Part shown: positions 1-39,838 of the stretch, piece by piece | Numbering within the stretch: the stretch's first letter is position 1 | Layout: each line of letters opens with the position of its first letter | DNA from: a virus | IMG/VR virus record: IMGVR_UViG_3300048446_000552 | Span: 1-39,838 of that record | DNA: 39,838 nucleotides | Direction: 5' to 3' (one strand) | Position numbers and translations under genes: made by a program | Notes under the pieces: model-generated | The model's database searches: none | The model's input: the letters and a program-made list of their open reading frames with translations, nothing else | Told to the model about the DNA's origin: nothing

Positions 1-1
1 T

Positions 2-352
2 GGGTTTTCTAATACACTTATGATTGTAGAGTGTGCAAGTAGACCTGATGTTTATAAGGCAAGTAATGGTAGATCACCCACAGGTGCTACTAATCAGTGC
101 ATTGGATGGGCTGACAGTCTTGGTCCATTTAAATTACACGGTGTTGATTCTAATGGCGACAAGTGTAAGAATTGTGCTGGTAATGTTCCATTCAATGTTA
201 TTAATGATGGCGAGGCATATAGTATGCACCCCGGCGTTATGAACACAGTATATGCAGATGGTTCTACTAGAACTGTGAACGATAACGTAGACTTAAGGGT
301 TTTTGCTGGCGCTATTACTCGTGCTGGTGGAGAAGTAGGAAGTATTGACTAA
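2..352 (+). CDS. DUF1559 / H-X9-DG pseudopilin-like protein, 5' end outside window
   Basis: The reading frame is open to the left edge (residues GFSNTL precede the first ATG at 20), so only the C-terminal part, 116 residues, is visible. The segment GFSNTLMIVECASRPDVY matches the conserved SNT..E block of DUF1559 proteins. His at 227-229 is followed by exactly nine residues and then Asp-Gly (257-262), which is the H-X9-DG signature. The end, AGAITRAGGEVGSID, matches the usual TRAGGEV terminus, and a C-x2-C pair lies in between. In Planctomycetota these proteins have a type IV pilin-like N-terminus and are thought to be exported or surface-associated. The N-terminus cannot be seen here, so export is not shown. 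Occurrence in a viral operon is unusual. Family assignment is strong; the role is unknown. Confidence 0.85.
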   Translation, partial: GFSNTLMIVECASRPDVYKASNGRSPTGATNQCIGWADSLGPFKLHGVDSNGDKCKNCAGNVPFNVINDGEAYSMHPGVMNTVYADGSTRTVNDNVDLRVFAGAITRAGGEVGSID

Positions 353-536
353 AACTAGTAATATAATCATTGTTTTATTATGTCTTTCATATCTTATGAT
401 GCTTCTCTCTATACCACGGGGAGAAGTGTCTGATATGGAAAAGGTACAACAATGGAAGCCAAGAGACTTCTATTTAGTTTATAAAATGTGGACTGATGAA
501 GAATACAGGAATGTAAATGGCAAAACCTCTCAGTAA
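345..536 (+). CDS. Small membrane protein, TTG start
   Basis: This 63-residue protein has a hydrophobic stretch at residues 7-23 (NIIIVLLCLSYLMMLLS) that predicts one membrane span or a signal anchor, followed by a charged, Trp/Tyr-containing tail. The start is TTG at 345, overlapping the stop of the DUF1559 gene by 8 bases, with AGGA four bases upstream; there is no better ATG before the hydrophobic segment. No family is recognised. Its position directly after a probable surface protein would fit an accessory or anchoring role, but that is only inference. Confidence 0.55.
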   Translation: MTKTSNIIIVLLCLSYLMMLLSIPRGEVSDMEKVQQWKPRDFYLVYKMWTDEEYRNVNGKTSQ

Positions 537-636
537 AGAGTATTTACTAAGCAGGTGTATTTGTTGTGGGAGTGGATGTAAAAACTGCCCCTATGTGCCT
601 AAACACACTAAGGGGAGTACGAAAGTTAAGAAATGA
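517..636 (+). CDS. Tiny Cys-rich protein, DUF5522-like
   Basis: This 39-residue ORF has ATG at 517, preceded by AGGA seven bases upstream, and overlaps the previous gene out of frame by 20 bases. It stops at 634-636, sharing ATGA with the next gene. The core, residues 14-26 (CICCGSGCKNCPY), resembles the CCGxGCxxCPY signature of the small DUF5522 family, whose members usually have about 40-60 residues and are found in diverse bacteria. Four or five cysteines in this spacing suggest a metal or Fe-S site. Function is unknown. The motif, the SD sequence and the tight overlaps on both sides argue that it is real despite its size. Confidence 0.65.
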   Translation: MAKPLSKEYLLSRCICCGSGCKNCPYVPKHTKGSTKVKK

Positions 637-836
637 ATGTAATTGATGTTCTTGAAATTGCTGCTGGTGTAATACTAGCTAAACTTATTATAGGATTATT
701 GAATGAGAGTTACTGGTATAAATGGGAGAGAGTACGCTTGGAATTTAACAAGTTATTCTGTAGACGCAAACGACAAACGGAAGAGATCAAAGTTCCACGT
801 TCGCGCAAGAAGACTCTTGAAGACTATCTTCCATAG
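633..836 (+). CDS. Small membrane-anchored protein
   Basis: The 67-residue product has a hydrophobic N-terminal stretch (about residues 8-23, EIAAGVILAKLIIGLL), then a strongly basic region with RRKRQ, and ends TLEDYLP. This predicts one inner-membrane anchor with a cytoplasmic basic tail. Its ATG overlaps the stop of the DUF5522-like gene (ATGA), which suggests translational coupling; no strong SD is seen at the usual distance. The last 134 bases lie in the same DNA as the start of the Vsr-like nuclease gene in another frame. Either the overlap is genuine or one of the two is mis-started. No family recognised. Confidence 0.5.
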   Translation: MNVIDVLEIAAGVILAKLIIGLLNESYWYKWERVRLEFNKLFCRRKRQTEEIKVPRSRKKTLEDYLP

Positions 837-1128
837 CTATAGAATACTTGAAGAAGTCAAGTTGCCCGGAAGTACAGCTAGTCACAGAAAAGGCGTGTTG
901 TATTTAGATTTTTATTTACCACAGATAATGATGGCTATAGAAGTTCATGGTCAACAACATTATCAATACACACCTTTCTTTCATAAAAATAAAGCAGAGT
1001 TTGCTATTGCTAAAGCTAAGGATGAAGATAAAATAGCGTGGTGCGAATTGAACAAAATTGATATAATAGTATTGAAGTACTCTGACACAGACGAGCAATG
1101 GAGAGAACAAATTGAAAACGGCGAGTGA
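703..1128 (+). CDS. Vsr/DUF559-like endonuclease (PD-(D/E)XK fold)
   Basis: The 141-residue protein carries the pattern of very-short-patch-repair-like nucleases: a strand ending in D69 (YLDFYLP), then E80-V-H82 (AIEVHGQQHY), a charged helix, and a late strand IDIIVLKY. D69, E80 and H82 are the likely catalytic or metal-binding residues. Short proteins of this type are common in phages as stand-alone nucleases, often mobile. ATG 703 is chosen because AGGA lies seven bases upstream, but the first 27 residues look low in conserved character and overlap the preceding gene by 134 bases; a later start near the Arg-rich segment (residues 33-40) is possible. It could be a repair or homing enzyme. 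Confidence 0.65.
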   Translation: MRVTGINGREYAWNLTSYSVDANDKRKRSKFHVRARRLLKTIFHSYRILEEVKLPGSTASHRKGVLYLDFYLPQIMMAIEVHGQQHYQYTPFFHKNKAEFAIAKAKDEDKIAWCELNKIDIIVLKYSDTDEQWREQIENGE

Positions 1129-1576
1129 GCAGTTGGCTGACTTGAAAGCTATGGTTGACGACTTTTTAAATGCTAGCCATGCTAGGTTTAACAAAAGGTT
1201 CAGAGAGGATTGGCATAGATGTGCTAATGCTGACAGAGATACCATAAATACGCTTACTAAAGACGAGCTATTTGCTTGGGCTTATGAATTGTATAGCTTC
1301 TCAACACATCTGCAAGATGAACTAAATATGCAGAAGATTGCGCTAAATTGGTGTAACGATAAGCTAAATAAAATGGTTGCAAAAAATCACGACCAGTTTA
1401 GTAAGTATACCAAGTATGAGGAGCGTAGACCACTTATAATTGTAAATGATGAATATGCAGCCACCGTAGATCATTACCGTGAGATTGCAGAGTCAAGAGT
1501 TCAAGCATTAGATGGAAAGATATATGAATTAAAAAGGAAGGCAGACATATTAATGGAGAAAGGTAAAAGAGCATGA
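1112..1576 (+). CDS. Hypothetical helical protein, TTG start
   Basis: The 154-residue product is charged, with no hydrophobic segment, and is predicted by eye to be largely alpha-helical, with heptad-like stretches near residues 80-100 and 125-150. No catalytic motif is recognised. The start is TTG at 1112 with GGAGA seven bases upstream, overlapping the nuclease gene by 17 bases; the next in-frame ATG (1151) lacks a comparable SD. It ends in ATGA overlap with the next gene. Its position ahead of the helicase and primase genes suggests a replication-associated accessory protein, but that is only context. Confidence 0.6.
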   Translation: MKTASEQLADLKAMVDDFLNASHARFNKRFREDWHRCANADRDTINTLTKDELFAWAYELYSFSTHLQDELNMQKIALNWCNDKLNKMVAKNHDQFSKYTKYEERRPLIIVNDEYAATVDHYREIAESRVQALDGKIYELKRKADILMEKGKRA

Positions 1577-1977
1577 GTATGGATGAATTTATAAAAACGT
1601 TGACAGAAGAACAAAAGCAGGCTTTATTAAAAGCATTATCTGGAGGCAGTTTTGAACCAGAGGTTTCAGATAAGCCTGTCACAGATGACGCTAGATGGCT
1701 GCATGAAGAACCTGTTTCAGAGGCTGTTGACGGCGACTTTTCTATGAAGAAAAACATAAAACCAAGAAGAAGCATTGTGCAGGCAGGAGAAAACACTTGG
1801 GTAGACGAAGGCGAAGACAGACATATTAAAACGCCGGAGATTAAGAGAACTCCAAGAAATAGATCAGCTCCAAAAATGAGAGAAGTAAAATGTTCTGCTT
1901 GTGGAAAAGTAAGCAAGATCAATGCAGGCTTGGTGTTTGGCGAGTATTATCGTTGCGAAAGATGTATTGGTGGCTAA
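1573..1977 (+). CDS. Hypothetical protein with C-terminal zinc ribbon
   Basis: The 134-residue protein has an acidic helical N-terminus (MSMDEFIKTLTEEQKQALLKAL), a long polar middle likely to be disordered, and a C-terminal C-x2-C...C-x2-C module (CSACGK at about 108 and CERC at about 128) that should bind one zinc. It may contact DNA or a replication protein. ATG 1573 overlaps the previous stop (ATGA); a second in-frame ATG is at 1579. The helicase gene starts three bases after its stop, so the two are probably co-translated. Function not recognised. Confidence 0.65.
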   Translation: MSMDEFIKTLTEEQKQALLKALSGGSFEPEVSDKPVTDDARWLHEEPVSEAVDGDFSMKKNIKPRRSIVQAGENTWVDEGEDRHIKTPEIKRTPRNRSAPKMREVKCSACGKVSKINAGLVFGEYYRCERCIGG

Positions 1978-1980
1978 CAG

Positions 1981-3450
1981 ATGGAAGAAAAACTTTTAGA
2001 TATAGGCGCAGAGCGAGCTGTTCTGGCTGGCTTGTTACAGTATGGCATTGATGCTCATGTTAATGTATCAGACTTGTTATGTGATGAAAGCTTTGTAAAT
2101 CCTAATAATAAGATTATTTATAAGTGCATAGAACATATAATAAGTAACGATCAAAAACCAGACGTTTCTACCTTGTTAGCAGCTGCTGAACAGCTTAATT
2201 TTATAGAACAGATTAGCACAAAGCAAGAGCTATCTTATATAAATTCTCTATACGAATTTCCAGTATCTCAAGATAACGTATTTAGTTTTGCTGTTCAAAT
2301 GAAAAAGTTTGAATTTGCACGTAAGATAAAGAAATTAACCTTAAAAGTCCACAAGGACATGGATAATGTAAATGGTTCTGAAAGCATTAATCAAATTATA
2401 CAAAAACTAGAAGAGCCAGTAACAGATTTTCTTAGAGAAGATGACGGTGGAGAGAACCCAGAGAAAATAGGAGAAGGTATAGAAGATTATGTCACATTCC
2501 TCGAAGAAAATAAATGCGATATCATTGGTGTACCCACGGGATTCTCTAGATACGACCAAGCCATTGGGGGTGGTCTTAGAAGAAAATGCGTTGACCTTGT
2601 ATCTGCAAGACCCAAGGTTGGTAAATCAGTATTCGCTGATAATGTTGCCCTTAACGTATCTTCCACCGGAGTACCCGTCCTAGTACTAGATACTGAAATG
2701 TCTAAGGAAGATCATTTAAATAGAATCATAGCAAATATTAGCGGTATTCCTATTAACGAAATTGCTACAGGACAGTTCGTGGATGACCCAGACAAAGCTG
2801 AAAAAGTCAGAGAAGCAGTTAGTCAAATAGAGTCTATACCATATAGCTATATTAGTGTAGCTGGTAAACCTTTTGAGAATATAATGAACCTTATACGTAG
2901 ATGGATAGTCCAAGAGGTAAAAACAGATGAGTCTGGTAAAACAAATGACTGTGTAATAATTTATGATTATCTTAAACTTATGTCCTCTTCATCTATTACA
3001 AATAACATACAAGAATATCAAGCACTAGGGTTTCAAATTACATCACTGCATAACCTGTGCGTCAAGCTAGATATACCATGTTTATCTTTCGTTCAATTAA
3101 ATCGTGACGGTATAACAAAAGAAAGCACTGATGCGGTAAGTGGATCTGACAGGCTAGTATGGCTATGTACATCTTTCAGTATATTTAAAGCAAAGTCAGC
3201 AGAAGAAATAGCGGAAGATGGTCCAAACGCTGGCAATAGAAAGCTAGTACCAATTGTTTCAAGACACGGCGCTGGTCTTGATGATGGAGATTATATTAAT
3301 ATGCAGATGCAAGGTGCTTACGCAAAACTACTAGAACTTAGGACTAGAAACGAATTCAAGAACGCTCCAGTAGGTGATACCGGATTAGTTTCAGACATGG
3401 ATAAAATAAAAAATGAACTTGAAGAAACTGAAGAAGAACCTAAACAATAA
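1981..3450 (+). CDS. dnaB: Replicative DNA helicase, DnaB family
   Basis: The 489-residue length is typical for DnaB. The N-terminal domain begins with the usual ERAVLAGLL helix and includes the VNPNNKIIYKCI segment. A linker (about residues 110-180) leads to the RecA-like motor: GVPTGFSRYDQAIGGG, Walker A as ARPKVGKS (about 208-215), DTEMS (about 236-240), Walker B as VIIYDYLKLM (about 325) and SFVQLNR (about 370). DnaB hexamers unwind DNA 5' to 3' ahead of the polymerase and bind primase. The primase gene follows directly and overlaps. The C-terminus is very acidic (ELEETEEEPKQ). No loader gene is visible in the window. Confidence 0.93.
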   Translation: MEEKLLDIGAERAVLAGLLQYGIDAHVNVSDLLCDESFVNPNNKIIYKCIEHIISNDQKPDVSTLLAAAEQLNFIEQISTKQELSYINSLYEFPVSQDNVFSFAVQMKKFEFARKIKKLTLKVHKDMDNVNGSESINQIIQKLEEPVTDFLREDDGGENPEKIGEGIEDYVTFLEENKCDIIGVPTGFSRYDQAIGGGLRRKCVDLVSARPKVGKSVFADNVALNVSSTGVPVLVLDTEMSKEDHLNRIIANISGIPINEIATGQFVDDPDKAEKVREAVSQIESIPYSYISVAGKPFENIMNLIRRWIVQEVKTDESGKTNDCVIIYDYLKLMSSSSITNNIQEYQALGFQITSLHNLCVKLDIPCLSFVQLNRDGITKESTDAVSGSDRLVWLCTSFSIFKAKSAEEIAEDGPNAGNRKLVPIVSRHGAGLDDGDYINMQMQGAYAKLLELRTRNEFKNAPVGDTGLVSDMDKIKNELEETEEEPKQ

Positions 3451-4435
3451 TATTGAAAAAGTTCTTGAGAAGCTGGGCGTAGAATATGAGTCTTTTAGTG
3501 ACAATATATATTCAGTATGTCCATGTCATGAAAATAGTGATAACCCAAGAGCCTTTTCCTATTCTATTGAAAAAGGTATATGGAAGTGTTGGACGCGAGA
3601 TTGTCAAAACGAATTTAATAACGATGTGTTTGGATTAATAAAAGGAGCCTTGTCTCAAAAGTCGGGTACTGATCTTGAGTTTACAGATGTATTAAAATGG
3701 ATATGTAAAGAGTTTAATATAGACAAACAACAGTACAATCAATCTATAGACCCTATAGAAAAAGAAGATGACTTTTCTAATCTGATAAAATCCATATCTA
3801 AGCGAGCAACTAAAAACTTTACTGACAAAATTATAGATAACCCATACGAATTTGAAACACCTTCTGAATACTTTCTATCTAGAGGCTTTAAAAAATCTAC
3901 TTTAAAATATTTTGGCGTGGGAGATTGTTATGATACAGGTATAATGAAAGAGAGGTCTATTATACCCATACATAATGATACTGGAGAGAAGCTTGTGGGC
4001 ATGATAGGCAGGACCATTAAAGAATATAGAATGCCTAAGTTTCTAATATATCCATCTGGATTTAACAAACGTTACTATTTTTATAATTATCATAGAGCGA
4101 TAGAGAAAGCGAAAGAAACAAATTGTTTGTACATAGTCGAAGGACAGGGAGATGTATGGAAGCTACATGAAGCTGGCGTAAGAAACGCAGTTAGCATATT
4201 TGGGAAAAGTATATCCAAAGATCAAGAATCAAAAATAAAAAAGCTACCCATCACAAGGTTAATAATACTGATGGATAATGATCAGGCTGGAAGAGAAGCT
4301 AGAGTGCAAATGAAAAGACAGTTTGGGAGAATGTATAGGTTAACATTTCCCAAGCTAATTGATAAAGATGTGGGAGACATGTCAGTATACAAAATAAAAA
4401 AAGACATTTTGAGTAACCTTAAGGGGACATACTAA
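3413..4435 (+). CDS. dnaG: DnaG-type primase, short form
   Basis: The 340-residue protein has an N-terminal zinc-binding module with C36, H39, C59 and C64 (CPCH...CWTRDC), and a TOPRIM domain with VEGQGD (acidic residue after YI) and the DNDQAGR motif. It synthesises RNA primers on the lagging strand. It is much shorter than cellular DnaG (about 580-650 residues) and lacks room for the C-terminal helicase-binding domain, so it may contact DnaB differently. The ATG at 3413 overlaps the helicase gene by 38 bases with no clear SD; a TTG a little downstream is possible, and the first dozen residues are Lys/Asn-rich and unconserved in character. The stop overlaps the next ATG (TAATG). Confidence 0.88.
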   Translation: MNLKKLKKNLNNNIEKVLEKLGVEYESFSDNIYSVCPCHENSDNPRAFSYSIEKGIWKCWTRDCQNEFNNDVFGLIKGALSQKSGTDLEFTDVLKWICKEFNIDKQQYNQSIDPIEKEDDFSNLIKSISKRATKNFTDKIIDNPYEFETPSEYFLSRGFKKSTLKYFGVGDCYDTGIMKERSIIPIHNDTGEKLVGMIGRTIKEYRMPKFLIYPSGFNKRYYFYNYHRAIEKAKETNCLYIVEGQGDVWKLHEAGVRNAVSIFGKSISKDQESKIKKLPITRLIILMDNDQAGREARVQMKRQFGRMYRLTFPKLIDKDVGDMSVYKIKKDILSNLKGTY

Positions 4436-5187
4436 TGACAATTATAGGTATAGCGGGTAGGAAACAAGCTGGAAAAAATACTGTTGCAAACTATATCAAT
4501 GGGTCTATCCTAAAAGAGTTAGGCATGATATCAGATTTTGAAATAAGCAATAAAGGCCAGCTTGAAATAAAGACAGTAAACAGTGTGGGTAGTGAAGGCT
4601 GGGGAGTGTTCGATGTAACTAGGAAAGATGAAGATTTTTTAGAATATGCTGAAAATAATTTGTTTCCATACGTAAAAATATATCATTTTGCAGACCCTCT
4701 TAAAGCTATGGCTGTAGATTTATTTGACCTATCTCCTACTCAGGTGTACGGAACCGATGAGGACAAGAATACTTTCACGCCATACGTTGCGCAAGATACT
4801 GCGTTAAAAGATAAAAACGCTTTAGATAATATACATATGACAGCTAGAGAATTTTTACAATACTTTGGAACAGATGTCATGAGATCAATAAAGGACACTG
4901 TGTGGGTAGACTACACAATTAAGAAGATCAAACAAGAACAATCATCTGTAGCGATAATACCAGATGTAAGATTTCCTAACGAGGTTATGGCGATAAAAAA
5001 CGCAGGAGGAATTGTAATTAGACTTGATAGGAACGTTTACAACGATCCTCATAAATGTGAATCCGCTTTAGATCCTACAAATTTTGATTGGTCTCTATTT
5101 GATCATGTAGTACAAAATAAAAATTCTTCTCTCACTGATTTATGTGAATCTCTAGAAAAGATAAAACACTTTTGGAGTAAACCATGA
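4435..5187 (+). CDS. Deoxynucleoside monophosphate kinase
   Basis: The 250-residue protein starts with a P-loop, GRKQAGKNT (residues 8-16), in the form seen in phage dNMP kinases (T4 gp1-like), where Asn or Asp can replace the Ser after GK. Further family signs are YHFADPLKAMAVDLF, AREFLQYFGTDVMR and IIPDVRFPNEVMAIKNAGG. It would phosphorylate dNMPs recovered from host DNA to feed replication. The gene is overlapped at both ends by its neighbours (TAATG upstream, ATGA downstream), so it sits in the replication operon. Confidence 0.88.
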   Translation: MTIIGIAGRKQAGKNTVANYINGSILKELGMISDFEISNKGQLEIKTVNSVGSEGWGVFDVTRKDEDFLEYAENNLFPYVKIYHFADPLKAMAVDLFDLSPTQVYGTDEDKNTFTPYVAQDTALKDKNALDNIHMTAREFLQYFGTDVMRSIKDTVWVDYTIKKIKQEQSSVAIIPDVRFPNEVMAIKNAGGIVIRLDRNVYNDPHKCESALDPTNFDWSLFDHVVQNKNSSLTDLCESLEKIKHFWSKP

Positions 5188-6221
5188 TAGTAACATACAT
5201 TAGATCTTCAAGCTATAATAATTACGCATACTGTGAAATGCAATATTTTATGACTTATGTGCTTGGTTATCAATCCAAAAGCGGTAAAAAGGCAGACATG
5301 GGAACGATGGTTCACAAGGTAATGGAAGTTTTAGCTGGACTAAAAAAATACGAGCAGGACAAACCCAAGGTCAAGTTTTTAAAGGTTGATGATGATGCTA
5401 TTGGTAAATTTAAATGCAGAAAGGAAGAGCTACATACTGAAGAATTAGTAAATAAATTAATTGATTTAAGTATAGATTCTTATGAAAAAAATTCTCCACA
5501 TAGTTTTAACGGTAAAGACAGGGGAGAGATAGCTACAACAGCGTGGTGTTTTCTCAATCACGGTGATGGTCAATTTGACCCAAGGTTGAGAAATATACAT
5601 TATCCAGAACCTCACTTTGACATACCAATTGAAGAAGATTGGGCAAAGTTTGAGTACGAACTAGACGGAAAAAAAATTCAAGGACAACTGGCAATTAAAG
5701 GCACAATTGACCTTGTAACTAAAATTAACGATGATACAATAGAGGTAGTAGATTGGAAAACTGGCAGAAGAATGGATTGGGCTACAGGAGAAATCAAAGA
5801 TTATAAGAAATTAGAAAATGATCCACAGCTACTACTTTACTATTATGCTATATCTAAGCTTTACCCTGAATTTCCTAACAGGATTATGAGTATATTCTTT
5901 TATAAAGACAAAGATGGCAATCCAGACCCATCTCCTTTTAGCTTATGTTTTTCTAAACAAGATGAAGGAAGGTTCTTAGGGATGCTCAAAGATAGGGTTC
6001 AAGAAATTAGGCAAAATATAGCCCCCAAGCCACTAGATACAACGAGAAAGCACTGGAAATGTAAGAATTTGTGTCATTTTTGCAAGACTAAGTGGGGTGA
6101 TACAGACGACAATATGTGTATTTATATAGAGAAGCACTTAAAAGAACATGGAATGGACAAAACTATTGCAGATTGCAGTAGAGAAGGATTTGACATAGGA
6201 TTTTACGAGGCTCCCGGCTAA
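5184..6221 (+). CDS. RecB/Cas4-like exonuclease with probable 4Fe-4S cluster
   Basis: The 345-residue protein belongs to the PD-(D/E)XK superfamily as found in RecB, AddB and Cas4. It has an N-terminal SSYNNYAYCEMQYF with C17, then D176 (GTIDLV), D190-W-K192 (VVDWKTG) and the QLLLYYYA motif, all parts of the active site. C17 together with C293, C297, C300 and C312 gives a Cas4/AddB-like cysteine set, so an iron-sulphur cluster is likely. It probably resects DNA ends for recombination or degrades host DNA. No cas gene is present, so a CRISPR role is unlikely. ATG 5184 has GGAG six bases upstream and overlaps the kinase stop. Confidence 0.85.
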   Translation: MIVTYIRSSSYNNYAYCEMQYFMTYVLGYQSKSGKKADMGTMVHKVMEVLAGLKKYEQDKPKVKFLKVDDDAIGKFKCRKEELHTEELVNKLIDLSIDSYEKNSPHSFNGKDRGEIATTAWCFLNHGDGQFDPRLRNIHYPEPHFDIPIEEDWAKFEYELDGKKIQGQLAIKGTIDLVTKINDDTIEVVDWKTGRRMDWATGEIKDYKKLENDPQLLLYYYAISKLYPEFPNRIMSIFFYKDKDGNPDPSPFSLCFSKQDEGRFLGMLKDRVQEIRQNIAPKPLDTTRKHWKCKNLCHFCKTKWGDTDDNMCIYIEKHLKEHGMDKTIADCSREGFDIGFYEAPG

Positions 6222-6222
6222 T

Positions 6223-7104
6223 ATGGAAAAACTATTAACTATAGGAATGTGTACATACGACGATATAAATGGAGTGTATTTCTCCCTACAGTCTCTTAGA
6301 TTGCACCACCCTCTGGTGCAGGATGAAAGAGTAGAATTAATAGTAGTAGATAATAATCCAGATGGAAGCCACGGAGCAGCACTGAAGAAGTGGATTAATG
6401 GCTGGTGTAAGAAAAAAGTAAAATACATACCTTATACTGAAAAGAAATCAACGTCTGTTAGAAATTTAATTTTTGATAACGCAGAAGGAAAGTATTGCAT
6501 AAGCATGGATTGTCACGTTTTGTTTCCAACGGGATCATTAGAAGCCCTGTTAGAATATTACAAAGACAAACCAGACTGCAAAGATTTAGTACAAGGACCA
6601 TTAATGTATGACAATATTACAGGATACTCTACTCATTTTACTCCGGGCTGGGGTGGTGACATGTATGGGAAGTGGGGTAAGGATGTAAAGTCATACGAAA
6701 AAGGAGTTCCATTTGATATACCAATGCAAGGGCTAGGAGTTTTTTCATGCGAAACAAAAAACTGGTTAGGTTTTAATAATAATTTTAAAGGATTTGGGGG
6801 CGAGGAAGGATATATACACGAAAAATTTAGACAAAACGGAGGAAGAACTGTCTGTATTCCTAAGTTTAAATGGTTGCACAGATTTTTGAGGCCAGATGGA
6901 GTTAATTATCCTCTGGTTTTAGAAGATAGGATTTGGAATTATTTAATAGGGTGGCTAGAACTAAAAAAAGATCCTGACGACCCAATGGTAAAATCAATTT
7001 GTGATTACTTTTCAACAAGAATATCACAAAAAAAATTAGATATTTTATTAACAAAGGCAATTCACGTAACAAACAGGGAGCTTACACATGTCCGAAAACA
7101 TTAA
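6223..7104 (+). CDS. Family 2 glycosyltransferase (GT-A fold)
   Basis: The 293-residue enzyme has the GT-A layout: LTIGMCTYDD at the N-terminus, ELIVVDNNPDG, the SVRN segment and D96-C-H98 in place of the usual DxD metal site, followed by an acceptor-side GFGGEEGYIHEKFRQNGG motif (the ED/EE catalytic base region) and WLHRFLRP. It probably transfers a sugar from a nucleotide-sugar donor; donor and acceptor are not evident. It lies alone among replication genes, about 6.8 kb upstream of the main sugar-enzyme cluster. ATG 6223 follows the nuclease stop by one base; its SD is weak. Confidence 0.85.
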   Translation: MEKLLTIGMCTYDDINGVYFSLQSLRLHHPLVQDERVELIVVDNNPDGSHGAALKKWINGWCKKKVKYIPYTEKKSTSVRNLIFDNAEGKYCISMDCHVLFPTGSLEALLEYYKDKPDCKDLVQGPLMYDNITGYSTHFTPGWGGDMYGKWGKDVKSYEKGVPFDIPMQGLGVFSCETKNWLGFNNNFKGFGGEEGYIHEKFRQNGGRTVCIPKFKWLHRFLRPDGVNYPLVLEDRIWNYLIGWLELKKDPDDPMVKSICDYFSTRISQKKLDILLTKAIHVTNRELTHVRKH

Positions 7105-7684
7105 TGAAATTGATTATCAGTACACCAGTTCAACATATGGATTCACTGAAGAGCTTACAGAAGAAAACTTTTACATTCCTGCTGAAGCAGAGTACGAAGA
7201 CTTTGGAGAAGAAACAGAAGAGCATGATGCAGCCTCTCTTTGGGAAAACATTCGTAAGAAAAAAGAACGTGAAGGTAAAAATTATAAGCCAGCTAAAAAG
7301 GGTGATAAAGATAGACCAGACCCAGAAGCTTGGAAAAAGGCTCAATCAGAACCTTCTGAGAAACAAAAAAAATCTCTTGATAAAAATAAAGATGGCAAGG
7401 TTACTAAGGAAGATTTTGAATTACTACGTAAAGGTAAAGGCGCTGAATACCAAGGTAAAAAAGTACAACTTGGCAAACCATTTAGAACTCCCGATGGACC
7501 AAAGAAGAGAAGCGTTTATGTTAAAAACGATAAAGGCAATGTAGTTAAAGTAAACTTTGGCGATCCTAACATGAAGATCAAAAAGAATGATCCGGGTAGA
7601 CGCAAGAACTTCAGAGCAAGGCACAACTGTGACAATCCCGGCCCAAGATGGAAGGCTAGATACTGGTCATGCAAAGCTTGGTAA
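7088..7684 (+). CDS. Phage protein with EF-hand-like loop and conserved basic C-terminal domain
   Basis: The 198-residue protein has three parts. The N-terminus (1-60) is acidic. A Lys-rich middle contains a single EF-hand-like loop, DKNKDGKVTKED (about residues 99-110). The C-terminal 65 residues are basic, with LGKPFRTPDGPKK, GDPNMKIKKNDPGRRKNF and RARHNC...YWSCKAW. I recall this C-terminal module as widespread in marine phages, sometimes fused to other proteins, with unknown function and two conserved cysteines; I am not sure of its database name. ATG 7088 has GGGAG seven bases upstream and overlaps the glycosyltransferase end by 17 bases. A structural or DNA-binding role is possible. Confidence 0.75.
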   Translation: MSENINEIDYQYTSSTYGFTEELTEENFYIPAEAEYEDFGEETEEHDAASLWENIRKKKEREGKNYKPAKKGDKDRPDPEAWKKAQSEPSEKQKKSLDKNKDGKVTKEDFELLRKGKGAEYQGKKVQLGKPFRTPDGPKKRSVYVKNDKGNVVKVNFGDPNMKIKKNDPGRRKNFRARHNCDNPGPRWKARYWSCKAW

Positions 7685-7896
7685 AAAGATGGAGAGATCA
7701 TTTAAATAAAAATAATATGACTTACTGCGAACACTTTAAATTTGCAGTAGGTCATGGTTTGTGTTGTATTAAAGCTGGTGTATACTTATGTATACATGGT
7801 ATTTTGCCTTGCTTCAGACGTAGGGCTGGCACTAGATTAGTCAGAAGATTAAACAAAGACTTCACAGAGCATAAGAAAAATGTCACTAATAAATAA
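7669..7896 (+). CDS. Small DUF6356-like protein
   Basis: The 75-residue product contains HLNKNNMTYCEHFKFA followed by an amphipathic/hydrophobic segment (LCCIKAGVYLCIHGILPCF) and a basic end. This resembles the small DUF6356 family, in which a H-N-M-TY-EH-KFA block precedes a hydrophobic helix reaching FP. It is probably membrane-associated; function unknown. ATG 7669 overlaps the previous gene by 16 bases; a second in-frame ATG at 7717 would lose the WRDHLNKNN part, which looks like part of the family, so the upstream start is preferred. Confidence 0.65.
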   Translation: MQSLVKRWRDHLNKNNMTYCEHFKFAVGHGLCCIKAGVYLCIHGILPCFRRRAGTRLVRRLNKDFTEHKKNVTNK

Positions 7897-8569
7897 TGTA
7901 GACGCAATAATAAATACTAAAAAAAGCGTAGATGATATAGGTTATTATGATCAACCAATATCATATGAGTCTAATATAGATGTAAAAAATATACTAAAAA
8001 AGCCAGCTAAAAATAGTAGCTTAACAACAAGAAAAGAACTAGAAGTTGTAGCTAACGCAACCAAGAACAGAAGCTTAAAAGAGCTTGACTTAGTTTATGT
8101 AGCCGATAAAGATCCTTTACTAATCTTTTATGATTTTCTAAAATCTAAAAGTCTTCAATTTGATAAATCTACTTTTGATGTATATTGGAATATATTAGAA
8201 CAATATGTTTACGCTTTGAAATATTATTTTAATAGGGCTAGACCTGAACAAATAGCGCGATACTATGGCGTAGAAATCAAAGTTTTACATACAGATACTC
8301 ATCATACACCGTCATACCCAAGCGGTCACGCTATGTATGCAGACTTGGCATATAAAATGCTTGCAGAGGAGTATCCAGAATACAAAGAAGATTTTTTAAG
8401 AATATCAGACTACTGTGCTTTCGCCAGAGTTTTGCAAGGCGTTCATTATCCGTCAGACAATGTGGCTAGTAGAAAAGCAGTTTCCATTATATATCCAGTA
8501 TTGAAGGAGCATATCAATGAATACGAAAGAAGTCAAAAGTTTCCCTCTGCTACCAATAGACAAGGTTAG
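7880..8569 (+). CDS. Soluble PAP2 / acid phosphatase family protein
   Basis: The 229-residue protein has the three PAP2 motifs in order: K114...R121-P122 (KYYFNRARP), P147-S-G-H150 (SYPSGHA) and R183-x5-H189-x3-D193 (RVLQGVHYPSD). All catalytic residues are present. There are no membrane spans, unlike lipid phosphatases, so it resembles class A acid phosphatases and soluble phage members, but no signal peptide is visible either. It would remove phosphate from a soluble or surface phosphomonoester, perhaps a nucleotide or sugar phosphate. It overlaps the previous gene by 17 bases and lies next to a methyltransferase and near sugar enzymes. Confidence 0.88.
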   Translation: MSLINNVDAIINTKKSVDDIGYYDQPISYESNIDVKNILKKPAKNSSLTTRKELEVVANATKNRSLKELDLVYVADKDPLLIFYDFLKSKSLQFDKSTFDVYWNILEQYVYALKYYFNRARPEQIARYYGVEIKVLHTDTHHTPSYPSGHAMYADLAYKMLAEEYPEYKEDFLRISDYCAFARVLQGVHYPSDNVASRKAVSIIYPVLKEHINEYERSQKFPSATNRQG

Positions 8570-8621
8570 ACCAGAACCTAACGAGCCTACTAAAATACCA
8601 ATGCCACCGAAAAGCAAATAA
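8517..8621 (+). CDS. Small Pro-rich protein (34 residues)
   Basis: ATG 8517 has an excellent SD, AAGGAG with seven bases of spacing. The ORF begins out of frame inside the end of the PAP2 gene and stops at 8619-8621, sharing TAATG with the following FkbM gene. The product is MNTKEVKSFPLLPIDKVRP followed by PEPNEPTK-type sequence ending PPKSK, basic and proline-rich, without a hydrophobic segment. The strong ribosome-binding site and the coupling to the next gene make it likely to be translated. Its job may be mainly to couple translation of the downstream gene, or it is a small peptide of unknown role. Confidence 0.6.
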   Translation: MNTKEVKSFPLLPIDKVRPEPNEPTKIPMPPKSK

Positions 8622-9241
8622 TGTATATAGATTTTATAGACATAGGTACATCAGATTTTAGATACACAATACCCAAAGAGGGTGAGTGTGGGATATACGT
8701 AGAACCAATCAAATTTTATCTAGATAAAATACCTGATTACGATTGCACTAAAAAATTTCAAGGTGCTGTAATGGAAAAACGCACCGTTGAAAAAATATAT
8801 TATTTAAATCCAGATATTCTACACTCCTATGCCCTACCTTATTTTCTCAGGGGCTGTAATAGGATTGGAGAAGTTCACCCAGCTATAATAAGAGAATGTA
8901 AACACAAGTCACTTGATTATAGCAAACTTATATCTATAAGCGAAGTGTCTTGTATAACAATGAGAGACCTTGTTAATGTCTTCTCTGTTGACAGGGTTGG
9001 TGTAATAAAAATTGACATAGAAGGATACGATTGTCAAATAGTACAGCAAGTGGTAGAATTAGTTAAGGAAGGCATACCTTTTGAAAGAGTAATCTTTGAA
9101 GCACATCCAGATCTAACTAATAGACTTTTGTTGCAAGAAACAAAACTTTGCTTATTGAATAGTGGCTTTTTGATGAAGAAAAATATTGACCTCAATCATA
9201 CTAACAAGTTTGATATGGAGTTTTACTTAGGAGAAAAATAA
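8621..9241 (+). CDS. FkbM-family methyltransferase
   Basis: The 206-residue protein has a class I SAM-methyltransferase layout of the FkbM type: an N-terminal FIDIGTSDF (degenerate glycine loop), GIYVEP, and the family hallmark GVIKIDIEGYD at about residues 127-137, followed by PFERVIFEAHP. FkbM-type enzymes O-methylate sugars or small molecules. Members in glycan gene sets often cap sugars, which fits the glycosyltransferases nearby. It is slightly shorter than many members. The stop is directly followed by the TTG start of the polymerase gene. Confidence 0.82.
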   Translation: MYIDFIDIGTSDFRYTIPKEGECGIYVEPIKFYLDKIPDYDCTKKFQGAVMEKRTVEKIYYLNPDILHSYALPYFLRGCNRIGEVHPAIIRECKHKSLDYSKLISISEVSCITMRDLVNVFSVDRVGVIKIDIEGYDCQIVQQVVELVKEGIPFERVIFEAHPDLTNRLLLQETKLCLLNSGFLMKKNIDLNHTNKFDMEFYLGEK

Positions 9242-10813
9242 TTGAATTGGTTCCCGTTGAAAAATTTTACACATTACAGTTTGCTAAAAGGGTTTTCAAA
9301 ACCACACGAGCTTGCAAGAGTGTGTGCAGATAATGACTATCCAGCTTGTGGTATAACAGATTACAAATCTATATCAGGGGCTGTGTCTTTTCATCAAGCT
9401 TGCAAGAAGGTTGGAGTAAAGCCAATTATCGGATGTTCTTTTGATAACACTACTATCTATGCTAAAAACAAAGATGGTTGGCATGATTTAATACAAATGG
9501 TATCAACGACAGACGAAGATGGTAAAATACACAAAGATATTGCTGAAGAAATTATAAAAAGGAAAAATCTTTTAGCAATAGAAAAATCTAAAGATGAAAT
9601 ACTACCATCTTATTATGTAACTCCAGATCAAGCCGTTCTACACAGAGTCTTATTGTGTTCGGCTATGAAAACTACATTACCAAAGATACAAACAAAAATT
9701 AGAAAAGGCGATTTAGATAAAGATGTGTTAGATTATTTTAGCAAAGATGACAAATGCATAAAAGAACAAAAGGTCTGTAAACAGTTGCAATATGTGTACG
9801 AATCTTGCGAAGAATACGACATACTTAATCCTCCCATGTTGCCTACATTCGTATGTCCCAACAATCAAAGTCAAGAACAATATCTAACTACTATGGCTAG
9901 AGAAGGATATAAACTTCTTGTGCAAACAAAAGTTGGTAAAGATAGTGATAAGAAAACAGTTTACGGAGACAGGTTTAGAAAAGAGCTAAAAGTTATTAAA
10001 GATGCAGACTTGTTTGGTTACTTCTTAATCGTTCAAGATATCATTAGACACGTAGAAAAAGACAAGAATTGGCTCGCCGGACCCGGAAGAGGATCTGCTG
10101 CTGGCTGTTTGATATCCTACCTAATTGGAATTACCAAGATAGATCCGGTAGAACATGATTTGGTTTTTGAAAGATTTTATAATGCAGGAAGAAACACTGG
10201 CGGTCATGTTTCTCTACCTGATATTGACATGGATGTTCCCGGCAAACGTAGAGACGATGTGATAGATTATTTAAAAGAAAAATATGGTCAAGAACATGTT
10301 AGTCAGATGATTACATTTGGAAGACTGCAAGGAAGAAGTGCTATAAAAGAAGTACTTAGAATTAACGAGGCTTGTTCTTTTAGTGAAATGAACGCTATTA
10401 CTAAGAGTGTGCCAAATGAAGCAGACATATCTGACCAATTAGCAGAAATGGACGACGATGATAGATCAATCATACGGTGGTCTTTAATCAACAGGGCAGA
10501 TGAACTAAGGGACTTTTGCCATATCACAGACAGTGGAGAACTTGAAGGTGACTATGCAGAGTATTTCAAGCAAGCAATAAACATAGAGGGTACTTTTAAA
10601 ACTCAGGGTAAACATGCTGCTGGAGTAGTCATATCCAAAGATAAACTAAAAGACGTTTGCCCAATGATTCAACAGAAAGGTTCTACAGAAAAAATTGCAG
10701 GATTAGAAATGTCTGATCTAGAAGCACTAGGTCATGTGAAATTTGATGTTCTAGGAATTAATCTTCTAGACAAACTTATGAAAATAAAGGAATTGACTAA
10801 TGATAGAGGTTGA
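9242..10813 (+). CDS. dnaE: DNA polymerase III alpha, N-terminal half (PHP remnant and palm)
   Basis: This 523-residue chain covers the first half of a DnaE. Residues 9-60 are a PHP-like start (FTHYSLLKG, GITDYKS, VGVKPIIGC) that has lost the metal-binding histidines, and the PHP region is shortened to roughly 120-150 residues. The palm has GPGRGSAAGCLISYLIG (about 280), the catalytic aspartates D327 and D329 (LPDIDMD), FGRLQGRSAIKEVLR, KHAAGVVIS and the third aspartate D502 (VKFDVLG). It then stops within the palm-fingers linker; thumb, fingers, HhH and OB parts are in the gene at 11964. The start is TTG, directly after the FkbM stop, with AGGAG eight bases upstream. It overlaps the next gene by 14 bases. 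Confidence 0.92.
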   Translation: MNWFPLKNFTHYSLLKGFSKPHELARVCADNDYPACGITDYKSISGAVSFHQACKKVGVKPIIGCSFDNTTIYAKNKDGWHDLIQMVSTTDEDGKIHKDIAEEIIKRKNLLAIEKSKDEILPSYYVTPDQAVLHRVLLCSAMKTTLPKIQTKIRKGDLDKDVLDYFSKDDKCIKEQKVCKQLQYVYESCEEYDILNPPMLPTFVCPNNQSQEQYLTTMAREGYKLLVQTKVGKDSDKKTVYGDRFRKELKVIKDADLFGYFLIVQDIIRHVEKDKNWLAGPGRGSAAGCLISYLIGITKIDPVEHDLVFERFYNAGRNTGGHVSLPDIDMDVPGKRRDDVIDYLKEKYGQEHVSQMITFGRLQGRSAIKEVLRINEACSFSEMNAITKSVPNEADISDQLAEMDDDDRSIIRWSLINRADELRDFCHITDSGELEGDYAEYFKQAINIEGTFKTQGKHAAGVVISKDKLKDVCPMIQQKGSTEKIAGLEMSDLEALGHVKFDVLGINLLDKLMKIKELTNDRG

Positions 10814-11291
10814 AGTTACAGATTATATGAGAGTTAAAGCTAGAAGTATGGCAAGAGAACTGGGCAAGCTTAAAAACTCTATAACAAAAGGCGATGGCAA
10901 CATTGCTGGTTTTATAGGAGAATTGATAGCCTTGAATCATCTTGGTGGAGTTCAAGCCAACACTTATGATTTCGATATTGTAAGTGATGGTAAAACATAT
11001 GATGTAAAAACCAAGCGATGCACAAGTCCTCCTAAACCAAACTATGACTGTTCAGTAGCTGCGTTCAACACAAAACAAAGATGTGATATTTACTTTTTTG
11101 TAAGAGTGCAATTTCAAGGCGATAGACCTGTGAAGGCGTGGATATTAGGACAGAAGGATAAGGCTGAGTATTTTAAGCAAGCTCGAAAACTAAAGAGGGG
11201 TGACATTGATCCAAGTAATAATTTTAAGGTTAAAGCAGATTGTTTTAACTTAAGTATTAACAAACTAGAGAAACTAGAAAAGAAGGACTAA
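10800..11291 (+). CDS. PD-(D/E)XK nuclease-like protein inside split polymerase locus
   Basis: The 163-residue protein has the core of a PD-(D/E)XK nuclease: E41 in a helix (GELIALNHLGG), D59 (DFDIVSDG) and D68-V-K70 (YDVKTK), followed by strands SVAAF and IYFFVRVQF. It should cut DNA and needs a divalent metal. ATG 10800 has AAGGA eight bases upstream and overlaps the polymerase N-half by 14 bases. Two roles are possible: a replication or repair nuclease expressed with the polymerase core, or a free-standing mobile endonuclease whose arrival broke the polymerase gene. The DxVK-type core is broad, so a family name is not given. Confidence 0.75.
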   Translation: MIEVEVTDYMRVKARSMARELGKLKNSITKGDGNIAGFIGELIALNHLGGVQANTYDFDIVSDGKTYDVKTKRCTSPPKPNYDCSVAAFNTKQRCDIYFFVRVQFQGDRPVKAWILGQKDKAEYFKQARKLKRGDIDPSNNFKVKADCFNLSINKLEKLEKKD

Positions 11292-11293
11292 TT

Positions 11294-11974
11294 ATGGCTA
11301 ACAGAGACTATATCGTATTTGATTTTGAAACAGGAAGTCGTAATCCTCATAAAACACAACCTACACAGATTGCGGCGATTGCATTGGATGGTCGTAATCT
11401 AGCTATGAAAGGATCGTTTAATAGCGAAATTAAACCTATACTAGATGATGACAAGGCTATAGCTGCTGGTGTAGACCCAATTGAAGATGGCGCACTAAAG
11501 GTCACTGGTAAGAATAGAAAAGATCTAGCCAAAGCTCCCGCGCTAAAATCGGTATGGAAAAAGTTTTGTTCTTTTGTAGATCAATACAATTGGAAGAAAG
11601 ACCCGTTCTTTAATCCTATACCAGTAGGATTTAACATCATTGGTTTTGATATGATTATCATCAATAGATTGTGCCAAGAGTATGGACCATTTGATGAAAC
11701 AAGACAGCAACAAAAAATATTTAGTAAGATTCATAAGTGTGACGTAATGGATAACATGCATATGTGGACTGAGGGAGACCCTAGCATAAGATCAATTAGT
11801 ATGGATACTCTACGTGAACGTATGGGTCTTTCTAAAGAAAACGCTCACGATGCATTGCAAGATGTTAAAGATACAGCTAATATCTTTATAAAGCTATTGA
11901 AGACACACAGGGCGGTATACCAAAACATTGAACTAGACAAGGCGTTTGCAAACGGTAATTTGTATGTCAAATGA
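11294..11974 (+). CDS. dnaQ: DnaQ-like 3'-5' proofreading exonuclease (DEDDh)
   Basis: The 226-residue protein has all DEDDh residues: D10 and E12 (VFDFETG), D119 (NIIGFDM), H185 and D190 (AHDALQDVKDT). This is the epsilon-type exonuclease that removes misincorporated bases for pol III. The gene sits between the two halves of the alpha subunit, so all three core chains are made from the same message in the order alpha-N, nuclease, epsilon, alpha-C. ATG 11294 has AAGGA six bases upstream. The usual epsilon clamp-binding Q-motif is not obvious by eye. Confidence 0.92.
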   Translation: MANRDYIVFDFETGSRNPHKTQPTQIAAIALDGRNLAMKGSFNSEIKPILDDDKAIAAGVDPIEDGALKVTGKNRKDLAKAPALKSVWKKFCSFVDQYNWKKDPFFNPIPVGFNIIGFDMIIINRLCQEYGPFDETRQQQKIFSKIHKCDVMDNMHMWTEGDPSIRSISMDTLRERMGLSKENAHDALQDVKDTANIFIKLLKTHRAVYQNIELDKAFANGNLYVK

Positions 11975-13529
11975 ATATGACGATAAAGAAACTTGGGAAT
12001 TATTTACAGAAGGTAAAACTAAGGGTGTTTTCCAACTAGAGAGCAACCTTGGTAAGTCTTGGTCTAAAAAACTTGCACCAAACAATATTGAAGAATTGTC
12101 TGCACTTATTGCTATTATTAGGCCGGGGTGTTTGAAAGCATTCGTAGATGGCAAGTCTATGAGCCAACACTTCATTGATAGAAAACACGGTAGGGAAGAG
12201 GTAACATACCTACATGAATCGTTAGAAGAGATCTTATTGCCTACCTATGGCGTACTTGTATATCAAGAACAGTCCATGCGTATAGCACAAAAGATAGCTG
12301 GGTTTAATCTTCAAGAAGCAGATGATCTTAGAAAAGCAATTGGGAAAAAGAAAGCAGACCTAATGGCTAAAGTTAAGAAGAAATTTATTTCTGGCGCTAA
12401 GAAAACTGGAATTGTAGATAAAGAAACAGCAGAAGAAATATTTAGTTGGATTGAAAAATCTTCTAGGTATGCTTTTAACAAATCACACAGTATATCTTAC
12501 GCCGTTTGTTCTTATTGGAGTGCATATCAAAAGGTTCACAACACTAAAGATTTCTTTCTTTCTTATCTTTATTATGCTAATGAGAAACAAGACCCTCACC
12601 AAGAGATATATGAATTAATTTCTGATGCAAAATTGTTTGACATAGAACCAAGAACACCAAGCGTTGCTAACTTTGATATAAAGTTTAACATCAAGAAGAG
12701 AAAAGTTTACTTTGGTATCAAAGATATAAAATCTCTCACAGGTAAAACTGGAGACAAGGTAGTAGAAGCAATATCAGAGTCAGAAAAAGAACTTAATAAA
12801 AAAATAAATAAATTTAACTGGATAGAAATACTACTTTTCTTTGCTCCAAAGATAAGCTCTACAGCTTTTAAAGCATTAGCTTCTGTAGGATTTTTCAGAG
12901 ATTTCAATGGAAAAATTTCCAGAAACAAAGCAATATACGACTACGACATATACAGAACACTCACCAAGGCAGAACAAACTTGGATACAAAAGAATTACGA
13001 ATCTAAAAAGTGGACAGACTTCATCCAATGCTTAAAAGATCTAGCACCTACAAAAAAACAAGGTGGTGGAACAAGCAGGGTAGAGAGGCAGCAGTTAGTA
13101 GAAAATGAAATTCAATTACTGGTAGACCCTCCATACGATTTAGATGATGACCCTTCTTGGATTATAGACCAAGAGACTAGGTATCTAGGATGCCCAGTAA
13201 CAATGGCTAAAATTGATACAGCTGACAAATCATCTGCCAATACAACTTGTAAAGATATAGTCAACGGCAAGAACGGTAAGGGTATCTGCGTAGTAGCAAA
13301 TATTCAGCGCATGGCAGACTATACTATCAAAAAAGGGGAATCTAAGGGTCAGGTCATGTCATTCTTAACCATTGAAGATGACACATGTGTACTAGACAGT
13401 GTTATTATATTCCCAAAAGTTAAACAGAAATATAAATATATATTATATGAAGGGAATAATCTGATGTTTTGCGGATCAGTTGGCTCTAAAGATAATTCAT
13501 TAATTGTAGATAAAGTTCATGAAATTTAA
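11964..13529 (+). CDS. dnaE: DNA polymerase III alpha, C-terminal half (fingers, thumb, HhH, OB)
   Basis: This 521-residue chain continues DnaE from the point where the first half stops. It opens with DDKETWELFTEG, then TKGVFQLESNLG, IIRPGCL, FIDRKHGREE, PTYGVLVYQEQSM, GFNLQEADDLRKAIGKKK and RYAFNKSHSISYA (fingers/thumb), then a tandem helix-hairpin-helix region and a C-terminal OB domain (ETRYLGCPV, MSFLTIEDDTCVLDSVIIFP). No conserved block appears to be missing between the halves. ATG 11964 is preferred over the upstream TTG at 11946 because it is ATG and leaves a modest overlap of 11 bases with dnaQ; the SD is weak either way. No intein motifs flank it. Confidence 0.92.
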   Translation: MSNEYDDKETWELFTEGKTKGVFQLESNLGKSWSKKLAPNNIEELSALIAIIRPGCLKAFVDGKSMSQHFIDRKHGREEVTYLHESLEEILLPTYGVLVYQEQSMRIAQKIAGFNLQEADDLRKAIGKKKADLMAKVKKKFISGAKKTGIVDKETAEEIFSWIEKSSRYAFNKSHSISYAVCSYWSAYQKVHNTKDFFLSYLYYANEKQDPHQEIYELISDAKLFDIEPRTPSVANFDIKFNIKKRKVYFGIKDIKSLTGKTGDKVVEAISESEKELNKKINKFNWIEILLFFAPKISSTAFKALASVGFFRDFNGKISRNKAIYDYDIYRTLTKAEQTWIQKNYESKKWTDFIQCLKDLAPTKKQGGGTSRVERQQLVENEIQLLVDPPYDLDDDPSWIIDQETRYLGCPVTMAKIDTADKSSANTTCKDIVNGKNGKGICVVANIQRMADYTIKKGESKGQVMSFLTIEDDTCVLDSVIIFPKVKQKYKYILYEGNNLMFCGSVGSKDNSLIVDKVHEI

Positions 13530-13577
13530 GTTGTTCTTATAGCTTGTACAAGCTAATATACTAAGATAGGAGAGGGT
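13530..13577 (+). promoter_or_regulatory. 16-bp perfect palindrome and possible promoter before ssb
   Basis: This is one of the few non-coding gaps in the plus block. It holds TAGCTTGTACAAGCTA at 13540-13555, a perfect inverted repeat without a spacer, which suits a dimeric repressor or activator site better than a terminator (no U-tract follows). TATACT at 13557-13562 (five of six matches to a -10 box) lies just downstream, and TTGTTC at 13531-13536 is a weak -35 candidate (20-base spacing to TATACT, 17 to the overlapping TAATAT). AGGAGAGGGT just before the ssb ATG is a strong ribosome-binding site. Promoter status is inference. Confidence 0.4.
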
Positions 13578-13883
13578 ATGAATAATTGTTGTTTTACTGG
13601 ATATTTTACAGAGAATCCCAGAACTTCTGTTATAGATAATGTAGTCTTAGCAGAATTTGTTGTAGTTACATATACATATAGAAAGACAAAAAGTACTGGG
13701 GAGAAAAGCAAAATACCCACATATCTTCATTGTGAAGCGTGGCACACTGGCGCTGAGACCTTGGAAAGATTTGCTACCAGAGGAACTAAAATTACCTTTA
13801 ACGCAACAGCCAAGAATATATCAAAGGATGATGAAAGTATAGTATTTAGAATCAACGAATTCGATCTGTGTTCGGAGGAATAG
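13578..13883 (+). CDS. ssb: Single-stranded DNA-binding protein (OB fold)
   Basis: The 101-residue protein follows the SSB pattern: an N-terminal NNCCFTGYFTENPRTSV strand, AEFVVVTYTYRKTK, then PTYLHCEAWHTGAETLERFATRGTKI, matching the F/VxCxxWgxxAe block of bacterial-type SSBs, and a final strand. It is essentially the bare OB domain: there is no disordered tail with the acidic partner-binding tip, although it ends in DLCSEE. It would coat single strands at the fork made by the upstream helicase and polymerase. Preceded by a short gap with a palindrome. Confidence 0.82.
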   Translation: MNNCCFTGYFTENPRTSVIDNVVLAEFVVVTYTYRKTKSTGEKSKIPTYLHCEAWHTGAETLERFATRGTKITFNATAKNISKDDESIVFRINEFDLCSEE

Positions 13884-13884
13884 T

Positions 13885-15540
13885 ATGCGGAAAAAGAGGA
13901 TACTTTTTTGTAGCGAAGCTACATACTTAAATACTGGTTACGCTACCTACACCAGAGAAATACTCAAATACTTAAGTGAAACCAATAAGTATGAAATAGC
14001 AGAACTAGCTGCGTATGGTCAAGCTGATGACCCTAGAATTTCATCAATACCTTGGAAGTTCTATCCAGTAGCATTACCTAGAAGCGCAAGTCAAGAAGAG
14101 CATCAAGCATTTGCTTCTAAAGCAACTAATCAATTTGGAGAATATGTATTTGAAAATGTTTGTTTAGATTTTATGCCAGATATTGTTTGCGATATAAGAG
14201 ATTTTTGGATGATGGATTTTGAAGAGAGATCTCCATTTAGGAAATTTTTTAAATGGTGCATAATGCCAACCGTTGATGCTCAACCACAAGCTAGACAATG
14301 GATAGCTAGTTATCAAAACGCAGATGCTTGTTTAAGTTATTCAGATTGGTCTGGAGAGTTACTAAAGAAACAGTCTGGTGGTAAAATAAACTACATTGGA
14401 TCTTCTCCACCCTCTGCTCATCCAGCATACCAACCAATGCAAAATGTGGATGACATAAAGAAAAGACTAGGTATAGATTTAGATTTCAAAATTATAGGAA
14501 CTGTAATGAGAAATCAAAGAAGAAAACTGTATCCCGATCTTTTTGAAACATTTAGAAAGTTGCTAGATAGCACAAATGATAAAAACTTGAGGCTGTATTG
14601 TCACACAAGCTACCCAGATATGGGATGGGATATACCAGAGCTTTTACAACAATACGATTTATCTTCAAAAGTATTGTTTACTTATGTGTGTACAGAAACT
14701 AAACAACCGTTTGCTTCTGTTTTTCGTGGCGCTAAGGCAGAATCGCCATATACTAAAAAACTTACATCAGTTTTATCAAATGTAAAACAGGGTTTAACTT
14801 ATGAACAATTAGCTGAAATCATGAACACGTTTGATGTATATATTCAGTACGCTAATTCTGAAGGCTTTGGCTTGCCCCAAGTAGAAGCAGCTGCGTGTGG
14901 CGTTCCTGTTATGAGTGTAGACTATTCTGCTATGGAGAGTGTCATAAGAAAACTAGGTGGCACTCCACTACCAGTAAAAACTCTTTACAAAGAATTAGAA
15001 ACTGGATGTATGAGAGCTGTTCCAGACAATGAAATAGCTGCCAAAAAACTAGAAGAATTTTTTAATATACCAAAAGCAATGAGGAAAAAACAGGGTTTTG
15101 ATTGCCGCAATAACTTCTTAGAACATTTTCAGTGGGATAAAAGTGGCTCTCAGTGGGAGAAATATTTTGACAGTGTAGAAATCGCAGACCCAAAAACAAC
15201 TTGGTATTCAACTCCTGACATACAGCAGTCATCACCAAAACCAGAGCAAGCACCACAAGCTTCTTATCAAGATGTAGCATACTGGTTAATAAATGAAGTC
15301 CTAAGACTTCCTGAGTGGTCAAACACTTACATGTTCTCTAGAACAATTAGAGATTTAATGTATGGTAGTGCCACAAATATGACAGGAGGTATGTATATGA
15401 ACGAATGCTCTACAGCTTTCGAGAACACACCTCATAGAAATATGTTTAATTTTGATATTGCCTATCAAAAAATGAAGCAAATGAGAGACAATATAAACTA
15501 CTGGGAAAGTCGCAGGATGGAGGTTCTGAATAACAAATGA
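13885..15540 (+). CDS. GT4-like glycosyltransferase (GT-B fold) with C-terminal extension
   Basis: The 551-residue protein has an N-terminal GT-B domain (RILFCSEATYLNTGYATYTREIL), a long middle, IGTVMRNQRRKLYPDLFETFRKLL (start of the donor domain) and the donor-binding E326-x7-E334 motif (NSEGFGLPQVEAAACGVPV). It probably uses a nucleotide sugar with retention of configuration. The last hundred residues or so, after a Pro/Gln-rich linker, form an extra segment (DVAYWLINEVLRLPEWSNTY...) not typical of the family; it may bind the acceptor. ATG 13885 has GGAGG six bases upstream. It opens the main sugar-enzyme cluster. Confidence 0.87.
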   Translation: MRKKRILFCSEATYLNTGYATYTREILKYLSETNKYEIAELAAYGQADDPRISSIPWKFYPVALPRSASQEEHQAFASKATNQFGEYVFENVCLDFMPDIVCDIRDFWMMDFEERSPFRKFFKWCIMPTVDAQPQARQWIASYQNADACLSYSDWSGELLKKQSGGKINYIGSSPPSAHPAYQPMQNVDDIKKRLGIDLDFKIIGTVMRNQRRKLYPDLFETFRKLLDSTNDKNLRLYCHTSYPDMGWDIPELLQQYDLSSKVLFTYVCTETKQPFASVFRGAKAESPYTKKLTSVLSNVKQGLTYEQLAEIMNTFDVYIQYANSEGFGLPQVEAAACGVPVMSVDYSAMESVIRKLGGTPLPVKTLYKELETGCMRAVPDNEIAAKKLEEFFNIPKAMRKKQGFDCRNNFLEHFQWDKSGSQWEKYFDSVEIADPKTTWYSTPDIQQSSPKPEQAPQASYQDVAYWLINEVLRLPEWSNTYMFSRTIRDLMYGSATNMTGGMYMNECSTAFENTPHRNMFNFDIAYQKMKQMRDNINYWESRRMEVLNNK

Positions 15541-16646
15541 AAGTTTTATATGTAGCCCACTTTGGCGAAAAATCTAATTGGTCATATTCTGCAATACACA
15601 GGGTCTTGTCGTTACAGAGTTCTGGAATTGATGTGGTTTGTAGAAACATTCCTTTACAAAGTAGTCAAGGTAATGTACCAGAATTTATAGAAAATTTAAC
15701 AAAAAAAGATACACAAAATGTAGATATTTGCATTCAACACGTTCTTCCAAACATGGTTATAGGAAGTAACAAGTTTAAGAAAAATGTTCTTTGCGCACAT
15801 ATAGACACAGAGATTAGTGAGAATCATCCTTGGTATCACTATTTTAATATGGTCGATGAGGTTTGGGTAAACAACAAGGATAGCTTAGAAAATTTGACAA
15901 ACATTGGAGTTAAAGCTAGTTGTATTCCAATGACTTTTAATACAGAACTTTACGGCAAAGTAGACAGGAAAATAGACTTAGGTGACATGAACAATAAGTT
16001 TAAGTTTTATTTCTCATCATCAGTGGGAGAGAAGAATAATCTAAACGGATTGATAAGATCTTATCTAAGTGAATTTGATAACTCAGACAATGTGTGCTTT
16101 GTATTTAATGTGTACGACACAAGACATACAGAAGAAAATATGAAAAATTATTTTTCTGATTATATAAATAAGAATAAAGAGGCTATGAGAGTCAATAAGA
16201 ACCATTCTCATTTTCCTCCAGTTTATCTTATAACAAAACCGCTGAATATTTTAGAGCAACAAAGCTTACATTTTAGCTGCGACTGTTATGTAGACATAAC
16301 AAAAAGTAGAGATTTTTCCATCACTGGATTTGAAGCAATGTGTCATGGGAAAACTCCTATATGCTCTAACACTGGAGGCTATAAAGACTTTGTAAAACAA
16401 GACAAAAATATTGGAAAGTTAATCAACGGTGTAAGCACAATATGTTTTGATCCAAATCCACCAGTTGAAAATTTATATAAAAGTAATGAATTTTGGTTCT
16501 CTCCAGACGAAAAAGAATGTAAAAAAGCAATGCGTTGGTACTACGAAAATAAAGAAAGTATAGATCGCAAGGCTGGCATGGGTGTCGGTAAAGAGTTTGA
16601 CTATGAAGCTATTGGCAAACAGATGAAGGAAAGTCTAAATGAATAA
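15537..16646 (+). CDS. GT-B glycosyltransferase-like protein
   Basis: The 369-residue protein shows the two Rossmann halves of a GT-B enzyme: KVLYVAHFGEKSNWSYSAIHRVL at the N-terminus, DEVWVNNKDSLENL and KASCIPMTF at the hinge, KFYFSSSVGEKNNLNGLIRSYL opening the donor domain, then SRDFSITGFEAMCHGKTPIC, in which the usual E-x7-E is altered (only the later Glu is clear). It is likely a glycosyltransferase of the GT4 type. Overlaps of 4 bases upstream (ATGA) and 8 bases downstream place it in the same transcript as its neighbours. Confidence 0.78.
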   Translation: MKVLYVAHFGEKSNWSYSAIHRVLSLQSSGIDVVCRNIPLQSSQGNVPEFIENLTKKDTQNVDICIQHVLPNMVIGSNKFKKNVLCAHIDTEISENHPWYHYFNMVDEVWVNNKDSLENLTNIGVKASCIPMTFNTELYGKVDRKIDLGDMNNKFKFYFSSSVGEKNNLNGLIRSYLSEFDNSDNVCFVFNVYDTRHTEENMKNYFSDYINKNKEAMRVNKNHSHFPPVYLITKPLNILEQQSLHFSCDCYVDITKSRDFSITGFEAMCHGKTPICSNTGGYKDFVKQDKNIGKLINGVSTICFDPNPPVENLYKSNEFWFSPDEKECKKAMRWYYENKESIDRKAGMGVGKEFDYEAIGKQMKESLNE

Positions 16647-17163
16647 ACTAAAGAGATTAATTAGCAAGAGTAATATAAATTTAGAAAAAAAAGTTTGCAA
16701 CTGTATCATATTTACTACTAACGAAGAGTATGAACAGAAACTATGCAAGACTGATCATAATTTTTACGCATTCTCATCGGAACAATTAAAGAAATGGGAT
16801 CACGAAGAGTATAAAAAACCTGACAATTACTTTATACTTCCTGAGAATGAAATTCCTATATGGACTAATTTTGATGTTGTAATAGTACAGCACAAGTTGG
16901 GACAATATGCTTCTGGTAGAAAGATTTCTAATCTCTTAGAATTACCACTTGTTGTAGTTGAACACTCTATGCCTAGATCTATAAGCAAAATGGAGCAACA
17001 ATTAGAACAACTTACGGCTATGAGGGGAGATTTAAATGTATTCACAAGTCAAGAATGCGCTGAAGCTTGGGGCATAGAAGATAATTATATTATAAATAGT
17101 GAACCAGAAGAAGACTTTGTGGTACAATGGCAAGTATTATTAGAACAATTTTATGAAAGGTAA
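16639..17163 (+). CDS. Half-size GT-B-like protein (N-terminal domain only)
   Basis: The 174-residue protein looks like the acceptor-side Rossmann domain of a GT-B glycosyltransferase: NFDVVIVQHKLGQYASGRKI, LPLVVVEHSMPRS, DLNVFTSQECAEAWGI. There is no donor domain and no E-x7-E. It may pair with another chain of the cluster, be a degenerate remnant, or act as a binding module. ATG 16639 has AAGGA eight bases upstream. Assignment rests on fold resemblance by eye. Confidence 0.55.
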   Translation: MNKLKRLISKSNINLEKKVCNCIIFTTNEEYEQKLCKTDHNFYAFSSEQLKKWDHEEYKKPDNYFILPENEIPIWTNFDVVIVQHKLGQYASGRKISNLLELPLVVVEHSMPRSISKMEQQLEQLTAMRGDLNVFTSQECAEAWGIEDNYIINSEPEEDFVVQWQVLLEQFYER

Positions 17164-17165
17164 AT

Positions 17166-17588
17166 ATGAATTTACAAATTTTATCGGACCAAAAAGATGC
17201 AATAGAAGGATTCGCTATTGTTCAAGTAAAAGATGGAGAATGTAAAGACATTGAACAAGTAATAGACAGTTCCTGTGAATTAGTAGTTCTTGACGGAGCT
17301 ATGGACCATTTGGAATATAAAGATTCTATTGAACTGATGGCGATGGCTACAAAAAAAGTAAGACTAAAAGGTGAGTTAGTCATAAGAGGAATTTGCCTAG
17401 AAAAACTTTATAGAGATTATAAGTCAGAAGAAATAACAATAGAAGAACTAAACAACACTTTAAAAAATATAAAGTCTATTCAAAATTATAAGGATATTAT
17501 ATCCGCTTTAATGAGTCAAAACTTTTCTGTAGATACAATTTCTTATGTAAATAGTTTTTATGAAATACATTGTTCAAGGAAGAACTAA
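17166..17588 (+). CDS. Degenerate methyltransferase-like protein
   Basis: The 140-residue protein resembles the C-terminal half of a class I methyltransferase: LVVLDGAMDHLEYKDSIELM in place of the usual post-motif strand and helix, then KVRLKGELVIRGI (motif III-like strand-turn-strand) and FEIHC-like final strand (SFYEIHC). The glycine-rich SAM-binding motif is missing, so catalysis is doubtful. It could be a partner or a decayed enzyme. AAAGG lies five bases before ATG 17166; the stop overlaps the next ATG (TAATG). Confidence 0.45.
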   Translation: MNLQILSDQKDAIEGFAIVQVKDGECKDIEQVIDSSCELVVLDGAMDHLEYKDSIELMAMATKKVRLKGELVIRGICLEKLYRDYKSEEITIEELNNTLKNIKSIQNYKDIISALMSQNFSVDTISYVNSFYEIHCSRKN

Positions 17589-18322
17589 TGACAAAAATAA
17601 AACAGGCCAAAAAAGTAGATAAAAGATTATTAAGCTTTGCCATACTGTATGATCAACAGTCTAGCAAAAGTAAGAATCAACAACTACAAATGGCTATGAT
17701 AGACCATCAGCTGAAACTTTTAGACAAACAAATTAATTCTATAAATAAAAAATATGTAAAAAATGAAATAATAATATGCGTAGGCTATCAGTCTGATATT
17801 GTCATTCGTCACATTCACGAAAATCACTCAAAGAAAAACATTAGAGTGGTGGAGAATACTAATTATTTTGATAGTAATAGTTGTGAAAGTTTAAGAATTA
17901 TAATGAACAATATAAGCAACAATAGAATAATTATTATGGATGGATCAATGTCTGTGCCGGAAAGAGTTTATAGCAAGCTAGGTGTTGATGGTTGTCACAT
18001 TGTAGTCTCAAAACAGAAAAACGAAAGCGGAAACGTGGGAGCAAACATATCTAAAGAAGATAAAGTTGAATATCTCTCTTACGGTGGCTGTCAGGAGTGT
18101 AAAAACATACTGGTCCTTTGCAACCCAAGAGCCATTAGTCTTATGAAAAGAATATTGTCAAGTGGTGAATATAAAAATAAATTTATTTTTGAAATACTAA
18201 ACGATCTGATATCATTAAAATATGTTGTAAAAGCAATACAGGTTAAAGAAAAAATTAATCAAATATCCAATATGAAGTTTATGAAAATTAGAGGAAAGAA
18301 ATATGAAATTTATAATAGATAA
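17588..18322 (+). CDS. Nucleotidyltransferase-like protein with altered catalytic loop
   Basis: The 244-residue product has the order of elements of sugar-1-phosphate or phosphocholine nucleotidyltransferases: SFAILYDQQSSK, a helix HQLKLLDKQINSINK, NEIIICVGYQSDIVIRHI, RVVENTNYFDSNSCESLRI and RIIIMDGSMSVPERVYSKL. However, the Gly-rich NTP-binding loop (GxGxR) and the Lys after it are not conserved, and the LxGD-type motif reads MDGS. It may therefore be a binding protein or a diverged enzyme. ATG 17588 is preferred over the upstream TTG at 17570 because AAGGA lies seven bases before it and it forms a TAATG overlap. Confidence 0.55.
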   Translation: MTKIKQAKKVDKRLLSFAILYDQQSSKSKNQQLQMAMIDHQLKLLDKQINSINKKYVKNEIIICVGYQSDIVIRHIHENHSKKNIRVVENTNYFDSNSCESLRIIMNNISNNRIIIMDGSMSVPERVYSKLGVDGCHIVVSKQKNESGNVGANISKEDKVEYLSYGGCQECKNILVLCNPRAISLMKRILSSGEYKNKFIFEILNDLISLKYVVKAIQVKEKINQISNMKFMKIRGKKYEIYNR

Positions 18323-19157
18323 CTATACTACAACCTCCAGTTCCCAAGCTTTGTATTTTGCAGAACATATACATGCAATGGAAGAACATGAAGTATATAT
18401 GTTGAAGCAGGGTAAAGAAAGTATATTTGACGCATTTGATAGGTTCGGTCCAGACGTATATATTACTTCAACTAATCTGCTGTCAAGAGACGCAGTTATG
18501 TATATCACACAACAAAAAAATATTAACCTGATAGTATCTATTAATGGAACAAATAATAATGATGTATTAGAAATAGAATCTGCTATACTAGAATCAAAAA
18601 TTAATTGTCCGTTTTTTATATCTAATCTAAGAGACGATAAACAACCAATGACTAAAAAAATTAAAGTTATAAGGTTTATGGAGTCTGTCGATACCAATTT
18701 TGACACTGAAGTGAGCATAGATTATAATATAGATAAACTAGTAGTCGCTGGAAAAGAAAGTCCTAATATTAGAAATTATTATGGAACTTTTCATGTGGCT
18801 TCTCAGGCTAAAGAACTAGCTAATATTGCAGATTTGTGTCTTCCAATTAACATTTTAAGCCCACTACTAGAAAACTATAAAGAAGTCGTCTTTCAAGAAT
18901 TTGGAAACTACATCCCTCAACTATTCTTTCACTCTTTAGCTATTGGAAAGCCAACTTATTATGACTTAGAGGATCAAGAAAAAGCAGACATGGTTGATGA
19001 TACGTGTGATAAAGTATTTGGTGTTGGGAATAAGTTAAATTACTCATGCGTAGATAAGATCACAGACTTTAAGGATCTACAGGAGAAGGTATTAGCAAAG
19101 CATACTTCTAGAAATAGAGTTAAATCTTTGCTCTCTCAAATACCTAAAAAGAAATGA
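18303..19157 (+). CDS. Putative GT-B-like protein of the sugar cluster
   Basis: The 284-residue protein has alternating strands and helices suggestive of a two-domain Rossmann protein: FGPDVYITSTNLLSRDAVMYI, NLIVSINGTNN, KIKVIRFMESVD, a central LVVAGKESPNIRNYYGTFHVASQ and ADLCLPINILSPLLENYKEVVFQEFGNYIPQ. The overall pattern recalls CgeB-type or spore-coat-type glycosyltransferases, but I see no decisive motif. AGGA precedes ATG 18303 at seven bases; the gene overlaps the previous one by 20 bases and the next by 4 (ATGA). Confidence 0.5.
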   Translation: MKFIIDNYTTTSSSQALYFAEHIHAMEEHEVYMLKQGKESIFDAFDRFGPDVYITSTNLLSRDAVMYITQQKNINLIVSINGTNNNDVLEIESAILESKINCPFFISNLRDDKQPMTKKIKVIRFMESVDTNFDTEVSIDYNIDKLVVAGKESPNIRNYYGTFHVASQAKELANIADLCLPINILSPLLENYKEVVFQEFGNYIPQLFFHSLAIGKPTYYDLEDQEKADMVDDTCDKVFGVGNKLNYSCVDKITDFKDLQEKVLAKHTSRNRVKSLLSQIPKKK

Positions 19158-19879
19158 ATCACTTACAAGACGTAACGATTATATCAATTTGTCACAACGA
19201 TAAATTCCAAGATACAATTCACGCTATGGATTATTCCATGTCGCAAATAAGTTTTGGTAAAAGCTTAATAATCACAGAAGACAAATTAGATCCAGCGCAC
19301 AGGAGGATGATTGATCACAGGTTGTATCCTAATATCAATGTTCAGGTACTAGACAAAACTATTGATCTTAGAGAGTATAACAGGATATGTATAGAAGATT
19401 TGTGTTCTTTTATTGACACAGACTATTGCCTACTAATGCAATGGGACGGTTTCGTGATAGACGGAAACAGGTGGCGTGATGAGTTCTTAGAGTATGATTA
19501 TATCGGCGCTCCTTGGAGTGTGCCAGTAGGATCTAGAAACAACATAGGAAATGGTGGATTCTCTTTGAGAAGTAAAAAATTTTTAGAAGTTAGTTCTAAA
19601 TTAAGATACAATCCAGACGACTGCGAGTGGTTACACCCAAGCCAAAAACTAGCATTGCCAATAGCTCCAGAAGATTGGTATATGTGCTATAGTAATTATA
19701 AACATTTTAGCAATGAAGATATTAAGTTCCCAGATACAAAAACAGCTTACAAATTTTCAGTAGAACACTCGTCATCACTACAACCATTTAACCCCTTTGA
19801 TGTAAAGACATATAAATCTTTTGGTTTTCACGGAGAATTTAATGAAGCCGCTATGGAGATGCTAAATGTTAGACAGTAA
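19154..19879 (+). CDS. DUF5672 glycosyltransferase-like protein
   Basis: The 241-residue protein matches the DUF5672 pattern well: TDYCLLMQWDGFVID (about residues 90-104), YDYIGAPW, then NNIGNGGFSLRSKKFLE, IAPEDWYMC, AYKFSVEHS and KSFGFHGEF at the C-terminus. This family is found in glycan gene clusters of bacteria and large viruses and is considered a GT-A-like transferase, with the Asp in QWDGF and the Glu-Asp in PEDW as probable active-site residues. It is nearly full length. Confidence 0.85.
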   Translation: MNHLQDVTIISICHNDKFQDTIHAMDYSMSQISFGKSLIITEDKLDPAHRRMIDHRLYPNINVQVLDKTIDLREYNRICIEDLCSFIDTDYCLLMQWDGFVIDGNRWRDEFLEYDYIGAPWSVPVGSRNNIGNGGFSLRSKKFLEVSSKLRYNPDDCEWLHPSQKLALPIAPEDWYMCYSNYKHFSNEDIKFPDTKTAYKFSVEHSSSLQPFNPFDVKTYKSFGFHGEFNEAAMEMLNVRQ

Positions 19880-20648
19880 AAAAATATCTTTTCATGTTCA
19901 CTTGTTTTATCTAGAGCCATCAATATATCTTTTAGATAAGATTAGAGACGCTTTTGACGGTAATGTATACATATCTCTAAATAAAAATGGAGAACATAAT
20001 CAAGAAATATTATCACACGCTGATTCGATTTTTAAAAACGTAGATCACGTTGTGGTAGACAATGTTGGTAATGACCAATACGGATTCTTCCACAGCTTTC
20101 CTCGAAATCAAGACGAAACAGAGTGGGTATTTTACTGTCATGATAAAACAATAAAAAGAATAGATTGGCTGGACGAAATTATAGATCCAGTTATTAATTA
20201 TGAAGACGTAGATAATATAATAAACGATGATGATATAGGGTTAATCACGGCTGGAAAAACTAAACATTGTATGAATATGTATACTGAAGATATATTAACA
20301 GGCATGTCTAAAAGTAAAAATTATTCTAAGAGACTAAAAATTGTTCAAGCCAGACACACGCTGACATGGTATAGGGAGCTTCAATACATTCTACTAACTG
20401 ATACGGGGCTAATAAATACTGACTTACTAAACCCAAGATTTACTGCTGGCAATATGTTTATGGCTAGAAAAAATGTTATAAAATTAGCGCACGATTGTGT
20501 GCATAAAAGTTTCTTTGAAAACTATTATAGAGAAGATGGCAATGTAGAACATGCATTAGAGCGATTCTATTTTTATGTAACAGGTTGCCTAAAATATAAA
20601 AACTTTTTCGTAGGATTAAAGGAAGAAGAGGAAGAAACGGATGAATAA
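19866..20648 (+). CDS. RgpF-like (rhamnan synthesis F) glycosyltransferase-related protein
   Basis: The 260-residue protein resembles the rhamnan synthesis F domain: an early FHVHLFYLEPSIYLLDKI, VYISLN, VVDNVGNDQYGFFHSF, WVFYCHDKTIKR, and FTAGNMFMARKNVI followed by NYYREDGNVEHALERFYFYV, all in family order. RgpF proteins take part in making rhamnose-containing surface polysaccharides. ATG 19866 has GGAG seven bases upstream and overlaps the DUF5672 gene by 14 bases. The C-terminus is a run of acidic residues. Confidence 0.72.
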   Translation: MLDSKKISFHVHLFYLEPSIYLLDKIRDAFDGNVYISLNKNGEHNQEILSHADSIFKNVDHVVVDNVGNDQYGFFHSFPRNQDETEWVFYCHDKTIKRIDWLDEIIDPVINYEDVDNIINDDDIGLITAGKTKHCMNMYTEDILTGMSKSKNYSKRLKIVQARHTLTWYRELQYILLTDTGLINTDLLNPRFTAGNMFMARKNVIKLAHDCVHKSFFENYYREDGNVEHALERFYFYVTGCLKYKNFFVGLKEEEEETDE

Positions 20649-21093
20649 TTTTGGCGTATACTTAAACTCAATAGGTGATAATGATATAACAAATAATATA
20701 TGCAAGGAAATAAACAGAGCTATTTATCAAGATGTAATTAAAGACGCTAGTATATTCTATGATCAAATAGGACACATAGAATCAAAACTTCCTTGTGGAA
20801 TATTTCATTCTTCAGACTTATGGAATTTTAGAGGTAGCTTGCTTGTATTATCAATCAGCTCCGCTCTAAGAATTAAAAATATAGCAAATGGAATTAATAT
20901 GATTTTAGGATATGGGTGGGGGCATAAGAATGTTTTGGCAACACTAAAAATGCTAGAGGATGAAAAAATTAAAACATTTTGCTACTCAGAAGATTTAGCC
21001 AAAGACTTTTATAGAATTAGTGGCAAAAAACCCATAGGTTACTCTGAGGATTTTAAAAATTCTATCAACATAATTATGGAACAAACACAATGA
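20641..21093 (+). CDS. Hypothetical protein at end of sugar cluster
   Basis: The 150-residue protein has no recognised motif. Notable parts are CGIFHSSDLWNFRGSLLVLSISSALRIKNI and MILGYGWGHKNVLATLKMLEDEKI, which suggest an alternating alpha/beta fold; no signal peptide or clear membrane span. It overlaps its neighbours on both sides (8 bases and 4 bases, the latter ATGA). Context suggests a partner of the sugar enzymes, not proven. Confidence 0.5.
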   Translation: MNNFGVYLNSIGDNDITNNICKEINRAIYQDVIKDASIFYDQIGHIESKLPCGIFHSSDLWNFRGSLLVLSISSALRIKNIANGINMILGYGWGHKNVLATLKMLEDEKIKTFCYSEDLAKDFYRISGKKPIGYSEDFKNSINIIMEQTQ

Positions 21094-21860
21094 TAAATGA
21101 AAAAGAAATAGTAAAGTTATATACAGATAACAATAAAAGCACTTATGATCTTGCTAAGATGTTTAGCACATACCCTAACAAAATTAGGCGTATACTTGTA
21201 AAGCATGGTGTACAAATGAAAACAAAAAGCGAGGCTCAGAAAAACGCTTTAAGTAGTGGTAAATCTAAATTACCAACAGAAGGTAAACGTAGAACAAAGG
21301 AAGAAAGACTTAAGATTAGTTCTGGATTACAGAAACGTTGGCAGAATATGGACAAAGAAACTTATGAAGCACACGTTAGTAGAGCTAAACAGAGATGGAT
21401 AAACATGTCTCAAGAAGAAAAAAACAACATGACGCAAGCTGCTATAAAAGCTATACAGATTGCTGGGAAAGAAGGGTCTAAGCTAGAAAAGTTTTTACGA
21501 GATGAATTTGTGAGAAATGGATTAAACGTACAAGTTCATACTAAAAATATTATACCAAACGAAAACCTAGAAATTGATCTGTACTTTCCTAATATAAAGA
21601 CTATAATAGAGATAGATGGACCTTCTCATTTTTTGCCAATATGGGGAGAAGAAAAACTACAAAAACAAATAAAATCAGATTCTCATAAAACGGGGTTGAT
21701 TCTTAGCAAAGGTTTTGCTATAATTAGAGTAAAGCACTTGTCTGATTCTTTATCTTTAAATGATAGAGAAAATCTAAAAAATAGGTTGATAGATATGTTG
21801 AAGGTGATCAAGAATAAATTTCCAAAAAAATCCGAACGTTACATTGAAATTGAAGCATGA
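21090..21860 (+). CDS. EDxHD-type (Vsr-related) homing endonuclease-like protein
   Basis: The 256-residue protein has an N-terminal HTH (STYDLAKMFSTYPNKIRRIL, recruiting a DNA site), a basic DNA-binding middle with NUMOD3-like helices (RRTKEERLKISSGLQKRW and a second similar segment SRAKQRWINMSQEE), and a C-terminal nuclease domain with D163 (LEIDLYFP), E174, D176 and H180 (IIEIDGPSHF), then SHKTGLILSKGFAIIRV. This fits the EDxHD homing nucleases related to Vsr and DUF559. Such genes spread by cutting alleles lacking them. It is inserted without disturbing either neighbour; no split gene is obvious here. Confidence 0.75.
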   Translation: MINEKEIVKLYTDNNKSTYDLAKMFSTYPNKIRRILVKHGVQMKTKSEAQKNALSSGKSKLPTEGKRRTKEERLKISSGLQKRWQNMDKETYEAHVSRAKQRWINMSQEEKNNMTQAAIKAIQIAGKEGSKLEKFLRDEFVRNGLNVQVHTKNIIPNENLEIDLYFPNIKTIIEIDGPSHFLPIWGEEKLQKQIKSDSHKTGLILSKGFAIIRVKHLSDSLSLNDRENLKNRLIDMLKVIKNKFPKKSERYIEIEA

Positions 21861-21870
21861 AAGGACTATT

Positions 21871-22641
21871 ATGATTGAAACAGAAGAAAACCTTTTCGCA
21901 GGAGTAGAAGAATTGCAAACACCATCTAATACTGATACATCAGTTAAGAATGTAGTACTAGAAGATTCACCCTCTATGCTATCTCCAGAGTGGCATGATT
22001 ACGCTATGACGCTCTTTCAGGAAGATGAGATGATGAATGGGCATCCTTTAGTAACGGGGCTTAGAAGAGTATCTGAGCTTGTTCTGGGACCAATTTCGTT
22101 TAGTGGTCCAACTTGGGTAAAACCCACAGAAAGGGACGACCATCACGGTAGAGCTACAGTAATTTTCACCATAGAATTTGCTAGTGGACTCAGATGCTCT
22201 GAGGTAGCAGACTCTTGGGAGGGCAATACTGATGACATGTTTTGTGCTTTTGCTGTGGCTATAGCCAGCACTAGAGCAGAAGCCAGAGCTTTACGAAAAG
22301 TACTTAAGATTAAAGGTGTGGCAGCAGAGGAACTTACCAAGAAAGATACTGCTAAGATTGTGCGTGACATTTCAAAACAAAACAATAGCAGTGCTGGTGA
22401 TTATGATGACACCGGAAGGATGAGTGATGCACAATACAACTTTATTGACATTAAATGCAAACAGCTCAATGTAAATGGAGGAAAGTTATTCAAGGACATA
22501 TTTAAAGTAGATCAGAATCGTAAGATCTCAAAGAAAGTCGCTAGCGAAATCATTGATGTTCTCAACGACTATCAACGAGATAAAAGCACAATACCACAAG
22601 ACATCGTGGGATATAACCAAGAATGGAGAGAAATTAAATGA
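21871..22641 (+). CDS. Putative Rad52-like single-strand annealing protein
   Basis: The 256-residue product starts at ATG 21871 (AAGGA five bases upstream), not at the earlier TTG in the same frame. The centre has a beta-rich part (HGRATVIFTIEFASGLRCSE, VADSWEGN) followed by FAVAIASTRAEARALRKVLKIKG, which resembles the Rad52/ERF/Sak-type core where a TRAxxRALR helix follows the sheet. The C-terminal SDAQYNFIDIKCKQLNV...FKDIF looks like the small helical domain seen at the end of many phage annealing proteins. It could anneal single strands in recombination-dependent replication. The immediate neighbour is a zinc-ribbon protein, also common beside such recombinases. Confidence 0.5.
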   Translation: MIETEENLFAGVEELQTPSNTDTSVKNVVLEDSPSMLSPEWHDYAMTLFQEDEMMNGHPLVTGLRRVSELVLGPISFSGPTWVKPTERDDHHGRATVIFTIEFASGLRCSEVADSWEGNTDDMFCAFAVAIASTRAEARALRKVLKIKGVAAEELTKKDTAKIVRDISKQNNSSAGDYDDTGRMSDAQYNFIDIKCKQLNVNGGKLFKDIFKVDQNRKISKKVASEIIDVLNDYQRDKSTIPQDIVGYNQEWREIK

Positions 22642-22970
22642 AGTTAAATTATACAACAGCAAATAACAGGATCACAGCAGAATTTGAAGCTGATACTCAC
22701 AGAGAGTTGTTTACTCAAATCTCAAGATTTCAAGAAGTCTTTGAGGAAAGTAAATGTGGTAAGTGTGGTTCAGAAAATCTAAGGTTCGTAGTAAGAACCG
22801 TAGAAGAAAACGAATATTTTGAACTTCGATGCGCAGATTGTGGAGCTAAACTTGCGTTTGGCTCTATGAAGAAAGGTGGAGGTCTATTCCCCAAGCGTAA
22901 AGATGGAGACACATGGCTACCTGACGGCGGCTGGATGAAGTGGAACTCCAAAAAGGGTACTCTAGAATGA
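22638..22970 (+). CDS. Small zinc-ribbon phage protein
   Basis: The 110-residue protein has an N-terminal antiparallel beta segment (MKLNYTTANNRITAEFEADT), a central zinc ribbon with two C-x2-C knuckles (CGKCG at about 40 and CADCG at about 65), and a Gly/Lys-rich end with FPKRKDG and GGWMKW. It probably binds nucleic acid or a recombination protein. GGAGAG lies seven bases before ATG 22638, which overlaps the upstream stop (ATGA). Last gene of the plus block; the terminator begins about 30 bases after its stop. Confidence 0.72.
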   Translation: MKLNYTTANNRITAEFEADTHRELFTQISRFQEVFEESKCGKCGSENLRFVVRTVEENEYFELRCADCGAKLAFGSMKKGGGLFPKRKDGDTWLPDGGWMKWNSKKGTLE

Positions 22971-23002
22971 TAGATAAAAGGAAACTCTATCTGTTCTAAA
23001 GT

Positions 23003-23034
23003 TAAAGGGGGCTGAAAAGCCCCCTTTATTTTTT
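23003..23034 (+). terminator. Rho-independent terminator between convergent blocks
   Basis: An 11-bp perfect stem (23003-23013 with 23018-23028, core GGGGGCT/AGCCCCC) encloses a GAAA tetraloop and is followed on the plus strand by TTTTTT at 23029-23034. On the minus strand the same hairpin is followed by a weak TTTAACTTT, so it may also slow transcription coming from the structural genes. It marks the meeting point of the two transcription units. Confidence 0.92.
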
Positions 23035-23791
23035 ATAGATACTCTACACTAAAGTATAGTGCATAATCTTCGGCACTACCAATGGCAGTAGGCTCTGCAC
23101 TCATAGCAATATACCAATCGTGTTGTAGAGACCTGTGAGTAGAACCTTCAACAGTAGCTCCTGTTACCTGATTTAGAGAAGTGTCACTATCAAGTGTGTT
23201 CAGCCCACTCATGCCGGGAGATTCTGTAAGAGGCATATCTTCTAGTGGTGGATTTGTGTTACCCTTATTGGCATCAAAATTAGCATATCCCTTTTCAAAT
23301 ATAAACCATTGATCTGCACTCCAGCTAGTAGATCTATGTGCAAGTTTTTTAGAAGTACCAAAACTACCACTCCTATTTCTTACATCGTAAATATAAGTAG
23401 TAACACCAGAAGCATGATTGTTAATATTATTTCTATCAAAGATCCTCAGTTTAGGATTCTTAGTCATCACTTGTGTGTCGTGTGTGAATCTAATATTTAG
23501 AGGTGCTGCGTATGCTGGCACTTCATCTAGAGTTTTTGTATCACTTGTCAGGTTAGAGATTACAGACCCCGGAGCAGCAGTTCTAGAACCATCAAACTTA
23601 GTATTATTTACAGCAGTGCCTTCAGCAGTACCATTGGCATTAGTAACAAAAGTAGTATCCTGCCTAGTACCAAGCGCAACGGAAATGCCATGAGCTGATC
23701 CGTAAAAACCCAGACCACTTCCAGTGGTATGATTTATTAATGTGTCTGACTCTGTGCCATCAACATTAGCGTAAAATTTGATCTCTGCCAT
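23033..23791 (-). CDS. Putative virion structural protein (252 residues)
   Basis: The protein begins MAEIKFYANVDGTESDTLI and is rich in Gly, Ser, Thr and Asn, with predicted beta structure and no membrane span. The N-terminus (EIKFYANVDGT) resembles the opening of phage tail-fibre or tail-accessory proteins. The rest includes IRFTHDTQVMTKNPKLRIFDR and a C-terminal YALYFSVEYL strand. No enzyme motif. GGAG lies nine bases upstream of ATG 23791. It is the last gene of the minus block and its stop lies in the T-tract of the terminator. Assigned by composition and position. Confidence 0.55.
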   Translation of the reverse strand: MAEIKFYANVDGTESDTLINHTTGSGLGFYGSAHGISVALGTRQDTTFVTNANGTAEGTAVNNTKFDGSRTAAPGSVISNLTSDTKTLDEVPAYAAPLNIRFTHDTQVMTKNPKLRIFDRNNINNHASGVTTYIYDVRNRSGSFGTSKKLAHRSTSWSADQWFIFEKGYANFDANKGNTNPPLEDMPLTESPGMSGLNTLDSDTSLNQVTGATVEGSTHRSLQHDWYIAMSAEPTAIGSAEDYALYFSVEYL

Positions 23792-23843
23792 TTTAAGAGT
23801 CTCCTATATAATTGTGGGGCTGTCTGTAATATATACACGAAAA

Positions 23844-25367
23844 TCAGTTAATATCGACTGTGATGTGTCGAATTGGCTGTCTTATAGCTGTTTGGTTGCC
23901 AAATCCATACTGTCTAGGGTTTACAGCAGCGTCACTGTGGAAAAAGAAAAATACATCATAAGCTCCGGGTCGTGGCCCATCGCTATTCTGATCAACAGAC
24001 AAGGCTGTTGTTTTTGATCCCTCTCTGGCCCCAATAGTTCCATCTCCTCTAATTGAAACACGTTTGGGATAACTTCTTAATTTTGGACCTTGTATCGTTG
24101 TTTCATTATACACGATACCTTCCATCCATTTTATCTTGCAGCTTTTGGTGGCAGCAGCTGATTTGAAATTAAGTTGAAATCCATTGTCTCCTCTAAGCTG
24201 CTTTGCGTCTAATGAGCCTCTTTTTTTCTGACCATCTTCTTCTACGTATGTTGCTGTCTTTACTCCATTACTATCGTCTACCGATGCAACCCTCATCTCA
24301 ATGCCATATTCTTGGCTACTTAATATATCACCTACTTTAAATCCTGCACCAGCACGGACAATTTCAAAATCATCACCAGCCCCAATAGACTTAGTAGAAT
24401 GCTGGTATCCACCAGTAACTAATTGTCCTCTAAGGTTTGTATTAGTTGTCATTGTTATATCATCAGCATTTTCCATATTAATTATTGTACCTACGGATTG
24501 ATCTGGTTCCTCTGTGTCAGCATTAGTTCCTGCTAGATTTGGAAAAAGGTGTAGTGGGCAAAAATATTGTCCCAGCATAAGCGTACACTCGTTGGGCCAA
24601 GCATCCCAAACCATAGTATGTAGAGAGGTTGTTCCAAAACTATGCAACCCATTCTCTGTAGAACCCCAAGCAGGGTAACGTTTCGTTTGTGGTTGTACAT
24701 AATTACTTTGAACAGTGGACAAGCCCATTGAGCCTATACCCTGAGTAACAGGCTGAGAAAAACCAAAACTCATAATCCTTCCCACCATTCCTATACTTTC
24801 ATCAGTAGTAATATTAATTTGACCGCCATCGGGAACTGTTACTGTAATTCTTGCCACAATAATTCCTACACAATTGCTACCGTTTCCAGCTGGAGAGCCA
24901 GTATTGTCAAAAGCGTCCCACACTCCCATAGGTGTAGATATTGTTGGATGATCGCAATAAACATCATACTTAAACCCTTTGCCGCCGCTTCCAGCTGTAG
25001 AGTATACGTTCTGACCTTCAGATGGTTCACCCAAATCCATGTTAGTGCCATTTCTAGCAATAGCACCAGAAGATCTTGCAAATGTCGCGCTAGGAACTCC
25101 ATTAGATTGACCATCAACAGCTAGCACTTGAGAATGATCTTGAAAAAATCTACACTTAAGAACGGTATCATATCCGCTTTGCATATTAGCAGCTCTAGCA
25201 TTATCGTCATATAAACCAATGAACTCCGGCCCGATTGGTATAAAGCTAACTCTATTTGGATTAGCTGGCCTATAACCTAAATCAAAACTAGAAAGTCTTC
25301 CTCTAGATTGACTATTAGGTGTGCCAAATCCACTTCCGTCAGCCCAAGCTGGATATATTGTTGCCAC
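23844..25367 (-). CDS. Putative virion structural protein (507 residues), GTG start
   Basis: A 507-residue Gly/Asn/Thr-rich protein with mainly beta character, beginning ATIYPAWADGSGFGTPNSQ. Segments such as YPAWADGSG (start) and KRYPAWGSTENGLHSFG (about residue 230) look like two copies of a short motif, suggesting a repeated domain. The end, DVFFFFHSDAAVNPRQYGFG, is aromatic-rich. No catalytic motif seen. The start is GTG with AAGGA seven bases upstream. A 52-base gap to the next gene holds only its ribosome-binding site and AT-rich sequence. Probably part of a tail or surface structure, by neighbourhood. Confidence 0.55.
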   Translation of the reverse strand: MATIYPAWADGSGFGTPNSQSRGRLSSFDLGYRPANPNRVSFIPIGPEFIGLYDDNARAANMQSGYDTVLKCRFFQDHSQVLAVDGQSNGVPSATFARSSGAIARNGTNMDLGEPSEGQNVYSTAGSGGKGFKYDVYCDHPTISTPMGVWDAFDNTGSPAGNGSNCVGIIVARITVTVPDGGQINITTDESIGMVGRIMSFGFSQPVTQGIGSMGLSTVQSNYVQPQTKRYPAWGSTENGLHSFGTTSLHTMVWDAWPNECTLMLGQYFCPLHLFPNLAGTNADTEEPDQSVGTIINMENADDITMTTNTNLRGQLVTGGYQHSTKSIGAGDDFEIVRAGAGFKVGDILSSQEYGIEMRVASVDDSNGVKTATYVEEDGQKKRGSLDAKQLRGDNGFQLNFKSAAATKSCKIKWMEGIVYNETTIQGPKLRSYPKRVSIRGDGTIGAREGSKTTALSVDQNSDGPRPGAYDVFFFFHSDAAVNPRQYGFGNQTAIRQPIRHITVDIN

Positions 25368-25384
25368 TGTTTTGTCCTTTCATA

Positions 25385-27493
25385 TTATGGTGCAGGAGGA
25401 GGGGTAGCCGGTGCGTGAGGGGTAGGTTGTGTAGATACTGGAGTTGGAGCCGCAGTTGATCCAGTTGTAAACGGCGTTGCCGATGGAACAGGTGGAATAG
25501 TTGGCAAAGTTGTTGGTGGAACTGGGAATAGAGTTGTTGTGGTGGTCGTTGTCGTGGTCGTTGGTGTGCTTGAACTGGAACTAGAAGAACTACTGCTAGA
25601 AGAGCTTGAAGAACTTGAGCTAGAACTAGAAGAGCTAGAGCTACTACTAGAAGAGCTTGAAGAACTTGAGCTAGAACTAGAACTAGAACTAGAGCTACTG
25701 CTACTAGAGCTACTGCTGCTAGAGCTACTGCTAGAAGAACTTGTTGTAGGAGTATTAGGGGCTTGCTTACCAGCACCAATCCAATTGCCCGTAGTGCCTT
25801 CGGCAGAATCTACCCAGTAAGAATAAAATCCAGTTGTGCTTGCTGTTTCTTCCTCATCACCACCATCTCCACCACCGCCTGTATCGCCGTCACCGTCTCC
25901 CCCATCTCCCTCTCCAGTAACTGATGTTCCTATTGCACCTCTTGTAATTCTACTATCAACAATAGCTCGTAGCTTTGTCTTAAGAGCGCCAACATTATTA
26001 CATGCAAATGCAATTTCAAGAGTATTTTCAATTGGTGAGGTCCAGCTTATACTAGAATCAGCATAGTCTCCACAAATACCAATATCTGCTGGCACATTAA
26101 AGCTTCCATTCATGGTTTGATAACCATCTGGAAAAGAAGCTCCCCACCACACACCAAATGTGTCAAAATCGTCTAACCTGCTAGGATTGGTAACAGAGCT
26201 ATCATTAGAAACATCAATATTACATCTATGCACATATGAAGAACTATTAAAACCACCAAATGCCGTACTAGCAAAATCCATACTAGACAGTTGAACGTAT
26301 GGATTAAATGTCATAGTACTAGTTCCACCACCCCATTTGTTGAGTATATTTTCAAGAGCCATTGCTGGTGTTACTCTGCTACCTCCAATGCCGTCTCTAA
26401 AAAATTCATCAGAACTAGCTACGTACATCCAGAAGGTCCAATTGCCTAGACCTAATCTTCTAGTTGCCTGCGCTGGCAGCTCTTCTTTTTCTAAGAATTT
26501 TTGAATAATCCATTCCCCATCAATATGATTACAGAGAACTAATAATCCTTCTTTAAAACTAATATCACTTCTGTTTACAACTCTAATTGCTTCTATGACT
26601 TTCTTAGGCTCGCCACTACTATCAGCATCAACACTAATTAAGTTGGGTCCAAAAGCATTTGGATTACCCTCCTTAATACTCATAGGAACAGCTAGACCTG
26701 TTGTAAAAGACGAATTATAATATTCACCACTAGCAGCATAAAACTGACCATCATTCCATCCCTTATCCTTATCTTTTAAGTCATCTATATCTATCTTAAA
26801 GTCATCTACAGCTGCTGCGTCTACATCTGTAACCAGCCTTGCTAGAATCGGAGCATTACTTTCAAAACAACCTAAGTTCTCATTGTAATGCACTTTTAAT
26901 GGAGCTGTAACAGTTAAGTCAACATTGTCTATATTAGGACTCTTGATATCTACATAAGTTCCTACGTCACCTTTTCTTTTTTGATTTTGCGTGTATTGAT
27001 ACGCATAAATTCCACCAGTACTTCTTCTTGGATTATCCGTAATTAATGGTGACGATTTTTCACTCAGAACTCTACGGTTACTGTGTGAACCAATATCATA
27101 GAAAAAACACTTAACAACTCCGAAATCTACGCACCCACCAACACTTTTTAATATATCTAATAAAGTACCACCAGTGTTAGAGGAGTGAGTATCATCGTCA
27201 TAATTTTCGTGGTTTCGTATAAAACTAACAAGACTGTTGGCGCTAATTTGTCCCTGTTTGTATTCATTTCCATCCCAAAAAGTATAGTTACCCGTTTGGT
27301 CTCCACCGGCATATGTGACAGGATTAGTTGAGTTTGGAGAACTAGCTGGAACATTTTTAGCAAAATCCGTTTGCCTGAACTCATCAAAACCATCTATAGA
27401 AAATCCCCCAACTCCCATACTTGTAAGAGCTTTTGTATAAAAAACAAATACATGATTATCAACACTTTTTGAAAATATATTTCCAGAACTCAC
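25385..27493 (-). CDS. Putative virion protein with 58-Ser tract and Thr/Pro-rich mucin-like tail
   Basis: The 702-residue protein has a globular N-terminal part (to about residue 520), a Gly/Asp-rich hinge (GEGDGGDGDGDTGGGGDGG), a short domain with FYSYWVDSAEGT, and from residue 585 to 642 fifty-eight consecutive serines, followed by TP, ten threonines and a Pro/Thr-rich end. The Ser codons mix AGC, AGT, TCT, TCA and TCC, so the tract is held at protein level and is not a plain slippage repeat. GTG 27493 is chosen over the upstream TTG at 27505 because GGAGG lies five bases before it and it forms a GTGA overlap with the previous stop. A flexible stalk or a glycosylation target is plausible. 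Confidence 0.65.
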   Translation of the reverse strand: MSSGNIFSKSVDNHVFVFYTKALTSMGVGGFSIDGFDEFRQTDFAKNVPASSPNSTNPVTYAGGDQTGNYTFWDGNEYKQGQISANSLVSFIRNHENYDDDTHSSNTGGTLLDILKSVGGCVDFGVVKCFFYDIGSHSNRRVLSEKSSPLITDNPRRSTGGIYAYQYTQNQKRKGDVGTYVDIKSPNIDNVDLTVTAPLKVHYNENLGCFESNAPILARLVTDVDAAAVDDFKIDIDDLKDKDKGWNDGQFYAASGEYYNSSFTTGLAVPMSIKEGNPNAFGPNLISVDADSSGEPKKVIEAIRVVNRSDISFKEGLLVLCNHIDGEWIIQKFLEKEELPAQATRRLGLGNWTFWMYVASSDEFFRDGIGGSRVTPAMALENILNKWGGGTSTMTFNPYVQLSSMDFASTAFGGFNSSSYVHRCNIDVSNDSSVTNPSRLDDFDTFGVWWGASFPDGYQTMNGSFNVPADIGICGDYADSSISWTSPIENTLEIAFACNNVGALKTKLRAIVDSRITRGAIGTSVTGEGDGGDGDGDTGGGGDGGDEEETASTTGFYSYWVDSAEGTTGNWIGAGKQAPNTPTTSSSSSSSSSSSSSSSSSSSSSSSSSSSSSSSSSSSSSSSSSSSSSSSSSSSSSSSSSSTPTTTTTTTTTTLFPVPPTTLPTIPPVPSATPFTTGSTAAPTPVSTQPTPHAPATPPPAP
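25568..25741 (-). repeat. Poly-serine coding tract, 58 codons
   Basis: All 58 in-frame codons on the minus strand encode Ser. Within it a 35-base segment occurs twice exactly (25596-25630 and 25647-25681, offset 51 bases or 17 codons), showing that part of the tract grew by tandem duplication. Mixed AGY and TCN codons, which cannot interconvert by one base change, point to selection on the amino acid. The opposite strand reads as a Leu/Glu run, which is a shadow. Confidence 0.9.
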
Positions 27494-30400
27494 GATATCC
27501 TCCAATATGTAATATCTTCCAAGGTGTAATCATCCTCATCTGAATAAAAACTACTCCTAGACTTAATATTAGTAGCGTCCTTACTAGACATAGTAGCATG
27601 TGGCTCCAATGAAGCTGGTGATTTAAAGTCTTCTAAAGAACACTGTACACTATTATAGTACTGTCTTGATAAATTTTCAGGAGAATTTCCTAATTTATTA
27701 AAACCATGCTCCATTCCCTCTCCATCCAGCACTGAAGAACTATATTGACTTGCAGATGTATTAGAATTACCACCATCATCGACAAAAGAATTTTGATTGG
27801 TAACTGTAAGAGTGAATTTGTTAGGGGGAACAGCGGCTACTTGACTCTCTGAATTCACAAGATCCTTTATAGTACCTATTGTATTATTTCTAATTTCATC
27901 TTGTAATTGTTTATAACTTTGGTTTGTAGAATTTTTACCTAGATCTTTTCTTTCTAGAGCATTCCTTTCGTCTTCTATTTTTTGTGCAATTCTACTAATT
28001 CTACCAATTTTTTCTTGTTTATATTTATGCAACTTTCCAAACGAAGCTGTGAATAAGTCCATTTTATAAACAGTTGTTACACCAGCTGTGCTAACATCCA
28101 CATTGATAGATGTAATCAAAGGTCCACCCTCTCCCTGTAGCGCTTGACCCAACTGAAAGCCACCTTGCGGGCCACCAGCAAACGTAACAGAGCCTCGTTC
28201 TGAGGTTATTTGGAAAGAAGATCCAAGACTAGCTAGTGTACTACCAGCTTCACCCAATCTTTCATATCCAGCATAATTCCAAGGAGCTAAACTCTCATCT
28301 TTTACAAACTCAATATTTCCACCAATATCTCCGTCATCGTTAGTGTTAGTTAGCCAAGGGCCATAAGAATCCTTATGCATTAATGGTATAGCGGTTCTGT
28401 CTGGCATAACTGGAGAAGGGGAGAACACCCTAATCTTATTAGGAAAACTGTAGGATAAATTGCTCATAGTTTTAGATAATGCTTTATCGAAATGTTCATT
28501 TGCCAACACATCGTCAGGAGCGCTATCTTCCACGCCATAATTTAATTTTTTAGTCTGTCCAGATTGACCCTTAGCTGGACTAGTAAATATTGGAACAATA
28601 TCAGATTGCATTATGTGCTTCAATGGTTGCAAACTATGCTCTTCGCAATTTTTCATTGCAGAGCTTTTTGTTGCCGCAACCCTAGAAGGCAAAGTGATTA
28701 GAGCATACACATAATCTGTTTCAAATCTAAAATTTATATTAGCTTGGCTGCTTGTGTGCAGATAATCTAAGTCCATATATTTGATACTAGATATATCTCC
28801 TTGTGATCCAGTTGTTGGCGAATAAACGGAAGCAGGGGAAGGTTGATAAGATTTTGTTTCTCCGGTTATGCTATCTACATACTGCAAAGGTCTTCTTTCT
28901 AAAGATTCAAATACGTATCCCCCGTAATATGATTTTGAAGTCACATCGCTAAATTTTGGCGGCATATAAAGTTTATTATCTAAAGTACATTTAACAAAAG
29001 CAGTACTATCTGTTTCAACTGGAGGCTTGGGGTTTGGATTAGAATTCCCTAAACTATTATATGAAGAATTAGTATTATCAAAACCAGTTATGTCTGTTTC
29101 GTATTCCCCATCATCATTTTGTGCTTCTTGAGTAAATGTATCCTTAGAGAATCCACTGAAGTCTAAATTTTGACTTTGATCAAACCTAGCATAACACAAC
29201 ACTCTGCCACTACTTCCAGTAATACACTTCTTATCTTTTGGAATTAGGTGAATCTTAAACATATCTTCAAAGTTTTGAAAAGGAGGATACCCACCCAAAG
29301 GCTCTGGAGTGTAATTAAATACATAATCATTTGTTATAGGATCTTTATTTACTACTAATTCCTGCCCTTCCGCAAAAGTAAATTGATTGCCCCAGTAAGC
29401 ATCAGGAGTTGTAAAATCACTAGTCCTGTCTTGGTCTTTCTGTGGAATACGAACTAAGAACTTTTTACCAAGACAATCTCTAGCTATTGAGCTAACAAAA
29501 TTGTAAACACGCTGTGCATTTTGCAATCCAGATTTACCCATAGCCTGAGATTTTGCTAGATAAGATATGGAAGTTTCATTAGCTTCTTCTAAAAATCTGA
29601 AGTTGCCAGATTTTAAAGCAGCCTTTATCTGTGCGTAAAAAGTTTTTTCTTCCGCAGTTAAAAAGCTAACATCCATTTTTTGTAAATTTTCTAGGGCTGC
29701 ATCAATGTTTACTTGGGATTTACCATCTTCTGATCCAACCACGTTTCCAACGACATCTATAACTCTGGCGTTAAATGATTGAGAATTCACCACAGAACTA
29801 GTGGCAATACCAATAGCACTAGCCCTACCCCAATACAGTGGGTATCCATAAGGTGGGTGGCATGGGTTTTTACCAGCAAGAAGATTGAAACCATCTTCTT
29901 TTGTAATTGGTGGTATAGCGCACCTTGGGACTGTTACGTAGTAAGAGGAGGACGAAAAATTATTCGTAATATCTCCGTCACTCATAGGTTCCATCCAAAC
30001 ACTTTCATAGAATAATAAAAATTGCCTCCAAGTTTGATAATCTTTTATTGCTGCTCTCAATTCCATCTCTGTGGCAACATAATAGTTACCAACACCGTTG
30101 GCGGCTAACCCCGTGCTGTCAAGCAGAATTTGTTGGAAATCACCATCTCCAACTGGTATTGAAACTCCTCTATTATTTATAAGTCCATAATAAGGAATTA
30201 TAGTTCTGGTTAAATTAGTCTGCGGCTTCCAAGTTGATTGCTGGTCAATCTGTAATCTCTCGCCGCCACCATGTTTAAAGTAATGGGTTTGCACTATGTT
30301 TGCACCTACAATAAACTTATCCGTGGTACTATTATTAACTTCATACCCTAAATCGCTAGATTTTATTGGAACATCTTGCGTCTCTAAATAATTTATAAAA

Positions 30401-31602
30401 CTTTGAATAGCGGTAAGATTATAAGGCTTACTTCTATCTTGTGTAATTACTTTTATTACAGCTACAGGTACTCCAGTATCATTAGCCACCAATGAAGTAC
30501 CCGGATGACCCTGAAGTGCTGGTAATAAAACAACTTGCATTTCGTGATTCAGTTCATCGCAAATTTCTTGTATCAAATCCAACAAGCTAATACTGTCATA
30601 ATCTACAAATCTTAATGGGGGCAGTAGTGGAACGTCACTTAGGTCTAGTGCATAATGTAAATTTCTAAATTTAATAGTACCGCCAAAACCTTCCAAGTAA
30701 CTTGGTAGTACACCGTAATGACCAAGTAGTGCGTTAATGCCTTGAGCAATTCTAAAGAATGGCATACCTCTTTCATTTCTCCTAGAAAAACCAGTTCCTG
30801 TAAATAATCTAGGGTCAAATGAACCGCCATAATTGCTACCCTTATTATAATTAAGATTATTAAATCTAAATCCATATATTTCTTCTAGTGAACCTTCATT
30901 AAAACCACTAATGCCATCAGCATCACACCCCTTTATATCATCATCAGTAACTTCTAGCTCGTCTGTGCTGTGAAACTGACCCGTCCTGTGTAACCGTTGC
31001 TCTGATAAAATGTCTTCTTCTGTTAGCTCTGTGTTTGTTTCTAACAATCCGAACACATTTAATATATTACTTTGTTCTTTTACCGTGTCAGAGTAATTAT
31101 TTAAAATCACCTTAACATTTGCTAATATTTCTCTAGGGTCAGTAAGAGCTACAGAATAAAAAGGATTACCATCTGGAGATTTTGTTCTTACGAAAGATTG
31201 TAAAATGCCCCCAAAAGTAAAATGGTTTTTACCCACATCGCTCGCAGTGTTAGTTCCATAATAAACATCTAATGCATGTTTATAGGCATTTGTAGTATTT
31301 GTAAAATTTCTTCCCATAGCAAAGAAAACCGGACTGCCAGCCGGAGGTGGAGAGAAATGATCTGCTTGACCACCGTGATAAACATCTTGTCCCTCTCCCT
31401 TTGGAGTGCCATCTCCAACATTATCTAAATCCGCAACAAGCTCAACATTTAAAGTAGAAGATGTGTCGCCAAAGCCAGCATTTGCAGAAAAAGACCTTAT
31501 TGAAGCTCCCAAAAAGGTTTGTTGATCCATTTGAAAAGTCGCTTTGCTGTAAGATGCATCATCAGCAAAAACAGATTTTAATTGAGTGTTTTGTTGAGCC
31601 AT
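27490..31602 (-). CDS. Large putative tail/baseplate structural protein (1370 residues)
   Basis: The protein begins MAQQNTQLKSVFADDASYSK and has alternating beta-rich and loop-rich parts without a signal peptide or membrane span. There is a charged helical stretch near residues 1185-1215 (KLHKYKQEKIGRISRIAQKI, ERNALERKDLGK) that may form a coiled coil. I recognise no enzyme motif. Its size, position among other large beta-rich proteins and lack of catalytic residues suggest a tail, baseplate or other virion component. AGGAAGTACA precedes ATG 31602. It shares a GTGA overlap with the next gene. Confidence 0.6.
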   Translation of the reverse strand: MAQQNTQLKSVFADDASYSKATFQMDQQTFLGASIRSFSANAGFGDTSSTLNVELVADLDNVGDGTPKGEGQDVYHGGQADHFSPPPAGSPVFFAMGRNFTNTTNAYKHALDVYYGTNTASDVGKNHFTFGGILQSFVRTKSPDGNPFYSVALTDPREILANVKVILNNYSDTVKEQSNILNVFGLLETNTELTEEDILSEQRLHRTGQFHSTDELEVTDDDIKGCDADGISGFNEGSLEEIYGFRFNNLNYNKGSNYGGSFDPRLFTGTGFSRRNERGMPFFRIAQGINALLGHYGVLPSYLEGFGGTIKFRNLHYALDLSDVPLLPPLRFVDYDSISLLDLIQEICDELNHEMQVVLLPALQGHPGTSLVANDTGVPVAVIKVITQDRSKPYNLTAIQSFINYLETQDVPIKSSDLGYEVNNSTTDKFIVGANIVQTHYFKHGGGERLQIDQQSTWKPQTNLTRTIIPYYGLINNRGVSIPVGDGDFQQILLDSTGLAANGVGNYYVATEMELRAAIKDYQTWRQFLLFYESVWMEPMSDGDITNNFSSSSYYVTVPRCAIPPITKEDGFNLLAGKNPCHPPYGYPLYWGRASAIGIATSSVVNSQSFNARVIDVVGNVVGSEDGKSQVNIDAALENLQKMDVSFLTAEEKTFYAQIKAALKSGNFRFLEEANETSISYLAKSQAMGKSGLQNAQRVYNFVSSIARDCLGKKFLVRIPQKDQDRTSDFTTPDAYWGNQFTFAEGQELVVNKDPITNDYVFNYTPEPLGGYPPFQNFEDMFKIHLIPKDKKCITGSSGRVLCYARFDQSQNLDFSGFSKDTFTQEAQNDDGEYETDITGFDNTNSSYNSLGNSNPNPKPPVETDSTAFVKCTLDNKLYMPPKFSDVTSKSYYGGYVFESLERRPLQYVDSITGETKSYQPSPASVYSPTTGSQGDISSIKYMDLDYLHTSSQANINFRFETDYVYALITLPSRVAATKSSAMKNCEEHSLQPLKHIMQSDIVPIFTSPAKGQSGQTKKLNYGVEDSAPDDVLANEHFDKALSKTMSNLSYSFPNKIRVFSPSPVMPDRTAIPLMHKDSYGPWLTNTNDDGDIGGNIEFVKDESLAPWNYAGYERLGEAGSTLASLGSSFQITSERGSVTFAGGPQGGFQLGQALQGEGGPLITSINVDVSTAGVTTVYKMDLFTASFGKLHKYKQEKIGRISRIAQKIEDERNALERKDLGKNSTNQSYKQLQDEIRNNTIGTIKDLVNSESQVAAVPPNKFTLTVTNQNSFVDDGGNSNTSASQYSSSVLDGEGMEHGFNKLGNSPENLSRQYYNSVQCSLEDFKSPASLEPHATMSSKDATNIKSRSSFYSDEDDYTLEDITYWRIS

Positions 31603-31623
31603 TGTACTTCCTTTTTAATGTTC

Positions 31624-32073
31624 CTAGCCATACGGATTATATGCGGAAACGTCCCTTTTGTTTCTTGTGGATGGAACAGTTTTAAAAGTTACGGTTTGTT
31701 CGTCTAAAGGACCAATAGATTCAGACCCACTAGTAGGCAAAGATGATGCTGAAGACTGTGCAATATAATGAACATACCTACTAAAAAATATATCTGTTTT
31801 TTTAGCCTTGTACGAAGTAGAGAGGTTTGTAAAATTCTTCCATAAAAATCTACCACCATTACCATGATTTTGTACATAAAGTATATTTTGCGTAGAAGCA
31901 TTTGAAACGTCCGATCTAACATCTACAGTTAATATAGTAGAATACAAAGGCTTCAATGTTCTTATTTCACCAATCAGAGATTTGTTAGTCCTTGTTAAAA
32001 TGTTTACAGTTGGGTAAGGATTAACGATAAAGGAATTTAATGCACCAAATAAAATACTCATCCGTACACCCAT
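31624..32073 (-). CDS. Hypothetical protein (149 residues or 145)
   Basis: A small, soluble protein starting MGVRMSILFGALNSFIVNPY. It contains TVDVRSDVSNASTQNILYVQ and KAKKTDIFFSRYVHYIAQSS, suggesting a compact beta fold. Two starts are possible: ATG 32073, or ATG 32061, which gives an exact ATGA overlap with the stop of the upstream gene and is attractive for coupled translation. Neither has a strong SD. Probably a structural or assembly protein, by position between two large structural genes. Confidence 0.5.
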   Translation of the reverse strand: MGVRMSILFGALNSFIVNPYPTVNILTRTNKSLIGEIRTLKPLYSTILTVDVRSDVSNASTQNILYVQNHGNGGRFLWKNFTNLSTSYKAKKTDIFFSRYVHYIAQSSASSLPTSGSESIGPLDEQTVTFKTVPSTRNKRDVSAYNPYG

Positions 32074-33599
32074 TCTAATGTAAGAGAATATCTTCCATCC
32101 ATAGGACTCCAGCTTTCGGAGGGCGGGCTTAAAAAAGCTGTCTGTGCGCCTACACTTGTAGGCTTATAAGTATCTATTAACGCTCTTAATATTGTTTTAT
32201 ATGGCTCTGTTGAGCTTGGACTTCCAGCAAGGCCCGATGCTCCATACCCGACATTTTTAAAATCAAACTGTAAATCGAGGGAAAGTGACCTCCTGTATTC
32301 AGTTCTACCAAAAGTAAATTGCAAAACAGGACCGCTAGAACTTCCTATAACTGGAACAATAGCATACTGATCTCCGGGGTGTGTGTCGTTTATAGTAATG
32401 TTTTCAGATATAGTGTTGGGGAAATAACGTGTAGGTCTATTATCATAACTTGCGTTATAACTTACCTCTCCAGTAATCTCGTTAGCAGTTACACTAACAG
32501 ATGTGGGTACTGCATTTAGTGTTACACTTACAGCAGTATTAGCTCTTCTGTATACCTCGGAACTTAGACCGCAGGCTCCTGCGTTAGATATAGTAGACCA
32601 TTTTCCTTGAGCGAGAGATATCGGAGAATCACCTTGGTCTACAGTCTTAGTATCCCACTCAGTCCCCTCCCAGTACGACATTCCTTTGATAGTTCCACTT
32701 ACAGTAGCTGTAACAAAGGGAGAGCTTGTAGAACTTCCACCACTAATTTCATAAGTTTCTATAGATGTAGTAAAGCCCTTGATTAAAGTAAATGTATCTG
32801 TATACGTTACACTACCATTAGCTTTATCTACAGAAATAACTCTAGCATGGTTTGCACTAAACTCATTAGAAGCAGCTGTTTGAGCAAAACCCATGAAGTC
32901 AGCAACTCCATTATAAATCTTAGCATTAGTCCCAATGTATTGATTAAGATAATCTCCAGCCCTTCTCCAAGCAGACCTGCCGTCATATCTACTAGAAGTA
33001 ATGGAATGATTCTGCCTCGCAGTTACTGTTGAAGTTCTTGTAATAGTATCAATTCTTGCGTATGCAGCTGTTCCCGCTGCGTTGGTAACACCCTGACCTT
33101 CTTCAGAACTTATTTCATAAGTTTCTTGAAAATCTTCAATACCATACGTGTCAAGTTGAGTGGCTGCTAAATGTCCTTCAGCGCCAACATAGCCAAAATG
33201 ACTGTTTAGATCCCCGGTCTTTTTAACAGCATTTAGAGTTACAGTATATCTACAAGTATTAACATATGTACCTTCTTCAAAATCTATAGACTGAACAGTT
33301 AATCCTTGAAAAACCATGTTTCCAATTGTTAACTGATTTGATGTATGTAATAACTCTGTAATCTGTTTTTGTATGGACAGTACCTTCCCCGCACCACCAT
33401 CTTCAACAGTTCCCGAAGTACCACCACTCACTACCGTATCTTTTGCTCCAGCACCAACCAGTATAGTGCCAACCAAATTAATAGTATAGCTATCATGAAA
33501 CTTGGCTATTTTATTTTGCACAGGATTGCTAGATATACTAACCAGAGGAACTGGATTATATATCTGACCATTACTAAATGCTACTGCTGGAGTTGACAT
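32058..33599 (-). CDS. Putative structural protein with duplicated beta domain (513 residues)
   Basis: Starts MSTPAVAFSNGQIYNPVPLV; AAGGA lies seven bases before the ATG. Mostly Ser/Thr/Tyr-rich predicted beta structure. Two sections look alike: one ending in NHARVISVDKANGSVTYTDTF and another ending in SVSVTANEITGEVSYNASYD, each preceded by an alternating strand region, which suggests a duplicated beta-sandwich. The C-terminus (GRYSLTLEWVYG) is a typical final strand. Likely a tail-tube, fibre or adhesin-type virion component; no enzyme motif. Confidence 0.55.
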   Translation of the reverse strand: MSTPAVAFSNGQIYNPVPLVSISSNPVQNKIAKFHDSYTINLVGTILVGAGAKDTVVSGGTSGTVEDGGAGKVLSIQKQITELLHTSNQLTIGNMVFQGLTVQSIDFEEGTYVNTCRYTVTLNAVKKTGDLNSHFGYVGAEGHLAATQLDTYGIEDFQETYEISSEEGQGVTNAAGTAAYARIDTITRTSTVTARQNHSITSSRYDGRSAWRRAGDYLNQYIGTNAKIYNGVADFMGFAQTAASNEFSANHARVISVDKANGSVTYTDTFTLIKGFTTSIETYEISGGSSTSSPFVTATVSGTIKGMSYWEGTEWDTKTVDQGDSPISLAQGKWSTISNAGACGLSSEVYRRANTAVSVTLNAVPTSVSVTANEITGEVSYNASYDNRPTRYFPNTISENITINDTHPGDQYAIVPVIGSSSGPVLQFTFGRTEYRRSLSLDLQFDFKNVGYGASGLAGSPSSTEPYKTILRALIDTYKPTSVGAQTAFLSPPSESWSPMDGRYSLTLEWVYG

Positions 33600-33619
33600 T
33601 CTATTTTCCTTTATTTATT

Positions 33620-36600
33620 TTAAGATGGCTGAAAATGCCCCTTAGTGAATAAGTTAAGTTCGTCTACACCTGAATCTGCTACTTCGTAATACAATCCAAG
33701 AGGATCTCCAGAATTATTAATTGAGCCAATTGGACTTCCCGAAACATGGAGTGGGAGATTAAAATCGCTAGTAGAATCGGTGTCTGATATTCCTAAAACT
33801 CCAAATGTATTTAGCCTTAGTTCTATATCATTATACACATTTCCCTTGCCCGCAGGCTTAATTAGATTCATTTCAGCCTTTGCTGTAGGAGCCGTACCTT
33901 CAGTAAACAATCTAGCATAAGCAGCTTGGAAAGTTCCAAATAGATATGCACCTTGAATTTCTTCAATAAATGGTCTATGTACAACATATCCCTTTGGATT
34001 ATAATCACGACCAGATGCTTCTATAAATATTTCACCATCATGACTAGCAAACACAACACCGTTTTGATATATATTCTTATCGTACTCTGAGCCGTTGCTA
34101 AAATCAAACTCCACGTATTTTTCATGATCTTGAACATCCATATTGCCAAATATTCTACCAGCTATATGAGTGTCAGGATGGGAGAAAGAAGGAGCTGGCC
34201 TTCTAAGCATCGCGTCATAGGTGTAAACGGCTCCACCAGATGACAATACTGAAGACGGAATGCCAGAACCATAGTCGTGAGCAGGAGAACCAACAACAAG
34301 AGCGTAGTCTTGATCAGATCTAGCATTTCTGTCTAGAGCTACAGATCTACCAAAGAAATCGTTTTCGTTTACAGCATTATATCCTTCAGGTATTAGTTTT
34401 TGTATAAACACCCAATCTTGAGACTTGCTTCCCCAATCTGATATCTTGTTTTCGTATGTGTAAACAGCGCCTTGGTTTGTTGATCCACCAGAAGATAGAT
34501 CGTTTTTCTGTATCTCTGGTATGTCAAATTGATTATTAAATTCTTTTCTAATAAATTCTCCAGAGTTTTCTACGTCAGTAATCTCCTGTATGTTTGCAGT
34601 TCCATCGTGAGCTGGAGCTGAAATGGCAATTACATCTCCGTCAATGTCAAACGACATTCCAAACTGATCTCCAGCGCTTAGTGTATCTGGCCTGAATTTC
34701 TTAGTAGGAGACCAAGCTGTTTGAATGGCTAGATTTTTACTTTCTCCATTATTGTCCTGTGTAAACTTATATACAGATCCAGCACCGCCATCAAAACCTA
34801 ATTGAGCATTAAGTAAAGGACTCTTAGGACTGTTTGTTATTATTTGATTTATGCTAGTAATGTCCTGACCAGAGAATGCGGCGAATGGAGAAGAGACATA
34901 TATTTCACCTTTATGTATCTTTACCTTATAACCAAATAGGTCGCCGGGATATCCAGACATATGTGGAGACATTTCGTGTAAGTCTAAGAAGTCATATTCA
35001 AACGACTTCATCAAAGAGTTAGCGCCCTCACCATAACCATTATCTTCATAGGTTACGCCGTTAATATCAGTTTTAAACCTACACCAACTTCCCATAGAAT
35101 CCATTATGCCAGAGAACCCAGCTATTTTACCTCTTCTAGCTGCATGTTTATCTTCATCTGTAAAAGGAGGCATCGGGCTTCTTGGAGTTGTATGGCTTGG
35201 ACCTTTGGACATAATTGGCTCCATAGGTGATATCCATTCTCTCGATGGGTATGTATTATCTGCCTCATCACCAAAGTAACTACTTGGATCTTTTATTGTG
35301 GTTTGGGTATAACTTCCAAACAAATTATTAAATCCAGAATTAATCTCAGAACTCATTAGTCTGGCTGGACTAGTAACTTCTGGAGATACTAGTTTCAACA
35401 TGCTTTCGTACTGTAGAGTTGTACCATACTCTTCGTAATACTCTTCCATATCGTCATATAATGATGGATACAAAGTACGCATGAGGTATACTAAGTCTCC
35501 ATTTATTTCATTTTCTTGGTTTTGCACAAGAATTTGCTTACCCTGTATCAAACTGGCATCACTAATTAGAGTAATCCTAGACCTCTCATAGCCAGAAAGG
35601 AAAGGCGCTTGATGATATATTTCTTGAGCAACTGTTACTGGTCCGTCATGAATTTCTGGACCCGGAGTTCCAAAGCCTTCTTCGCTCTTGCAGAAATCTG
35701 ATGGACAATACTTAGAACTTTCAGAACTTATTTCATGTATAACTTCAGTGTTAATAATCTTTTCTGGCGTACCATCAGATACTTTAACCGTTTCATATCC
35801 ATACTGAGGCCACTGGAAAGTTTCTATCTTAGTACTGATTTTAGCACCCGAAACAGCTATTAATCTTTGCGTGTATATACGTTCTGGATTTAAAGTTTCA
35901 TTACCATAATAATCACCCTGTATGTATACTGATATTCCAGAAACACCAGTTGGAACTGTAAAGTCTTCGTGGTAAGTATAAAGAACTCCCCCGTAATTTT
36001 CTACTCCCCACTCTTCATCAGAGATATGAACATCATAACCAGTTTGGTCTGGGTATTGCCGAGACGACGGTCTTTCACTACCTGTCGGAACTTTTGCCTT
36101 CAACCCATACTCATCCTCACCATAAACCAATGGGTTTAATAATTCAAATATACTCATCTCTCCATTTAGTTTTTCTACACTGAAAGGAGAGGGATTAGTA
36201 TCAGTGATATAAAAACCAAGAACCCTGTCTTCAGACTTTCGCTCAGAAGAAAACGTTGCGTAAAATCTGTACTTTTGTTCAGGCTCTACTGGGAAGTCAA
36301 CCCTTGTAGTACCAGTTCTCATGAAAGGAGTTCCAGTATCAGCAGTCTTTTTCTCAGTAATGAAAGCAGGGAGATATAACAAAGATGAAGTATTAAACGT
36401 CTCTTCTAGAGCAATTAAGTGTTCAACATTAACAGTGTCATTTGCCAGAGTTGGGGTAGTGCCAATAGGACCGAAGCTTGAGAACTCTCCACGTTTACCT
36501 GTTATGAAATCGGTGTTAAACCTGTCTATCCGAAAGTACTCATTCCACGAAGAACCAGCGCTACTAGTAGGTCTTTCAAACGGAAGATGTGCAAGGCCAC

Positions 36601-39600
36601 GATCTCTCACATCTGCATACTTATGTTTAGCCTCAAGATATAAAGGCTTAATCCTTGACTCAAACTTAGCAAGTATTTGTTCTAATATTCTTGCCTTGTT
36701 TTGCATTTCTGCTTGGACAAGACTCTGCTCATCACCATCGTCAGCAGTTGACTCCCAATCATTAGCTCTTCTTTCAATTCCTATGGTTATGACTAATTTT
36801 CTGTGTTCTCCATCAGCTAACCACGTTTTAATTTGATTAGCTTCTGCGTCTGAAGGTACGTTTTTAGGATTGGCAATCCACAGTACGTCAAACTGAGAAG
36901 CCTGTTGGTTGATTTGAGACATTTGAACATTTTCAAAAACCTCGTAATTTAATACCCACCTAAATGTACTAGCAAGAACAGACTTATCATACGCATCTAT
37001 AAAGGATGTTCTACCTGTCCAGCCACCAAGTTGTGCTACTCTTGATGAACCAAACTCATCTTTGTCTAATAGATTCATATATAATAGAACATTTTTATCC
37101 GTTCCAAAGCTCATAGCTTGTTGAGACTCTAATTCTGTTGTCGTCATAACAACAATTTTTGACTTGTTAGTACCTACTTCTTCTTCAACGCATACAGGAA
37201 GAGTTTCTTGTATTGTAATGCTGTAATCTTCAGTCTCTTCTAGAATTTCAGCCTTAGCCATTAACAAAGCGTTTTTATTATTCTGTTCTAAAATTGGATT
37301 ATCTTCATCAAAGAATAGACTGTTAGATGTCGTATTAAATTCATTGTAGTTTAAATATGTATAATTACCACTATCGTGTGTCCAACCAAATTCTATTTCT
37401 TTAGATACATTATCACCGTCAAATTGTTCATCAGTTGTTGTTTCGTATCCTTTTATGAATTGTACTTGTTTATAACGAGGTCCAGTAGCTGGTATAATCT
37501 TTGTAACAATTTTCTTTTCTGCTGCCGCCAAGATAGGAATAGGTTCGTAAGTTTTCTTAGGAAATTCTGGGCAAGGCACAGCGTCGTCACAGCACCCACA
37601 ATTATAAGTCTCTGGAAGGTTATGAGTGCCATAAACTAAGGCAGGGTTAACTTTGTAAGTTTTCTCCTTCCCAAAACAATCAAAACAGATTTCAGTCCAC
37701 TCTGCCCTTAAATCTCCCTCATGCTTAACAACATGATTGCACCTACTATTTAACTGAAAGTATCCCTGTTCTTCACCTTGTTGAGCTGCCTGAGCCTCTA
37801 TGCCTTCAAGACCTTGAAGTATAGTGTCTTTTTTTGGCTTTGAGCAATCATAGCCTCTATACATTCCTTCCTCATGTAATCTAATATCAGCAACGCCAGA
37901 GCCTCGAATATTTCCAGCATATACATATGTAAAAGTAGTCTTGTCTGGCACAAAGGATGGTATATTGTTATAATATAAACCCGTGTCTTGATCTACCATA
38001 GACTCATATCTGTTAGATGCAGGATGTAATCTCATTCTAGAGTCTAGATTATCTAGAAGTCTATTAATAATCGAATTGCTTTTATAGTATGCGTTTCCGT
38101 TTCCATTTTCGTCAGTTTCCCAAATAGGATCATCCCCAACTAACACAAGATTCCTATCACCTAAAGCTAGCCAGTTTTTGATATTATCAATGTATTCCTT
38201 ACTAAGCCTATCTATCTCTGGAGTAATTATAAATAACAATCCAACATCTTGAGGAATTTCTGGATCTTCAAAGCTACTCTCTGCATACTCTAATTTTCCA
38301 ACTGAATTAGACATATTTGAATATACATTTTCAAAATACTTAAAATATTTTCCAATATCAGATTCAGCCTGAATATCATCTGCATCATTTTCTTTCATAT
38401 ACTTTAATAGTTCTATTGTTCTATTTAAGTTACCCCAAGCACCGTACTGCATAACTTTGTTATGACTATAATATCTTCTAGCTTGGAGAACTCTTACAGA
38501 GCCAGAGTTAACTTTAGAGAACCATTGTGTTGGATCACTACCTTTTGGTCCCGGCTTATGCCAAAGAAGCCCATCGTCTGTTGGTCCTAAACCATCTGTT
38601 GGAGAACCTATAGCAACAAGAGTTCCGTCTTCATTAATGTCAACACTATATCCTAACCTTGGATTGGCATGATATTTGCTTGTCAACCAAGACCATGTGT
38701 GAGGTGGATTTATTTCTTGAGCAGTAATCTCTTTAGCCATACTATAACCATAATATACACTGTTATAGTATGATCTAAAGGTATACTGACCGCTAGGAGA
38801 TAAATTGTCATAAACTTCTTTAGCAAACTTAATTGAATTTGCAGAACTAATTGAAGCACTCATCTTAGTTAAGAATGATGTTCTTGCTTCTCGCAATTCA
38901 AGGTGATCGTTTACACCTATGCGCTGAACCCAATTAATAAACAATGACTCAAAAGAATCTCTGTACTCGTAACTAAAATCTCTTTCGTATATTCTTACGT
39001 GCGAAGACATGTAGGGAGATCCAATTACAATTGCATTACCTTGATCACTGATAGCAACGTCATGACCAAATCTATCAATATGAGTATCATTAGTGGTGGT
39101 TGGAGAATCTATCCTTTGTACAACTTTCCAATCGTCGTCATATTTTCCAAACACAAATACAGCACCACCGCTAGGAGGAGCAACATTAAATCCGGGTGTC
39201 TCCGTATTAAAGGTTCCAAACCCTTCAGTCGCAAACAATTTATAATCTCCGGTCTGTATTAGCCTATCAATATCTAAAGCTCTATTTAAGATATAAGTAG
39301 CTTGACCATACCAACTTTCTATATCTCTCCCTACTCTATCTTCCTCATCACCATCAAAAGCGCCAAGATTAACTGTATTTCCTATAGTAATATCTATGGA
39401 AGGTCTAGACGGAGTTCCAACATTGTCAACTAATCCATTATTGTAAGCCTGATTCTTAGACCATTCTATAAATCTTTCAAGACCACCATTTCCTTCTAAA
39501 GAAGTATTAGTTGTAGATCCAACCGCCCTAGTTCCAAAGGACAAGGAAGTATCTACAAAGTAAGTCATGATTGCTGGCTGTCCACCATTTTGTTTAGTAG

Positions 39601-39838
39601 AATCTTGAGGGTATACCTCGTTGTATATATCTTTAAGATCTGAGAACAACTGCTCATTAGCAACTGCTCTCTGAGATTCTGTAACTCCAGCTATTCTTTC
39701 CACTTGTTTTACAATCACAAAATCTGGTTCTGGAATCGGACAATCTTCCCAAGTTGGACCAGCTGGTATGTCTGTTCCTTTTATACCTTCACAGATTATA
39801 ATCTTTACATCAAACCTAACTGGTGGATTAGAAAAGTA
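33620..39838 (-). CDS. Giant FG-GAP-repeat protein, 5' end outside window (at least 2072 residues)
   Basis: The frame is open to the right edge. The first in-window start codon (GTG 39718) has no SD and is preceded by forty sense codons ending PIPEPDF, so the true start lies outside. FG-GAP-like beta-propeller repeats occur early (about residues 250-290, FGHDVAISDQGNAIVIGSP; about 395-450, LGYSVDINEDGTLVAIGSP) and again late (FGMSFDIDGDVIAISAP and FGRSVALDRN...YALVVGSP). Between them lie two Rossmann-like segments with the shared pattern I..WLA.G.R.LV...G (about 530-610 and 910-1070) and a Cys-rich patch (NCGCCDDAVPCPEF). It is probably a surface, tail or host-contact protein. Confidence 0.75.
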   Translation of the reverse strand, partial: YFSNPPVRFDVKIIICEGIKGTDIPAGPTWEDCPIPEPDFVIVKQVERIAGVTESQRAVANEQLFSDLKDIYNEVYPQDSTKQNGGQPAIMTYFVDTSLSFGTRAVGSTTNTSLEGNGGLERFIEWSKNQAYNNGLVDNVGTPSRPSIDITIGNTVNLGAFDGDEEDRVGRDIESWYGQATYILNRALDIDRLIQTGDYKLFATEGFGTFNTETPGFNVAPPSGGAVFVFGKYDDDWKVVQRIDSPTTTNDTHIDRFGHDVAISDQGNAIVIGSPYMSSHVRIYERDFSYEYRDSFESLFINWVQRIGVNDHLELREARTSFLTKMSASISSANSIKFAKEVYDNLSPSGQYTFRSYYNSVYYGYSMAKEITAQEINPPHTWSWLTSKYHANPRLGYSVDINEDGTLVAIGSPTDGLGPTDDGLLWHKPGPKGSDPTQWFSKVNSGSVRVLQARRYYSHNKVMQYGAWGNLNRTIELLKYMKENDADDIQAESDIGKYFKYFENVYSNMSNSVGKLEYAESSFEDPEIPQDVGLLFIITPEIDRLSKEYIDNIKNWLALGDRNLVLVGDDPIWETDENGNGNAYYKSNSIINRLLDNLDSRMRLHPASNRYESMVDQDTGLYYNNIPSFVPDKTTFTYVYAGNIRGSGVADIRLHEEGMYRGYDCSKPKKDTILQGLEGIEAQAAQQGEEQGYFQLNSRCNHVVKHEGDLRAEWTEICFDCFGKEKTYKVNPALVYGTHNLPETYNCGCCDDAVPCPEFPKKTYEPIPILAAAEKKIVTKIIPATGPRYKQVQFIKGYETTTDEQFDGDNVSKEIEFGWTHDSGNYTYLNYNEFNTTSNSLFFDEDNPILEQNNKNALLMAKAEILEETEDYSITIQETLPVCVEEEVGTNKSKIVVMTTTELESQQAMSFGTDKNVLLYMNLLDKDEFGSSRVAQLGGWTGRTSFIDAYDKSVLASTFRWVLNYEVFENVQMSQINQQASQFDVLWIANPKNVPSDAEANQIKTWLADGEHRKLVITIGIERRANDWESTADDGDEQSLVQAEMQNKARILEQILAKFESRIKPLYLEAKHKYADVRDRGLAHLPFERPTSSAGSSWNEYFRIDRFNTDFITGKRGEFSSFGPIGTTPTLANDTVNVEHLIALEETFNTSSLLYLPAFITEKKTADTGTPFMRTGTTRVDFPVEPEQKYRFYATFSSERKSEDRVLGFYITDTNPSPFSVEKLNGEMSIFELLNPLVYGEDEYGLKAKVPTGSERPSSRQYPDQTGYDVHISDEEWGVENYGGVLYTYHEDFTVPTGVSGISVYIQGDYYGNETLNPERIYTQRLIAVSGAKISTKIETFQWPQYGYETVKVSDGTPEKIINTEVIHEISSESSKYCPSDFCKSEEGFGTPGPEIHDGPVTVAQEIYHQAPFLSGYERSRITLISDASLIQGKQILVQNQENEINGDLVYLMRTLYPSLYDDMEEYYEEYGTTLQYESMLKLVSPEVTSPARLMSSEINSGFNNLFGSYTQTTIKDPSSYFGDEADNTYPSREWISPMEPIMSKGPSHTTPRSPMPPFTDEDKHAARRGKIAGFSGIMDSMGSWCRFKTDINGVTYEDNGYGEGANSLMKSFEYDFLDLHEMSPHMSGYPGDLFGYKVKIHKGEIYVSSPFAAFSGQDITSINQIITNSPKSPLLNAQLGFDGGAGSVYKFTQDNNGESKNLAIQTAWSPTKKFRPDTLSAGDQFGMSFDIDGDVIAISAPAHDGTANIQEITDVENSGEFIRKEFNNQFDIPEIQKNDLSSGGSTNQGAVYTYENKISDWGSKSQDWVFIQKLIPEGYNAVNENDFFGRSVALDRNARSDQDYALVVGSPAHDYGSGIPSSVLSSGGAVYTYDAMLRRPAPSFSHPDTHIAGRIFGNMDVQDHEKYVEFDFSNGSEYDKNIYQNGVVFASHDGEIFIEASGRDYNPKGYVVHRPFIEEIQGAYLFGTFQAAYARLFTEGTAPTAKAEMNLIKPAGKGNVYNDIELRLNTFGVLGISDTDSTSDFNLPLHVSGSPIGSINNSGDPLGLYYEVADSGVDELNLFTKGHFQPS

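Follow-up and report, generated by a model that had tools for sequence, protein, structure and literature searches.

A DnaE-type DNA polymerase III alpha subunit encoded as two chains around an epsilon-like exonuclease gene in uncultured phages

To our knowledge, the bacteria surveyed are described as making DNA polymerase III alpha as a single polypeptide, except for cases rejoined by inteins and some fragmented sequences. The window analysed here, a stretch of 39,838 nucleotides (positions 1 to 39,838 of the IMG/VR virus record IMGVR_UViG_3300048446_000552), carries two alpha-like genes, alpha-N (aN) and alpha-C (aC), with a nuclease gene and an epsilon-like exonuclease gene between them (Table 1). 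This layout raises the question of whether the two genes encode one complete polymerase and, if so, whether its chains stay separate, how the break arose, and which of the intervening genes belong to the enzyme.

Table 1. Features of the split alpha locus in the window
Feature	Position	Strand	Details
alpha-N (aN): reduced PHP with degenerate metal site, palm, thumb	9242..10813	+	TTG start, 523 aa; PF02811 + PF07733
aN 3' end ...AAGGAATTGACTA	10780..10799	+	ribosome-binding-like stretch; nuclease cassette insertion point
Predicted PD-(D/E)XK endonuclease, facultative, between aN end and epsilon start codon	10800..11291	+	ATG, 163 aa
epsilon-like DEDDh 3'-5' exonuclease	11294..11974	+	ATG, 226 aa; PF00929, phrog_192 DNA polymerase exonuclease subunit
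alpha-C (aC): fingers, HhH, OB	11964..13529	+	likely ATG, 521 aa; PF17657 + HHH_6
SSB-like OB protein	13578..13883	+	PF00436 7e-5, below cut-off; synteny

A complete DnaE in two chains

The proposal in the initial annotation that alpha is divided without overlap between two genes was borne out by three alignments. Relative to E. coli alpha, aN covers 274-573 and aC begins at 591; on PHROG 405 (1190 positions), aN occupies 245-617 and aC 627-1055; and on NCBIfam NF004226, aN extends to 573 and aC starts at 588. PHP, palm, thumb, fingers, HhH, and OB are all present in DnaE order across the two chains. The catalytic residues D327, D329, and D502 all lie in aN, as originally stated, and are invariant among 56 aligned relatives, and AFNKSHS is complete within aC, with FN-SH invariant among relatives. 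Fingers, HhH, and OB were correctly assigned to the second chain; the thumb, which had been placed there as well, lies in the first, because the E. coli thumb loop at 464-470 (PMC4703070) falls within the segment covered by aN. The AF2 model of aC alone was well-ordered (pLDDT 90.4), and the chain matches Pol III alpha across 520+ columns.

The break is located in the palm-to-fingers linker. In the window, aN stops 18 residues past KFDVLG, and 18+20 residues flank the break, compared with a KFDVLG-to-GVFQLES linker of 36 residues in L217, the single unbroken relative. Across the family, 12-29 residues separate KFDVLG from the end of aN, and the aC matches start 11-20 residues before GVFQLES. 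On the basis of these lengths nothing is missing at the break, in agreement with the earlier claim that no conserved block was lost, and the DnaE is confirmed as complete in two chains.

The PHP metal motifs are degenerate in the window (NFTHYS and TDYKS, versus HSHLSLLDG and TDHGS in L217). PHP is reduced, and its metal site decayed, in the window clade. Since the corresponding motifs are also degenerate in proteobacterial DnaE1 (PMC3919608), this feature does not disqualify the protein as a DnaE.

The epsilon-like protein matches PF00929 (RNase_T) over its full length, and the DEDDh motifs FDFET and HDALQDVKDT can be read from its sequence. The open frame of aC spans 11946-13529, and because the likely start within it is the ATG at 11964, aC overlaps epsilon by 11 nt. 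The aN/epsilon overlap is ~11 nt at nuclease-free loci, and the genes of the operon thus overlap or abut.

Conservation of the split and polymerases of the relatives

A search of related genomes for the same split or an unbroken version, as suggested at the outset, was based on 163 distinct family loci, the relatives being metagenomic contigs only, of unestablished completeness. The same break was present in 162 of them, from many metagenomes and down to ~45% identity, and all 162 split loci have the epsilon gene between the halves; alpha is there two chains rather than the one polypeptide expected of a DnaE. No cultured family member was present in the collection searched, and a genome-collection scan returned no cellular or prophage relative and thus pointed to no host. 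Purifying selection acts on all three genes, with dN/dS values of 0.03-0.10 for aN, 0.015-0.056 for epsilon, and 0.02-0.03 for aC.

The window is a single metagenomic contig and the halves are bounded by ordinary stop and start codons, as could also be expected if the locus were missequenced, misassembled, or decaying into a pseudogene. The probability of such an origin is negligible: all but one of the loci share the break, a conserved arrangement that refutes it, and dN/dS lies far below 1 for aN as well as aC. Nor did a set of 18 large relatives, of 103-200 kb, show any other polymerase. Each of these 18 contigs gave exactly one PF07733 match, with no match to family A or B polymerases (PF00476, PF00136) and no second DnaE, and no second polymerase was found in the window. 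A sequence error, a decayed locus, and a second polymerase had been named beforehand as the findings that would speak against the split; each was looked for, and none was found. There was likewise no match to a beta-clamp family in the 18 large relatives, and no canonical clamp-binding motif was identified in aC; a search for the T4-type clamp (PF02916) left the controls unmatched too, so its lack of matches carries no weight.

The halves could also have been parted functionally, with aN and epsilon forming a separate module, or with a host polymerase copying the DNA and the halves regulating or repairing. The chains are translated separately, and the decayed PHP metal site in the window clade would fit such a change of role. 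This is nevertheless improbable, given that both chains retain every catalytic and fingers motif at an invariant level and that the alpha halves always adjoin, within a module of DnaB-like helicase, primase, and SSB-like genes. The SSB-like gene directly follows aC in most relatives and is a member of this conserved neighbourhood.

The history of L217 was addressed with two trees. In a quick tree the unbroken locus was nested among split relatives (SH-aLRT 99), yet an AU test did not reject its placement as sister to all split relatives (p 0.489), so that L217 may represent either the ancestral state or a re-fusion; a smaller, careful tree likewise gave no decision between the two.

Inteins and mobile genes at the junctions

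In cyanobacteria, DnaE-n and DnaE-c are broken at FNK|C and carry intein halves that join them by trans-splicing. The window resembles this system in making DnaE from two genes, and differs from it in that the break lies ~170 residues earlier than FNK|C and is intein-free. An enzyme matured to one chain by a split intein, trans-splicing, or an intron has the cyanobacterial precedent of classic split inteins behind it, as well as two family relatives, L217 and L220, that hold split-intein halves exactly at FNK|C. In the window itself, the 18 residues after KFDVLG and the aC N-terminus MSNEYDDKETW leave no space for intein halves, neither chain was matched by an intein model, no Rfam match was obtained over 9000-14000, and the intervening DNA encodes proteins that evolve under purifying selection, so that rejoining is very improbable. 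The absence of an intein motif or intron-sized gap was thus correctly described. The statement that the break differs from the classic DnaE intein site is true of the window, where AFNKSHS is intact, but not of every relative: L217 and L220, and these alone, have the intein halves at FNK|C that mark a split-intein DnaE. In the same clade, the split inteins at this site are accompanied by a Vsr-like endonuclease gene.

The window nuclease was assigned to no Pfam or PHROG family. Residues E41, D59, and D68-V-K70 are invariant (alignment A1), and the AF2 model (pLDDT 86.7) gave Foldseek matches to NhoI, Eco15I, and DpnI, the NhoI match having an E of 1e-4 and a prob of 1.00 at a TM of only 0.45. 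Motifs and model together point to a PD-(D/E)XK fold with its catalytic residues. The gene lies between the alpha halves in 11/163 family loci only; it is missing from 13/18 large relatives, and in some others it stands upstream of aN or elsewhere. Its dS is 0.52-0.61, versus 1.3 to above 5 in neighbouring genes. Comparison of filled and empty sites, both of which contain the ribosome-binding-like stretch, placed the insertion precisely at the aN/epsilon boundary. Given this occupancy, the varied positions, and the low dS, the nuclease looks mobile. The gene thereby shows two traits of free-standing homing endonucleases, a facultative, precise occupancy of a single site and a spread independent of the flanks, and the protein may have homing activity.

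A role for the nuclease as part of the polymerase core was ruled out by its occupancy, its absence from large relatives, and the empty sites. The tight operon with a proofreading exonuclease that had been proposed therefore stands, without the nuclease as a fixed member. Endonuclease VII-type HNH genes occur at the epsilon/aC junction in ~38 loci, and other HNH or endonuclease-like, FkbM methyltransferase, or glycosyltransferase genes are found elsewhere at junctions. Endonuclease genes at the junctions are accordingly frequent yet optional, and epsilon is the fixed separator of the halves.

The split itself might go back to a homing endonuclease gene that inserted into alpha, as happened in Aeh1 nrdA, with the window nuclease as the culprit or its descendant. 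Junctions that are hot spots for endonuclease genes, and a facultative nuclease with dS below that of its neighbours, would agree with such an origin. It is, however, unlikely, since most split loci have no nuclease, the gene sits at the aN/epsilon boundary instead of separating the alpha halves directly, and L002, a locus lacking the nuclease, is already ordered aN-epsilon-aC. The same three observations indicate that the nuclease entered an operon that was already split, although an older endonuclease may have been the original cause.

Proposed explanation and known systems

The reading that we consider likely is a permanent fission. In a large group of uncultured tailed phages, a full-length DnaE-type alpha would have been cut for good within the palm-to-fingers linker, and aN, aC, and the epsilon-like exonuclease would be made from one tightly overlapping operon with the epsilon gene in the middle. 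The two alpha chains would most likely associate non-covalently, without protein splicing, and the assembled chains would form the sole replicative polymerase core of the phage. Free-standing endonuclease genes, the window nuclease among them, would have repeatedly invaded the gene junctions. Co-translation, assembly, polymerase activity, and an action of epsilon on alpha are inferred parts of this reading. The lack of a beta-clamp match in the 18 large relatives and of an identified clamp-binding motif in aC speaks against it. A broader reading, held only tentatively, combines a whole clade with an obligate heterotrimeric core (alpha as two proteins, the proofreader gene locked between them), a single old split, junctions serving as standing docking sites for homing endonucleases, and a possible origin, in such phages, of the split intein now in cyanobacterial DnaE; the last element is suggested by the FNK|C split inteins and Vsr-like gene of the clade.

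A natural and conserved two-chain alpha would mean that a permanent break in the palm-to-fingers linker need not cost the enzyme any conserved block. It would offer a ready-made split replicative polymerase for tests of assembly, speed, fidelity, and epsilon dependence, and an example of an essential operon turned docking site for mobile endonucleases. Gene-finding pipelines that expect one DnaE would label such phages fragmentary or polymerase-less.

Split phage polymerases are already known; no report of the present arrangement was found. The closest parallels include gp43A/gp43B of Aeromonas phages 25 and 44RR. This replicative polymerase, too, consists of two chains with no splicing and has an endonuclease gene associated with its split gene, and the phage 25 chains copurify and are active (PMC2988022), which gives a precedent for the assembly proposed here. 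Unlike the present case, it is a scattered, T4-like family B enzyme with no epsilon gene reported in the break. In group 2.2 jumbo phages, a family C alpha homologue likewise exists as two standalone proteins, but it is minimal, with no PHP, HhH, or OB reported, and is encoded by distant genes alongside a family B polymerase (PMC7824862), whereas here the domain set is full, the genes are adjacent, and PF00136 is absent from the 18 large relatives. Aeh1 nrdA and T4 topoisomerase genes 39/60 are also essential phage enzymes that are permanently split, with endonuclease genes nearby, and are active as separate chains (PMC2988022); they are other enzymes, and the fixed embedded gene here is that of a functional partner, epsilon, and not of an endonuclease. 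Finally, the cultured Cellulophaga phage phiST, a distant relative, has adjacent genes gp044 and gp045, both annotated as DNA polymerase III alpha (KC821604); unlike in the window, there is no epsilon gene in their break, which falls before the LPDID catalytic motif.

Integrity and role of the two-gene alpha

The window (39,838 bases, the whole linear IMG/VR record and probably a fragment) carries four plus-strand genes in gapless succession at 9242-13529, in which the alpha subunit of DNA polymerase III (DnaE) is divided into a first chain, aN, and a second, aC. The PHP and polymerase III alpha palm family domains and all three catalytic aspartates were located in aN, and the fingers family, HhH and OB fold in aC. 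The matches of aN ended and those of aC began at residues 573 and 591 of E. coli alpha, 573 and 588 of NCBIfam NF004226, and 617 and 627 of PHROG 405. The initial annotation had assigned the thumb to aC; it was placed in aN instead because the E. coli thumb residues, 464-470 (PMC4703070), fall in the stretch that aN covers.

Family loci were collected from scans of viral contigs seeded with aN, aC, the unbroken relative and the nuclease; the hits were then compared in six frames and stripped of duplicates. Of the 163 distinct loci obtained, window included, 162 divide alpha into two genes that enclose epsilon, and in one alpha is unbroken (L217; L219 is the same virus), a proportion that applies within the family as sampled because the seeds came from that family. 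Across the family loci, aN continued for 12 to 29 residues past the KFDVLG motif near its end, and 11 to 20 matched aC residues preceded the GVFQLES motif near its start. The two motifs are 36 residues apart in the unbroken relative, versus 18 plus 20 in the window. Judged from these alignments, the split cost no alpha sequence at the break, and the proposal of an alpha in two chains with no conserved block gone was upheld. When the window was paired with close relatives, dN/dS came to 0.03-0.10 for aN, 0.015-0.056 for epsilon and 0.02-0.03 for aC, with several of the dS values near saturation. Sequencing error or gene decay as the cause of the split was excluded by the conserved break and the low dN/dS.

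Exactly one palm-family match was present in each of 18 locus-bearing records of 103 to 200 kb. A second replicative polymerase, raised beforehand as evidence against the split enzyme, was not found there, neither family A nor family B being detected in these records, which may be incomplete. The beta-clamp domain (PF02767) had no match in the 18 large relatives G001-G018; control genomes did match. The alpha locus of the window shares its module with helicase and primase genes, a dNMP kinase and a PD-(D/E)XK exonuclease, and an SSB-like gene comes next after aC in most relatives. Given this context, the single palm match and established knowledge of the families, the split alpha is the putative replicative enzyme of the phage. 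The PHP domain was about 100 residues shorter, with altered metal motifs, in the clade that holds the window and in the sister of that clade; the motifs were complete in L217 and in the clades of L073-L081 and L062/L147. Proteobacterial DnaE1 also has a decayed PHP site and relies on epsilon (PMC3919608), and the decayed site would fit a proofreading role of the embedded exonuclease.

Coordinates of features in the window and in comparison loci
Feature	Location	Strand	Remark
HNH/homing endonuclease-like genes	window 703-1128 and 21090-21860		PHROG 9084 and 559
DnaB-like helicase	window 1981-3450		same module as alpha locus
Toprim primase	window 3413-4435		same module as alpha locus
PAP2 phosphatase	window 7880-8569
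aN	window 9242-10813	+	TTG start
Nuclease	window 10800-11291	+
Epsilon-like exonuclease	window 11294-11974	+
aC	window 11964-13529	+	ATG start
Open frame over 2,000 aa	window 33620-39838	-	runs off contig end
Split intein at DnaE FNK|C	L217:9079-11884		also L219, L245, L246
Split intein at FNK|C	L220:11799-15238
phiST gp044/gp045	L242:4769-8369		DnaE broken before LPDIDTD

Origin of the split and comparison with other divided polymerases

The gene order of L217 is nuclease, epsilon, alpha, the last uninterrupted across the linker. At FNK|C, the classic DnaE intein site, a split-intein N half (NCBIfam intein_Nterm) breaks its alpha; next come a Vsr/DUF559-like endonuclease ORF and then the intein C half with the rest of the alpha C part, an arrangement like that of the fractured genes reportedly described by Dassa and colleagues (2009). 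L220 combines the split of the window with two inteins, one in cis at RPG|C and the other the FNK|C split intein seen in L217, here too with a Vsr/DUF559-like endonuclease ORF between the intein halves; the near-identical L222 has no split intein. The classic split-intein site of cyanobacterial DnaE is thus occupied within the phage family of the window.

A tree of 66 sequences recovered the family as one clade (support 100) with L217 inside it, but an alternative in which L217 is the sister of every split locus lost only 0.52 log units and was not rejected (AU p 0.489). A single fission may have been reversed later by re-fusion in L217, or a single fission may have followed the branching-off of L217. 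The latter order of events fits a Pseudomonas Pbunavirus in which epsilon likewise lies directly upstream of an unbroken alpha. As a suggestion only, tandem duplication of epsilon-alpha and complementary loss would give aN-epsilon-aC.

Two-chain phage polymerases are already known: gp43A/43B of Aeromonas phages copurify and are active (PMC2988022), and some jumbo phages encode a minimal split Pol III alpha, its halves far apart, alongside a family B polymerase (PMC7824862). In the cultured Cellulophaga phage phiST, two neighbouring genes encode DnaE, but the break lies elsewhere than in the window. A search of openly accessible literature turned up no description of a complete Pol III alpha divided at the palm-fingers linker and enclosing the epsilon gene; as far as that search extends, this combination appears new. 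In phiST the first half has about 55 extra end residues (YKLTLEDGSIVELPEGTVVKI...), Hint-like by eye but matching no intein model, and the second about 17 at its start. In Alicyclobacillus phage MMB025 (L238:4141-8503) an endonuclease gene flanked by spacers separates the two annotated parts of DnaE, which looks like an intron insertion.

The nuclease and other insertions

The nuclease matched no family in Pfam, PHROG or NCBIfam. Residues E41, D59 and D68-V-K70 were common to 30 relatives, and the predicted fold (pLDDT 86.7) resembled the restriction endonucleases NhoI, Eco15I and DpnI (Foldseek probability 1.00, TM only 0.45). It had been taken for a fixed part of the arrangement, a view that did not hold: it lies between the alpha halves at 11 of 163 loci and upstream of aN at 43, plus the unbroken locus, and was not seen in the examined stretch of the remainder. 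Five of the 18 large relatives carry it, one of them about 68 kb from the polymerase. Filled and empty sites differ by one clean cassette, the empty junction in relatives reading ...AAGGAATTAACTA|ATGGCTAATAGAG and the filled junction in the window ...AAGGAATTGACTA|ATGATAGAG[nuclease]AAGGACTAATT|ATGGCTAACAGAG. Compared with L003, L008 and L019, the window nuclease showed a dS of 0.52-0.61, below that of the adjoining genes (1.3 to above 5), which indicates lateral spread of the nuclease alone at a later date. By its behaviour it is a candidate free-standing homing endonuclease.

The epsilon/aC junction holds a small endonuclease VII-type HNH gene (PF02945) at about 38 loci; at others this junction is occupied by endonuclease-like genes of another sort, or by genes for an FkbM methyltransferase or a glycosyltransferase. 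Further HNH and FkbM-type genes occupy aN/epsilon junctions, where a divergent clade (e.g. L175, L183, L186) has a conserved small ORF, about 75 codons long and of no clear family (consensus YQVWSD...DAVDKF). With so many inserts, the alpha operon is a standing target for mobile genes, a phenomenon reviewed for T4-like phages (PMC2988022).

The endonuclease VII-type insertion is precise, the epsilon-overlapping start codon being taken over (L005, L012, L018, L024, L173 and about 33 others). The aN/epsilon junction of L070-L081 holds a small ORF distinct from that of the divergent clade and about 60 codons long. L069 and L071 have 2.7-3.7 kb of extra genes between epsilon and aC, including a ThyX-like protein and one whose start is typical of planctomycete pseudopilins, a possible hint of the host. 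In the window, many glycosyltransferase and FkbM-type methyltransferase genes lie within 6223-23000, on the surroundings of the replication module.
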